Below, one piece after another: positions 1 through 48,461 of a stretch of DNA of 48,461 nucleotides (positions are counted from its first letter, which is position 1; every line of letters begins with the position of its first letter). The translations under genes and the position numbers were made by a program. Location: NCBI GenBank assembly GCA_009777935.1, contig WRKU01000011.1, positions 1 to 48,461 on the forward strand, read 5' to 3'. This DNA is from Coriobacteriia bacterium (lineage in GTDB: Bacteria; Actinomycetota; Coriobacteriia; WRKU01). The notes beneath the pieces were generated by a model. It was not told the DNA's origin. It was given only the letters and a program-made list of their open reading frames with translations, and ran no database searches.

Positions 1-108
1 CTGTTCCTCCTGTTTTAGCATCGGTACTCCTCCTTGCCTGTAGCCACAAGATGGAGCATATCTGACATTGCCTTACAGGGGGTCAATTATTCCGTTACAT
101 GGGGGTCA
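1..108 (-). mobile_element. End of an IS21-family-like insertion sequence, cut by the window edge
   Basis: Two copies of TTACA(T)GGGGGTCA, with GGGGGTCA at 78-85 and 101-108, lie 23 bp apart. Multiple short repeats of this kind are typical of IS21-family termini. A minus-strand ATG at 21-19, preceded by an AGGAGG ribosome binding site, opens a frame reading M-L-K-Q-E-E-Q that runs off the left edge, as expected for the start of the IstA transposase. The boundary is placed at 108 because the flanking coding remnant ends there. Family assignment rests on end structure and seven codons only, so it is tentative. Confidence 0.5.
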
Positions 109-345
109 GTTTAGAGCGTTGACGACATCGAATACGATAAGAGTGTTTCTCTCGTGCAATGATTCTCCATAGTAAACAGCTAGATAGGATAGTAGCGAAT
201 CGATATCGTGTGCATTGGAGTCAAATATTTCAATGAGTTCTGGAGGAGCAAAGGCGAAGTCAATTATGATATGAGAGGCATACCAATTTCACGAAAACAA
301 TGGTTTAAAACTTCTTAATTTACACGAAAACAATGATTAAGAATG
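106..345 (-). pseudogene. Remnant of an AAA-type ATPase gene (AAA_14/DUF4143-like), truncated by the IS
   Basis: Minus-strand codons 282-109 read ...IIIDFAFAPPELIEIF... and end ...NTLIVFDVVN..., then stop at the TGA formed by the IS end. This resembles the stretch up to the Walker B strand (consensus hhhhDE) of the AAA_14 ATPases often annotated as 'ATP-binding protein' with DUF4143. Just upstream, a second frame reads ...EVLNHCFREIG..., which would continue smoothly if one base were restored near 283, so a frameshift is also present. The sequence CACGAAAACAATG occurs twice here (about 290 and 325), a small tandem duplication. The gene is dead; the identity is a judgement from short motifs. 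Confidence 0.45.
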
Positions 346-372
346 ACCTCTCGAAATTCGAGCAAGTCTCGT

Positions 373-1428
373 CTAGTTAATCTTTACGTATTCGCCGGTG
401 TTGTTGTCGATCTTGAAGACCTCATTGCCTCGCATGCCGAAGAGCTGACCGTCAAAGAGATAGAGGCTGTCATAGACTTCGGAGGAGAGGTGTGTTAACT
501 CGAGAGTATCAGGGTCGATATGCCACAGGCCATCACCCCTGTCTTCCTGTTTGGGCAAAAGAAGGTCTACTTGGGGGAAAGCCTCAAACGATGCGAATAT
601 GGTCCCGTCATCACAGATAGTCACTACGTCTGCATAGGTGTTTTCTGTAGGAACAGGTATACTGACCTGCTCTCCTGTAGATACATCCCACAAATCAATC
701 GCGGTCGTTCGAGTAGGGCACACTAGCAAGCGGTCTTTTTGCATCATAGCAACAAAAGGAAAACCACGTGGCTCTATCGCAAACAGAGATTCTTCGGAAA
801 AATCATCAAGCGATATTTTGATGACTGGAACGTTGGATCTATCTGGTTCATCCACTAAAAGGATTATTATCTCACCATTGGAAACGCAAAACTCCCTAAC
901 ACCCACGACAAGTGCTTCCCTTTCACCAGTCCTATAATTGAGAGCAATGAGCTCGTTTTCTTCGGTAAGATTCATGTCATGATCAAAGGTTGGGACCGTG
1001 CTATAGATAATGTAGTTTTCAAGAACCAGAAACTTATCCACATTATCCGCAAGCTTGCTATCTTTTCCTGTATTCATATCTCTTACATGCAGAACCTTCA
1101 TGTTTGGTCGTTCTTTGAAGAAAATGTGATTTCCCCAAACCTGAACAGGTGCCCCAACTCTCCCAAATACACTACGCTTTTCATCATCGGACATTTCTAT
1201 CAACTGTGTGGAAAACAAGCTTGCTTCTATCCAATAAAGCATATTATTTTCATAATCAAGGAAATTGATAAACGTGTAATTGTTATAGTTACCATGCGTT
1301 GGCGCGATGATATTAAATTCGCCAATCAACTCTTCTTCCAGGTCTTGATTGCAACCTAATAAAACCAGCATGCTAATCACACAGATTGATAGCAGTATGC
1401 CGAATAGAAACCTGTTCTTCTTGTCCAT
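373..1428 (-). CDS. Surface lipoprotein with beta-propeller-like repeats
   Basis: A 351-residue exported protein. The N terminus has a basic start, a hydrophobic stretch and a lipobox L-V-L-L-G-C with the modified cysteine at residue 26, so it should be lipid-anchored on the outer face of the membrane. The rest is rich in short beta-strand units ending in aromatic or Asp-Gly turns (for example DDGTIFASF, DGLWHIDPDT, DGQLFGMRGNEVF), resembling propeller-type DUF5050-like proteins. The ATG at 1428 is preferred over the adjoining GTG at 1431 because AGAGGA then lies 7 nt upstream. It follows the RHS toxin and its probable immunity gene on the same strand after a 100-bp gap and may belong to that island as a second immunity or surface factor; no direct evidence supports a function. 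It looks more AT-rich than the ribosomal genes. Confidence 0.7.
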   Translation of the reverse strand: MDKKNRFLFGILLSICVISMLVLLGCNQDLEEELIGEFNIIAPTHGNYNNYTFINFLDYENNMLYWIEASLFSTQLIEMSDDEKRSVFGRVGAPVQVWGNHIFFKERPNMKVLHVRDMNTGKDSKLADNVDKFLVLENYIIYSTVPTFDHDMNLTEENELIALNYRTGEREALVVGVREFCVSNGEIIILLVDEPDRSNVPVIKISLDDFSEESLFAIEPRGFPFVAMMQKDRLLVCPTRTTAIDLWDVSTGEQVSIPVPTENTYADVVTICDDGTIFASFEAFPQVDLLLPKQEDRGDGLWHIDPDTLELTHLSSEVYDSLYLFDGQLFGMRGNEVFKIDNNTGEYVKIN

Positions 1429-1528
1429 CACGCAATCCTCTTCCTGTGTTTATCGCATCCATCTTTGCGCGTCTTGGAGACCGTATACACCGTATATTTG
1501 GTTAGATTAGTCGCAATACAATAAACTT

Positions 1529-2131
1529 CTACTCATTTTTGTATCGTGGGTTATTTTTACAAAAATTGACCAAGGGACCACTTAAACTCGCACCTTCCCA
1601 AATTTCTTCTGAAAACCAATAGGAGCGAGAGTTTTGCAAAAACCCGCCATAGATAAAAATCAGATCCCAAGATGACAATCCGTCGAAGGGCTCTGTGGTT
1701 TTGCTTATAAAGCTATCAAATCTGTCTCTGTCGTAGATGATTTTAAAATAGTAACTTTTAGGACTGAAAGATTGCGTGCTATCCCAGTACAAAACAACAG
1801 TATCAATACTCGCTCGAGTAAATGCCGCGTTTGTTAAGTGTATCGCAAACTCCATAGCTTGTATAATTGCGTCTGCATGGTCCACCACATCGCCAGCTGC
1901 ATAAACAATAAGTGTGTCTTCTTCGACGCTATATTCACGAATTTTGTTGCCTCCATGAGGTGGCCCCGTTTCTCGCACAACACGCTTGAGAGTTCTACCC
2001 CAACTAAACATGTCGGGATTTTGCGATTCGACTACACTTACAATAAGTGGAGCAACAATTAACAGCGCCATAATTCCTGAAATGAGAAACCAGCTTTTGC
2101 CTTTCAAAATTTTTCTAATGCGTCTACTCAC
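1529..2131 (-). CDS. Membrane-anchored protein, candidate immunity protein for the RHS toxin
   Basis: A 200-residue protein I do not recognise as a named family. Residues 1-13 are basic (MSRRIRKILKGKS), residues 14-33 form one transmembrane segment, and the remaining ~165 residues should lie outside the membrane. The start is GTG at 2131, with GGAGAGGAG 9 nt upstream. The gene begins 32 nt after the stop of the RHS toxin on the same strand, which is the usual place for the immunity gene of a polymorphic toxin. The toxin tip is an L,D-transpeptidase-like domain expected to act on peptidoglycan outside the membrane, and an anchored extracytoplasmic partner fits protection at that site. The role is inferred from position and topology alone. 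Confidence 0.6.
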   Translation of the reverse strand: MSRRIRKILKGKSWFLISGIMALLIVAPLIVSVVESQNPDMFSWGRTLKRVVRETGPPHGGNKIREYSVEEDTLIVYAAGDVVDHADAIIQAMEFAIHLTNAAFTRASIDTVVLYWDSTQSFSPKSYYFKIIYDRDRFDSFISKTTEPFDGLSSWDLIFIYGGFLQNSRSYWFSEEIWEGASLSGPLVNFCKNNPRYKNE

Positions 2132-2163
2132 TACTCGCTACTCCTCTCCGATAGAGTTGTTGC

Positions 2164-5100
2164 TTAGTATTCCACAATAAGCATCATAGGTTGCCACGCA
2201 CGATGCATTCTCAGTATATCTTGTATAGCTGCGGACTCAAGCTTGATACATCCGAGAGTAGAAGCGAACGCCCCACCTTGCGCCGAATCATAACTGTGCA
2301 ACCAAAAAGCACTCATGTCTCGGTTGCCGCCATTCACATCCGTGCTTGGGGTCAGCCTCACATAAGGACCAAACAATTCTCCGTACGATGCGTTATGCTT
2401 ATAAGCATCTTGAATTCGCCATTCAGTTGCACATATCACAAAATTACGCCTATCAATATTCATGCGTCGCTCACCCAAATACCATGTTCCTGGAGGTATT
2501 GGTCCATTATTTTGAGTGTATGAGAGTTTGCTGTTACCAGTAGTAGCTGGATATGACTTCAAGACAGTTTGTCCCTGTTTCATCGAAAGTGTGTTTCCAT
2601 TGAAAACAAGATGTGGCTTATATGCTGGTACTGGCTTAGGTTTGGGCTTAAACAGATTGCTAATCCAGTTTCCAACTGCCTTTAAGAACAGTCCATCAGG
2701 ATCGACATTATTGATTGGCTCACTAACACAGTAGGCATACGCGCTCAGCTCACCGTCAGCCTTGATAGGGTCTTTGCTGATGAAGGCGGCGATGGTGGGG
2801 TCGTAATAGCGTTGCGAGCAGTAGTAGAGCCCCGCCTCCGCATCCCACACATAGCCGGCATAACGTAAAGGCTGCAGATCAGCGATTACTTGAGCAAGCT
2901 CTTCGGCGATAAGCGTCGTGCCCATGACCTCTTCGGTGCGGATATTACCGTACGCGTCGTAATCGTAGCGCGCAAACGCCGAGCCACTGGTATCGCGCAG
3001 TTCACGCACGTCTCCTCGCCGGTCAGAGACAATCTCGAAAAACGTGTCTTCGCTCACGTCGTAGGACTGATAGAGCGCACCTATCGGCGTAGTGCTGTCC
3101 GCGTACAGATAGGTCAACGTCTGAGTGCTGTCAGCAGAGAAGGCCTCCAGTGCTAGCAGCCGCAAGCCATCGTAGACATATGAGGTGGTTGTCTCCACGC
3201 CTTCTTGCTCGATGGTCTTGCGGAGACGCTGGCCACCTCCGTCATAGATGTAGGCAGTCTCTCGCTCGTTGTCTACCACACCCGTTAACCGTGAGCCGTT
3301 CCACTCATACGTTGTCACCTCATCAAGGGCTTCGGCGCTCGTGCGCCGGCCAAGCTCGTCGTAAGTATAATTCGTAGTGATTGGCTCGCCCACCGGAGCT
3401 GTCTTGCTCGTATAAACCTCTATTCGGTCGATATCTACCAACTCGGTCGAGTTCGTGCGCAACCGAATAGTATGTGTTCCTTGCGGAAAGGATATTCTGC
3501 CAAGCGGCACATGATACGCAAGGCTTGGCCCAACATTACTGATAGTGGTAGCGGGTGTAGTGGATCCGTTAAGAAACACATCGAACGAGCCTAGATTGGT
3601 GTTTCGCATACCGTAAAAAACCACTTCACGACCGGTAACAGAAAAAGTTATCTCAGAACCTGCTACAACAGAACGTACCGTTACCCCACCAGAAAACACG
3701 GGGTTAGAAGACTGAGTCCACGTGCCCTTTTTAGTAATGCCTGAAGACTCGGCCTCGATTTTCTGGCTAGCATTTGTTTCCCATTTTCCGACAGCAGCTG
3801 GCGCACCTATAACCTCAATACGGTCAATCTCGACGAGGTCGGGTGTCCGTGTACGAATTTTGACAGTATGTGTACCCTGCGGAAACGTCACTCTACCTAA
3901 TTCGCGCTGATAAAGGACGGAAGACGAGGTTGCGCTACTAAAAGTTGCAGCCGGTGCCGGTGCATCATCAATGTACACTTCAAATGAGCCGAGGTGCGCA
4001 TTTGTAGCTCCAAAGAAAACCACCTCTGTTCCAGCAACCTGGAACGTCATTTCTGCGCCAGGATGAGTTTGTGCGCGCAAGGAAGATCCACCGGACAATA
4101 CCGAGGAAGTGGTTGTTGTCCAGTTTCCTCGTTTAGTTATAAGCGAATTATCCGATTCTATTTTCAGCTCAGGCTTATTCTCCCACTTGAGAAGAGAAGG
4201 GGACGTGCCGTAAATATCGATACGATCAATATGGACGCGCGCATTGGTCTTTGATACTATGCGTGCGGTATGGAAGCCTTGGTTCAGGTCAGTAACACGT
4301 CCTATCTCTTGCTGGTATACAACGTTTGGACCATGAGAGCTGATAGTAGCTCGCGGAGTAGTTTCGCCATCAAGATAAAGGTCAAACTCTCCGTGGGTTG
4401 GCGCCAGTGCCCCGATAAAACGAAGTTCATTACCGGTGAAAGCAAACGTAAGTTCAGAGCCTGCTACGTCAGTGCGCGTACACGTACCCCCTGAGAGTGC
4501 CGTGCTATTCGCACGCACCCAATTCTGGCCGTAAGTTAATGTGGCATTGTTGTCTTCGACGGCAATATTTTTTGTAGGAAGTTCTATTTCGGCCGCCTCG
4601 ACCGCTGTCTTAGATGCCACCCTCCCCATGTTGTCGTACGTGTAATGCGCTGTGCTAGGACCGCCGAATATTTCTGTGAGATTCTTCGAGATATCGAAGG
4701 CATACGTATCAGCAATATCGGCACCAATCTTGGCAGTTTTAAGTTCAGAGCGGTTCACGTTATAGCCATACGCTGCGCTCTGTTCGAGCCACGTATAGTT
4801 TGTGCCGGTAAGTTTGTTGTCGGATGCGTACGTGTACGTTGTGCTCCCTGTCTGTGAGAGCGCGCTATCAAACGCGAGGTGCCCCACACTGCTGTATGAC
4901 AGAAGATGGTTTGCCACACCAATAATACGCGAAACCGTGCGTCCCACTTCATCTCGCGTAACCGCAGTGGCAAGAGATGCTGTCTGGGTCGTATCACCGG
5001 ATACCGCCAACAAACCATACGCGAATTCGTCGCTATGTATCTCGTGAGTAGCCTGTACGCCGTTTGCAAAAGTATCGGTATACGTGGTTTTGAGATACGC

Positions 5101-8100
5101 ACTCTCGCCTGCTCCGACACGCTCATACGCAAAATCACGCACCCAGCCGCCAACATGTTCGATAGCCGATGCTACTTGTCCTTTAGCATCATACGTTGTT
5201 TCAGTTTCTTTGAGTACTGTGTCAGCACCGATGTGCACTTCACGTACAAGCCGTCCCAAATTATCGTAGGTGTACTCAATGGCCGTACCATCGTCTTGCA
5301 CAGATTGCGTGAGGCGTCCCGCACTGTCGTAATTGGCAGTTGTAATAAGGCCACCGTGGTCGCTCTCGATAACATCGCCACGCTCGTTATAACTATAGGC
5401 TGTTGTCACTCCGTCAAAATCTGTCTGTGCCAGTATCCATCCAAGCGTATTGTAGGTCGTGGTCGATGCTGCTTGCCCGGTAAGCTGCACGGCAACTTCA
5501 CGTTCGAGCAAATCATACGTGTGCGTATACTCAACGACAGGTTCTTTAGGATCGGCCGATTTTTCGGTAACCTTGACCGGCTTATTGTTGGCATTATAGG
5601 AAATCTGGGTGGTGGTTGCCGGCACCGGATTTGTCTCTGACTGCAGCTTCACATGCTTGATGACTCGACCCGCACTGTCAAAGGTCGTTTCAAAAAGAAC
5701 GCCGGCGTGCGCGCACCACACCACATTATTACTATCATCATACTCGTGCCATTTTCCCTGAAACGAGAGTTTAGTGTTATTTTCACGAATTGGCCGATTG
5801 AGACAATCGTATTGCGTCAGATCGAATACGGTTTCATGAACAGATTCTTCAGATACTGCTACCACATTACCCACATCGTCATACTCGATAGTTTCAATGC
5901 CTTCGATATCGCTACTATCATGTGCAATCTCTCGACCCAGCACGTCAAAAGTACGATCGGTACGCGAAAGTTCTTCGCCACCAGGCGCAAGAAGTTTTGA
6001 GAGAACATTGTTCCCCATAACATCGTAGGTCTCAACGATCCATTCATGCTTATCATCGTTGTTACCTGCGGTCTTATAGGTCTCTGTGACGCGTGATGTG
6101 CTGTCATATTTTATATGAGTAGTAACATCACCGGGGTCAGTTTGCGTGATCGGGCGTCCGACAATATCGTATGTCGCTTGTGTCGTTGTGCCAAGTGGCA
6201 TTATCTGCTCGACAAGATTACCAAAACCATCGTAGAGGTCAATCTGCGCGATATCTTGTGGCATAGTTTGCGCCGAGAGCTGTACATCTTTGTAGATTGT
6301 TTGCTGTGGTAAACCATTCGGAGCATGGTTGCCATACAAGATGGTTTCCCATTCATATGCGTCATTCACCTCTCGAATTGCACGACGCGTTTTAACAAGC
6401 TTGCTATCCGCATTATATTCGTATTCGGTTCTACTCTTTTCCCCTGAGGTACCGATAAGTTTTTCCTCAACAATTAAACGACCTTCGTTATCGTAGGCGA
6501 ACCACGTCACCCCTCTGCCCTCGTCAATCGTTTTGATGATATCGTTTTGATGATTATAAAAGTGTTCAGCAAGACCGCCTGCTTTATTAGTGCTACTAAG
6601 CAGGTTTCCTCTTCCATCATAAGTGAAAAGTTCTTCCGTTATTTGAGTCGTGTTCGATTTCCTGCCAAATGCGACCTTGTTATTGGGAAATTCTGCCACC
6701 GTCGGCGCCTGCGTTCCGATTAATTGGTTCTCAGAATTATAGCGAACATAGACTCCTTCATCGGCACCTGATGAAATGCTTGACCATATCACCTGTTGGG
6801 CCACGTTTATGAGATATTCGCTTCGCTCGTGACCTGCCGCAAATTCACCTTCAGGTGTAACTGATCCTTTGCTGAGAATAGTTCGTTTAGTGCTTGGATC
6901 AGCGGTGGCCACATAAGCTAAGGTGTGTCGTTGCGATGGGGCATCAGATGCGGTGTGTTCCGCGCTCAAAGACGAGACAAGGTATTCGATCTCTACGCTA
7001 TCTCCTGCCGCCGAGATATTCGTCAATCGTTGGTCGTCCATAACGTAAAGACGCGTAAGTTGTGCTTCAGTACCCGGATACTCGCATACACTGAGCATGC
7101 TGGTCATGGGAATATAGTTAATTTCACGCGTGCCTGCATCGGTCTCGTACACTGCCTCGATAGTTCCGGTATTTGTTATATTTAACTCAATGCTCTGTCC
7201 ATTGTGCGCAAGAATCGAGACTGCGTTACTACGTATGTCATAGTTCGTATACCTTTGTTGTCTGTCCTCTTCATAAAGCAGCTTGCCGTTGTGCCCATCA
7301 AATATTTTCAAACCTCCGTCAGGGAACTTGAGTTCATAAATCGCAAACGTTGAGTCTCCGCAACCATCACTTTCTTCGTAGTAGACAAGCTCTGCCTGCA
7401 TGCCGTTTGGCGAAATATATCGGCCATCTTGTGTTTTTGTAAAACTATATGAATTGCCGTCAGAACTCGTATAGATGGTAGCATCTCCCAGAAGCGAGAT
7501 ATTTTCCTCAAACCCAAACATCCACCCTTTGGGTAAGTAGGCACTTTCAAAATCACTGTCGCTTGTATATGTGCGACTCAGTACAGCATCAGGCCCCGCC
7601 GATGCAATGGCCAGGTCGACCGTCATAAGACGTGTCTCGGAACTCGAAAGAGCACCTTCGACCGTCTCATGAGCGATTTCGACGATAGGCACAAAACTGC
7701 GCTGTGTCACATCGCTTACTCGAATAGTGCGGTTTTCAAAGGTTGCTTGAACGGACGAAACGGTGCCCACTTCTATCGCATCGTGCTCCGAATAAGGACA
7801 AACTTTAAACCAGTAATTCTTGTTGTTATCGTACTGTCTATTATTAGCAGTCTTTCGATATAAGGGTCTTGGGTCATCACGAAAATCAACGCCAATGCCA
7901 CGGAAAGAATGAACTGCGGCAAGATTATCAAGTTGCCCCATCACGAACCGATTATGGACTTTATCATACACAACCGAGACTGAGCGATCGGTCGGCTGCC
8001 TATCGACATGCCATTGATTTACAACTTTTCCTGTCTTGAGGGAGACTTTGGTCATGCGTTTCGCCCCACCCCACTCGTAAAAGTAAAGGTTGCTCCCATC

Positions 8101-10584
8101 AGAAGTAACTCCATCAAAGTTTAGGTAGGGGGACTGTCCGGCTAAAGAATAGGTTTTGTCCTCGATGAATACACCGTGCTCATCATAGATACGTACCTTA
8201 ATGTTGGGGGAGGTAGAGCTTACCCTCGCCGCTGAATAAATATGGGTATCATCGGCAGCGAGCAAAACACCATTGGTCGGCCCCGTCACCTCCGCTCCAC
8301 TTCCGCGGCCAAACGGCGGCTTTGAAAGAGTCAATGTGGTCGGCACCGCCTTATCCATGATTGAACTAAGGACAAAACCCTGTATGTCTGCCGTACCGCC
8401 TCCAACACGTGTGACGTATCCGTCATAAAGCACGCCATTTTTTACGAAAGCACTCAAGGAAGTTGTTCCTGCCTGTGTAGTGGCAATCTTTTTGCCTGTG
8501 CCATAGGTCGGCAGGCCATTTGTCATGCCTGTCTTTTTGAACTGTACCCACTGGTCAGGTCCAGGATATGAGCTCCATTTTTTGACATACATGTCAGTGC
8601 CATCAAAAGCAACGACCCCTGCCCCGGCAGGATTTGAACCCACCGCACTAGGATACGTAAGCGTTGTTCTGGCAAGACGCGATTCGTCAGAGGGAGTGTT
8701 CCCATAGATATACGAATGACCGGCGAAGTTTTGCTTCAGCGCATCGATTTCGCTATCGGTCGGGAAAATGCCGCTACCTTCGCTTGACCACGTAGTAGCA
8801 CTTGGGCCCACCGTTTTCCCTACGATATTGTAGGCATTACCATCAAAAGTATAGACGAGATAACCCTTGGCATTAGGATCGGCATTCCAAGACAGATTGA
8901 TAATACCGCGTCCTTGCCCGTCACGATCATTTCTATTGTCAGCAATACCATCGTTGTTATGGTCAACCTCTTTGAACCACTCGGCGGATGCTTTAGTGGT
9001 AGCCTTGAGCCCGGTAACGGCCTTGATGTCAGCACGATATCTTACCTGAAATGTAGATTGTGTCACCCCTGACCACTCGGAGTAATACTTACGCCAGTGC
9101 GTGGTATTCTGTGATCCTCCTTCATCTTGATAGAAGGTAAATCGAGAAGGAGTATTGCCACCATTAATCCTAGCCTGCATGTAGTTTTTGAGATTGAAGA
9201 CGACCGGCTGATTACGAATAGTCGTCGTGGTGCTGGCAGCTATCCATGACACAACTCCTGGCATCGTATTCCAGGTATCATACACGCTGGGATTGCGATC
9301 GAGCTCCGCAACATACGTGGTCGTTGCTGCGTTTACATAATACTGATGAAACTGTTGAGCGTGCAGCTCTGCACGCTCTATCCGCATGCCTTTTAGGTTG
9401 GGCAGAACGAACATGGTAAGTGCACGATTATGCCCGGTCGACGAATCATAGTATCCAATCTTGAGCTCGTGAGTCCACTGATATGATGTCGTTGGATAGC
9501 GAGAGGAGGTATAGGTATCTTGGTGGCTCAGACCCCCTGCAGCCGCGATGCCTGAAAGAATCACCGGCGGATCGATACGCACCGGCCATACACGCGTGTT
9601 GTCTTGAATCCAGTCTCGATCGATGACGGCACGTAGCGTTGCCCATCCTTCGCCCCCATCCACCGCCTCCCAATAGACATCCTCACAGGCAATAAACTCG
9701 CCCTTTTCCTCATCGTAAAAGTTATCGGTTACTATCAGCCGTCCAATCTCAAGTACGGCCTCGCCCGTTTCGGGATCGATAAGTCGATATGAAGTACTTT
9801 CTTCGTCGTAAGCGAGTTCAAGACCCTCAAAGGTCAGACGAAAATCAAAAGTATGCTCATCGGTCGGTTGAGTGAGTATGAGTGTCTCTTTGATGCCCCA
9901 CCACATTGAGCGATATTCGAGGTCCACTCCCGGTGCCACATCGGTGTAGTAGGCAGTGTCGCCAAAAGCGAGCGGAACCGTGGTAGTCGCACCCGCATAC
10001 GTAAGGCTTACCTTCCATCCATCGCCCTGAATAATCGCAGCACCGTCATCACCGAAGGCACTGAACTCCATACCTTCCCTTGTCGAAAGCGGCGCAAACC
10101 CTCCGAACGTAGTGCTGGTCTCTCGTGAGGGAACCAGATTGGTCGCAATATCAATGTAACGGTCCTGTTGATCTTGGTAGTGAACCGGTCCAACTCCTAC
10201 AATTGCCTCGCGTGCGCCATCGCTAAGTTCATATATTTTTGCTGTTTCGGTGCGCTCTGCAAGAAGTTCGCGTACCTGCGTGGCGCTCTCATCGTATCCG
10301 GGCTCATCGGTTTGCACGTGCTCGGCAGGTCCGATACTTTCAGCAGGAGGAGCATAGGTAGCCTCCTCAGATAAATCAGCTAGCGAGGGGCCGCTCGGTT
10401 TGCTTGTAGGAGCATGCGAAAATTCCTCTGCGGCGCCTAAAGCCTCGATAATCTCTTCAGGAATATCTAACTGGGCAAATGCGTAGACCGGGAGTGAGAC
10501 AAAAAACATGACAGAAGCCATAACGAGCGCAATGCTTCGCAAAAATGTTGGCAATACGGATCCGTTATACGAGCGTTTCATCAT
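2164..10584 (-). CDS. Secreted RHS/YD-repeat polymorphic toxin with C-terminal L,D-transpeptidase-like tip
   Basis: A 2806-residue exported protein. Residues 1-37 form a Sec signal peptide ending AFA. In order follow: a DNRLRE-like beta domain (~350-520), a fibronectin-III-like domain with a D-rich loop DHNNDGIADN (~520-600), a propeller-like stretch (~600-880), a DUF6531-type opening of the RHS cage (~980-1065), many YD repeats (for example YDNEGRL, YDGFGNL; ~1320-1980), three tandem beta-sandwich domains (~2008-2392), more YD repeats, and the RHS-associated core (~2550-2627) ending in the hallmark DPDG. The last ~155 residues are a DUF2778/Tlde1-like L,D-transpeptidase with a GPIPPGTWYLG motif and H2763-x12-TLGC, nucleophile Cys2779. 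In this family the cage encloses the toxic tip; the tip is predicted to attack or remodel peptidoglycan peptides. Its ATG overlaps the stop of the chaperone-like gene upstream (TAATG), so the two are translationally coupled. Confidence 0.88.
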   Translation of the reverse strand: MMKRSYNGSVLPTFLRSIALVMASVMFFVSLPVYAFAQLDIPEEIIEALGAAEEFSHAPTSKPSGPSLADLSEEATYAPPAESIGPAEHVQTDEPGYDESATQVRELLAERTETAKIYELSDGAREAIVGVGPVHYQDQQDRYIDIATNLVPSRETSTTFGGFAPLSTREGMEFSAFGDDGAAIIQGDGWKVSLTYAGATTTVPLAFGDTAYYTDVAPGVDLEYRSMWWGIKETLILTQPTDEHTFDFRLTFEGLELAYDEESTSYRLIDPETGEAVLEIGRLIVTDNFYDEEKGEFIACEDVYWEAVDGGEGWATLRAVIDRDWIQDNTRVWPVRIDPPVILSGIAAAGGLSHQDTYTSSRYPTTSYQWTHELKIGYYDSSTGHNRALTMFVLPNLKGMRIERAELHAQQFHQYYVNAATTTYVAELDRNPSVYDTWNTMPGVVSWIAASTTTTIRNQPVVFNLKNYMQARINGGNTPSRFTFYQDEGGSQNTTHWRKYYSEWSGVTQSTFQVRYRADIKAVTGLKATTKASAEWFKEVDHNNDGIADNRNDRDGQGRGIINLSWNADPNAKGYLVYTFDGNAYNIVGKTVGPSATTWSSEGSGIFPTDSEIDALKQNFAGHSYIYGNTPSDESRLARTTLTYPSAVGSNPAGAGVVAFDGTDMYVKKWSSYPGPDQWVQFKKTGMTNGLPTYGTGKKIATTQAGTTSLSAFVKNGVLYDGYVTRVGGGTADIQGFVLSSIMDKAVPTTLTLSKPPFGRGSGAEVTGPTNGVLLAADDTHIYSAARVSSTSPNIKVRIYDEHGVFIEDKTYSLAGQSPYLNFDGVTSDGSNLYFYEWGGAKRMTKVSLKTGKVVNQWHVDRQPTDRSVSVVYDKVHNRFVMGQLDNLAAVHSFRGIGVDFRDDPRPLYRKTANNRQYDNNKNYWFKVCPYSEHDAIEVGTVSSVQATFENRTIRVSDVTQRSFVPIVEIAHETVEGALSSSETRLMTVDLAIASAGPDAVLSRTYTSDSDFESAYLPKGWMFGFEENISLLGDATIYTSSDGNSYSFTKTQDGRYISPNGMQAELVYYEESDGCGDSTFAIYELKFPDGGLKIFDGHNGKLLYEEDRQQRYTNYDIRSNAVSILAHNGQSIELNITNTGTIEAVYETDAGTREINYIPMTSMLSVCEYPGTEAQLTRLYVMDDQRLTNISAAGDSVEIEYLVSSLSAEHTASDAPSQRHTLAYVATADPSTKRTILSKGSVTPEGEFAAGHERSEYLINVAQQVIWSSISSGADEGVYVRYNSENQLIGTQAPTVAEFPNNKVAFGRKSNTTQITEELFTYDGRGNLLSSTNKAGGLAEHFYNHQNDIIKTIDEGRGVTWFAYDNEGRLIVEEKLIGTSGEKSRTEYEYNADSKLVKTRRAIREVNDAYEWETILYGNHAPNGLPQQTIYKDVQLSAQTMPQDIAQIDLYDGFGNLVEQIMPLGTTTQATYDIVGRPITQTDPGDVTTHIKYDSTSRVTETYKTAGNNDDKHEWIVETYDVMGNNVLSKLLAPGGEELSRTDRTFDVLGREIAHDSSDIEGIETIEYDDVGNVVAVSEESVHETVFDLTQYDCLNRPIRENNTKLSFQGKWHEYDDSNNVVWCAHAGVLFETTFDSAGRVIKHVKLQSETNPVPATTTQISYNANNKPVKVTEKSADPKEPVVEYTHTYDLLEREVAVQLTGQAASTTTYNTLGWILAQTDFDGVTTAYSYNERGDVIESDHGGLITTANYDSAGRLTQSVQDDGTAIEYTYDNLGRLVREVHIGADTVLKETETTYDAKGQVASAIEHVGGWVRDFAYERVGAGESAYLKTTYTDTFANGVQATHEIHSDEFAYGLLAVSGDTTQTASLATAVTRDEVGRTVSRIIGVANHLLSYSSVGHLAFDSALSQTGSTTYTYASDNKLTGTNYTWLEQSAAYGYNVNRSELKTAKIGADIADTYAFDISKNLTEIFGGPSTAHYTYDNMGRVASKTAVEAAEIELPTKNIAVEDNNATLTYGQNWVRANSTALSGGTCTRTDVAGSELTFAFTGNELRFIGALAPTHGEFDLYLDGETTPRATISSHGPNVVYQQEIGRVTDLNQGFHTARIVSKTNARVHIDRIDIYGTSPSLLKWENKPELKIESDNSLITKRGNWTTTTSSVLSGGSSLRAQTHPGAEMTFQVAGTEVVFFGATNAHLGSFEVYIDDAPAPAATFSSATSSSVLYQRELGRVTFPQGTHTVKIRTRTPDLVEIDRIEVIGAPAAVGKWETNASQKIEAESSGITKKGTWTQSSNPVFSGGVTVRSVVAGSEITFSVTGREVVFYGMRNTNLGSFDVFLNGSTTPATTISNVGPSLAYHVPLGRISFPQGTHTIRLRTNSTELVDIDRIEVYTSKTAPVGEPITTNYTYDELGRRTSAEALDEVTTYEWNGSRLTGVVDNERETAYIYDGGGQRLRKTIEQEGVETTTSYVYDGLRLLALEAFSADSTQTLTYLYADSTTPIGALYQSYDVSEDTFFEIVSDRRGDVRELRDTSGSAFARYDYDAYGNIRTEEVMGTTLIAEELAQVIADLQPLRYAGYVWDAEAGLYYCSQRYYDPTIAAFISKDPIKADGELSAYAYCVSEPINNVDPDGLFLKAVGNWISNLFKPKPKPVPAYKPHLVFNGNTLSMKQGQTVLKSYPATTGNSKLSYTQNNGPIPPGTWYLGERRMNIDRRNFVICATEWRIQDAYKHNASYGELFGPYVRLTPSTDVNGGNRDMSAFWLHSYDSAQGGAFASTLGCIKLESAAIQDILRMHRAWQPMMLIVEY
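2167..2637 (-). other. Tlde1/DUF2778-like L,D-transpeptidase toxin domain (tip of the RHS protein)
   Basis: This segment encodes the variable tip after the RHS core. It begins with LVFNGNTLSMKQGQ, passes SYPATTGNSK and GPIPPGTWYLG, and ends with WLHSYDSAQGGAFASTLGCI, which carries the His and Cys of the L,D-transpeptidase catalytic motif. Tlde1 effectors of Gram-negative type VI systems use this fold to cut or exchange D-amino acids in stem peptides. Here it is carried by an RHS shell with a Sec signal in what appears to be a monoderm. The segment is visibly more AT-rich than the RHS core beside it. Confidence 0.7.
3405..4566 (-). repeat. Three tandem copies of a ~115-residue beta-sandwich domain inside the RHS protein
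   Basis: Copies lie at about 4203-4566, 3803-4170 and 3405-3766. Each shares the same order of motifs: a hydrophobic opening with GNW/GTW, SGG followed by a cysteine- or valine-rich strand, AGSE(L/I/M)TF, a phrase of type E(L/V)(R/V)F(I/F/Y)GA, a GSFDVYID-like strand, LGR(V/I)..PQGTHT, and a terminal (H/E/D)IDRI(E/D)(V/I)YG. They resemble galactose- or carbohydrate-binding modules. The array interrupts the YD repeats just before the last part of the cage and may decorate the outer surface for target binding. Confidence 0.75.
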
Positions 10585-11183
10585 TACACATCCCTCAAAC
10601 TCTCCAGCAACTCATCTATTGCCTCTGCGCGCTTCTTGCCAAGTAAGTCAGCAATAACTTGGGCACGCGCTTTCTCAAAATCAATGGGATAGCGAGATTT
10701 GTTCGTCTCGTAGTAGTTGTGCAACTCTGCTTCGGTCAGGTCCTTTTCATCTACAAGGCTCTTGGCAAGCTCGTTAATGATGATGTTCGCCTCAAGGTTA
10801 CGCTTAAGCTGTTTCTCGTCGACACCTTTTATTGAAAGATAGTATTCAAAATGATCGCGGCCGCCATAGCCGCTCTCGATGGCATGGTAGCTTTTCTCAA
10901 ACTGCTCAGTCACGTCTTCAATACCACGTTTTTTCGCCTCTGCAACAAGCAGATTTCTATCTTCAAGATGACGGCGAATCCGTTCGCGCAGTTCATCTGC
11001 AGATATCGTCGCGTATTCTCCCTCAAAAAGCTCGGGTGATTGCTCTTGCAAATACGAAATTTCGGCCTCAATCTCCGCGTCAGTAATACGTGTCGAAGAC
11101 CATGGACCGATAGATAAAATATTGAGTGTAAGAAGGACTGCAGTAACCGCAATTACGATAACAGCCGCCACGCCCGCTGTCAT
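10584..11183 (-). CDS. SurA/PrsA N-domain-like membrane-anchored chaperone lacking a PPIase domain
   Basis: A 199-residue protein. Residues 3-25 are one hydrophobic segment with no clear cleavage site, so it is probably a membrane anchor with the rest outside. Residues ~33-170 match the helical SurA_N/PpiC chaperone core (ISADELRERIRRHLEDRNLL, then KGVDEKQLKRNLEANIIINEL, then LTEAELHNYYETNKSRYP). The parvulin domain that normally follows is missing: the protein ends with a C-terminal helix (LLGKKRAEAIDELLESL). Its stop codon overlaps the RHS start by one base (TAATG), so it is produced in fixed ratio with the toxin and may hold or fold it during export. No good Shine-Dalgarno precedes the ATG at 11183; no upstream in-frame ATG was seen. 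Confidence 0.75.
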   Translation of the reverse strand: MTAGVAAVIVIAVTAVLLTLNILSIGPWSSTRITDAEIEAEISYLQEQSPELFEGEYATISADELRERIRRHLEDRNLLVAEAKKRGIEDVTEQFEKSYHAIESGYGGRDHFEYYLSIKGVDEKQLKRNLEANIIINELAKSLVDEKDLTEAELHNYYETNKSRYPIDFEKARAQVIADLLGKKRAEAIDELLESLRDV

Positions 11184-11262
11184 AAGCAGGGTGCGCGTAC
11201 CACTATCTTGTTTGCCCTCGATGAAACACCACCCATTTCTGTACGGCGCTCATTCGTGCTTT

Positions 11263-11280
11263 ATTGTAACAGAGGTTACA
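11263..11280 (-). promoter_or_regulatory. Possible -10 box overlapped by a dyad before the chaperone-RHS operon
   Basis: A perfect 6-bp dyad, TGTAAC-agag-GTTACA, spans 11265-11280 and overlaps TACAAT (minus strand, 11268-11263), which could be a -10 box. No consensus -35 lies 17 bp upstream. The dyad could be an operator, or a weak hairpin after map. It is the only clear structured site in the 131-bp gap between map and the RHS operon. Confidence 0.35.
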
Positions 11281-11314
11281 GCGATTGGGGGAAAGTGGTG
11301 ACCGAAGTGTCGCC

Positions 11315-12064
11315 CTATATCACGGTAAGAATCAGTGGTGCATCTTTGCCGATGGCGACGGTGTGTTCGATCTGGGCACAGCGCGAGCCATCTTGCGTGA
11401 CGACCGTCCAGCCGTCATCGCGGACCTGTACGCGAAAGTCTCCGGCGGTAAGCATCGGCTCGATGGCGAGCGTCATACCCGCGCGCAGACGCGGACCAGT
11501 GCCCGGTTTACCCACGTTGGGGACGCTCGGCTCCTCGTGCATCTTGGCACCGATGCCGTGCCCGCAGTACTCGCGCACCGCACCGTATCCCGCTTCTTCG
11601 GCAGTGGCCTGAATCGCTGCGCTCACGTCACCAAGCCGATTACCCTCGACACACCGGTCGATAGCCGCATAGAGCGCCGCGCGCGTCGTATCGATGAGCC
11701 GTTGTGACTCATCATCGATGGTGCCGATAGCGAACGTGTCAGCGTTATCACCGACGTAACCCTGATAGATTGCGCCGACATCAACGGTCAGAATATCGCC
11801 ATCACTCAACACGCGCTCAGCTGAGGGGATGCCGTGCACGAGTTCATCGTTTATCGAGGCACATATCGTCGCAGGATAGCCGAGGTAGCCCTTGAACGCC
11901 GACACGGCCCCGTGTTCACGAATGATATCCTCAGCGATGTGGTCGAGCTCCAAAGTAGACACGCCCGGGCAGGCTGCCGCGCCGGTTGCCTGCAAAGCGA
12001 GAATGCTGATACGCCCCGCCTCAGCCATTAACTTGAGTTCATGACGCGATTTCCTCGTTATCAT
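11315..12064 (-). CDS. map: Methionine aminopeptidase, type I
   Basis: Removes the initiator methionine from nascent cytosolic proteins. At 249 residues it has the bare type I catalytic core without the N-terminal extension of some actinobacterial paralogues. The two-metal site is intact: Asp95 (LTVDVGA), Asp106 (VGDNAD), His169 (CGHGIG), Glu202 (AIEPM) and Glu233 (QIEHT), with the substrate-side His77 in VHGIP. It lies 31 nt after adk in the expected secY-adk-map order. In most relatives infA, rpmJ and the alpha operon come next; here the RHS island follows, so map is the last housekeeping gene of the run. Confidence 0.96.
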   Translation of the reverse strand: MITRKSRHELKLMAEAGRISILALQATGAAACPGVSTLELDHIAEDIIREHGAVSAFKGYLGYPATICASINDELVHGIPSAERVLSDGDILTVDVGAIYQGYVGDNADTFAIGTIDDESQRLIDTTRAALYAAIDRCVEGNRLGDVSAAIQATAEEAGYGAVREYCGHGIGAKMHEEPSVPNVGKPGTGPRLRAGMTLAIEPMLTAGDFRVQVRDDGWTVVTQDGSRCAQIEHTVAIGKDAPLILTVI

Positions 12065-12095
12065 ATTCTCGTTGCCATAGACGCAACCCGCACGC

Positions 12096-12728
12096 CTAGA
12101 GCGCGTCTAGAAGGTCAAAGACCTCGCCACGCACTATCTCAACATCCCGATCACCATCGACGCGCTTCAGAATACCCTTAGCGGCGTAGTAGTCGATGAG
12201 TGGCGCCGTCTGCGCCTCGTAAACCTCAAGGCGATTGCGCACCGTCGTCTCGTTGTCGTCATCACGCTGATACAGCTCGCCACCACACGCCGAGCACGTG
12301 CTTCCTTCGCTCGCATTCGTGATGCGGCCACAGGCACGACAGGTGCGGCGTGTCGTCAAACGCTTCACAATGACATCGAAGTCAACATCGACCGACAGCG
12401 CCAGCTCGATAGCTTTGCCGACCTCGGCAAGTGCCTCGTCGAGCGCTTCGGCCTGTGGGATGGTACGCGGAAAGCCGTCAAGGATGAAGCCGCGTTCGGT
12501 ATCGCCTGCAGTCAGGCGATCTTTCACGAGCCCCACCACAAGCGCATCTGGCACGAGATTACCGGCGTCCATGAACTTCTTGGCCTCAAGGCCGAGTGGC
12601 GTCTCGTTCGCAACCGCGGCGCGCAGGATGTCGCCCGTCGAGATCTGCGGGATGCCGTACTCCTCAACGATAAACTTCGCCTGCGTGCCTTTACCGGCTC
12701 CCGGCGCCCCCAGTAAGACTATGTTCAT
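12096..12728 (-). CDS. adk: Adenylate kinase, long form with zinc-type lid
   Basis: Catalyses ATP + AMP = 2 ADP in the cytosol. The 210-residue protein opens with the P-loop GAPGAGKGT (residues 7-15) and has the AMP-binding TGD(I/L)LRAA motif and DGFPRT. The lid carries four cysteines, Cys130-x2-Cys133 and Cys145-x2-Cys148, a structural zinc site typical of Gram-positive enzymes. The ATG at 12728 has AGGGAGG 9-10 nt upstream. It is separated from secY by 148 bp that contain one copy of the dispersed structured element described at 12764-12868. Confidence 0.97.
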   Translation of the reverse strand: MNIVLLGAPGAGKGTQAKFIVEEYGIPQISTGDILRAAVANETPLGLEAKKFMDAGNLVPDALVVGLVKDRLTAGDTERGFILDGFPRTIPQAEALDEALAEVGKAIELALSVDVDFDVIVKRLTTRRTCRACGRITNASEGSTCSACGGELYQRDDDNETTVRNRLEVYEAQTAPLIDYYAAKGILKRVDGDRDVEIVRGEVFDLLDAL

Positions 12729-12763
12729 AGTAGATAAACCTCCCTAGTGGTTAGACGAGTGCT

Positions 12764-12868
12764 CTAGGACGTGTGTAAGCAGGAGCGCAAACCGATTGCG
12801 AAATAAACGTAGTGGCCTACTTGTTTGAGCAATCGTTGTGCAGCGCGACACACTTAGACATGTCCTAG
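12764..12868 (+). repeat. Copy C of a dispersed structured element (secY-adk spacer, reverse to genes)
   Basis: On the plus strand this spacer starts CTAGGACGTGTGTAAG and ends CTTAGACATGTCCTAG, two arms that match as inverted repeats at 14 of 16 positions. Inside are the blocks shared with copies A and B: GTGTAAGCAGGAGCGCAA at the 5' side and GCAGCGCGACACACTTAGAC at the 3' side. Between them lies a hairpin with GATTGC/GCAATC outside and AAAC-GTAG/CTAC-GTTT inside. The element faces opposite to secY and adk, so it is not simply a leader of adk. Confidence 0.65.
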
Positions 12869-12876
12869 TGTGCTCG

Positions 12877-14151
12877 TTACTTAAAGAAGCCGTCGTAGTG
12901 GCGCATCTTCAACTGCGACTCAATCTGCGTCATCGTCTCAAGCGCCACACCAACCATAATCAGAATCGACGTGCCACCGAACTGCTGAATGAGCGGGTTG
13001 TTCGTCACGCTGAACAGGATCGATGTACCCACCGCAATCGTACCCAAAAACAGTGCGCCGGGCAGCACGATGCGGTTCATAACCGTCTGGATATACTCGA
13101 CCGTCTTCTGTCCAGGGCGTACACCGGGGATAAAGCCACCCTGTTGGCGCAGATTATCGGATAGCTCGATAGGATTGAAGATGAGGGCGGTATAGAAGTA
13201 GCTGAAGAACACGATAAGTATAAACGTAACAATCCAGTTGAGCGGACCGCTGCTTATCGCGTTGGCAAAGCTCTGGAACCACGGCGTATTGATGACGAGC
13301 GCGAGCTGCATCGGGATTGAGAGTATCGCGCTCGCAAAGATGATGGGGATGACGTTTGCACCGTTAACTTTCAGCGGGATATAGGTGGACGTACCGCCCA
13401 TGACGCGTCGGCCAACGACGCGCTTGGCGTAGTTGACAGGAATACGACGCTGGCCGCGATCGATGTAGATGACAACCATGATAACGGCAAGCACAACCGC
13501 AATGATAAGCGTAACCATCAGAGCGTTGCCCAGCGCACCATCGTTGCCAAACATAAGCGACGAAGCGAGCGCAGCCGGGAAGCCCGAGATAATCGAGGCA
13601 AAGATGAGCAATGACATGCCGTTGCCGATGCCGCGTTGCGTGATGAGCTCGGCAAGCCACATGATGAGCGTCGTACCGGCAACGAGCGTCACGACCACGA
13701 CCGCCATCGAGAACCAACGCGGCAGACCGCCACTGTAGTCGATGGCACCGGCAAATATCATGCCGATAAAACCGATGGCCTCAACGGTTGCGATAAACAC
13801 CGTCAGATAGCGCGTATACTGGGTAATCTTCTGCTGGCCGGCCTCGCCCTCTTTTTTCAAGCGCTCCAGCGCCGGGATAGCCGCCTGTAACAGCTGCATG
13901 ATAATGCTCGCCGTAATGTAGGGCATGACGCCAAGACTAAACACGCTGAACTGTGCCAACGCGTTGCCGGAAAACAGATTGAGCATACCGAGCGCCGGCA
14001 AGTTGTCGAGCGTCGCCTGAATCGACGTGGCGTTAACGCCAGGCACGGGAACGTGCGCACCAATACGATACAGCACGAGAATAAACAGCGTGAACATAAT
14101 CTTCTTGCGAAGATCGGGGACACGAAATGCGTTGGCGATAGCAGCAAACAC
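12877..14151 (-). CDS. secY: Preprotein translocase subunit SecY
   Basis: The central channel of the Sec translocon. The 424 residues contain the expected ten hydrophobic segments; the first transmembrane region begins KIMFTLFILVLYRIGAHVPV, followed by the plug region around LPALGMLNLFSGN. The cytosolic loop with GQRRIPVNYAKRVVGR, used for SecA and ribosome contact, is conserved. It starts 2 nt after rplO, the normal spc-operon position. It would carry the Sec-dependent exports seen in this window, including the RHS toxin and the lipoprotein. Confidence 0.97.
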   Translation of the reverse strand: MFAAIANAFRVPDLRKKIMFTLFILVLYRIGAHVPVPGVNATSIQATLDNLPALGMLNLFSGNALAQFSVFSLGVMPYITASIIMQLLQAAIPALERLKKEGEAGQQKITQYTRYLTVFIATVEAIGFIGMIFAGAIDYSGGLPRWFSMAVVVVTLVAGTTLIMWLAELITQRGIGNGMSLLIFASIISGFPAALASSLMFGNDGALGNALMVTLIIAVVLAVIMVVIYIDRGQRRIPVNYAKRVVGRRVMGGTSTYIPLKVNGANVIPIIFASAILSIPMQLALVINTPWFQSFANAISSGPLNWIVTFILIVFFSYFYTALIFNPIELSDNLRQQGGFIPGVRPGQKTVEYIQTVMNRIVLPGALFLGTIAVGTSILFSVTNNPLIQQFGGTSILIMVGVALETMTQIESQLKMRHYDGFFK

Positions 14152-14153
14152 GA

Positions 14154-14606
14154 TTACTCGACCGTCCCTCCGGCTTTTTTGATTTTCTCACCTGCTGAGG
14201 CCGAAATCTTATCGACCGAGACCTTCAGCGCCTTCGTCAGTTCGCCATTGCCAAGGATTTTGACCGGCAGTTTTGGCACGCCACCGGTGCTCTTGACGGC
14301 ACCCTTTGCTGCAAGCGAGTCGGGCGTCACCACGTCGCCGGCCTCGAAGAGCTCTTCGAGACGACCAACGTTAACGACCGCGTATTCCTGACGATTGATG
14401 TTCGTGAAACCGCCGAGCTTCGGCAGACGCATGTAGAGCGGGAGCTGCCCGCCCTCAAATCCCGGTCCCTTCGTGCCACCGGCACGCGAACCTTGACCAT
14501 CTTGCCCGCGTCCGCAGGTCTTACCTTTGCCCGAACCGGGACCGCGACCAACGCGCTTGCGCTCTTTGGTCGAACCCGGAGCAGGGAATAGATCGTGCAG
14601 TTCCAT
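14154..14606 (-). CDS. rplO: 50S ribosomal protein L15
   Basis: A 150-residue large-subunit protein. The glycine- and arginine-rich N terminus ([20 protein letters not shown], then [20 protein letters not shown]) is the L15 signature that threads into 23S rRNA. It lies between rpmD (2 nt) and secY (2 nt), and the tight spacing indicates one transcript with translational coupling. No unusual features. Confidence 0.97.
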
Positions 14607-14608
14607 CG

Positions 14609-14791
14609 TTATACCTCTTCAACTTCGACGAGATGCTTTACCTTAAAGACCATACCACGAATGACCGGGGTATCGTCGTGAACGACCGCGTGGCGAATCT
14701 TGCGCAAACCTAACGCCTTGAGCGTCGCACCCTGACTTTTCTCTTTGCCTATGGCGCTTTTGATTTGGGTAACTTTGAGTTGCTTAGGCAT
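14609..14791 (-). CDS. rpmD: 50S ribosomal protein L30
   Basis: A 60-residue protein of normal L30 length. It has the pattern [26 protein letters not shown] followed in the family by H-x-VV-x-D-TP-x-IRGM-x-x-V-HLV, which is fully visible here. Its start overlaps the end of rpsE by 8 nt. It is among the shortest true genes of the window and sits in its standard place between S5 and L15. Confidence 0.95.
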
Positions 14792-15380
14792 CGGCCTTCA
14801 CCGCCTCTTTCGCCGGCTTCTCTGTCGCGGCCTCAACATCCTCGACCGCCTTCTTCGACTCGGCCGGTTTGATACGGAACAGTTCCTCGACGGTCTTGCC
14901 GCGACGACGCGCGACATCCTCGACAAACTGCATGTTCTTGAGCCCTTCGATGGTCGCTTTGACCACGTTAATCGGGTTCGGCGAGCCAAGTGACTTGCTC
15001 AACACGTCGGTAAAGCCAGCAAGTTCAAGCACGGCACGCACCGGGCCACCGGCGATAATTCCCGTACCAGGGGCGGCGGGCTTAAGCACCACGCGTGCAG
15101 CGCCGAAACGACCGACATATTCGTGAGGAAGGGTTCCGTTAATAAGCGGCACCTTAATCATGTTCTTCTTGGCGTTCTCGATGCCCTTGGCAATCGCGGT
15201 CGGGACCTCGGCACTTTTACCCATGCCGACGCCTACACGCCCCGCACCATCGCCGACAACAACAAGTGCAGACAGCGAAAATCGACGCCCGCCTTTGACC
15301 ACCTTAGACACGCGGTTGATGTAGACCACTCTCTCCTGAAGCTCGGTATCTTGAGCCATATTGCGCGTATTACGAGCCAT
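14784..15380 (-). CDS. rpsE: 30S ribosomal protein S5
   Basis: A 198-residue protein of the small-subunit body, important for decoding accuracy. The N-terminal double-stranded RNA-binding domain ([20 protein letters not shown]) and the C-terminal domain with [18 protein letters not shown] are intact. A lysine-, alanine- and glutamate-rich tail of about 25 residues extends past the usual end, as often seen in actinobacteria. It starts 11 nt after rplR and overlaps rpmD by 8 nt. Confidence 0.97.
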
Positions 15381-15391
15381 ACCTGTTCCTC

Positions 15392-15760
15392 CTAGAACTT
15401 CAGGCCGGCGCTGCGTGCGCCTTCTGCCAGAGCTTTAACCCTACCGTGATAGATGCGGCCGCCACGGTCGAAAACGACCTCGGTAATCTTCGCATCTTTG
15501 GCGCGCGCGCCGATCGTCTCGCCCACCAAGGTCGCCGCCTCAACGTTCGAGCCGACCTTTCCCTTGCCGAGCAAACCCTTCTCGTTCGATGCCGCCGCCA
15601 CAAGGGTGCAACCGGTTACATCATCGATGAGCTGCGCGCTGATATGCGCGTTTGTCCGTGTCACACGCAGGCGTGGACGCTGAGCCGTGCCGGAAATTTT
15701 GCCGCGCACGCGCGTTTGACGACGCTTGAGGTCGGCGCTTTTCTTCTTCGTCTTAAGCAT
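15392..15760 (-). CDS. rplR: 50S ribosomal protein L18
   Basis: A 122-residue 5S rRNA-binding protein of the central protuberance. The core [20 protein letters not shown] and the end [25 protein letters not shown] are typical. Its ATG overlaps the rplF stop by one base (TAATG), so synthesis of L6 and L18 is coupled. Confidence 0.97.
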
Positions 15761-16311
15761 TACTTCGCCGCCTTTCCAAGCTTCCTACGTACGTATTCGC
15801 CTTCGTAGCGAATACCCTTGCCTTTATATGGCTCGGGCTTGCGCCACTTGCGAACATCGGCCGCGACCTGACCTACGGCCTGTTTATCGATACCCGAAAC
15901 GATAATTTCCGTCTGAGAGGGGGTCTCAAATTTGATGCCATTGACCGGCTTAACGAGCACCGGATGCGAGAACCCGAGCTGCATCTCGAGGTCAGAACCC
16001 TTCATCTGAGCGCGATAACCCACACCCACGATTTCAAGCTTCTTCGAGTAGCCCTCATTCACGCCAACGACCATGTTGTTTATCAGCGTACGTGCCAAGC
16101 CGTGCTGGCTTCGAGATTCGCGCTCGTCATCGGCGCGCATCACGACCACTTCGCCTTCATCAAGCTTGACGGTCAACAAAGAGGATATCTCTTGCGAGAG
16201 CTCACCTTTGGGCCCCTTCACCGTAACCTTTGTCGAGCCGCTGCTTGAGTTCTCAAGAGAGACCTCAATGCCACTTGGCACGGGAATAGGCATTTTACCG
16301 ATACGTGACAT
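15760..16311 (-). CDS. rplF: 50S ribosomal protein L6
   Basis: A 183-residue protein that binds the 23S rRNA near the factor-binding site. It starts [14 protein letters not shown] and has the conserved C-terminal phrase [17 protein letters not shown] just before the end. A short serine-rich loop ([19 protein letters not shown]) occurs in the first domain. It begins 15 nt after rpsH and overlaps rplR by one base. Confidence 0.97.
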
Positions 16312-16326
16312 TACGTCAATCCTTCC

Positions 16327-16725
16327 TTACCATACGTGCGCGAGCACTTCGCCGCCCACGCCTTTTTGCCGTGCGTCGTAGTCGGTCATAATGCCGCTCG
16401 ACGTCGAAATAATTGCAATACCAAGACCACCGAGCACGCGCGGAATCTCTCGGCTGTTCACATAGTTTCGCAGCCCCGGTTTGCTGATGCGCTTAATGCC
16501 GGCGATGGTGCGCTCGTTATCTTGTCCGTACTTAAGGACGATAACGAGCGTATCGCGTGGCGTACTCTTCTCAACGCGATAGTCGGCGATGTAGCCTTCC
16601 TGCAGCAGAATCTTAGCGATCGCCTCAAGCTTCTTGCTCGTTGGCATCGTGCACTGTGGCAGCGTAGCGCTGTTCGCATTACGAATGCGCGTTAGCATGT
16701 CTGCTATGGTGTCGTTCATACTCAT
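16327..16725 (-). CDS. rpsH: 30S ribosomal protein S8
   Basis: A 132-residue primary 16S rRNA-binding protein. The frame is open upstream to 16866, but the family start is [18 protein letters not shown]; the ATG at 16725 has GAGGAGAG 7 nt upstream, whereas the ATG two codons later is too far. The C-terminal [16 protein letters not shown] pattern, which contacts helix 21, is intact. In Escherichia coli S8 represses the spc operon at the L5 site; whether that holds here cannot be seen. Confidence 0.96.
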
Positions 16726-16748
16726 AAGATATCTCTCCTCCCCGGCCT

Positions 16749-16934
16749 CTACCAGCTTGCCTTGCGTACGCCGGGTAGCTCGCCCTTGCTCGCCATATCG
16801 CGCAGACAGATACGGCAGATGCCGAAGTCTCGATAGTATGCCCGCGGACGACCACACTTCACGCATCGGTTGTACTTGCGCGTCGAGAACTTAGGCTCGC
16901 GCTTTGCTTTCGCTATCATTGACTTTTTGGCCAT
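16749..16934 (-). CDS. rpsZ: 30S ribosomal protein S14, zinc-binding type Z
   Basis: A 61-residue S14 of the short zinc-containing class. Two CxxC pairs, CVKC and CRIC, separated by twelve residues, form the zinc ribbon; the end [10 protein letters not shown] is the family signature. Being a C+ form, it would normally be the zinc-replete version, with a longer C- paralogue elsewhere if one exists. It lies 10 nt after rplE and 23 nt before rpsH. Confidence 0.96.
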
Positions 16935-16944
16935 ACTGCGCTCC

Positions 16945-17490
16945 TTATGCTTTCTTCAACGGGAAGCCGAATCCCGTCAAGAGCGCACGAGCGCTCTCAT
17001 CATCGTGAGCCGTCGTTACAATAGTGATGTCCATACCCCGCGTGCGGTCAACTTTGTCGTAGTCAACCTCGGGGAATATCAGCTGTTCGGTAATGCCAAA
17101 GGTATAGTTGCCGCGTCCGTCGAAGCTCTTTGCCGACAGACCACGAAAGTCACGAATACGCGGGATAGCCGTGGCGAGCAAGCGATCGAAGAACTCCCAC
17201 ATGCGATCGCCACGCAACGTCACCTTCACACCGATAGGCATGCCTTCGCGCAGCTTAAAGCCCGCGATAGACTTGCGCGCACGGTTTATCCGCGGCTGCT
17301 GACCGGTGATGGTGCGCAGGTCCTCGATGGCGCCCTCAAGCTGCTTGGCATCGGCGACCGCGTCACCTACCCCCATGTTGACGACGATCTTCTCGATGCG
17401 AGGAATCTGCATCGGGTTATGCAGAGACAGCTCGTCTTTAATCTTCGGAGCAACCTCTTTAACGTACTTTTCTTTCAGCCGTGGGGCCAT
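16945..17490 (-). CDS. rplE: 50S ribosomal protein L5
   Basis: A 181-residue 5S rRNA- and P-tRNA-contacting protein. The frame is open to 17562, but the homologous start is [13 protein letters not shown], an ATG at 17490 just after the rplX stop (13-nt gap). Conserved phrases include [31 protein letters not shown] and the end [24 protein letters not shown]. No anomalies. Confidence 0.96.
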
Positions 17491-17503
17491 ACCTCTTGCC
17501 TTC

Positions 17504-17824
17504 CTACTCGAACTCGGCGCCACATACTTTGCACAGGCGAACCCGTGCGCCGTCGTCGGCACGCTTGATGCCTACACGCGTAGGCTTGTTGCACTTCGGG
17601 CAGACCAGCATCACGTTGCTCACGTGAATAGGCAGCTCCATATCGCGGAATCCGCCTTTCTGGTTCTGCTGCGTCGGGCGCACTGCTTTCTTGGCGACGG
17701 CGATGTGCTCGCACACCACACGCTCGCGTTGCGGATATGCACGCAGCACGCGCGACTCCTTGCCCTTATCTTTGCCGGCGATAACGACCACCTTATCGCC
17801 CTTTCTGATACGAAACTTAGCCAT
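17504..17824 (-). CDS. rplX: 50S ribosomal protein L24
   Basis: A 106-residue assembly-initiator protein. It opens with the KOW motif ([20 protein letters not shown]). The C-terminal half carries CPKC and CKVC pairs, a zinc-ribbon-like feature of many actinobacterial L24 proteins. The start is the ATG at 17824 rather than the TTG at 17830, because GGTAGGGG lies 6 nt before the ATG and would directly abut the TTG. Confidence 0.96.
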
Positions 17825-17838
17825 TTTCAACCCCTACC

Positions 17839-18210
17839 TTACAGCACTTCCGGTGCCAGCGAGACGATCTTCATGTATCTCTTGTCGCGCAGCTCGCGTG
17901 CGACCGGCCCGAAGATGCGCGTACCGCGCGGATTACCCGTGGCCGGGTCAATGACGACGGCCGCGTTGTCATCGAACTTGATGTAGCTGCCATCCTTGCG
18001 GCGATGCTCCTTGACGCAACGCACGACGACGGCCTGGACGATCTCGCCCTTTTTGACGCCAGAGTTCGGCTGGGCCTCTTTGACCGAGCACACAATTACG
18101 TCGCCCACGCGCGCATAGCGACGCTTCGAGCCACCGAGTACCTTGATGCACGCGAGCTTGCGGGCACCCGAGTTATCGGCCGCTTTGAGTCTGGTTTCTG
18201 ACTGAATCAT
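17839..18210 (-). CDS. rplN: 50S ribosomal protein L14
   Basis: A 123-residue protein at the subunit interface near L19. It begins [19 protein letters not shown] and shows [22 protein letters not shown], and the end [18 protein letters not shown], all typical. It starts 20 nt after rpsQ and ends 14 nt before rplX. Confidence 0.97.
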
Positions 18211-18230
18211 TGCCGGTCCCGTTCCTTCTC

Positions 18231-18482
18231 CTATTTCGCCTTCTCGACGATCTCGATGAGGCGCCAGTGCTTCATCTTTGACAGTGGACGTGTCGCCATA
18301 ACCGTAACCGTATCGCCCACGCCGGCCTCGTTGCCCTCATCGTGGGCATGAAGCTTGCTCGTGGTCGTGATCATCTTTCCGTAAAGCGGATGCTTCTTAC
18401 GCCGTGAGATTTGGACAACGATCGTCTTATCGCTGGCCGCACTTACGACGGTTCCGGTAAACGTTTTGCGATTATTGCGCAT
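18231..18482 (-). CDS. rpsQ: 30S ribosomal protein S17
   Basis: An 83-residue OB-fold protein that binds 16S rRNA early in assembly. The open frame extends to a TTG at 18494, but GGAG at 18489-18492 sits 6 nt before the ATG at 18482, which gives the family start [14 protein letters not shown]. The gene therefore overlaps the end of rpmC by 11 nt. Conserved phrases are [19 protein letters not shown] and the C-terminal [11 protein letters not shown]. Confidence 0.95.
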
Positions 18483-18681
18483 CTGAAGCTCCAACTATCT
18501 CTCGTGAGCGCGTCTCGGTGAGCAAACGCGCGATCGTCCTCTTGACTTGACCAATCTTGCTCGTGTCATCGACCTGACCGGTCGCAAGACGGAAGCGCAA
18601 GTTGAAAAGTTCTTCGCGCGCGTTTACGAGCTCCTGAGCAAGCTGCTCGTCAGGCAACGCGGCTACATCCTGTGCTTTCAT
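18472..18681 (-). CDS. rpmC: 50S ribosomal protein L29
   Basis: A 69-residue two-helix protein at the exit of the nascent-chain tunnel. It shows ELAQELVNAREELFNLRFRLATGQ and the IGQVKRTIARLLTETR helix. Its stop lies 11 nt inside rpsQ, and it starts 3 nt after rplP, so the three genes are tightly coupled. Confidence 0.96.
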   Translation of the reverse strand: MKAQDVAALPDEQLAQELVNAREELFNLRFRLATGQVDDTSKIGQVKRTIARLLTETRSREIVGASDAQ

Positions 18682-18684
18682 CCT

Positions 18685-19107
18685 CTACGCCTCCTTCTCT
18701 TCTTCTCGAACAACGAACTTCGTCTTAACGGGCATCTTATGCTGAGCAAGGCGAATTGCTTCACGGGCGACCTCTTCGTCGACCCCTGCAACCTCGAACA
18801 TCACGCGTCCCGGCTTTACCACGGCAACCCACTTCTCGGGGTTACCCTTACCCGAACCCATGCGAGTCTCGGCAGGTTTTTGCGTAATCGGCTTGTCAGG
18901 GAAGATAGTAATCCATACCTGACCACCACGCTTCATGTAGCGCGTCATGGCAACACGGGCAGCCTCAATCTGGCGGCTGGTAATCCAGCCCTTTTCCAGT
19001 GTCTGCATACCGTACTCGCCAAAGGTAACCTTCGTGCCACCTTTTGCTTTGCCCTTCATCGAACCGCGCTGCACCTTGCGGTACTTTACGCGCTTTGGCA
19101 TCAACAT
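18685..19107 (-). CDS. rplP: 50S ribosomal protein L16
   Basis: A 140-residue protein next to the A-site tRNA elbow. It opens [20 protein letters not shown] and contains [35 protein letters not shown]-type sequence; the arginine around position 82 that is hydroxylated in some bacteria lies in the [17 protein letters not shown] region. The ATG overlaps the rpsC stop by one base (TAATG). Confidence 0.97.
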
Positions 19108-19823
19108 TACTTACGACCTCCCCCGCCTCGGTTATTGCGACGGTTCCCTCCACGCGGTGCGCGTACACCCTCAAGTGCAGGGTTAAGTGGCGGCTGACCC
19201 GGCATGACTTCGCCGTGATAGATCCAGACCTTGACGCCGATGATACCCATCGGTGTCTGCGCGCGTGCGGTACCGTAGTCGATACGAGCACGCAAGGTGT
19301 GAAGCGGCACACGGCCTTCGCGGTACCACTCGCGGCGAGACATCTCGGCACCGCCAAGACGGCCGGAGACCTGTACGCGAATGCCCTTCGCACCACTCTT
19401 CATTGCCGTGGTGACGGCCTTGCGCATCGCACGACGAAACGCTACGCGCCCCACGAGCTGGTCGGCAATCGACTGTGCCACGAGCGTGGCATCGAGTTCG
19501 GGACGCACGACCTCGGTAATCTTAACATCAACCGAGCCATCGGTAATCTTGAGAATCTCCTTGCGAAGCTCGTCGATCTCTGCACCGCCCTTACCGATGA
19601 CGATACCCGGGCGCGCCGTGTGCACATTGACGTAGACCTTCTCGCCTTTACGCTCGATGAAGATGTTGCTCACCGAAGCACGCGCCAGACGCTTCTCAAG
19701 GAATGTGCGGAGCTCGATATCGTTGGCGAGCGTCTTCGCATAGTCCTTGCCACCGAACCAGTTGGAGCGGTGTTGCTCGGTCATGCCGAGGCGAAAACCT
19801 GTCGGATTGACTTTCTGACCCAT
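19107..19823 (-). CDS. rpsC: 30S ribosomal protein S3
   Basis: A 238-residue protein of the mRNA entry channel. The KH domain has [16 protein letters not shown], and the C-terminal domain has [19 protein letters not shown] basic glycine- and arginine-rich tail ([15 protein letters not shown]) closes the protein. It starts 2 nt after rplV and overlaps rplP by one base. Confidence 0.97.
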
Positions 19824-19825
19824 AC

Positions 19826-20176
19826 TTACTCCTTGGTTCCTACCACCACGGTAATGTGGCTGGTGCGTTTACGAATACGATACGCCATGCCGCGCGCGCG
19901 CGGACGGATACGCTTGAGCGTCGGTCCTTCGTCGGCAAAACATGCGACGATAGTAAGGTCCTCAGCGTTCGCCTGATGGTTGTTTTCGGCGTTGCTCGCG
20001 GCACTGTTGACGACCTTGAGGATCGTCTCGGCGGCGGCACGGTCGCTGAACTGCAGAATCGTACGAGCCTCCGGTACCGATTTGCCACGGATAAGGTCGA
20101 GCACAAGGCGCGCTTTACGCGGCGCAATGCGCTGGAACTTTGCTACTGCTTGAGACTGTATGCCGTCTTGTTGCAT
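19826..20176 (-). CDS. rplV: 50S ribosomal protein L22
   Basis: A 116-residue protein whose loop lines the peptide exit tunnel. It has [21 protein letters not shown] and the loop end [22 protein letters not shown]; the tip residues where macrolide-resistance changes occur look ordinary. The N terminus ([16 protein letters not shown]) is slightly longer than in E. coli, as in other actinobacteria. Confidence 0.97.
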
Positions 20177-20188
20177 GTGCCTGCCCCC

Positions 20189-20440
20189 TTAGTGCCCGCG
20201 GTAGGTGCGCGTCGGGCTGAACTCGCCCAATTTGTGCCCTACCATCGACTCGGTGATGTAGACAGGAACGTGCTTGCGACCATCGTGGACCGCAATCGTG
20301 TGGCCAACCATCTCAGGGAAAATCGTCGAGGCGCGTGACCACGTCTTGACGACGTCCTTTTTGCCTTCTTCATTCATCTTCTGCACACGCATAAGCAAGC
20401 GAGGTTCGACGAACGGTCCTTTTTTCAGACTTCTACTCAC
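20189..20440 (-). CDS. rpsS: 30S ribosomal protein S19, short C terminus
   Basis: An 83-residue protein of the 30S head. It begins [15 protein letters not shown] and ends at [13 protein letters not shown], so it lacks the eight to ten basic residues that usually follow (type AKDDRKAKRR). That tail is disordered in many structures and shorter forms exist, so this is probably normal for the lineage. It lies 14 nt after rplB. Confidence 0.96.
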
Positions 20441-20454
20441 AGTACCCTCCTCGG

Positions 20455-21285
20455 TTACTTCTTACGGCGCCTGATGATGAGGCGATTGGTCGATTTGTTC
20501 TTCTTGCGGGTGCGGTGGCCTTTCGTCGGCACACCCCACGGGGTCACGGGATGGCGGCCGGCAGATTTGTTCTTACCCTCGCCACCACCGTGTGGATGGT
20601 CAACCGGGTTCATTGCGGTACCGCGTACGCTGGGACGCACACCTTTGTGACGCATGCGGCCTGCCTTGCCCCAGTTGATGTTGGCGTGCTCGGCGTTGCC
20701 GACCTCACCAATGGTGGCACGGCACTCGATGAGCACACGGCGCATCTCAGAACTCGGCATACGCAAAATGGCGTACGTGCCCTCTTTACCCATGAGCTGG
20801 ATACTGGTGCCGGCGCTACGTGCGAGTGCCGCGCCTTTGCCAGGCTCAAGCTCGACGGCATGTACGACCGTACCGACCGGGATATCTTTAAGCTTCAGTG
20901 CACAGCCGGGCTTGATATCGCTGCCCTCACCGCTCGTAATCATCTGGCCGACCTCAAGGCCCTTCGGCGCGAGGATGTAGCGCTTTTCACCATCGGCATA
21001 GTGGAGTAACGCGATGCGCGCATTACGATTCGGGTCGTACTCAATCGTCGCAACCTTAGCCGGGATACCGTCCTTGTTGCGCTTGAAGTCGATGACGCGG
21101 TAACGACGCTTGTGGCCGCCACCCTGATGACGCACGGTGATGCGACCGTTGTTGTTACGCCCACCCTTCTTGTGGAGCGGCTCAAGCAACGACTTCTCCG
21201 GTGTCGTGCAGGTAATCTCGGAAAAGTCCGAGACCGACATACCGCGACGGCCGGGAGAGGTTGGCTTATATTTCTTGACTCCCAT
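20455..21285 (-). CDS. rplB: 50S ribosomal protein L2
   Basis: A 276-residue protein needed for subunit joining and peptidyl transfer. It starts [21 protein letters not shown]. The conserved C-terminal block [18 protein letters not shown] contains the histidine implicated in peptidyl-transferase function, and [19 protein letters not shown] closes the protein. It lies 9 nt after rplW. Confidence 0.98.
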
Positions 21286-21294
21286 GTTACGCTC

Positions 21295-21597
21295 CTACAC
21301 TCCCGGGAAGAGGTCAATCTTGTCGCCCTCGGCGAGCGTGACAAGCGCCTTTTTCCAGCTTTTCGTGTGACCCAACTGATACCGAACGCGGCGTGGTTTA
21401 CCTGCCACGTTCATCGTATTGACTTTGACAACCGTGACGCCGAAAATCTCTTCGACGGCTTGGGCAATCTGCGGCTTCGACGCTGACTTAGCAACCTCAA
21501 ACGTATAGACGTTGTTGGTCTCCATCGCATAGAGCGACTTCTCGCTCACGATAGGACGAAGGATGACTCCGCGAGGGTTGTGTGTGGTTGCAGCCAT
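21295..21597 (-). CDS. rplW: 50S ribosomal protein L23
   Basis: A 100-residue tunnel-exit protein that docks trigger factor and SRP. Conserved phrases are [45 protein letters not shown] and the basic loop [19 protein letters not shown]. Its ATG overlaps the rplD stop by one base (TAATG). Confidence 0.97.
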
Positions 21598-22223
21598 TAG
21601 CCGAGCACCTCCTCGATAAACTTCAGCGCATCTTTCGAGATAACGAGCATCTTGTTGTCGATGATGTCGTAGGTGTTGACCTCAAAGGCAAAGATGACGC
21701 GACAGCGGTCAATGTTGCGCAAGGAAAGATAGGCGTTGTCGTCCTCGTTGCCGACGATAACGGTAACCTTCTTACCCTCAAGACCGAGCTCCTTGAGAAG
21801 CGCAGCACCGGCTTTTGTCGACGGCTCGGCAAAGTCGAACTTATCGACGACAACAAGCTGCTCGTCGGCGAGTTTAGCCGAAAGTGCACTGCGCATGGCC
21901 AGCTTGATGACCTTGTTCGGCACCTTGAACGCATAGCTGCGCGGGCTGGGGCCAAAGGTGACACCACCGCCGACCCACTGTGGCGCACGAATCGTACCCT
22001 GGCGCGCACGACCGGTGCCTTTTTGGCGCCACGGCTTTCTGCCGCCGCCACGCACCATGCTGCGCGTTTTCGTCGCATGCGAGCCACTGCGAATCGCCGC
22101 AAGCTGGCTACGCACGACCGTGTGCATCGCAAAGGTGTTGGGCTCGATTGCGAAGATGTCGTCGGTCGCCTTGACCGCCGTCTTCTTCGTGCCCTTTGCA
22201 TCGAATGTCCTGATAGTTGCCAT
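21597..22223 (-). CDS. rplD: 50S ribosomal protein L4
   Basis: A 208-residue protein with a globular domain on 23S domain I and a long loop into the exit tunnel. The loop sequence RGGGRKPWRQKGTGRARQGT followed by IRAPQWVGGGVTFGP is intact. In E. coli L4 autoregulates the S10 operon by acting on the leader before rpsJ. Here the only large spacer in this part of the operon lies after rpsJ and holds structured element A. rplD starts 22 nt after rplC. Confidence 0.97.
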   Translation of the reverse strand: MATIRTFDAKGTKKTAVKATDDIFAIEPNTFAMHTVVRSQLAAIRSGSHATKTRSMVRGGGRKPWRQKGTGRARQGTIRAPQWVGGGVTFGPSPRSYAFKVPNKVIKLAMRSALSAKLADEQLVVVDKFDFAEPSTKAGAALLKELGLEGKKVTVIVGNEDDNAYLSLRNIDRCRVIFAFEVNTYDIIDNKMLVISKDALKFIEEVLG

Positions 22224-22245
22224 GTTGTGTTGCTCCCCCTGCCCT

Positions 22246-22866
22246 TTACGCCTTGACGGTCAAGAGCGCACCACGGCCACCGGGAACGGCGCCTTTGACG
22301 AGCAAAAGGTTCTGCTCGGGGTCGACCTTGACGACATCAAGATTGCGGACAGTTACGGTATCATTGCCCATACGACCGGGCATCTTGCGACCTTTGAATA
22401 CACGCGCAGGAGTTGCTGCCTGACCGATTGAGCCGGGTGTACGATGAAAGTGTGAGCCGTGGCTGGCACGACCACCACTAAAGTTATGACGTTTGATAAC
22501 ACCGGCAAAGCCTTTACCTTTGCTGGTACCGGAGACGTTAACGCTTTTAATATCCTCGAAGTCAGCGACGGTAATAGTGTCGCCGGCTTTGAGCTCGGTC
22601 GGCTCGCTAAGACGAATCTCGGCGAGATGCTTGTAGGCAGTCTTAGCCTGCTTATTGTTCTTCGTGATATGACCGGCCGTCGGCTTATTGACCGTATCGA
22701 TTTCGACCTCACCGAAGCCAACCTGTATCGCATCGTAGCCATCTTTTTCGGCCGTCTTCACCTGGGTAATGACGCACGGTCCGGCCTCGATGACGGTCAC
22801 CGGGATGAGGTTGCCGTCCTCAGACCACACCTGGGTCATACCCAACTTTTTGCCTAATATCTTCAT
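22246..22866 (-). CDS. rplC: 50S ribosomal protein L3
   Basis: A 206-residue protein whose extension reaches the peptidyl-transferase centre. The core NFSGGRASHGSHFHRTPGSI and GRKMPGRMGN are typical; the latter includes the glutamine methylated in some species within the preceding region. The start ATG (MKILGKKLGMTQVW) has no recognisable Shine-Dalgarno: GCTAGCCGCCAGAC abuts it directly, and this sequence is part of the conserved surroundings of structured element A. Initiation may therefore depend on that structure or on translation coming from upstream. Confidence 0.97.
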   Translation of the reverse strand: MKILGKKLGMTQVWSEDGNLIPVTVIEAGPCVITQVKTAEKDGYDAIQVGFGEVEIDTVNKPTAGHITKNNKQAKTAYKHLAEIRLSEPTELKAGDTITVADFEDIKSVNVSGTSKGKGFAGVIKRHNFSGGRASHGSHFHRTPGSIGQAATPARVFKGRKMPGRMGNDTVTVRNLDVVKVDPEQNLLLVKGAVPGGRGALLTVKA

Positions 22867-22880
22867 GTCTGGCGGCTAGC

Positions 22881-22983
22881 TAAATCACGTCTAAGTGCGT
22901 CGAGCTGCGTAGCGATTCGTGCTCACGACCGTTAAGGTCGCTGCGCGCCAAATCAACTTGCTCTCCTTCTTACACACGATTTA
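22881..22983 (-). repeat. Copy A of a dispersed structured element (rpsJ-rplC spacer)
   Basis: In the mRNA sense the element opens TAAATCGTGTGTAAG and closes CTTAGACGTGATTTA, arms that pair with few mismatches. Shared blocks are GTGTAAGAAGGAGAGCAA near the 5' end and GCAGCTCGACGCACTTAGAC near the 3' end. The interior holds a hairpin CGACC-TTAAC-GGTCG nested in a longer stem. Like copy B it is bordered outside by GAAGGCAACGAT and AGCTAGCCGCCAGAC. It fills an unusually long 168-bp gap inside the S10 operon. A 21-codon frame from a TTG just after AGGAG is also open, so a leader peptide is an alternative reading. Confidence 0.7.
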
Positions 22984-23034
22984 TCGTTGCCTTCCCCTTT
23001 CTCGTGAAACTTGAGTCTGCGCTCAGTGGTTTCC

Positions 23035-23358
23035 TTATGCCTTAATCTCGATTTCAACGCCGGCAGGAAGGTCGAGGCGACGTAGCGAGTCGGCCGTCTT
23101 GTCTCCCACCTTTGTAATATCAATGAGACGCTTGTGTGTACGAATTTCGAACTGCTCACGACTATCCTTGTCGACGTGCGGTCCCCGGATAACGCAGTAA
23201 AGATTGCGCGACGTTGGCAGCGGGATAGGACCGGCAATCTCGGCACCGGTCTTAATCGCCGTATCGACGATCTTTTTCGCGCTCAGGTCGACGACCTCGT
23301 GATCGTAGCCCTGTAGGCGAATGCGAATCTTTTGCTTTGCTGCTGCTGTTGCCACCAT
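23035..23358 (-). CDS. rpsJ: 30S ribosomal protein S10
   Basis: A 107-residue protein of the 30S head. Core [20 protein letters not shown] and [29 protein letters not shown] are typical. ATG at 23358 lies 3 nt after AAGGAG and a GTG one codon later lies 6 nt after it, so either may be used. It starts only 11 nt after fusA, so the str and S10 operons are joined with no tuf gene between, and no separate S10 promoter was seen. Confidence 0.97.
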
Positions 23359-23369
23359 CTGCTCCTTCG

Positions 23370-25460
23370 TTAACCTGTCACGCCCATTTTCGCCGCGACT
23401 TCCTCGGCGATTGACTTTGGAACCGGCTTGTACGCGCCAAAATGCATCGTGTAGACGGCACGTCCCTGCGACTTACTACGCAGATCGGTCGAGTAACCAA
23501 ACATCTCGGAGAGCGGTACCTCTGCGTTGACGACCTTGGCACCGGCGCGATCTTCCATCGCTCCGATATGTCCACGACGCGAGCTGAGGTCGCCCATAAC
23601 GTCACCCATGTACTCTTCGGGTGTGACGACTTCGACGTCCATGACTGGTTCAAGCAACACGGGGTTCGAGCGCTTGAGCGCTTCCTTGACCGCCATCGAA
23701 CCGGCGATTTTGAACGCCATCTCGCTTGAGTCGACCTCGTGGTGCGACCCATCGATGAGCTCGATCTTGATGTCGACGGTCGGAAAGCCCGAAAGCACTC
23801 CGGTATTGAGTGCTTCCTGGATGCCCTTGTCGACACTAGGGATGTATTCTTTGGGGATAGCGCCTCCGACAATCTTGCTCTCAAACTCGTAGCCGGCGCC
23901 GGGCTCTTGCGGGATGAGGTTGATGATAACGTGACCGTACTGGCCGCGTCCACCAGACTGACGGGCGAACTTCATGTCGACATTGTCGACCTGTTTGCCG
24001 GCCGTCTCTCTGTAGGCAACCTGCGGTTTACCGATATTCGCCTCGATCTTAAATTCACGTAGCAAACGGTCGACAATGACCTCGAGATGAAGTTCGCCCA
24101 TACCGGCGATAATCGTCTGACCGGTCTCTTGATCGGTGCGTACACGGAAGGTAGGGTCTTCCTCAGCCAGACGCGCGAGTGCGATGCCTAGCTTGTCTTG
24201 CTCGGCCTTGGTCTTTGGCTCGATTGCGATGTCGATAACGGGATCGGGAAAGACCATCGACTCAAGAACAACGGGAGCCTTTTCATCACAGAGCGTGTCG
24301 CCCGTCGAGGTATCTTTGAGGCCAACGGCAGCGACGATATCGCCTGCGCGGCAGGCGTTGATGTCCTCACGATTATTTGCGTGCATCTGCAGAAGGCGCC
24401 CGATGCGCTCTTTCTTGCCCTTGAGCGAGTTGAGCACATAACTGCCACTCTCAAGCGTGCCCGAGTAGACACGGAAGTAGGTGAGCTTGCCGACGAAGGG
24501 GTCGGTCATAACCTTGAACGCGAGCGCTGCGAAGGGCTCTTTGGGGTCCGGCTTGCGCTCGACCTCGGCGCCTGTCTTGGCGTCTTCACCCTTAATGGGC
24601 GGCACGTCGAGCGGGCTGGGAAGATATGCGACGACCGCATCGAGCATCTGCTGGACGCCCTTGTTCTTGAAGGCCGATCCGCAGATGACCGGCGTCATCG
24701 TACAGGCAATCGTTGCCTTGCGCAGGCCTGCTTTGAGCTGCTCGGCCGTGATGGCGTCTTCGTCTTCGAGATAGAGCATCATGAGCTCATCGTCGCAGTC
24801 CGCTGCCGCCTCAATGATGGCCTTGCGGGCCTCTGTTGCTTGCTGAAGGTATTCGTCGGGAATATCACCGACGGTGGGGTTTTCGTTCTTGTCGTCATCG
24901 GAAAAGAAAACGGCATTCATCTCCACGAGGTCGATGATGCCTTTGAAGTTGTCCTCTGCGCCCATCGGAATCTGAATAGGCACCGCGTTAGCAGCGAGAC
25001 GATCCTTCATCATGTCAATGACGTTGGTAAAGTCTGCGCCGGTGCGGTCCATCTTGTTAACAAACGCCATGCGAGGAACGTGGTAGTTCTCGGCCTGGCG
25101 CCAGACGGTCTCGGACTGCGGCTGCACGCCGCCAACCGCACAAAAAACTGCAACCGCGCCATCGAGCACGCGCAAACTGCGCTCGACCTCGACGGTAAAG
25201 TCGACGTGGCCCGGCGTATCGATAATCTGAATACGATGATCGCCCCAAAAGCACGTCGTCGCAGCGCTCGTGATAGTGATGCCACGTTCTTGCTCTTGCT
25301 CCATCCAGTCCATCGTGGCTTGGCCTTCGTGAACTTCGCCAAGCTTGTGCGATTTGCCGGTGTAGTAGAGAATGCGCTCGGTCGTCGTCGTTTTACCTGC
25401 ATCAATGTGAGCCATGATGCCGATGTTGCGCGTGTTATCGAGGGAGTACGTTTTAGCCAT
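23370..25460 (-). CDS. fusA: Elongation factor G
   Basis: A 696-residue GTPase that drives translocation of tRNA and mRNA. G1 is [10 protein letters not shown]2 falls in the following switch, G3 is DTPGH and G4 is NKMD. Domains II-V follow with ordinary length; the domain IV phrase GGRGQYGHV and the domain V end are conserved. It lies 15 nt after rpsG and 11 nt before rpsJ. In many actinobacteria tuf follows fusA; here it does not, so EF-Tu must be encoded elsewhere. Confidence 0.98.
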
Positions 25461-25475
25461 GAGTCTCGATATCCT

Positions 25476-25946
25476 CTACCAGCGGTAGTGCGAAAACGCG
25501 CGGTTCGCTTCTGCCATCTTAAATACGTCTTCGCGCTTCTTGACCGCGTTGCCAGCCTCATTGGCGGCTTCCATGATCTCAGCGGCGAGGCGCTCGGCCA
25601 TCGTTTTTTCCTTGCGAGTACGCGAGTAGCCGACGATCCAGCGGATACCAAGCGTCGTCGAACGACGGCTGTTGACCTCGACGGGAACCTGATACGTCGA
25701 GCCACCAACACGCTTTGGACGCACCTCGATCTGCGGCTTTACGTTATCCATCGCCTGCTTAAATACGCTCAGCGGATCTTGGCCGGTCTTTTGCTCGATG
25801 ATGTCAAAGGCACCGTAGACGATGCGCTCGGCCGTCGACTTCTTGCCGTCCCATAGAATCTTGTTGATAAGCTGCGTGACGAGACGATTGTTGTAACGAG
25901 CGTCCGGGGTGGTTTCGCGGCGCTCCGGTGCGTTTCGGCGTGGCAT
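25476..25946 (-). CDS. rpsG: 30S ribosomal protein S7
   Basis: A 156-residue 16S rRNA-binding protein of the head. The open frame extends to 26045 inside rpsL, but the family start is [20 protein letters not shown] at 25946, one base after the rpsL stop. Conserved phrases are [42 protein letters not shown] and the C-terminal FSHYRW, which matches the standard short actinobacterial end. In E. coli S7 represses the str operon; no matching site could be judged here. Confidence 0.97.
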
Positions 25947-25947
25947 A

Positions 25948-26319
25948 CTACTTCTCCTTCTTCGCGCCGTAACGGCTACGAGCTTGCTTGCGATCGGCAA
26001 CGCTTGCGGCGTCAAGAGCACCGCGCACGACCTTGTAGCGCACACCGGGAAGGTCCTTCACACGACCACCGCGCACGAGCACGATTGAGTGCTCCTGCAA
26101 GTTGTGACCGATACCAGGAATATAGGCAGTGACCTCCATTTTGTTCGAAAGACGCACACGACAGACCTTACGAAGGGCAGAGTTTGGCTTTTTCGGCGTG
26201 GTCGTATAGACACGCGTACACACACCGCGAAGAAGCGGGTTACCTTTGAGCGCCGGCGTCTTGCTCTTTTCGACACTCTTTTTGCGGCCCTTGCGAACCA
26301 GCTGGTTTATGGTCGGCAT
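25948..26319 (-). CDS. rpsL: 30S ribosomal protein S12
   Basis: A 123-residue decoding-centre protein. The frame remains open for 38 codons upstream, but the homologous start is [12 protein letters not shown] at 26319, with AAAGGGAAAG about 6 nt before it. The streptomycin-related lysines in [12 protein letters not shown] and [12 protein letters not shown] are the wild-type residues. The stop is one base before rpsG. The leader contains structured element B, and a consensus promoter lies at 26493-26521. Confidence 0.97.
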
Positions 26320-26349
26320 TACGTCTTTCCCTTTCGTCTGGCGGCTAGC

Positions 26350-26433
26350 TTGTCGTCGTCTAAGTTTGTCGCTGCGAAGCTCACGTACAGAAAACGTACG
26401 CATCGCTTCTGGCTCCTTCTTACACGCCGACAA
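26350..26433 (-). repeat. Copy B of a dispersed structured element (rpsL leader)
   Basis: In the mRNA sense this copy opens GATTGTCGGCGTGTAAG and closes CTTAGACGACGACAAGC, arms that pair at 14 of 17 positions. It contains GTGTAAGAAGGAGCCAG and CGCAGCGACAAACTTAGAC, the shared blocks, around a hairpin with GAAGC/GCTTC outside and CGTAC/GTACG inside. As in copy A, GAAGGCAACGAT precedes it and AGCTAGCCGCCAGAC follows. It lies wholly in the untranslated leader of rpsL, about 30 nt before the start codon. Confidence 0.7.
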
Positions 26434-26459
26434 TCGTTGCCTTCTTGCTTAGGACATGG

Positions 26460-26491
26460 AAAAATCCTTGCCCAATTTTCGCGCAAGGATT
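26460..26491 (-). terminator. Terminator-like hairpin at the rpsL transcription start
   Basis: The transcript would read AATCCTTGC, an 11-nt loop, GCAAGGATT and a run of five U: a 9-bp stem with U tract, the standard form of an intrinsic terminator. The first arm (26491-26483) overlaps the predicted start point of the rpsL promoter, near 26486. Read-through RNA from rpoC can form the full hairpin; RNA begun at the rpsL promoter would lack half of the first arm. Confidence 0.65.
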
Positions 26492-26492
26492 A

Positions 26493-26521
26493 ACAATACT
26501 GGAAAGGTAACAAACTGTCAA
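26493..26521 (-). promoter_or_regulatory. Consensus sigma-A promoter for rpsL-rpsG-fusA and downstream genes
   Basis: TTGACA at 26521-26516 and TATTGT at 26498-26493 are separated by exactly 17 bp on the minus strand. The predicted start is near 26486, giving a leader of about 165 nt that contains structured element B. With no promoter evident before rpsJ, it may drive the whole run of ribosomal protein genes. Confidence 0.75.
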
Positions 26522-26531
26522 CTGATAATGC

Positions 26532-26570
26532 AGATACGGATTCGGAGAAATCGTCGCCGAATCCGTATCT
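26532..26570 (-). terminator. Perfect 14-bp hairpin after rpoC
   Basis: AGATACGGATTCGG and its exact complement flank an 11-nt loop, ten bases after the rpoC stop. No U tract follows (GCATTATC), so it may be a processing or stabilising hairpin or a weak terminator. Together with the U-tract hairpin at 26460-26491 it makes a double barrier between rpoBC and the str genes. Confidence 0.65.
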
Positions 26571-26579
26571 TTGTGCGCT

Positions 26580-29500
26580 CTACCCTAACGCAGGCAGTTT
26601 TGCCGCCGTGAGACCCGCCTCAATCTCCTTGATTGCCGCAGGGCCAATACCCGGCAGCGCTTCGAGATCGGCGGCACTTTTACCGGCAAGATCATCGACC
26701 GACGCAATGCCGGCCTCGGCAAACTTTTTCGCCCAACGGGTTGAAACTCCTAGCTCAGATAGGGTCTTTACCGCCGCAAAAGGATTGGCCGGTGCATCAG
26801 GGTCATCGGTAAAATCATCCGAGGCCGGAACTCCCAGCAGCGTCTCGTTCTCGTCCATACCCACAACGGCATCGGCGCCACCCAGCATCTCATTCGGGTC
26901 AAACGTCTGGCCAAGGTACTTCGAGACGTCGATTTCAACGTCATCATCCCACGTATAAGAAAATGGCGCATCACCGGCTTTTGAGCTGCCCGAACCGCTG
27001 AGATCGCTCATCAGCCCGTCGATACCCATGCTGTCGATAGCATCAGGCGTCATCGCCTCAATCTCGCGCAGATTATCGCGCAACGCATCGGGTGCTACCT
27101 CAAGGTCGGTTGAGTCCTTGACCTCGGTGCCCTTGTACGAAAGGCCGACGCTACGATAGCGCTTCATACCGGTGCCAGCCGGAATGAGCTTACCGATAAT
27201 GACGTTTTCTTTGAGCCCCTCAAGACGATCTTCGCGGTTTTCGATTGCCGCCTGTGCCAAGACCGTCGTCGTCCACATAAAGCTGGCGAGCGACAGGAAC
27301 GACTCGCTACCAAGTGAACGCATTGAGGCACGTACAATTTGGAGTGGACCGATGAGTGTGTCTATGGCCTCGGCCGGCTTACCTCCGGCGGCGATTATCT
27401 CATCGTTAACCTGCAAGAAGTGCGTGCGATCGACGTACGAATCTACGAGAAGATTCGTGTCGCCACTCTCGACAATCTTGACCTTTAGGAGCATGCGACT
27501 CGCAATGACCTCGAAGTGTTTGTCGTTGAGCTCAACACCTTGACTACGATAGACATCTTGCAACTCTTGGATAATCCAACGCAGCATCTTCTCGCGGCCA
27601 ACGATTTCGAGCATATCGGGGCCATATGGACGACCTTTTGTTAGGCTGTCACCGGCCTCGACAATATCACCTGTTTTCACGTCAAGGATATGCTCAGGGC
27701 CAAGCGGTTTTGTCGACCATTTTTTGTTGCGCGTACCAGTTACTGTGATGACCGGCTTGCCACTCTCGGTGGTAACCGTCACCTTACCGCTCTGCGGCGC
27801 CAAGACCGCAAAGACGCGATTTGCGCGCGGTGACTCGAGAATTTCATTGACGAGCGGCAGGCCCTGCGTAATGTCGGTACCGGCAACACCACCGGTGTGG
27901 AACGTACGCATCGTCAGCTGCGTACCGGGCTCACCGATGGACTGAGCTGCGATAACACCGACAGCGGTGCCTACATCGACGGGCTGACCGTTACTCAGGT
28001 CATAGCCATAGCACTTCTGACAGATAGCACGTCCCTCAAGGCATGTCAGTGCCGTGCGAATCTCAACCGTCTCGAGGCCGGCCTCTTCAAACGCAGCGAG
28101 TTGCTTGGTGTCGACGATGTACTCGCCGGCAGCAAGGAGCACCTTGCCTCTCTCGCCTTTGACATCACCGGCGACGACGCGCCCAACCAGGTTGTCATCG
28201 AGTTCGCCGGAGTGAGCCGCACGCAGCTTCGTCGGAACGCCCTCGCGCGTCCCGCAGTCCTCGATACGCACGATTGCATCATGCACAAAGTCAAGGAAGC
28301 GACGTGTCGTATAACCACCGGTCTCGGTACCAAGAGCCGTGTCGGCAAGACCCTTACGCGCGCCGTGCGTCGAGATAAAGTACTCGAGCACTGTCAGCCC
28401 CTCACGGAAGTTCGACTTCACGGGACGGTCGATGACGTCACCCTTTGGCGACTGCATCAGGCCACGCATGCCGCCAAGCTGGCGGAACTGCTTAAGATTG
28501 CCGCGTGCGCCTGAATCGGCCATCTGATAGATTGGGTTTCGTATGTCAAAGCTCTCGACCATCGCTGCACCGATTTCATCGGTCGCGCGGTTCCACACGT
28601 CGATGATGAGCTTGTGGCGCTCGGCTGCATCCATCGTACCCATGTTGTACGCGTCTTCAATAGCGCGCGCTTCCTCATCGTACTTGGCGAGAATCTCGGC
28701 CTTGTTATCCGGCGTCGTCGCATCGGCGAGCGCAACGGTGATACCGGCCATCGTCACGTAGTGGAAGCCGAGACGCTTCACTTCGTCGAGGATGATACCC
28801 ATTTCGTTGGTGGAATAGCGTTCAGACAGCTCCTCAACGATATCGGCAATACGGTTCTTGTTGAGCGTGTAGTTGATATAGGGAAAATCCTCAGGCAGCC
28901 CGTGGTTGAAGATAAGACGCCCGACCGTCGTGCGCATGCGCTCGCCGGCGGCCACTTTGGTACCGGCGAGATCATCAACGTTATCACGCACCACGATATC
29001 TTGGGCTACTCGCACCTCGATTGGTTCCTGCAGGTCAACGTTTTCACGCGAATCGTGCGCAACGAGTGCCTCATCCTGGTCTTTGAAGACGGGTGGGTGT
29101 TCGCGCTCGTCGTTATCGCGCTGCGTCGTCAGATAGTAAAGACCTAGCACCATGTCTTGCGATGGCGTCGCAAGTGCCTTACCGTTTGCCGGGCTCTTGA
29201 TGTTGTTCGTCGACAACATGAGCACGCGTGCTTCGGCCTGTGCTTCGGCCGAAAGCGGCACATGAACGGCCATCTGGTCGCCGTCGAAGTCTGCGTTAAA
29301 GGCCGTACAAACGAGCGGATGCAAACGAATCGCTTTGCCCTCGACGAGTATCGGCGCAAACGCCTGAATGCCGAGGCGGTGCAGCGTCGGTGCACGGTTG
29401 AGCAGCACCGGGTGGTCTTCAATGACCTCCTCGAGCACATCCCAAACAATGGCGCGCTGGCGGTCAACGAACTTCTTGGCTGCTTTGATGTTGGGCGCAC

Positions 29501-31238
29501 CTTCGCGTCCATCGGTCTCGGTGTAGCGATCAACGAGACGCTTCATCACAAACGGTTTGAACAGCTCAAGCGCCATGTACTTAGGAATACCGCACTGGTG
29601 CAGCTTGAGCTCCGGTCCACCGGCGATAACCGAACGACCGGAGTAGTCAACGCGCTTGCCGAGCAGATTCTGACGAAAACGTCCTTGCTTGCCGTTGAGT
29701 GTATGCGAGAGCGACTTAAGCGCGCGACCGCTGGGCCCCTTGACCTGACGACGGTCATCACGACGGTTGTCAAAGAGCTTGTCGACGGCCTCTTGAAGCA
29801 TACGCTTTTCGTTGTTGATGATGATATCGGGCGCACCGAGATCGAGAAGTTTCTTCAGACGATTGTTGCGATTGATGACACGCCGGTACAGGTCGTTGAG
29901 GTCGCTCGTCGCAAAGCGTCCACCATCGAGCTGCACCATAGGGCGAAGCTCCGGCGGCATCACCGGAATAACATCAAGCACCATCCAACGCGGGTCGATC
30001 GTGCTGTAGAGAAACGCATCGACGACGCTTAGGCGCTTGACGAGCTTTTTGATGACCTGGCTCGAGTTCGGCGTGCCTTTTTTGTGTTCGTTGGCAAGCT
30101 TTTTCCGCAACGTTTTGCGCAACTCTTCAAGATCAAGATTCTCAGAGCTAAGGAGATCGCGGACGTTCTCGGCACCCATACCACCGCTGAAGTAACCGAC
30201 ATCGCGCACACGCCCGTCGCTTGCCACCTGCGGGCCATAGAGGCGCGCCATCTCACGATAGACAATCTCGTTATCAAAGATTTGGCGCGGTACAATCTTA
30301 GTGAATGCGTTGAACGCCTCGGTACGAATCTGGCAGCGCTCCTCGTAATCTTCCTCGATTTCGGCGAAGTCATTATGTGCGTCTTTAAGCGTGTTACGGA
30401 GACGTTCGTTGAGGGGCTGTCCTTCATATTTGAGGCAGTCCTCATCCGGCTCAATCTCACCGTTACGAAGCTCGGCGAGCATTTTGTACGCGGTGGGGTA
30501 GTTCGCCTCAAGACCGTAGGTAGCAAGAAGCGCATCGAGCTTATCCTGCGCACCATCGGTCCCTTTATCGACGGCCTTTACCGCACTTTTGAGCGCGCGT
30601 GCCTCGGCGCTCTTTGTCAGCGCAATGGCGATCTCGGCGTCATCGAGGTCGAGGACGGCGAGTGCAATCGCCATATCGCGCTCGTAGATGGTGTCGGCGA
30701 GGTCACGCTCACGAATACGCTTGAACTCTTCGAGGTCGGCGACCATCTCCTCTTTGAGCTCGGGGAGATCGGTCTCGCGTGCCTCGGTATTGACGCTTGT
30801 GATGATGGGGCTGACAAAGTAAAGGACACGCTCGAGGTCTTTGTACTTGATATCGAGCAGAGTGGACATGTGCTTAGCCACCCCTTGCGCGTACCAGACG
30901 TGGCTGACCGCTGCCGCAAGCTCAATGTGACCCATACGCTCACGACGTACCTTCGAACGCGTGACCTCGACGCCACAACGCTCGCAGGTAATGCCTTTAT
31001 AGCGAATGCGACGGTACTTGCCGCACGAGCACTCCCAGTCCTTCGTTGGACCAAAGATGCGCTCGCAGAACAGGCCGTCACGTTCTGGTCGTTGGCTACG
31101 ATAGTTAATTGTTTCAGCCTTCTTGACCTCGCCATAGGACCAACGACGCATGTCATCGGCGCTTACCAGACGAATGCGCAGACGGTCAAAGTTGCCGACG
31201 TCGATAGTGCTGTTCGTAATCGCAGTAGGTGCGCTCAT
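26580..31238 (-). CDS. rpoC: DNA-directed RNA polymerase beta' subunit, with C-terminal HhH extension
   Basis: A 1552-residue catalytic subunit. The N-terminal zinc ribbon ([20 protein letters not shown]), the Mg-binding loop [14 protein letters not shown] near residue 650, and the bridge and trigger regions are present, as is the second zinc site around [13 protein letters not shown]. After the conserved end, about 70 extra residues form a helix-hairpin-helix-like module ([20 protein letters not shown], then [20 protein letters not shown]), reminiscent of the RpoA C-terminal domain. An acidic linker precedes it. It starts 2 nt after rpoB with its ribosome binding site inside the rpoB end, so both are coupled. 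Confidence 0.98.
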
Positions 31239-31240
31239 AG

Positions 31241-34885
<3,645 letters not shown>

Positions 34886-34938
34886 GAGGAATTCCTCCTT
34901 CTTGTGAGTCTCAAAGGGTCGAAGTTACGCAACATACC

Positions 34939-34968
34939 AGTTTATGAAAGAAAATCGTGATTTGTCAA
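34939..34968 (-). promoter_or_regulatory. Probable sigma-A promoter of rpoBC
   Basis: TTGACA at 34968-34963 is followed after 18 bp by TAAACT (34944-34939) on the minus strand; CATAAA with a 16-bp spacer is an alternative. It lies in the 117-bp gap between rsmA and rpoB, which is otherwise AT-rich and without a gene. Confidence 0.6.
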
Positions 34969-35002
34969 GTGGTTTTCAGAGTTTTTTGAAGTTTTTGATT
35001 TA

Positions 35003-36013
35003 TTAAGTTTTGTTAGGCTTACCCAGTGCATCTGCCAGCTCGATAAACTGGTCAGGGGCAAGCGTCTCAGCACGAGCGCGCGGGTCGATGCCGGTAATAG
35101 CGAGGGCCTCGTCGATACGCGCGGCCGGATAGGCTGCCAGAAGATTGTTGCGCAGCGTCTTGCGCCGATGGGCGAAGGCGATGCCGATGAGCGCTTCGGT
35201 GCACGTGTAGGCTTCGACGGATGGTGCGGGATGGATGCGTTCGAGCCGGATGACGGTCGAGTCAACGTTCGGTGGCGGCAGAAAGCATGAGCGCGCGACC
35301 TCAAAACGACCAGCCGGCTTGGCAAGCAGACGTAGTTTCGCAGTGTAGCCGCTGTAGTCTTTCGTGCCCGGTCGCGCGCTCATACGCTCGGCGACTTCAC
35401 GCTGGACCATGACCGTCGCGCTCTTGAGCTGCGGCAACGTTTCGAAGGCACGCAGCGTCACCGTTGCGGCAATTTGGTACGGCAGATTCGCTACGAGCAC
35501 CGTGGGCGTGCAAGCGCAGTGCGACAATTTTACGGAGCCTTTAGCGGAATTAGGAAGAGATCCACTTGCGCAGCAAGTTAGCTCGTCCGTAAGCGTAGAC
35601 GAGACTGTGGCTCGTCGGAGCGATATGGAGCGGGGCGTATGTAAAATTCGTTGCCGAGCTTGTGCGCCTATGGTGCCCAGCCACTTGGCGGCGTCGGCAT
35701 GAACCACCTCGACGCGAGCGGGGTCGGTTATCGCGCGGAGTGGCTCGACAAGTGCCTCGTCGTACTCGATAGCCGTCACCTGCGCGCCGGTCGTCTGCAA
35801 CGCAAGCGTCAGGGTGCCAATACCCGGGCCGACCTCAAGGACCGCATCGTCGGGCTGAACCTCGGCAAGCGCGAGGATGCGCCCGATAACGTTATCGTCG
35901 ATAAGAAAATGCTGGCCGAGCGATTTCTTCGTGTAAAGCCCCAGCTCTTTAAGGCGCTCACTCGTCGCCCTCGGCGAAGCAAGCGGGCTATGCACCGTGC
36001 CGCCTTGCGTCAT
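35003..36013 (-). CDS. rsmA: 16S rRNA (adenine1518/1519-N6)-dimethyltransferase with in-frame insertion
   Basis: Dimethylates two adjacent adenines in helix 45 of 16S rRNA, a late 30S maturation step. The SAM site VLEVGPGIGTLTLAL (residues ~58-72), the acidic AIEYD and the catalytic motif ANLPYQ (175-180) are present. Between ADAAKWLG and VLVANLPYQ the family has only a few residues; here about 55 extra residues (~115-170, rich in Ser, Cys and Arg) are encoded by a 164-bp inverted-repeat element at 35505-35668. Without it the protein would be ~281 residues, the normal size. Whether the enlarged enzyme works is unknown; the insertion falls just before a catalytic motif. Confidence 0.9.
   Translation of the reverse strand: MTQGGTVHSPLASPRATSERLKELGLYTKKSLGQHFLIDDNVIGRILALAEVQPDDAVLEVGPGIGTLTLALQTTGAQVTAIEYDEALVEPLRAITDPARVEVVHADAAKWLGTIGAQARQRILHTPRSISLRRATVSSTLTDELTCCASGSLPNSAKGSVKLSHCACTPTVLVANLPYQIAATVTLRAFETLPQLKSATVMVQREVAERMSARPGTKDYSGYTAKLRLLAKPAGRFEVARSCFLPPPNVDSTVIRLERIHPAPSVEAYTCTEALIGIAFAHRRKTLRNNLLAAYPAARIDEALAITGIDPRARAETLAPDQFIELADALGKPNKT
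35505..35668. repeat. Palindromic insertion element inside rsmA
   Basis: The ends are imperfect inverted repeats of about 28 bp: GGCG..CAAGC..AATTTTAC at 35505-35533 and its inverted counterpart at 35641-35668. The interior contains further hairpins, for example ACTTGC-GCA-GCAAGT and CTCGTC/GACGAG. It keeps the rsmA frame open. It resembles in principle the palindromic elements that insert in frame into Rickettsia genes, but shares no sequence I recognise. It differs from elements A-C. Confidence 0.65.
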
Positions 36014-36043
36014 ACAGACGCCTTACCTCGTGCCGTCCCCTCG

Positions 36044-36670
36044 TCATAGTTCGCGCTCATCGTATTGCTGCGCCCATTGCACCGCCGCGCTCGCAAACGC
36101 ATCGATGGCGTCAAGCGCCTCACGCTGCTGCAAGGGATTCGTGCCCGCGCTAAACGACCGCGACTTGAGCGCAGAGATGAACACGTGCGATTCGCTGAGC
36201 GCGAACTCGGCAATGTTCGACGCACTTTGCAGCGGCGTAATCGCCGCATCGGAGCCAAAGGGATCGCCGCCGTTGCCTACCACCAACGCCGTCGCCGGAC
36301 GACGCACCGAGAACCGCGGAGTACCATCCTTAAGCCGACGCACCCAAAATATCTGGAAGCGATCGACGAAGCACTTCAGCGTTCCCGGCACCGACCCAAA
36401 GTATATCGGCGTAATCCACAGAAGTCCGGCCGCGCCATCGAGAAGAGCCAACGTGTGCGCCACCTGATCTTCGGCGACACACACGGCCGTCTCGAGGCAA
36501 CAAAGACATCCGTCACATATATGCCCCTCCTGCATGAGCGCGTGGGTCTCGACGACCTGCACCTGCAACCCCTGCGCGACACAGCTCTCACGAGCCATCT
36601 GCGCGAGCTCGGCACAGTTACCCTCATCCCGTGGCGACCCCTGAACTATCACGACGTACGGTACACTCAT
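36044..36670 (-). CDS. Iron-sulfur flavoprotein (NADPH-dependent FMN reductase-like)
   Basis: A 208-residue flavodoxin-fold protein. The FMN phosphate loop is VQGSPRDEGNC at residues 9-19. Cysteines 52, 55, 58 and 64 form the compact CX2CX2CX5C motif of Isf proteins, which bind a 4Fe-4S cluster and pass electrons to FMN in anaerobes. PIYFGSVPGTLKCFVDR matches the family. The start is the ATG at 36670, with GAGGAGAG 6 nt upstream, although the frame is open to 37207. It runs towards rsmA with a 30-nt gap and is divergent from the phosphopantetheinyl transferase. Confidence 0.85.
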   Translation of the reverse strand: MSVPYVVIVQGSPRDEGNCAELAQMARESCVAQGLQVQVVETHALMQEGHICDGCLCCLETAVCVAEDQVAHTLALLDGAAGLLWITPIYFGSVPGTLKCFVDRFQIFWVRRLKDGTPRFSVRRPATALVVGNGGDPFGSDAAITPLQSASNIAEFALSESHVFISALKSRSFSAGTNPLQQREALDAIDAFASAAVQWAQQYDEREL

Positions 36671-36700
36671 CTTGCGCTCTCCTCGCGTGTCATCACCCGG

Positions 36701-36706
36701 TATAAT
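36701..36706 (+). promoter_or_regulatory. -10 box giving a leaderless transcript of the phosphopantetheinyl transferase gene
   Basis: TATAAT ends 6 nt before the ATG at 36713, so transcription should begin at or next to the start codon. There is no Shine-Dalgarno. No clear -35 lies 16-18 bp upstream. The 42-bp gap is shared with the divergent flavoprotein gene, whose own promoter must overlap this site. Confidence 0.55.
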
Positions 36707-36712
36707 CGTTCT

Positions 36713-37309
36713 ATGAGTATATCGCCTATTATACCGCCTCGCGCCGTCCCTCGCATCGTCCTCATCCGAAATATTAACGATGCTGAGCTGGAGCGACTCT
36801 CGACGAAACGCAAAACACTCACGTCCGACGAGCGCGCCTTCGTCGATGCAGCCCCTTCGCACGTGCGGCAAGCGCTCCGTGTCTTGCAGCTCGATATCCG
36901 CCGCACCCACGCACGACCCGGCGATCACATCAGCGTCGCGCACACTGACGATACCCTCGCGGTGGCGCTGAGCGCTGCTCGTGTCGGTATCGACATCGAG
37001 CCGCTGTGCGAGCTCCCCCACGGGACCGACGCGTCCGACGACGGGTCGCTCTCGCTGGGCCAGCTCTTTAGCGTTGCCGAGCAAGAGACGATACGCGACG
37101 GCGACTCCTTTACGCGTGCGTGGGTACGTAAGGAAGCGTATGCCAAGTGGCTCGGCACCGGCCTGACCGACGAACTCGCCAACGGTGTGTACGAGACCGA
37201 GACTCACGTGTTTTTACACGACGACCTCTACGTCAGTGTCGCCGGGCTGGGCAGCACAGAAGCGCGTATCAAAGATAGCTACTGTAGAATAGTGCCGAAA
37301 AACGAGTAG
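36713..37309 (+). CDS. 4'-phosphopantetheinyl transferase, Sfp type
   Basis: Transfers phosphopantetheine from CoA to a serine of carrier proteins. The 198-residue protein has the two family motifs: VGIDIE with Mg ligands Asp94 and Glu96, and WVRKEAYAKWLGTGL with Glu141 and Lys145. ISVAHTDD resembles the substrate-histidine region of Sfp. The length and motif spacing fit the two-domain Sfp/EntD class rather than AcpS. The start at 36713 is chosen over the much longer open frame because a -10 box lies immediately before it. No polyketide or peptide synthetase is nearby; it may serve the acyl carrier protein. Confidence 0.85.
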   Translation: MSISPIIPPRAVPRIVLIRNINDAELERLSTKRKTLTSDERAFVDAAPSHVRQALRVLQLDIRRTHARPGDHISVAHTDDTLAVALSAARVGIDIEPLCELPHGTDASDDGSLSLGQLFSVAEQETIRDGDSFTRAWVRKEAYAKWLGTGLTDELANGVYETETHVFLHDDLYVSVAGLGSTEARIKDSYCRIVPKNE

Positions 37310-37368
37310 CACGTTGCCCCGTGAGGAGCAGCCTGATTGGGCGAATAAGGTCATTCATGATGAGTATT

Positions 37369-37403
37369 TGATAATTGTTTGATATAATGATAAACTATTG
37401 TCA
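37369..37403 (+). promoter_or_regulatory. Promoter and palindromic operator of the Phd/PIN module
   Basis: TGATAATTGTTT (37369-37380) and AAACTATTGTCA (37392-37403) are inverted repeats matching at 10 of 12 positions. The 11-bp spacer contains TATAAT (37383-37388). A repressor on the palindrome would cover the -10 box, the usual autoregulation by an antitoxin. No strong -35 is visible. Confidence 0.65.
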
Positions 37404-37425
37404 GATACCCTGAGAGGAGATTCCC

Positions 37426-37716
37426 ATGGTTTTTGTGACAGCACGAGAGATAGCAACGAGCCCACGCGAGACCTGGGAAAAATTGGCTGCAGCCGGCGAG
37501 TTGACCATCACCAAAAATGGACAGCCAACGGCATTGATGCTCGACGTCGATGCTGACAATTATGATGACATCACACGACTCATAAAACAAACAAAAGCCA
37601 GGCTTTTGATTAACCGTGCGCGCGCCGAAGCAGCTGATCGTGGTCACCTATCGCCGGAAGAAATTGAGACAGAGATTCGGACTGCGCGGCACGAGGTTGT
37701 GCGCGAGGCCGTGTGA
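37426..37716 (+). CDS. Type II antitoxin, Phd/YefM family
   Basis: A 96-residue protein. The N-terminal half has the Phd/YefM dimer and DNA-binding fold (VTAREIATSPRETWEKLAAA, then ELTITKNGQPTALMLDVDAD). The charged C-terminal helix (RARAEAADRGHLSPEEIETE) would wrap the toxin. GAGAGGAG lies 8 nt before the ATG. Its stop overlaps the toxin start as TGATG. It is expected to repress its own promoter through the palindrome at 37369-37403. Confidence 0.85.
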   Translation: MVFVTAREIATSPRETWEKLAAAGELTITKNGQPTALMLDVDADNYDDITRLIKQTKARLLINRARAEAADRGHLSPEEIETEIRTARHEVVREAV

Positions 37717-38126
37717 TGCCCTCACTCGAACGCGTAGAACGTGTGGTACTCGACACCAATGTCGTCGTATCAGCGCTCTGGTCACCCGACGGAAAGCCTG
37801 CTGATATTTTGGCGATGATTCCTGCAGAGATTATCCAGCCCTTTGTCAATCACACGATTTTGGCGGAGTATCGCTGCGTCCTTATGCGTCCGCGCCTGCG
37901 TTTTTCCGGTACGATAACTCGGCAGATTCTGGCTTTGTTCGATGATCACGCCATAATGATGACCGCGCCCCCCTCTGCTATTGAGATGCCGGATCCCGAT
38001 GACCGTGTATTTTACGATGTTGCCTGTGCGGCAGATGCGTGGCTCATCACCGGCAACAAACGGCATTTTCCTCAAGAGGACCATATCGTGAGCCCTGCAG
38101 AGTTTCTTGAACAGTACCGAGCGTAG
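37716..38126 (+). CDS. PIN-domain toxin, probable ribonuclease
   Basis: A 136-residue PIN protein of the class annotated 'putative toxin-antitoxin system toxin component'. Acidic metal ligands are Asp13 (VVLDTNVVVSAL), Glu51 (ILAEYRC), Asp95/Asp96 (PDPDDRVFYD) and Asp101, followed by LITGNKRHF. These enzymes cut RNA with Mg or Mn. The ATG at 37716 is chosen because it overlaps the antitoxin stop by one base; the GTG one codon earlier is less likely. All catalytic positions look intact. It converges on hspR. Confidence 0.85.
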   Translation: MPSLERVERVVLDTNVVVSALWSPDGKPADILAMIPAEIIQPFVNHTILAEYRCVLMRPRLRFSGTITRQILALFDDHAIMMTAPPSAIEMPDPDDRVFYDVACAADAWLITGNKRHFPQEDHIVSPAEFLEQYRA

Positions 38127-38154
38127 CAAGGGCGAGGGCACCAACAAACGAGGG

Positions 38155-38559
38155 TTACTCGAAAAATCGGCGGACGCGTGCGTCCTGCATCGGCACGAGT
38201 GCCGTTGCGCGCGCTGCAAGCAGCTCGGCTTCGATCTGCGCACGGTGTAGGGCGCGTAGCTCTTCGCGTAGTTCCTCCAGTTCATCGAGTAGGCGATCGC
38301 GCTCGTTCTCAAACTCAAGAATTCGCACAACGCCGGCAAGGTTGATGCCCTCGTCTTGCGTTAACTCTTGGATAAGGCGCAGCCGCTCGATGTCGGCCTC
38401 GCTATAAAGACGTGTGTTGCCTTCGGTGCGCTGTGGCTCAACAAGCTGCTTGCGTTCGTAGATGCGCAACGTCTGCGGATGCACGCCGGCGAGCTCGGCG
38501 GCGATACCAATCATATAGACCGGTCGCTGCTTATCTCCGCGCATATGTGTCTCGCGCAT
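38155..38559 (-). CDS. hspR: Heat-shock repressor HspR, MerR family
   Basis: A 134-residue repressor of the dnaK operon in actinobacteria. The MerR helix-turn-helix reads YMIGIAAELAGVHPQTLRIY-ERKQLV, followed by the wing and a long coiled coil (~75-110). The ATG at 38559 has TAGGAGA 5-6 nt upstream. It is the last gene of dnaK-grpE-dnaJ-hspR, 9 nt after dnaJ. In Streptomyces HspR binds HAIR sites (CTTGAGT-N7-ACTCAAG) with DnaK as co-repressor; the promoter here has only a divergent dyad. Confidence 0.92.
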   Translation of the reverse strand: MRETHMRGDKQRPVYMIGIAAELAGVHPQTLRIYERKQLVEPQRTEGNTRLYSEADIERLRLIQELTQDEGINLAGVVRILEFENERDRLLDELEELREELRALHRAQIEAELLAARATALVPMQDARVRRFFE

Positions 38560-38568
38560 CGGCGTCTC

Positions 38569-39585
38569 CTACCATTTCCGTAGCGTCGTCTTATCGGCTG
38601 CTGCAAAGTCCTCGAGCGCCGTCCGTTGCGCCTTCGTCAGCTTCTTAGGCACGACGACCTGCGCACGCACGAGTAAATCCCCCGAGCCTGAGCCCTTGAG
38701 CTTCGGCGCGCCCTTGCCACGCATGCGAAAGACCTTACCATCCTGTGTCCCGGCCGGTACCTTGAGCTTCGCCTTGCCACCTGCAGGCAACGGTACGGTC
38801 ACCTCGGTGCCGAGCGAAGCCTCAGCGATCGAGAGCGGCATCTCAAGGACAACGTTCGCACCATCGCGTGAAAAGTGCGGGTGCTTCGTAATGTGTGTCT
38901 TCACGTACAGGTCACCGCGCGGCGCACCTTGACCGCCGGGACCGCCTTTGCCCTTGAAGCGCAGCTTGCCGCCATCGGTTGCGCCAGCCGGCACGTTGAC
39001 GGTCATGTCTTTGCCTTCTGGCGTCGTCACCTTAATCTTGGTGCCGTTGAGCGCTTGGTCAAACGTAACATCGGTCTCAAGCGTATAGTCCTGCCCACGC
39101 TGCGGCCCTTGTTGGCCGCGCCCGAAGCCACCGAACCGACCGCCGGAATCGCCTGCGCCCGAAAACATTGAGCCAAAGATGTCGTTGAGATCGACGCCAT
39201 CCATATCGACCTGCTGATATGAAACGCCTCCGGGCACGCCGCCTGGCCCCGGCCCACCGGCGCCGCCGAACCCGCCAAAGCCACCGAACCCGCCGGGGCC
39301 GGGCGCTCCGGCTCCGCCACGCGAACTGCCCGGTCCTGTACTGCTGGCTCCGTAGCCGGGTGGGGGCCCTTGCTCGCCGAAGTACTGACCGTACTCGTCG
39401 TACTGCTTGCGCTTGGCATCGTCGCTCAGCACCTCGTACGCTTCGTTTATGGCCTTGAACTTCTCCTCGCTGCCGCCTGCATCCGGATGATGTTTGCGCG
39501 CAAGCTGACGAAAAGCCTTCTTTATATCGCTGGCCGAGGCAGTCTTCGCCACCCCGAGCACGTCATAGTAGTTTTGAGTCGCCAT
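38569..39585 (-). CDS. Chaperone DnaJ-type protein without zinc finger (CbpA-like class)
   Basis: A 338-residue DnaK co-chaperone. The J domain (residues ~4-68) has the HPD tripeptide in [11 protein letters not shown] glycine-rich region with repeated [10 protein letters not shown] follows. The four CxxCxGxG repeats of true DnaJ are absent; the C-terminal part is the two-barrel substrate domain ([15 protein letters not shown], then [18 protein letters not shown]). This places it with CbpA/DnaJ2-type class B proteins. As it occupies the operon position of dnaJ, it is probably the main partner of DnaK here, or a second dnaJ exists elsewhere. Confidence 0.92.
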
Positions 39586-39618
39586 TTTTTGTCTCGTATG
39601 CTGTTTCGCAGCCGACGG

Positions 39619-40212
39619 CTACTCGGCGGCTTGCGCGGCCGGGTCCGTTGCAGCCGGTGCCGCGTCTGGCTCCGTCGCGGGCGGCTCTGTTATGGCTGGA
39701 GTGGTCGAGACCGTCACCGCAGCCGGACGAATAAGCTTGCCAGCAAGACAGTAGCCCTTCTGGACGACCTGCATGACGGTATCGGCTTCGACCTCGTCGG
39801 TCGGCACGGCGCAGATGGCCTGTGCAAACTCGGCATCGAATGGCTGTCCCACCGGGTCGATAACTTCGACGCCTTGCGATTCGAGCCCGTCGAGAAGCTT
39901 GAGGCGAATGGCCGCAAGGCCCTGCACCATCTCGCTGTCGTCACCGGTCTCGGCAGCGTGCGCGAGCGCGTAGTCGATGTCATCGATAGCCGGGATGATG
40001 GCCTCGACCATACAGGCACCGGCGTACTTGACCTCTTCGAGGCGACGCGCTTCAAGACGCTTGCGCGTGTTCTCGAACTCGGCCTGTGCCCGCTTCGCAA
40101 GGTCCTTCCAGTGCGCGAGTTCCTCAGCTAGTTCGTGCTCGATTGCATCGGGTGCAGGGGACGGCGCAATGCCGTCCCCTTGCTCCGCAACCGTCTCTTT
40201 ACTTTTACTCAT
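39619..40212 (-). CDS. grpE: Nucleotide exchange factor GrpE
   Basis: A 197-residue dimeric exchange factor for DnaK. It starts [13 protein letters not shown] at 40212, so its ATG overlaps the dnaK end by 8 nt (ATGAGTAA). A long helix (~35-80, [20 protein letters not shown]) leads to the beta-wing domain with [20 protein letters not shown]. The end has an alanine-, threonine- and proline-rich tail. The longer open frame upstream lies within dnaK and is rejected. Confidence 0.95.
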
Positions 40213-42115
40213 CGTCGACGACCTCAAAGTCGGCATCATCAACGTCTTCGCCACCGTCTGCCTCTGCGCCGGCATCAGCGGCACCGTCAGCGTCACCCGC
40301 CGCAGCCTGTGCCTGCGCATACACTGCTTCACCGAGCTTCATCGACTTCTCTTGCAGCGCCTCAACCTTGGCCTTAATCGCCTCGGTATCGTCGCTCTCA
40401 AGCGCCTCGCGTAGGTTTGCGATTGCACTCGTGACTTCACTCTTCATCGACTCGTCGGCACCATCGCCTAGCTCAGAGAGCATTTTCTCGGTCTGATACG
40501 CGAGCGAGTCAGCGTTGTTACGAACCTCGATGGCCTCCTTGGCCGCTTTGTCGTCTTCGGCATGCGTTTCAGCATCGCTCACCATCTTGTCGACCTCGGA
40601 GTCAGAAAGCGTCGTCGAGCCGGTGATGGTAATCTTTTGCTCCTGGCCGGTGCCGCGATCCTTCGCGGTGACGTTCACGATGCCGTTCGCATCGATGTCG
40701 AACGTGACCTCGATTTGCGGCACGCCACGCGGAGCCGACGGAATCCCGCTGAGCGTAAACTGCCCAAGCGTTTTGTTGTCCTTCGCCATCTCGCGCTCGC
40801 CCTGCAGCACGTGAATCTCGACGCTCGGCTGGCCGTCGACGGCCGTCGTGTAAACCTCGGTCTTGCGCGTCGGAATCGTCGTGTTGCGCTCGATCATGCG
40901 CGTCATGATGCCGCCCATCGTCTCAACGCCGAGGCTCAGAGGCGTGACATCGAGCAACAGGATGTCGCCCTTGCCGAAGTCACCGCTGAGTACGCCACCC
41001 TGAACGGCCGCGCCAAGTGCTACGACTTCGTCCGGGTTCACGCCCATATGTGGATCCTTGCCGGTAATCTTCTTGACGGCATCTTGGACCGCCGGCATGC
41101 GCGTCGAGCCACCTACGAGGATGACCTCGTCGATGTCGCCCGCCTTGATACCTGCGTCCTTGATAGCCTTCTCAACCGGCTTTTTCGTACGGTCGAGCAG
41201 ATCGCTCGTCAGCTTCTCGAAATCAGCACGCGAGAGCGTGTAGTCGAGATGCTTCGGGCCATTGCTGTCGGCCGTGATAAACGGCAGGTTGATGTGTGCA
41301 CTCTGCGCCGTCGAAAGTTCCATCTTGGCGCGCTCGGCACCTTCCTTGAGACGCTGCAGTGCCATCTTGTCCTCGCGCAAATCAACGCCTTGGTCGGCCT
41401 TGAACTTGTCGGCGAGCCAGTCGATAATCTTCTGGTCCCAGTCGTCGCCACCGAGGTGGTTGTCGCCGTTGGTCGCCATAACCTCGACGACGCTGTCGCC
41501 CAGCTCAAGCACGGACACGTCGAACGTTCCGCCGCCGAGGTCGAAGATGAGCACCTTTTGCTCCTTGCCGGCCTTATCGAGTCCGTAGGCGAGTGCAGCA
41601 GCCGTCGGCTCGTTGACGATACGCTTCACGTCGAGGCCCGCAATCTTGCCGGCGTCTTTGGTCGCCTGGCGTTGCGCGTCGTTGAAGTACGCCGGTACGG
41701 TGATGACCGCCTCGGTAATCTTCTCGCCAAGGTACTTCTCAGCGTCAGCTTTCATCTTCTGAAGCGTCATCGCACTGATTTCCTCGGGCGTGTAGTTCTT
41801 GCCCTCAATCTTAATCTCAACGCGACCGTTCTTGCCGCTCACGACCTCGTAGCTCACGGTGCCGCGCTCGGACTTTACCTCATCGAACTTGCGCCCCATA
41901 AAACGCTTGACGCTTGAGATAGTCGCCATCGGGTTGGTGACGGCTTGATTCTTCGCAGGCTTGCCTACGAGACGCTCGCCATCTTTACTGAACGCGACGA
42001 CCGATGGGGTCGTGCGGTCACCCTCTGCGTTGATGATAATCGTTGGCTCACCGCTTTCGATAAGCGCCATCGCAGAGTTGGTAGTTCCCAGGTCAATACC
42101 TAATACTTTACCCAT
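40205..42115 (-). CDS. dnaK: Chaperone DnaK (Hsp70)
   Basis: A 636-residue ATP-dependent chaperone. It opens [20 protein letters not shown], has the phosphate-binding [12 protein letters not shown] and the adenosine motif [14 protein letters not shown], and ends in an alanine- and aspartate-rich tail (...[11 protein letters not shown]). The start at 42115 follows AAAGGACG; the open frame to 42199 would begin inside the promoter and is rejected. A perfect TTGACA-N17-TATAAT promoter precedes the gene. Confidence 0.98.
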
Positions 42116-42170
42116 AGTTGTTACGTCCTTTCGTATGTTAATGTTGCAGACACGATTTGTCATTGGACGT

Positions 42171-42199
42171 ATTATAATACCTAACAATGGTATTGTCAA
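42171..42199 (-). promoter_or_regulatory. Perfect consensus promoter of dnaK
   Basis: TTGACA (42199-42194) and TATAAT (42176-42171) are 17 bp apart on the minus strand; both boxes match consensus at all six positions. A promoter this strong would need a repressor to keep heat-shock genes low in unstressed cells. Confidence 0.9.
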
Positions 42200-42201
42200 G
42201 T
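42179..42201 (-). promoter_or_regulatory. Imperfect dyad over the dnaK -35 and spacer, candidate HspR operator
   Basis: On the minus strand ACTTGACAATACCATTGTTA plus GGT forms a 23-nt dyad with ACAAT-acc-ATTGT at the core and 9 of 11 positions symmetric. It begins CTTGA like a HAIR half-site, but the second half does not match CTCAAG. No CIRCE element is present. Confidence 0.45.
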
Positions 42202-42274
42202 CTTACCATAAAAAAGTTGTTCGTAGTTGCTCGGTAGCGGCGTAGACTGTGCGACAAACCAGATGTATGACGGT

Positions 42275-42739
42275 CTAATCGGCAACGGACTCCCTCATTT
42301 TGCGCGGGCGCCCTGTTCGACGCGGATTCTTGAGTCGTGCGTTAATCGAAGATACGCTGACGAGATTGTCGCGCCCGGCTTTTTCGGCGGTGAGCTGTCC
42401 AGCCGCTATCATCTGGCGCACACGGCTCTGCGATACGCCGAGCCGGCTTGCCGCCTCAGTCGTCGTAACACCACTCGTTATTACCTCGTGAACAGAACGA
42501 GGATACACCGATATAGCCATCACAATATTACCGTGCGCCTTATGGCCAAATGTAGCTTCAGGAAGTGCGCGCCCATCGATTTCTTCGGATACAATCCAGA
42601 GCTCAAGCAAGTCTGCCGCCATATCTATTGCATCACGCAAATCATCACCTTGTGTGAAGAGCACCGGTATATCGGGAAATTGCACCAAGTAACCACCCTC
42701 GTGTGCTTTTTGGAATATCGCTTCGTAGGTATGCCTCAT
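42275..42739 (-). CDS. hicB: HicB-family antitoxin with C-terminal helix-turn-helix
   Basis: A 154-residue antitoxin. Residues 1-~70 are the HicB fold (YEAIFQKAHEGGYLVQFPDI, then TQGDDLRDAIDMAADLLELW). Residues ~92-135 form an excisionase-like helix-turn-helix (TTTEAASRLGVSQSRVRQMI), which would bind the operator; the end is basic. The start is the ATG at 42739 with GAGGAGG 6 nt upstream. That ribosome binding site begins just after the stop that hicA would use after a -1 shift, as expected for an intact hicAB pair. Confidence 0.85.
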   Translation of the reverse strand: MRHTYEAIFQKAHEGGYLVQFPDIPVLFTQGDDLRDAIDMAADLLELWIVSEEIDGRALPEATFGHKAHGNIVMAISVYPRSVHEVITSGVTTTEAASRLGVSQSRVRQMIAAGQLTAEKAGRDNLVSVSSINARLKNPRRTGRPRKMRESVAD

Positions 42740-42753
42740 CAATATCCTCCTCG

Positions 42754-42926
42754 TCATACCCCTGCTTGTCGCTTAATAGCCATCCATGTTCCTTTTTTAT
42801 CTCTCGATGTCTTGGCACCGGCACCTGCACTCCGGCGGCATTGCGATAAATTGTGTGTTTTCTTCCCTCGCGCCACTTCTCGAACCCCGCTTCTTCGAGA
42901 ATTTTGATAATTGTGCGCCTGTCCAC
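42754..42926 (-). CDS. hicA: HicA-type toxin needing a -1 frameshift (or a frameshifted gene)
   Basis: From the GTG at 42926 (GGAG 5 nt upstream) the frame reads MDRRTIIKILEEAGFEKWRE then GRKHTIYRN--GVQVPVPRHREIKK: the HicA double-stranded-RNA-binding-like fold with the catalytic His in GRKH. The family then ends in a short helix. In frame 0 the sequence instead runs on into hicB to 42645. A -1 shift at A_AAA_AAG (42798-42792) gives KKGTWMAIKRQAGV and a stop at 42756-42754, the normal ~57-residue HicA. This may be programmed frameshifting, an inactivating indel or a homopolymer error. Confidence 0.65.
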
Positions 42927-42943
42927 TTTATCTCCATCCATAT

Positions 42944-42973
42944 ATCATAACGCATACGTTAGTGTTTAGTCAA
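42944..42973 (-). promoter_or_regulatory. Promoter and small palindrome before hicAB
   Basis: TTGACT (42973-42968) and TATGAT (42949-42944) are 18 bp apart on the minus strand. TAACG-CATA-CGTTA (42948-42961) is a perfect dyad between the boxes and could be the HicB operator. The predicted start near 42937 lies after the ATG at 42941, which supports the GTG at 42926 as the true hicA start. Confidence 0.6.
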
Positions 42974-43167
42974 AACATGGAGCCTTATCATGCGAAAGAT
43001 AGGCGTGGTATGCAAGCGTTTGGACAATACTGTCAAAAGTTGGCATGGCGGTGTTTGATTTGTGCACGAGCGCGCGGTAAAGAGTTGTCGGGCAGGTGAC
43101 GAACCTCGCTCGTTATTGTCCCACCCTCTTGGTACACTGATAGGGTAAGCCAAAGAGAGGTGCTCAG

Positions 43168-44325
43168 ATGGAAGCTATCATAGGAATTGTCGTCGCGCTT
43201 GTACTCGGAGTAACGCTCGGAGCAGTAGCCGGATGGTGGCGTATGCATACGGAAACTGAGCGGCTGCGCGAGGTGGCGGCCACCGCAGAGGTGTACAAGA
43301 GGCAGCTCGATAAACGTGAAGCAGAGCTGGAAGCTATCGGCCAACAGAGAGCTACCGAGCAAGCAAAGGAGAGTGCTGTACTCGAACGATTGGCTCCGGT
43401 ATCAAAAAGCGTCGAGGACATGCAGCAAAAAATTACCGAGCTTGAGGCTCAACGACGGCAGCAACACCATCTTCTCACCGAAACGATCGGGCAACTCCAG
43501 GCGACGACCAATACACTCGCCGGCACCCTGACCAAATCGCAAGAGCGTGGCCGTTGGGGAGAGGTTCAGCTTGAGCAGATATTCGAAAGCGCCGGGCTTA
43601 TCGAGACCGTTCATTTCGAGAAACAGACCACCGCTACACGCAGCACCGGAGATAACACAGGCTACATCCGTCCTGACTTTCTCCTGAAACTGCCCAACGG
43701 CCGCGTCGTCCCCATCGATGCAAAGGTACCGTTCGAGCGCTATGATCGCGCATGCGAGATTCCCCTCAACGCAAGCCGGGATGAGCTCGAACGCCGCGAG
43801 GCCTACCTGAAAGAACATGCGGCGGCGCTCAAGCAGCACGTGCAGACACTCGCGCGCAAAGAATACGGCGAATCGCTGCCCGGTGCACCTGATTTCGTGG
43901 TTGCATTCCTGCCGGCAGAAGCGCTGCTATCGGCGGCACTTGAGGCCGACCCTACCTTGATAGACTTCGCCTTCCGGCAACGCATCGCACTCGCAAGCCC
44001 GGTAACGCTCTGGTCCATCGTTAAGTCTATCGCCTATGCCTGGCAGCAGGAAGAGGTCTCCCAAAGTGCACAGGAGATTCTCGATGCGGGCAAGGAGCTT
44101 CTCAGACGTATAGCGACCGTTGCGGCACACAGCACGAAGCTCAAGGGGAACTTAGAGAAAACGGTAAAGTCGTATAATGATTTTGCGCGCAGTCTTGAGC
44201 GAAACTTGCTCACACAGGCCGATCGGTTCCAGAAGCTCGATGTGGGCAAAGAGCTTCCGATAGCTACGCAGATCGACACAGCACCTCATGCCTTTACGAA
44301 GCCCGAACTCACGGAAGAGGTCTAA
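43168..44325 (+). CDS. rmuC: DNA recombination protein RmuC
   Basis: A 385-residue membrane-tethered protein that limits inversions at short inverted repeats. Residues ~4-24 form one transmembrane segment (IIGIVVALVLGVTLGAVAGW), residues ~30-125 a long coiled coil, and the rest the nuclease-like RmuC domain with RGRWGEVQLEQIFESAGL, RPDFLLKLPNGRVVPIDAKV and the following PFERY. AGAGGTG precedes the ATG. The glycosyltransferase gene starts immediately after its stop (TAAATG), so both share a transcript. A role in stabilising the many inverted repeats of this region is possible but only inference. Confidence 0.93.
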   Translation: MEAIIGIVVALVLGVTLGAVAGWWRMHTETERLREVAATAEVYKRQLDKREAELEAIGQQRATEQAKESAVLERLAPVSKSVEDMQQKITELEAQRRQQHHLLTETIGQLQATTNTLAGTLTKSQERGRWGEVQLEQIFESAGLIETVHFEKQTTATRSTGDNTGYIRPDFLLKLPNGRVVPIDAKVPFERYDRACEIPLNASRDELERREAYLKEHAAALKQHVQTLARKEYGESLPGAPDFVVAFLPAEALLSAALEADPTLIDFAFRQRIALASPVTLWSIVKSIAYAWQQEEVSQSAQEILDAGKELLRRIATVAAHSTKLKGNLEKTVKSYNDFARSLERNLLTQADRFQKLDVGKELPIATQIDTAPHAFTKPELTEEV

Positions 44326-45492
44326 ATGAGAATTGGCATCTTCACCGACACCTATACTCCCGAGATTAACGGCGTAGTCACCAGCGTGCTGACGCTTGTT
44401 GAGGGGCTGCGTGCGCGCGGACATGACGTGTTCGTTTTTGCGCCGAGTAACGTCGGTGTGCCGAGCGAGCCGAACGTCTATCGCGTCGCCTCGACCGCAC
44501 TGCCTGTGCTGCGAGAACGACGACTTGCTACCCCATTTTCAGCGTGGGTGTGGGAGACGGTGCGTGGGCTCGGCCTTGATGTCGTCCATACCCATACCGA
44601 GTTCGGCGTCGGCGGCTTTGGCTTTCGCGCACGCAAGCAGCTCGACATCCCGCAGGTGCACACAAGTCACACCGTCTGGGAGGAGTACACGCACTATCTG
44701 ACCAGTGGTTTTTTTGACACAGAGGCACGCGGAGCCGTGCGCAGCATGACACGACGCATGCTACGACATGTTGACCACGTGATTGCTCCGACGCGCAAGA
44801 CGGCCGATATGCTGGGGGCGTATGGGGTGACGGCGCCTGTCACGGTGATTCCCACGGGAGTGGATCTCACACGGTTTGCGCCGGTCGATACGACTGACAA
44901 CGATGAAGTCGAGCGTCTGGGTGCACTCCGTGAACGCTACGGGCTTACCGGGTTTGAGCAGGTGCTGCTTATGATAGGTCGCATCGCGCCGGAAAAATCG
45001 GTACGCGAGCTTATCGATATGACGCTGCCGGTGCTACGAGCGCGTCGTGACACCTGTCTCCTCGTGGTGGGAGGCGGCCCGCAGCTCGACGAGCTTCAAA
45101 GGCTGACCGGTGCGAGTGATACTGCAAGTCAGGTACGCTATACCGGTGAGATTGCGTGGAGCCTCACGCCCGATATTTACCGCATCAGCGATGTGCTTAT
45201 TGGCAACAGCCACACCGAGACACAGGGGCTGACATTCATTGAGGCGACTGCATCCGGTGTGCCCGTGGTGACGCGCTATAATACGTGCTTTGACGGCATC
45301 TTTGAGGATGGGGTGAATGCGACGCTCTTTACCGAGAACGCCCAGTTCATCCCTGCCGTTGAGGCCGCGCTTGACCCGATGCAGCGTCCTGCGCGTATCG
45401 AGGCCGGCCTCGAGGCTGCCCGGCGCTTAAGCAAGGAGGTTTTCGCTGAGCAGGTCGAGGACGTGTATCGTAGGCTGATAGGGGTATCGTAA
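44326..45492 (+). CDS. Glycosyltransferase family 4, probably diacylglycerol- or phosphoinositol-type
   Basis: A 388-residue cytosolic-face GT-B enzyme. The N-terminal domain opens MRIGIFTDTYTPEINGVVTS and contains VVHTHTEFGVGGFGFRARK and TSHTVWEEYTHYL, typical of the 1,2-diacylglycerol 3-glucosyltransferase and PimB/MgtA group. The C-terminal domain binds the sugar nucleotide: IPTGVDLTRFAP, IGRIAPEKS, and the E-x7-E motif in HTETQGLTFIEATASGVPVV. It is joined to rmuC without a gap. The product is probably a membrane glycolipid; the exact acceptor cannot be told from sequence. Confidence 0.85.
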   Translation: MRIGIFTDTYTPEINGVVTSVLTLVEGLRARGHDVFVFAPSNVGVPSEPNVYRVASTALPVLRERRLATPFSAWVWETVRGLGLDVVHTHTEFGVGGFGFRARKQLDIPQVHTSHTVWEEYTHYLTSGFFDTEARGAVRSMTRRMLRHVDHVIAPTRKTADMLGAYGVTAPVTVIPTGVDLTRFAPVDTTDNDEVERLGALRERYGLTGFEQVLLMIGRIAPEKSVRELIDMTLPVLRARRDTCLLVVGGGPQLDELQRLTGASDTASQVRYTGEIAWSLTPDIYRISDVLIGNSHTETQGLTFIEATASGVPVVTRYNTCFDGIFEDGVNATLFTENAQFIPAVEAALDPMQRPARIEAGLEAARRLSKEVFAEQVEDVYRRLIGVS

Positions 45493-45499
45493 GCTGTGC

Positions 45500-45925
45500 T
45501 TAACCGAGATAGTTAACGCCGGGGATGTCTTTGAGGTGACTGTCAAGAGTATAAAGTGGTGCGTAATATGCTCGTGCGACTGCCAGAATCATTGCATCGG
45601 CCATCGGAAGCTCGTAATCTAATGCGAGCTCAACTGCCTGAAATGAAAGCACAAAGTCAAGATCGATGATGCGCGATTTTTTCATCGCGTAACCTACCTC
45701 AATGGCATCTTTGTGACCATATTCGCGCTCAAAGTACTTGAATACCTCATAAAATACGATGGTTGGTACGAGCAGGTTTTCGGTATCTACAATGAGTGGT
45801 TCAATAGCGGCGGCATGCGGGGCCTTATCTTCCCGATATGCAATCCACCCATTAGAGTCTATGACATGTTTACCCGAATCCGTCTTAATAGGCCATCCTC
45901 TATGGTTCATAGCGGCGATGTTCAT
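45500..45925 (-). CDS. VapC-type PIN-domain toxin
   Basis: A 141-residue PIN ribonuclease. The acidic site is Asp23 (HVIDSNGWIAY), Glu60 (VFYEVFK), Asp110 (PMADAMILAVA) and Asp128 (YTLDSHLKD). About 18 residues precede the first strand, more than usual; AAAGGAGAG lies directly before the ATG at 45925 and supports that start. The gene overlaps the antitoxin end by 26 nt, tightly coupling the pair. It converges on the glycosyltransferase gene with a 7-nt gap. Confidence 0.85.
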   Translation of the reverse strand: MNIAAMNHRGWPIKTDSGKHVIDSNGWIAYREDKAPHAAAIEPLIVDTENLLVPTIVFYEVFKYFEREYGHKDAIEVGYAMKKSRIIDLDFVLSFQAVELALDYELPMADAMILAVARAYYAPLYTLDSHLKDIPGVNYLG

Positions 45926-46139
45926 CTCTCTCCTTTCGGATTACCTCCCAACCCGGACCCCCTTTGGAGCGTCCGCGCATATCTTTAATATCAGGGATGT
46001 CGGCTGGATTGAAAAACTCAATGAAACCGGGCCGGGGCTCACACAGCTCAATCTTGTCACCCGGTTTTATCCGTAACCGTTCACGCACAAGCTTCGGGAT
46101 TACCACCTGATATTTGGGGGATACTGTTAACGTTGTCAT
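45900..46139 (-). CDS. AbrB/SpoVT-type antitoxin (VapB-like)
   Basis: A 79-residue swapped-hairpin DNA-binding protein. The AbrB fold is MTTLTVSPKYQVVIPKLVRE then RLRIKPGDKIEL, with the usual alternation of beta strands; the C-terminal half (IPDIKDMRGRSKGGPGW) should bind the PIN toxin. AGGAG lies 7 nt before the ATG. A perfect dyad ATGACA-GTTT-TGTCAT at 46155-46170 precedes it and is the probable operator. Confidence 0.85.
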   Translation of the reverse strand: MTTLTVSPKYQVVIPKLVRERLRIKPGDKIELCEPRPGFIEFFNPADIPDIKDMRGRSKGGPGWEVIRKERDEHRRYEP

Positions 46140-46154
46140 ACGTTTCTCCTATCG

Positions 46155-46182
46155 ATGACAGTTTTGTCATACCATCAGTATA
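46155..46182 (-). promoter_or_regulatory. -10 box and perfect dyad of the AbrB/VapC module
   Basis: TATACT (46182-46177, minus strand) can serve as -10. ATGACA-GTTT-TGTCAT (46155-46170) lies at the predicted start point, a position suited to repression. No convincing -35 was found. Confidence 0.55.
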
Positions 46183-46357
46183 GCATAGGCCCGGGCGGTG
46201 CTAGTTCGCAACCACCCGAGCCTGTGCGTTCCCTTTTTCGCCGACGTCTCCTGCCCATGTCGGGCATACGTTACGCGAAAGGAGATGAGTTCCCTTACCT
46301 GCTCTCTACGTGCCGCTTGACACGTACTCCCTGGCATAGCCGCTTCGCTTGGAAGGG
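46183..46357. other. Non-coding stretch between the VapC module and the DUF6273 remnant
   Basis: I see no gene, RNA or clear hairpin with a U tract here. Open frames on both strands lack ribosome binding sites and family resemblance. It may be decayed coding sequence belonging to the remnant beside it. Confidence 0.4.
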
Positions 46358-46519
46358 TCATGCGGGTAAGTCTGGACGCACGCCACGCACATTGGTGGCA
46401 GCATTGCCCGTCACGTTCCCATTGTTGTTCACGAGAGCCGCCTGAGTGGCATTCGTGCCCGGAGACCGCAACCACTGGTCGTACCAGAGAGCGGCGGAAG
46501 GCCACATGCCACTGGTGCG
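46358..46519 (-). pseudogene. Detached C-terminal remnant of a DUF6273-like surface protein
   Basis: Fifty-four codons read SGMWPSAALWYDQWLRSPG..., then ...NVTGNAATNVRGVRPDL and stop. This is the end typical of DUF6273 proteins: an LRSPG turn and a final GVRPALWV-like strand. The intact neighbour ends ...NWWSRSRGN... and ...TGGLRPALWVRQAP. There is no start codon with a ribosome binding site, and an in-frame stop lies directly upstream at 46520-46522. In the next frame upstream, KNGVVVGMSYDA could be more of the same protein after a frameshift. Confidence 0.65.
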
Positions 46520-46586
46520 TCATAACTCATTCCTACGACCACGCCGTTTTTCTGTGGCCGCACCGCTAGTGTAGCAGATGCCTCCT

Positions 46587-48420
46587 CTACGGCGCCTGCC
46601 TCACCCAGAGAGCGGGACGGAGGCCGCCAGTGGTAGCGGTAATCGCATTGCCATCGGGAGCGCCCCACGCACCAGAGCTGCTCAAGTAGCCCCATGAGCC
46701 GCTCACATTACCATAGGTACCCGCGAAGCCCGCCGCAGTGGCATCGTTACCACGAGAGCGGGACCACCAATTGCGGGTCGTCGTCGTGCCTGCGTGATTA
46801 GCACCGATCTGGTAGGCCCGTGGTGCTAGTACGTTCTCTTCTGTGTATGTCTGTGTCCCGATGTTAGGGAAGTAGCTCAGTATCTCTTTGCCCGACAGCG
46901 GGAAGGCGACAATGCCTTGACCGGTGCTTGGCGATGAGGTGGCACTAGTCGCCGGTCTGCTCGATGGTGTCGAGATTGCCTCAGGATAGTTTTCCGGATC
47001 TTGCATCCAGGCAATGTTTGCGGCCACATCAGCGTTCGTGGTGCCTGCGAGTGTGGTAACCGGGTCATGTCCGGTCAAGCCTTCGGTACCAAAGGTACGT
47101 GTCGAGCCCGCACCTGCATTGCTGCCGGTGAAATCAGCTTGCACCGCAAGAGACTTGAGGTTGTTGGTGCCTGAATCGAGGCCTGTTCCCGTAAGAGAGT
47201 TATACCAGCTGTCCATACCGGTCATCAGGCTTGATTTGGCGGTACCGGCCTCGGTGGTGAGCCAGAAGTTACCGTTGTCTTCTTCGTTAAATAATACGTT
47301 AGAGTATGCGGCCGTGGAGTCGATACCGTAGACATAGCGTGTTACTAACAGGTCATAGGTCACGCCATCAATCGTCTGTTCAGCGATACGGAAGAACTGT
47401 ACCGGGCCAAAGTCACGCCTTGTCGGAGTGACAGGCGTAGGAATGGGAGAGTCTGGCGTCCAGTTAATGTTGTCAAGGATGGCCTTGCCTTGCGTTGACG
47501 CGGCACGCAAAGGTACGCCGTCGGTACCGCTACTGGGTACGAGGCCGTCTTTCATGGCACCCACATCATCTTGGGTGACGACTTCCATCTGGATGTCTAT
47601 TGCATAGTAGAAGGCGTGTTTGAGTGGGTCAAAACCAGTAGCGGCGCTTACGCCGGTCATCAAAGGGAGCGTGTTAGTCTCTGGTCTGATAACGCTCGTA
47701 TAGTAGAAAAAGCCATCATCAGCGAGTACCCACTTGTTTAAGCGCTGTGAGAGAGGAAGTGCGGTCCACTCAGCATATGTCAGGTGATCTGAGTCCCACT
47801 CCCAATACTCGCTGAAAGGCATGCCGTCAGCGCCGTGTCCTCTGGCAGGAGAAGCATTCGTGATACTCGTTGGGTCGGTAAGGCCACGAATAGACCACAT
47901 GTCTGCGGTAACGTTAAACCAGGCCGTTTGGGTATCGATGAGAGTGCCGTCTACGCCCCAGGTGTTTGTATCAAGCGTAGGAGTAAGTGTCGTCTCGATA
48001 GCTTCAGGGATGGGCTCGGCAAAAGGAATACCTTCTATGATGTTGCGCCCACGGCTCCAATCTTCGGCCTGAATCCACTGCATGAATTCAGATGCTGAGA
48101 TGCGTGCGATAAACGGTGAGTTGCCTGAGTTTTGTACCCATACTCTCTTTTGCCACTCGGCTGCATCAAGACGCCGGAATTCATCATGAAGTACGGCACG
48201 TGGTGTCGCGTCGTTGGCAAACTGATTGATGGCGCGCTGCATCGTACCCCACGCGAATGCACCCAGAAGGAGTAAGAGCAATGCAATGATTATGGCTATA
48301 GTGGTGTTTTGGCGCTTGCGACTGCGCGGTGCATCAGTGCCGGTAGTGGCATCAGTAGAGGGCGGCTCTACCTTAGAAAGTGGAGACCCCCCCCCCCCGC
48401 AGGGTGTGGTTATCGTTCAT
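46587..48420 (-). CDS. Membrane-anchored DUF6273-like surface protein, out of frame at a G12 tract
   Basis: The main frame (48281-46587) encodes an exported protein without a proper start: it opens inside the membrane segment IAIIIALLLLLLGAFAWGT. The natural start is the ATG at 48420, with GAGGG 6 nt upstream (MNDNHTLRGGG...), but the 12 G at 48398-48387 shift it into a stop after 15 codons. With 11 G the frame joins to give ~610 residues: a cytosolic tail of ~40, one membrane segment, a region of type VWVQNSGNSPFIARI seen in TasA/camelysin-like envelope proteins, a large Thr/Ser-rich domain and a C-terminal DUF6273 module (NWWSRSRGN, then GGLRPALWVRQAP). It is probably a surface protein switched by slippage in the G tract. 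Confidence 0.75.
48387..48398 (-). repeat. Homopolymeric G12 tract in the N-terminal codons of the surface protein gene
   Basis: Twelve consecutive C on the plus strand (G on the coding strand) lie 22 bases into the gene. The open frame on both sides is restored only with 11 (or 8, or 14) G. No other run of this length was noticed in the window. Confidence 0.8.
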
Positions 48421-48461
48421 GTGTGCCCTCATTTCATAGAAAAACGTACCTAATTAACTAT

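What the first reader, a model, noticed from the sequence alone, without database searches (positions are those of the whole stretch)
2164..11183. RHS polymorphic toxin with an L,D-transpeptidase tip, chaperone and candidate immunity protein in one operon
Seen: a Sec signal, RHS cage ending DPDG, and a tip with GPIPPGTWYLG and H2763/Cys2779. A SurA-N-like protein is coupled upstream (TAATG), and a single-pass membrane protein follows by 32 nt. Known: Tlde1/DUF2778 effectors attack peptidoglycan stem peptides, mostly via type VI systems in diderms. Inference: a monoderm contact or secreted antibacterial toxin aimed at rival cell walls, with a wall-side immunity protein. This combination is one I do not recall as described in this lineage.
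Basis: partly seen in the sequence, partly recalled or inferred. Interest (0 to 1): 0.78.

Follow-up and report, generated by a model that had tools for sequence, protein, structure and literature searches.

The report
Secreted RHS toxin with wall-enzyme tip
A bacterium without an outer membrane carries a very large secreted protein whose interchangeable tip looks like an enzyme that cuts cell-wall peptides, next to a gene that probably protects the producer; it is a new example of a toxin type predicted from genomes in 2012.

Summary
A 2806-residue protein with a Sec-type signal has a WapA-like DNRLRE domain, YD/RHS repeats, an RHS core ending PINNVDPDGL, and a 166-residue tip. Scanned alone, the tip matches Pfam YkuD (L,D-transpeptidase) above the curated cut-off and Tlde1_dom below it, and keeps the motif His and Cys. 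Upstream and translationally coupled is a short membrane-anchored SurA_N protein; 32 nt downstream is a single-pass protein with no known domain.

It too is followed directly by a homolog of the downstream gene, there a lipoprotein. RHS genes with other tips have unrelated followers. So tip and follower travel together, as toxin and immunity genes do, while the SurA_N gene stays with this RHS clade whatever the tip.

Three jelly-roll modules inserted in the cage region also occur in wall amidases and L,D-transpeptidases of the same order, which fits a wall target.

The kind is known: Zhang et al. 2012 listed RHS toxins with L,D-peptidase tips, in Actinobacteria too, some with secreted or membrane immunity. 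Apparently new: the immunity family, the linked SurA_N gene, the modules. No activity was tested.

The parts
10584..11183 (-). SurA_N/PrsA-like membrane-anchored protein without a clear PPIase domain (199 aa; the true start may lie a few codons upstream, as the open frame is 221 codons)
   Evidence: TAATG overlap with the RHS gene
2164..10584 (-). Secreted RHS polymorphic toxin, 2806 aa
10474..10584 (-). Sec-type signal peptide, residues 1-37
   Evidence: sequence and hydropathy
9067..9522 (-). DNRLRE domain, residues 355-506
   Evidence: NCBIfam NF033679, 51.6 bits
3415..4572 (-). Three tandem CE2_N-like jelly-roll modules, residues about 2005-2390, absent from the cage homologs in G006, G008 and G015
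2689..2961 (-). RHS-associated core, residues 2542-2632, ending in PINNVDPDGL (2689-2718), the position of the likely cleavage motif
   Evidence: TIGR03696; motif scan
2167..2664 (-). L,D-transpeptidase (YkuD-type) tip, residues 2641-2806
2296..2298 (-). Codon of predicted catalytic His2763
2248..2250 (-). Codon of predicted catalytic Cys2779
1529..2131 (-). Candidate immunity protein: N-terminal transmembrane segment and extracytoplasmic alpha+beta domain, no known family

Best explanation
This is an operon for a Sec-exported RHS polymorphic toxin whose interchangeable C-terminal tip is an L,D-transpeptidase/carboxypeptidase-type enzyme. Proposed course: the coupled membrane-anchored SurA_N protein helps the 2806-residue protein fold after export; the RHS shell encloses the tip; cleavage near the PINNVDPDGL motif frees it; outside the cell the tip attacks the tetrapeptide stems of a neighbour's peptidoglycan through Cys2779 and His2763. 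The 200-aa membrane-anchored protein, facing the wall, blocks the tip in the producer and its kin. Shown by sequence: domain order, tip homology, motif residues, tip and follower occurring together at two unrelated sites, SurA_N linkage. Inferred: export, cleavage, enzyme activity, killing and neutralisation.
For: Tip over the YkuD cut-off, as are both relatives (25.6 and 32.2 bits). His and GC with the GPIPxG motif kept in three diverged sequences. A weak model of the tip finds almost only L,D-transpeptidases in the PDB (49 of the 50 matches listed). The same tip recurs on an orphan cassette in G031/JAJFTR010000104.1, followed directly, with overlapping frames, by a homolog of the follower; extracytoplasmic parts align at Smith-Waterman 69, Z 9.0, 0 of 5000 shuffles as high, best of 269 background pieces 57. 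Among 400 genomes of the class the follower family was found at these two places only; two other weak hits lie in unrelated genes. Cage homologs with other tips (Amidase_6; PG_binding_1 plus an unknown domain; a CHAP-like tip) have other followers. GC falls from 0.57 (host genes) to 0.49 (cage region), 0.44 (tip) and 0.41 (follower), as for an acquired cassette.
Against: Only two tip-follower pairs are known, and the follower homology is weak (22% identity; phmmer E 0.001 in a small set). The structure models have low confidence (mean pLDDT 46 and 57). The genome is a MAG (86% complete) and the locus sits at a contig end. Whether a Sec-secreted RHS shell can deliver a wall enzyme is unproven, and no activity was measured.
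Confidence: 0.78

Rival explanations
1. The tip is an anchoring enzyme: the L,D-transpeptidase fixes the RHS protein to, or remodels, the producer's own wall, and the protein is an adhesin or surface structure, not a toxin.
For: YkuD domains are normal wall enzymes, and relatives in the same order fuse the same CE2_N modules to YkuD.
Against: The tip follows a cleavage-type motif and is replaced by unrelated domains in cage homologs. It occurs on an orphan cassette together with the follower gene. The host has a separate ordinary YkuD protein on another contig.
Confidence: 0.1
2. The tip is a real toxin, but the 200-aa protein is not its immunity protein: it may be an accessory secreted factor, with immunity given by another gene such as the 352-aa lipoprotein at 373-1431.
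For: The 200-aa protein has no family match. The next gene also encodes a lipoprotein-like product.
Against: The follower is the only neighbour shared by both L,D-transpeptidase loci. The 352-aa lipoprotein has no relative in 40 related genomes, G031 included.
Confidence: 0.12
3. The locus is a decayed or silent remnant that is no longer used.
For: It lies near a contig end beside an IS21-like fragment, and orphan cassettes are common in the class.
Against: The frame is intact over 2806 codons, the motif residues are kept, and the junctions to both neighbours are tight.
Confidence: 0.06

Closest known systems
Tox-LD-peptidase RHS polymorphic toxins (Zhang et al. 2012, PMC3482391)
   Same: RHS repeats, C-terminal L,D-peptidase with H and C motif residues, secretion-pathway export, linked immunity gene of which some are secreted or TM; listed in Actinobacteria.
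   Different: The immunity types listed there are Imm16 and Imm57; the protein here matches no Pfam family. In the held text of that paper a search for 'chaperone', 'PpiC' and 'peptidyl-prolyl' found nothing.
Tlde1/Tlde1a type VI effectors (PMC9638812)
   Same: H...(S/T)xGC-type motif and L,D-transpeptidase-like fold class; attack on tetrapeptide stems is the model for the mechanism.
   Different: Below the Tlde1_dom cut-off (21 vs 30.1 bits); carried by a Sec-type RHS protein in an organism without an Omp85 match, not by a type VI system.
WapA-type secreted RHS/YD proteins of Gram-positives
   Same: Signal peptide, DNRLRE domain, YD repeats, C-terminal toxin followed by an immunity gene (from general knowledge).
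   Different: Well-studied WapA tips are nucleases acting in the cytoplasm (general knowledge); this tip would act on the wall.
PrsA/SurA extracytoplasmic foldases
   Same: SurA_N_3 domain with an N-terminal membrane segment; NCBIfam PRK00059 peptidylprolyl isomerase model gives a partial match (40.6 bits).
   Different: About 200 aa, without a clear parvulin domain (Rotamase_2 only 15.7 bits against a cut-off of 27), and linked to RHS genes.

Membership tests
RHS polymorphic toxin | RHS/YD repeats and RHS-associated core | tested here: met
RHS polymorphic toxin | Variable tip after a conserved core: cage homologs with different tips | tested here: met
RHS polymorphic toxin | Conserved motif at the core end for release of the tip | tested here: met
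   PINNVDPDGL, the only such motif in the protein; cleavage itself not testable here
RHS polymorphic toxin | Cognate immunity gene directly downstream, changing with the tip | tested here: met
   two of two loci with this tip; other followers beside other tips; protection not tested
YkuD / L,D-transpeptidase catalytic domain (PF03734) | Score above the curated cut-off with His and Cys of the motif | tested here: met
   27.9 bits vs 23.4; His2763 and Cys2779
YkuD / L,D-transpeptidase catalytic domain (PF03734) | Confident predicted fold | tested here: inconclusive
   mean pLDDT 46; the PDB matches are nearly all L,D-transpeptidases but none reaches E 0.001
Tlde1 (PF10908, DUF2778) | Score above the curated cut-off | tested here: not met
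   21 bits vs 30.1
Tlde1 (PF10908, DUF2778) | Delivery by a type VI system | tested here: inconclusive
   Sec-type signal and no Omp85 match in the genome argue against it; type VI genes were not searched for
Known immunity families (Imm16, Imm57 and others) | Match to a family profile | tested here: not met
   no Pfam, NCBIfam, PHROG or PADLOC match
PrsA/SurA chaperone | SurA_N domain with membrane anchor | tested here: met
   24.9 bits vs 27.2 here, but orthologs score 36.5-61.1
PrsA/SurA chaperone | Parvulin PPIase domain | tested here: not met
   Rotamase_2 15.7 bits vs 27; length about 200 aa

The most novel reading that the evidence does not exclude
A lineage-specific weapon of an actinobacterial order: RHS shells exported by Sec, each clade keeping its own membrane-anchored SurA_N foldase, carrying wall-binding jelly-roll modules shared with the lineage's own wall hydrolases, and swapping wall-cutting tips that are each paired with a membrane- or lipid-anchored immunity protein on the outer face of the membrane.
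Probability: 0.35. Interest if true: 0.55.

Novelty: new member of a known kind. Interest (0 to 1): 0.4.

Why it matters
It gives a concrete pair, with a second independent copy, for testing whether monoderm bacteria use RHS proteins against peptidoglycan, which has been a genomic prediction since 2012. It also suggests a dedicated foldase for secreted RHS proteins and a new immunity family.

Tried and rejected
Searches that led nowhere: tip in plasmids, in the first genome-contig scan and in IMG/VR; tip profile in 297 genomes of the phylum (own genome only); follower in plasmids, phages, IMG/VR and 397 genomes of the phylum; 352-aa lipoprotein in relatives. The follower hits in G146 and G375 and the tip hit in G233 were rejected: they fall in or beside a LytR-type protein, a leucyl-tRNA synthetase and an alpha/beta hydrolase. 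The phage record MT836786 was set aside: it carries a free-standing YkuD protein among bacterial housekeeping genes such as a DNA polymerase III alpha chain. PDB sequence searches gave no useful match. The fold search of the follower gave only mixed weak matches. Promoter and terminator scans were at background. A script meant to measure the module insertion by pairwise alignment failed; the insertion rests.

Full report
What is there. On the minus strand of the window, after the map gene (methionine aminopeptidase) that follows adk and secY, lie a 199-aa gene (10584-11183), a 2806-aa gene (2164-10584) and a 200-aa gene (1529-2131), then a 352-aa lipoprotein-like gene and an IS21-like fragment at the contig end. 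The first two overlap as TAATG; the third starts 32 nt after the RHS stop with a Shine-Dalgarno-like sequence. The order of the genes speaks for one operon; transcription was not tested, and the promoter scan was at background.

The RHS protein. It has a Sec-type signal, a DNRLRE domain at 355-506, YD/RHS repeats, and an RHS-associated core at 2542-2632. The core ends in PINNVDPDGL, the only P....DP.G[LMI] motif in the protein. From general knowledge, this is the place where RHS proteins are cut to free the tip; cleavage here is inferred.

The tip. Residues 2641-2806 scanned alone match YkuD at 27.9 bits (cut-off 23.4) and Tlde1_dom at 21 bits (cut-off 30.1). In the scan of the whole protein only the weaker Tlde1 match was listed. 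His2763 and Cys2779 stand 16 residues apart in H...STLGC. The Tlde1 paper gives the motif as HXX14-17-(S/T)HGCh, so the middle His of HGC is Leu here; the relatives have TKGC and SAGC. AlphaFold from a two-row alignment was poor (pLDDT 46), yet 49 of the 50 PDB matches listed were L,D-transpeptidases, none with E below 0.001. The safe filing is a YkuD-type domain, related to but not shown to be in Tlde1 proper.

The second copy. The tip is rare. In 400 genomes of the class the tip search gave one convincing hit, in G031, of another family; a genome-contig scan found the same contig as JAJFTR010000104.1, titled Actinomycetes bacterium. There the tip sits on an orphan RHS cassette of 195 aa, followed directly, with a short overlap, by a 195-aa gene and then another orphan cassette end. 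That gene is a relative of the window's 200-aa protein: BLASTP 6e-5 for the single comparison; the parts outside the membrane align at score 69 against a shuffle mean of 27.9 (Z 9.0, 0 of 5000), and the best of 269 background pieces scores 57. It begins with a lipobox-like VVGC, while the window's protein begins with a positively charged stretch and one hydrophobic segment, so both would face the wall. The profile of the two proteins found no further real member in the class (two weak hits rejected) or in 397 genomes of the phylum. That profile contains both sequences, so its own hits are not independent evidence; the independent evidence is.

Does the follower go with the cage or the tip? The RHS search in 40 relatives found cage homologs in the same order and class. 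G006 has an Amidase_6 tip, G008 a PG_binding_1 domain plus an unknown domain, G015 a CHAP-like tip (below cut-off); orphan cassettes carry weak zinc phospholipase C-like or unknown tips. None of their neighbours resembles the window's 200-aa protein. G009, the nearest cage homolog (57% identity), is cut by its contig end before the tip.

The SurA_N gene behaves the opposite way. In G009 it lies directly upstream of the RHS gene; in G006 and G008 it lies after the RHS gene and its follower. All four short versions (199-242 aa) found in the order are beside RHS genes, whereas the other hits examined lie in longer frames or in unrelated frames with no RHS signature within 1.5 kb. The orthologs pass the SurA_N_3 cut-off. 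The f5 genomes G015 and G017 do not show it beside their RHS genes. This fits a helper of the shell, not of one tip. It is linkage, not proof of a folding role.

The inserted modules. Residues 2005-2390 hold three tandem CE2_N-like modules, 38-46% identical. Cage homologs jump from residue 1990 to 2405 with 46 nt between, so this is an insertion. The same modules occur three times before a YkuD domain in G006 and G008 and beside an Amidase_2 domain in G006 and G011. Modules shared with secreted wall enzymes suggest binding to the wall, of the producer or of the target; which one cannot be told.

Host. No Omp85 match in the genome, while seven control genomes ring. The genome is 86% complete, so absence is good but not final evidence for a monoderm. 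The host has one other YkuD protein, of the ordinary kind, so its own wall plausibly contains the substrate and the producer would need protection. GC falls from 0.57 in the host genes to 0.49, 0.44 and 0.41 in cage, tip and follower.

Literature. Zhang et al. 2012 (PMC3482391) lists Tox-LD-peptidase, with RHS repeats, in Actinobacteria among others, predicts attack on the wall, and states that a subset of the linked immunity proteins are secreted or TM proteins. The Tlde1a structure paper (PMC9638812) supplies the enzymatic model. A search for papers with Coriobacteriia and Rhs, and one with WapA, PrsA and Rhs, found none in the held library. The kind is known; this is a new member with an immunity family that matches no profile, and with a linked foldase gene that I did not find described.

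Verdict. Function is inferred throughout.

Noticed in passing
window 3415-4572 (-), residues 2005-2390 of the RHS protein: Three tandem CE2_N-like jelly-roll modules inserted in the cage region; the same modules are fused to YkuD and Amidase_2 wall enzymes in the same order (L077, L078, L053).
   Followed up: yes
L018 6747-15620 and L019 6989-15829 (G000:C3): The same genome carries two more RHS genes of another cage type, 2957 and 2946 aa, with tips that match no Pfam family and small downstream genes.
   Followed up: partly
L063, L064, L065 (G015, G017): Long arrays of orphan RHS tip cassettes with interleaved small genes beside a full RHS gene, one with a CHAP-like tip.
   Followed up: partly
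window 373-1431 (-): 352-aa lipoprotein-like protein after the candidate immunity gene, with no Pfam or NCBIfam match and no relative in 40 related genomes.
   Followed up: partly
window 1-100: IS21-like element end with the start of a transposase frame at the contig edge.
   Followed up: no
window 11183-11315: The toxin operon sits right after map at the end of the secY-adk-map ribosomal-protein cluster, an unusual place for a polymorphic toxin.
   Followed up: no
L012 6689-7423 (+), MT836786.1: A record deposited as a bacteriophage carries bacterial housekeeping genes and a free-standing YkuD/Tlde1-like protein followed by small membrane proteins; it looks like a bacterial contig.
   Followed up: partly

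Follow-up and report, generated by a model that had tools for sequence, protein, structure and literature searches.

A family of small palindromic repeats in many Coriobacteriia keeps its fold while its letters change

Rickettsia palindromic elements (RPEs) are palindromes of ~100–150 bp that lie between genes and also in frame inside unrelated genes, where the resulting peptide is tolerated (PMC10969869). The Wolbachia palindromic elements resemble them in size, dispersal, division into several subfamilies and tolerated in-frame insertions. REP/REPIN sequences, which are linked to RAYT transposases, form hairpins in intercistronic and 3′ positions, and in E. coli some REPs lie ≤15 nt from a stop codon and stall ribosomes (PMC12306157). 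Miniature inverted-repeat elements (MITEs) of the ERIC and NEMIS/Correia types are small and non-autonomous and occur in many copies with imperfect terminal inverted repeats. In the attC sites of integrons, it is the bottom strand that folds, just after a gene, into a variable stem with fixed unpaired features. Finally, a screen of human microbiomes by Fremin and Bhatt (2021) yielded 250 palindromic structured-RNA candidates, including one Collinsella group upstream of rplL (PMC8040213). The main text of that paper does not describe the family reported here, some members of which may stand unnamed among its supplementary candidates.

Here we analyzed a 48,461-nucleotide stretch from the genome of a termite-gut-like Coriobacteriia MAG (the window), in which a first-pass annotation had reported three copies of a structured element. 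The three copies were found at the positions given, with the motifs ascribed to them, and all fold into one common rod-like hairpin. Sense and antisense orientations both occur as the annotation had said, but it had matched its letters to the wrong coordinates: the antisense copy is the one at 12764–12868, and the sense copies are those starting at 22881 and 26350. The copies and their neighbors are listed below, with scores from R1, a covariance model built on the eight host copies carrying GTGTAAGNAGGAG. This sequence occurs nine times in the 1.1-Mb host genome, eight of them in elements, and its reversed pattern does not occur there.

12096..12728, minus strand: adk, the next gene in the secY operon (NF001380, E 2.3e-88)
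12756..12876, plus strand: copy A, type I, 121 bp, with ends CGAGTGCTC...GTGTGCTCG (fold z-score -5.0; R1, 121 bits)
12773..12785, plus strand: conserved 5′ strand of the copy A internal loop, GTGTAAGCAGGAG (invariant alignment columns)
~12847-12860: partner strand of this internal loop, CGACACACTTAGAC (invariant alignment columns)
12877..14151, minus strand: secY (TIGR00967, E 3.7e-121), its stop codon adjoining copy A
22868..22991, minus strand: copy B, type II, hairpin at 22881-22983, in sense in the rpsJ-rplC spacer (fold z-score -2.3)
26337..26441, minus strand: copy C, type II, short form, hairpin at 26350-26433 (R1, 66 bits, and fold; z-score -2.7)

Copy A, whose core reads GTGTAAG-C-AGGAG...GCAGCGCGACACACTTAGAC, lies between secY and adk, antisense to both, with its 3′ edge directly beside the secY stop codon (TTA at 12877-12879). 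Copy C, a sense copy, precedes rpsL in the rpoC-rpsL spacer. Copies B and C have in common the motifs GGCAACGAT (5′) and AGCTAGCCGCCAGAC (3′) outside the hairpin, and the type II copies as a group (B, C and those in a tRNA operon) differ from the others at their base. The 3′ tail of copy B runs up to the rplC ATG at 22866. In this stretch (22866-22991), the ATG immediately follows the tail (CTAGCCGCCAGAC-ATG), the usual place of a Shine-Dalgarno sequence holds none, and an AGGAG lies ~100 nt upstream, within the internal loop of the hairpin.

The hairpin combines fixed and variable parts. Above an outer stem, a fixed motif of GUGC facing GUGC, which forms two tandem G-U pairs, stands at the base beside a U-U mismatch; distal to it come a variable stem, a mid-hairpin loop, a second stem and a tip loop. 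The middle of the host family consists of UAAG/CUUA and an internal loop of N-AGGA facing GAC-NNA, that of the other families of a GA/GA loop, and an asymmetric loop in AGCG...CGUGAGC lies near the tip. Compensatory change, which the first-pass annotation had proposed for a dispersed structured element, was borne out among the eight host paralogues: 20 of 44 pairs were changed on both sides against a shuffled mean of 8.8, and the score of 0.39 (shuffled, 0.14) was equaled by none of 500 shuffles. When partners were slid against each other as a control, the signal was lost. Covariation in relatives had been named beforehand as decisive; a relative from the same order had double changes at 35 of 51 pairs across its 11 copies (21.1 when shuffled; score 0.65 versus 0.25), likewise well in excess of both controls. 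Furthermore, the seven copies at the pheS 3′ end, from six genomes of two families, had both sides changed in 16 of 36 pairs. These results indicate that the hairpin fold is under selection and that the paired letters between the fixed modules are free to vary in a compensated manner. Insertion into existing palindromes, the other origin that had been considered, is not favored by internal loops, tandem G-U pairs and an apical loop conserved across unrelated sites, nor by a near-identical genome that lacks the element and has no such palindrome at the pheS site.

A covariance-model search for further copies, also suggested at the outset, returned ~17 in the host with R1, six in one same-family genome and additional ones at the family and order levels. 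A second model, R2, built on the long form of one rich carrier (G011), matched 26 of 120 sampled Coriobacteriia genomes, with at least 25 copies in the richest. Among 80 rpsL loci of mixed phyla (765 kb), R2 had one match, from a Coriobacteriales MAG. In GC-rich genomes, searching with a simple apical-motif pattern gave too much noise. The elements are ~105–130 bp long, and within one genus many copies are 82–91% alike. Most copies lie outside ribosomal regions, so the setting emphasized in the first description is incidental. Its statement that no named element is of this kind held: at both gathering and lenient thresholds, no Rfam 15 family matched the element or any part of the window, 11 other loci gave only T-box leaders located away from the elements, and the family was nowhere described in our literature searches. 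Candidate T-box leaders below the Rfam cut-off were also seen upstream of pheS in three genomes (L317:954-1212, L320:1012-1270 and L321:2750-2992). Thus, this is a family of small palindromic repeats, present in many Coriobacteriia, in which the fold is kept while the letters change. It spans a class of animal-gut bacteria yet has been missed by collections of RNA families and repeats, a likely reason being this change of sequence under a constant structure.

For the strand test, the left arm of each copy in the R2 set was aligned with the complement of the right arm, and G-T and A-C were scored alike. Read on the antisense strand of the gene, G-T outnumbered A-C by 469 to 70, with G-T in excess in each group; fixed tandem pairs contribute to this excess, and the variable columns of one alignment still gave ~41 to 5. 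This preponderance identifies the antisense strand as the folded one. The pheS copies have folding energies of -53 to -74 kcal/mol on the antisense strand and -36 to -60 kcal/mol on the mRNA strand. On the folded strand, the hairpin is closed by C(UNCG)G, a stable RNA tetraloop, in 11 of 89 copies, which hints at RNA. These sequence comparisons suggest a function specific to one strand. The complementary strand, as present in the host-gene mRNA, folds too, more weakly, from the stop codon on; by analogy with REP sequences, such a hairpin may affect mRNA decay or translation termination.

Placement was scored for 88 copies outside the host, with gene borders taken from our own caller rather than from annotation and, for GC-rich genomes, from GC3-trained, Pfam-confirmed calls. 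In co-directional spacers (n = 57), 54 copies were antisense to the adjacent ending gene and three were sense (binomial p ~4e-13, for copies that are not fully independent, some sites being common by descent). The edge of the element fell ≤5 nt from the stop codon in 29 of 40 copies from the order and two other families, where even placement predicts 5.2, and the stop codon often lies within the basal stem. Pfam-checked genes beside elements include pheS, cysS, GH1, rplK, rplX, ffh, moeA, greA, fba and dapB/lysC, and nusG was identified by position and C-terminus only. Native C-termini beside elements are intact (for example, PheS ...RFLNQF*), and the GH1 and rplX sites carry the element in different genera. 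Copy A obeys the antisense stop-codon rule exactly; B and C, in sense upstream of rplC and rpsL, do not, and the tRNA-operon copies break it as well. The latter are type II copies at differing points inside a tRNA-Tyr/Thr/Met operon in four genomes (L128, L034, L019 and L022), many of which reach exactly to the 5′ end of a tRNA; other copies end at tRNA 3′ ends (L125, L020, L225 and L228).

In a fourth group (f6), the edge lies ~40 nt from the stop codon because a small second hairpin intervenes. This hairpin, GTTCCGNCGGCC...GGCCGNCGGAAC, was seen in the f6 genomes (L240-L250 and L253), whose copies also have a conserved CAGGTTGGC on the far side, making a composite repeat of ~180 bp. A search by eye for an antisense promoter in front of the f6 copies revealed a weak -10-like stretch only and no conserved -35. 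At the 3′ end of secY in another genome (G001, L335), an unrelated long hairpin, TGAGACAGTAGGGGCGGTTCC...GGAACCGACCCTACTGTCTC, likewise starts at and takes in the stop codon; gene ends may thus be occupied by more than one hairpin family.

Empty sites, the comparison of which had been recommended at the start, were found in the pheS-pheT spacer. Its flanks are 96–97% identical in G106 and G076, and the element is present in G106 only. Overall, the spacer is occupied in six genomes (G106, G108, G100, G028, G030 and G086), with two copies in tandem in G028, and empty in seven (G076, G026, G032, G024, G036, G092 and G098). Close relatives with and without the pheS copy thereby constitute a natural experiment. 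In addition, secY of G002 is followed by a partial relic of the element, and the rpsL site of L042 gave no match to the element models. The search for mobilizing enzymes covered genomes several of which are incomplete: a Y1 transposase was absent from 12 of the 14 checked and a reverse transcriptase domain (RVT_1) from 16 of the 19 checked, the richest carriers included in both cases. PF01797 was absent from the host (G000), G001, G002, G005 and G009–G013, and present in G003, which has no match to R1 or R2. An RVT_1 domain does occur in the host (G000:C10:2704-3333, L356; E 1.2e-11) and is missing from most other carriers; mobilization by reverse transcription was rejected on the grounds that only three of 19 genomes, none of them among the richest carriers, have this domain. 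Flank repeats of 4–5 nt accompany 54 of 89 copies, a frequency that we take to be probably near chance.

Five host copies, all antisense, lie in open frames, namely those of ArgS, ArgD, RsmH, a GltD-like flavoprotein and an activase-like protein, where a loop or linker gains 30–43 residues. The inserted stretch of argS, argD and the GltD-like gene is absent or a short loop in PDB homologues or in the ArgS of seven relatives. Three of the five copies are nearly identical and in the same reading frame, and so look recent. This is a second setting, far from Rickettsia, in which palindromes enter proteins in frame, here including such basic genes as argS and rsmH.

The family thus shares with RPEs both their size and dispersal and their in-frame insertion, a likeness judged by these features. 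It differs in phylum from the Rickettsia and Wolbachia elements, and from RPEs in that most copies are antisense at stop codons, with a strand-specific fold, fixed loop modules and strong compensatory change. REP/REPIN elements differ: the present elements are three to four times longer (105–130 nt, not 20–40 nt) and also occur inside genes, a GTAG near the 5′ end was found in 10 of 89 copies, and a Y1 (RAYT) transposase is absent from the host and most rich carriers. As in MITEs, terminal inverted repeats are present, in the form of basal stems made imperfect by G-U pairs, and the occupied and empty pheS-pheT sites are as expected of MITE movement; however, a parental transposase was not found, and across the class it is structure more than sequence that is common. 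The outline of attC recurs in that a long hairpin of variable sequence lies on the antisense strand of the gene immediately before it. In short, the position recalls REPs, the in-frame insertion RPEs and the folded antisense strand attC, and the defining features of REPs and attC that we tested were absent. Two regulatory identities were also rejected: an intrinsic terminator, since a T-run follows the hairpin in one of 89 copies on the folded strand and five of 89 on the mRNA strand, and a riboswitch or ribosomal-protein leader, since copies occur in either orientation and in a wide range of unrelated settings.

We consider these repeats to be, with fair though far from full confidence, non-autonomous, mobile and turning over, with a one-strand hairpin that is maintained and recognized. 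An enzyme encoded elsewhere would recognize this hairpin, as RNA or single-stranded DNA, and spread the copies; these are gained and lost, and they lie preferentially at a stop codon and antisense to the ending gene, and occasionally in frame inside a gene. The stop-codon spot could be a target preference sharpened by selection because both neighbors stay intact there. Counted against mobility are the search for a mobilizing enzyme, which found none, the lack of a clear target-site duplication, the exceptions to the antisense rule (B, C and the tRNA-operon copies), and the sharing of the pheS 3′-end site by two families, which could reflect inheritance of a useful element. The last point leads to the main rival, which is clearly less probable but a serious contender: a cis-acting RNA useful to the host at gene ends rather than chiefly a selfish repeat, acting as an antisense-transcript barrier to polymerases before the gene, an mRNA 3′-end stabilizer or a ribosome-termination signal. 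Tight stop-codon placement, covariation among the seven pheS copies, the GH1 and rplX sites common to different genera and the ribosome stalling by E. coli REPs close to stop codons (PMC12306157) all suit such a role. It accords poorly with copies in frame inside genes, with absence from close relatives and most of the 120 genomes, with 88 of 89 hairpins lacking a T-run, and with a better-folding strand that is not the mRNA strand, antisense transcription being only putative. A host function at gene ends, through antisense transcripts or mRNA, may also coexist with mobility.

Two further explanations were considered. In an integron attC-like recombination site, the strand that folds and recombines is the one antisense to the gene upstream, and the geometry is indeed the same; yet RYYYAAC and GTTRRRY boxes occur together in none of 89 copies, and the neighbors are housekeeping operon genes outside cassette arrays, which makes this reading very unlikely. 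A mutational artefact, in which template switching or hairpin correction keeps palindromes symmetrical without selection, would account for paired changes arising in a single event. Such processes would, however, erase the mismatches, internal loops and tandem G-U pairs that every family has conserved, and would not favor G-T over A-C 6.7:1 on one strand; the fixed mismatches in particular argue against plain palindrome correction, and this already disfavored explanation is the least probable of those considered. A link to stop codons and to a single strand would not have been expected of a MITE or a REP. That the family is a new kind of element, a class-wide repeat directed to stop codons with a fixed orientation and recognized via its folded antisense strand by a novel enzyme or RNA process, is a tentative proposal that we hold to be rather doubtful. 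The link to stop codons and to one strand poses a question that can be tested: what reads the hairpin of the antisense strand, and for what reason at stop codons?

Several other features of the window were observed. Between rpoC and copy C, two more hairpins lie at 26463-26575, AATCCTTG...CAAGGATT and ATACGGATTCGG...CCGAATCCGTAT. RpoC itself (26580-31238) has a C-terminal match to the alpha-subunit C-terminal domain (NF003519, E 2.7e-4), as in a beta′/alpha fusion, and its best match is the beta′/alpha-type model PRK14906, which we take to be tied to Coriobacteriia. The nearest named rpsL to that of the window comes from the Coriobacteriia MAG Emb289P1bin4. Adjoining the ribosomal cluster, positions 2164-10584 encode a 2806-aa protein that contains RHS repeats and has an N-terminal domain of the carbohydrate esterase 2 type.

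Follow-up and report, generated by a model that had tools for sequence, protein, structure and literature searches.

The gene at the end of the stretch of DNA analysed here (one contig of 48.5 kb, referred to in full as the window) belongs to a family of BsaA-like surface proteins, which likely combine a poly-G on/off switch at the start of the gene with a lectin-like tip diversified by a DGR. Slippage of the run in cells, rewriting of the tip by the reverse transcriptase (RT) of this genome, display and binding are inferred. The source genome is a 1.1-Mb draft in 21 contigs and the assembly is 86 % complete; its RpoB has its best matches among RNA polymerases of actinobacteria. The features that we recognised in and next to the gene are as follows.

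48426..48430, minus strand: Shine-Dalgarno-like GAGGG, read directly; its context AAATGAGGGCA..ATG is common to the paralogues
48399..48420, minus strand: start codon and cytoplasmic leader ATGAACGATAACCACACCCTGC; the leader, close forms of it or a sister form precede 13 full-length paralogues
48387..48398, minus strand: G12 tract, the proposed slippage switch, from run count and frame logic
48368..48375, minus strand: stop codons closing both OFF frames, with equivalents at most 5 codons away in 17/17 paralogues
46587..48386, minus strand: long frame 3′ of the tract, 599 codons and a stop, from ORF reading and paralogue search
48246..48305, minus strand: N-terminal hydrophobic segment TTIAIIIALLLLLLGAFAWG after RSRKRQN, a signal anchor or SipW-type signal, from the translation; conserved in 17/17 paralogues
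47607..48161, minus strand: BsaA-like (SipW-dependent biofilm matrix protein) region, residues 76-260, from NCBIfam TIGR04090
46605..46766, minus strand: variable region VR1, 54 codons, in the C-terminal DUF6273-like (C-type-lectin-like) domain, from codon variation and a weak PF19789 match
46170..46590, minus strand: non-coding repeated intergenic element holding VR2 (about 46370-46490); elsewhere in the genome the element recurs about 8 times in near-full form, and VR2 has additional matches

The G12 tract, read on the minus strand of the window at 48387-48398, is the only G or C run of at least 7 nt and also the only homopolymer longer than 7 nt in the whole window, and in shuffled sequence 0.55 matches would be expected for a run of 8 G. 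It begins 22 nt from the start of the ATG at 48418-48420, which has the GAGGG site (48426-48430) spaced 5 nt upstream. With 12 G, this ATG opens only a peptide of 15 residues, MNDNHTLRGGGVSTF, closed by the TAA at 48373-48375. We also read the frames in silico for other lengths: 13 G leads to the TAG at 48368-48370, and 11 G fuses the ATG at 48420 to the 599-codon frame (46590-48386) for a total of 610 aa. The ON state thus needs a G count that leaves a remainder of 2 on division by 3 (11, 14). Two criteria of phase variation are met here, namely a homopolymer in the 5′ coding region longer than chance allows and, in silico, a change of run length that toggles between a full-length product and an early stop. 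No ATG, GTG or TTG is present in the long frame between its last stop and the G run, and its nearest internal start, TTG 48281, lies inside the membrane helix.

The preliminary description of this gene had claimed that the run blocks the long exported frame as sequenced, that 11 G would give a protein of about 610 residues and that the run is the only route from a good start to the long frame. All three claims held, the last because no upstream start serves that frame. Its reading of the run as a poly-G contingency switch sequenced in the OFF state is supported by all evidence that a sequence can offer, since 17 paralogues share the design, one of them has an ON length, the OFF frames close fast and purifying selection is seen; length change from cell to cell and expression have not been shown. 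The gene was, however, treated there as a single locus, and the family of at least 17 genes to which it belongs was missed, together with the C-terminal DGR-type variable region and the frequent poly-G runs of other members of the class, some of them in unrelated exported proteins of the same 5′ layout.

Using the window protein as query against its own genome, we obtained 37 matches on 14 contigs, and we inspected 28 stretches that surround G runs or paralogues. We count at least 17 long paralogues; each spans about 600-850 codons and opens directly after a G run of 10-15 nt, and the run precedes the membrane helix in 17/17. The 1.1-Mb genome contains 42 G runs of 8 nt or more; five diverged paralogues have no G run near the start. 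Both alternative frames stop at most 5 codons after the run in all 17 long paralogues. An intact leader and a full ORF were found in 13 paralogues, with two types of leader, ATGAACGATAACCACACCCTGC or close forms and ATGAGCACAA(C/T)TGAGAAAACCACAC, between which the closing stop codons partly differ. Twelve of these 13 are OFF and one, with 11 G, is ON, its ORF of 774 aa being open throughout. The run has 12 G at 10 of the 13 loci, 10 G at one, and 13 G at another, where a T-to-G change right after the run keeps the 12-G frame. Identical leaders may be followed by unlike lengths, as in C7:37, a contig-edge copy bearing the window's own leader (11 G), vs C11 (12 G). The run seems to be the length-variable point within otherwise conserved flanks, but this conclusion comes only from comparing paralogues and a length change at a single locus has not been shown.

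The exact run lengths have to be taken with caution. Many contigs of the draft terminate at leaders of the family and numerous runs are no more than 120 nt away from a contig end, in sequence of poor consensus. Such breaks are expected of near-identical repeats whose runs are hard to sequence, and they make exact run lengths less trustworthy. In the window the tract lies 63 nt short of the contig end; the ends of several sister contigs just beyond a G run are apparently error-laden, so the count may be off by one (12 vs 11). It could then be argued that the true length is 11, that the 12 is an assembly or base-calling error and that the genes are simply ON. The position 63 nt from the end, the garbled contig ends and the division of the draft into 21 contigs would fit this explanation. 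Against it, contig-internal runs at five loci also read 12 (C4:15132, C4:23680, C9:45743, C15:2110 and C17:3258), copies with 11 G were resolved separately, and even an 11-G run in this position would remain a slippage site; we regard it as very unlikely. An Illumina dark-cycle poly-G artefact is possible for some contig-end runs (e.g. 29 G on C12) but was ruled out for internal runs because of their conserved coding context.

The predominance of 12 G, instead of an even mix of ON and OFF, is a counterpoint to the switch model. Under programmed slippage the run would be fixed at 12 G and the RNA polymerase or the ribosome would slip on it, giving a constant in-frame fraction without any switch in DNA. 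The 12 G at 10/13 intact loci speak for this alternative, as does the good conservation of downstream frames that are nearly all formally OFF. However, the same flanks also surround runs of 10, 11 and 13 G, one of the loci is exactly in frame, and in relatives runs of 12-14 G precede long frames, some of them in frame. We consider programmed slippage unlikely, although less so than the assembly error.

The N-termini of the paralogues consist of a basic stretch followed by a hydrophobic segment of 20 residues. The TIGR04090 region was matched in 17/17 paralogues, but the window protein itself reached only 29 bits (E=7.9e-07), under the curated cutoff of 60 bits, and for this reason we do not count it as a member of the BsaA family. 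Most paralogues have a PKD/Ig-like middle part. At the C-terminus, PF19789 (DUF6273) gave weak matches in 8 of the 17 (best E=0.00029), and a single-sequence fold of this part was uninformative (pLDDT 29). No relatives of the window protein were found in named genomes and viral contigs. In the N-terminal domain of 12 paralogues the pN/pS was 0.13 at a pS of 0.55, with variation concentrated at third codon positions, and the paralogue frames contain no internal stops across 600-850 codons. From the low pN/pS and the third-position variation we infer that the formally OFF frames have been maintained long-term as protein and are not dead.

The C-terminal tip varies in a different manner. We calculated the entropy of VR1 over 10 length-matched copies; more divergent copies exist besides. 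Hypervariation affects the first two positions of eighteen codons, mostly NNC/NNT, whose third base is largely fixed: their mean entropy is 1.43/1.39/0.52 bits at positions 1/2/3, and that of the remaining VR1 codons is 0.39/0.23/0.63. A was found in 34 of the 36 hypervariable columns. With positions 1 and 2 of NNC/NNT codons varying and A present, VR1 carries the mark of a DGR, i.e. of rewritten AAC/AAT template codons, and the DGR criterion of a variable region with adenine-templated codons is met. Neither inferred-template BLAST nor an adenine-aware scan nor a pattern search turned up a VR1 template repeat in the assembly, which is 86 % complete and interrupted at these loci.

The genome gave one reverse transcriptase hit (C10:2392-3537), with the motifs QRGLALGNQSSQ and YMDDF. 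Its best match among solved structures is 8ub7 (E=4e-23), which we take to be the RT of the Bordetella phage DGR. Repeat pairs specific for A were present within the fetched flanks of 48 of the 76 nearest RT relatives in named genomes, and a control repeat scan keyed on C or G gave 0 and 2 of 39. Motifs, structure match and the repeats of the relatives show, without a tree, that the enzyme is of DGR type, so the clade criterion is also met. The ORF directly upstream is Avd-like, but the match is weak (NF033474, E=0.0056, 17 bits vs a cutoff of 80). In the other genomes of the order that we examined, this RT is absent, which, like the weak Avd match, counts against the proposed DGR.

A third explanation would be that the family is dead, the OFF copies being pseudogenes and the VR1 variation coming from recombination between paralogues and not from a DGR. 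It is consistent with 12 of the 13 intact copies being OFF and with the missing VR1 template repeat in the assembly. The pN/pS of 0.13 and the lack of internal stops over 600-850 codons argue against it, the NNY-restricted hypervariation is unlike a product of recombination or drift, and a DGR-type RT is present. Of the three rivals we rate this one lowest, as very improbable.

The intergenic element holding VR2 is about 400 nt long, starts with a promoter-like TGYTACACTAG and has a conserved tail. The VR2 segment (WLRSPG...NNNGN...GVRPD) displays NNY-type variation without a consistent reading frame. Copies of the element were found on C6, C7 (several), C9, C14 and C17, and VR2 matches at C4:49182 and C6:37895. 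VR2 was ruled out as a simple template of VR1, as its copies vary NNY-wise among themselves and do not match VR1, and also as a small gene, as the reading frame changes from copy to copy. It could be a template relic, a donor cassette or a decayed gene.

In the model that we favour, a poly-G switch combined with a DGR-diversified tip, the run separates the start codon from the membrane helix, and slipped-strand errors in it would alter its length. The sequence itself establishes the run, the frames, the family, the stops, the purifying selection, the NNY hypervariation and the DGR-type RT. Lengths of 11 or 14 G would link the start to the frame of 600-850 codons and other lengths would yield a dead peptide of 15-20 residues; as the frame depends on length in each gene, the genes are proposed to flip on and off independently. 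The single RT and its Avd-like partner, encoded on another contig, would rewrite the adenine-templated NNC/NNT codons in the lectin-like tip, and a rewritten tip may have altered binding. The predicted outcome is a mostly silent repertoire with few members displayed at once. The switch is well supported by the anatomy, and the DGR link is strong in pattern and enzyme but lacks a template. A bolder reading, towards which we are slightly more sceptical than inclined, is an antigenic-variation repertoire in which each member combines independent poly-G switching with retroelement rewriting of the tip, silent genes being diversified unseen and then displayed, with VR2 cassettes perhaps serving as templates or donors.

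Poly-G switching and DGRs are each already known, and what would be new is their union on one gene family; in the literature searched we found no paper linking DGRs with homopolymers and phase-variable genes. If the two are joined, a bacterium with a reduced genome could let the tips of silent genes mutate and display the winners afterwards, and the interplay of two hypermutation systems would become directly testable.

Translational phase variation at poly-G/C contingency loci is described from Neisseria, Campylobacter, Helicobacter and Bordetella (PMC6321876, PMC1891110). The loci described here likewise carry a G run within the 5′ coding region, have ON/OFF states that depend on the frame, encode exported or surface products and occur many times per genome. 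They differ in belonging to an actinobacterial genome, in forming a single family of paralogues that have a leader in common, in being OFF in nearly all copies (length change between cells not being shown) and in the DGR-type variable tip of the products. The DGR of Treponema denticola, with TvpA targets, uses one RT for several remote chromosomal targets, up to seven (PMC4891356). Remote chromosomal targets of one RT and a C-type-lectin-like variable region are likewise proposed here, but the VR1 copies of matching length alone number at least 10 in a genome of 1.1 Mb, and others are more divergent; the proteins also have an N-terminal BsaA-like domain and a G-run switch in front, and no template repeat has been found. 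DUF6273 has been modelled as a C-type-lectin-like, VR-bearing DGR target joined to Ig-like domains in the tentaclins of gut phages (PMC10743442). Our proteins share a VR in a DUF6273-type C-type-lectin-like domain alongside Ig-like domains; tentaclins, however, are phage receptor-binding proteins, whereas ours are chromosomal exported proteins and their Pfam match is weak. With the BsaA/TasA-type SipW-dependent matrix proteins (TIGR04090) they have in common the basic N-terminus, the hydrophobic segment and the region matching in 17/17, but the window protein scores 29 bits vs the cutoff of 60, and the Ig-like and lectin-like C-terminal parts are extra.

Regarding relatives, 7 of the 13 other genomes in the order had runs of at least 10 G, as had many further genomes of the class. 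An exported family unrelated to this one repeats the layout of short leader, 12-14 G, hydrophobic segment and long frame in one genome of the same order (G009).

Loci L140-L144 of G009: exported family, ATGACCGCCAGAA... followed by G12-14 and then the hydrophobic segment

The runs of relatives, of mixed length (12-14), precede long frames, some in frame, and in another genome, which consists of one contig (G033, locus L253), two paralogous frames of 500 codons begin similarly. Little attention has been paid to poly-G switches in this actinobacterial class, in which they may be widespread.

A second class of poly-G runs (9-13 nt) was observed in the source genome (C9:48280, C9:50703, C4:218, C9:109, C19:62 and C20:14096). 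They precede the start of several paralogues by about 125 nt and lie 5′ of a TTGCGC-N17-TATACT-like promoter. These runs are mostly preceded by a conserved CAGCCCTTTT...AGCGCCT flank. As they are located upstream of promoters, transcription could possibly be modulated too (transcriptional phase variation). At C4:26809-26820 (L074), a run of 12 G joins the upstream-type flank directly to the intragenic-type flank, and the promoter and start are missing; this junction could be an assembly chimera, or two G runs may have recombined. Elsewhere in the window, positions 2164-10584 hold an ORF of 2806 aa with RHS repeats and an N-terminal match to a carbohydrate-esterase-2 domain.
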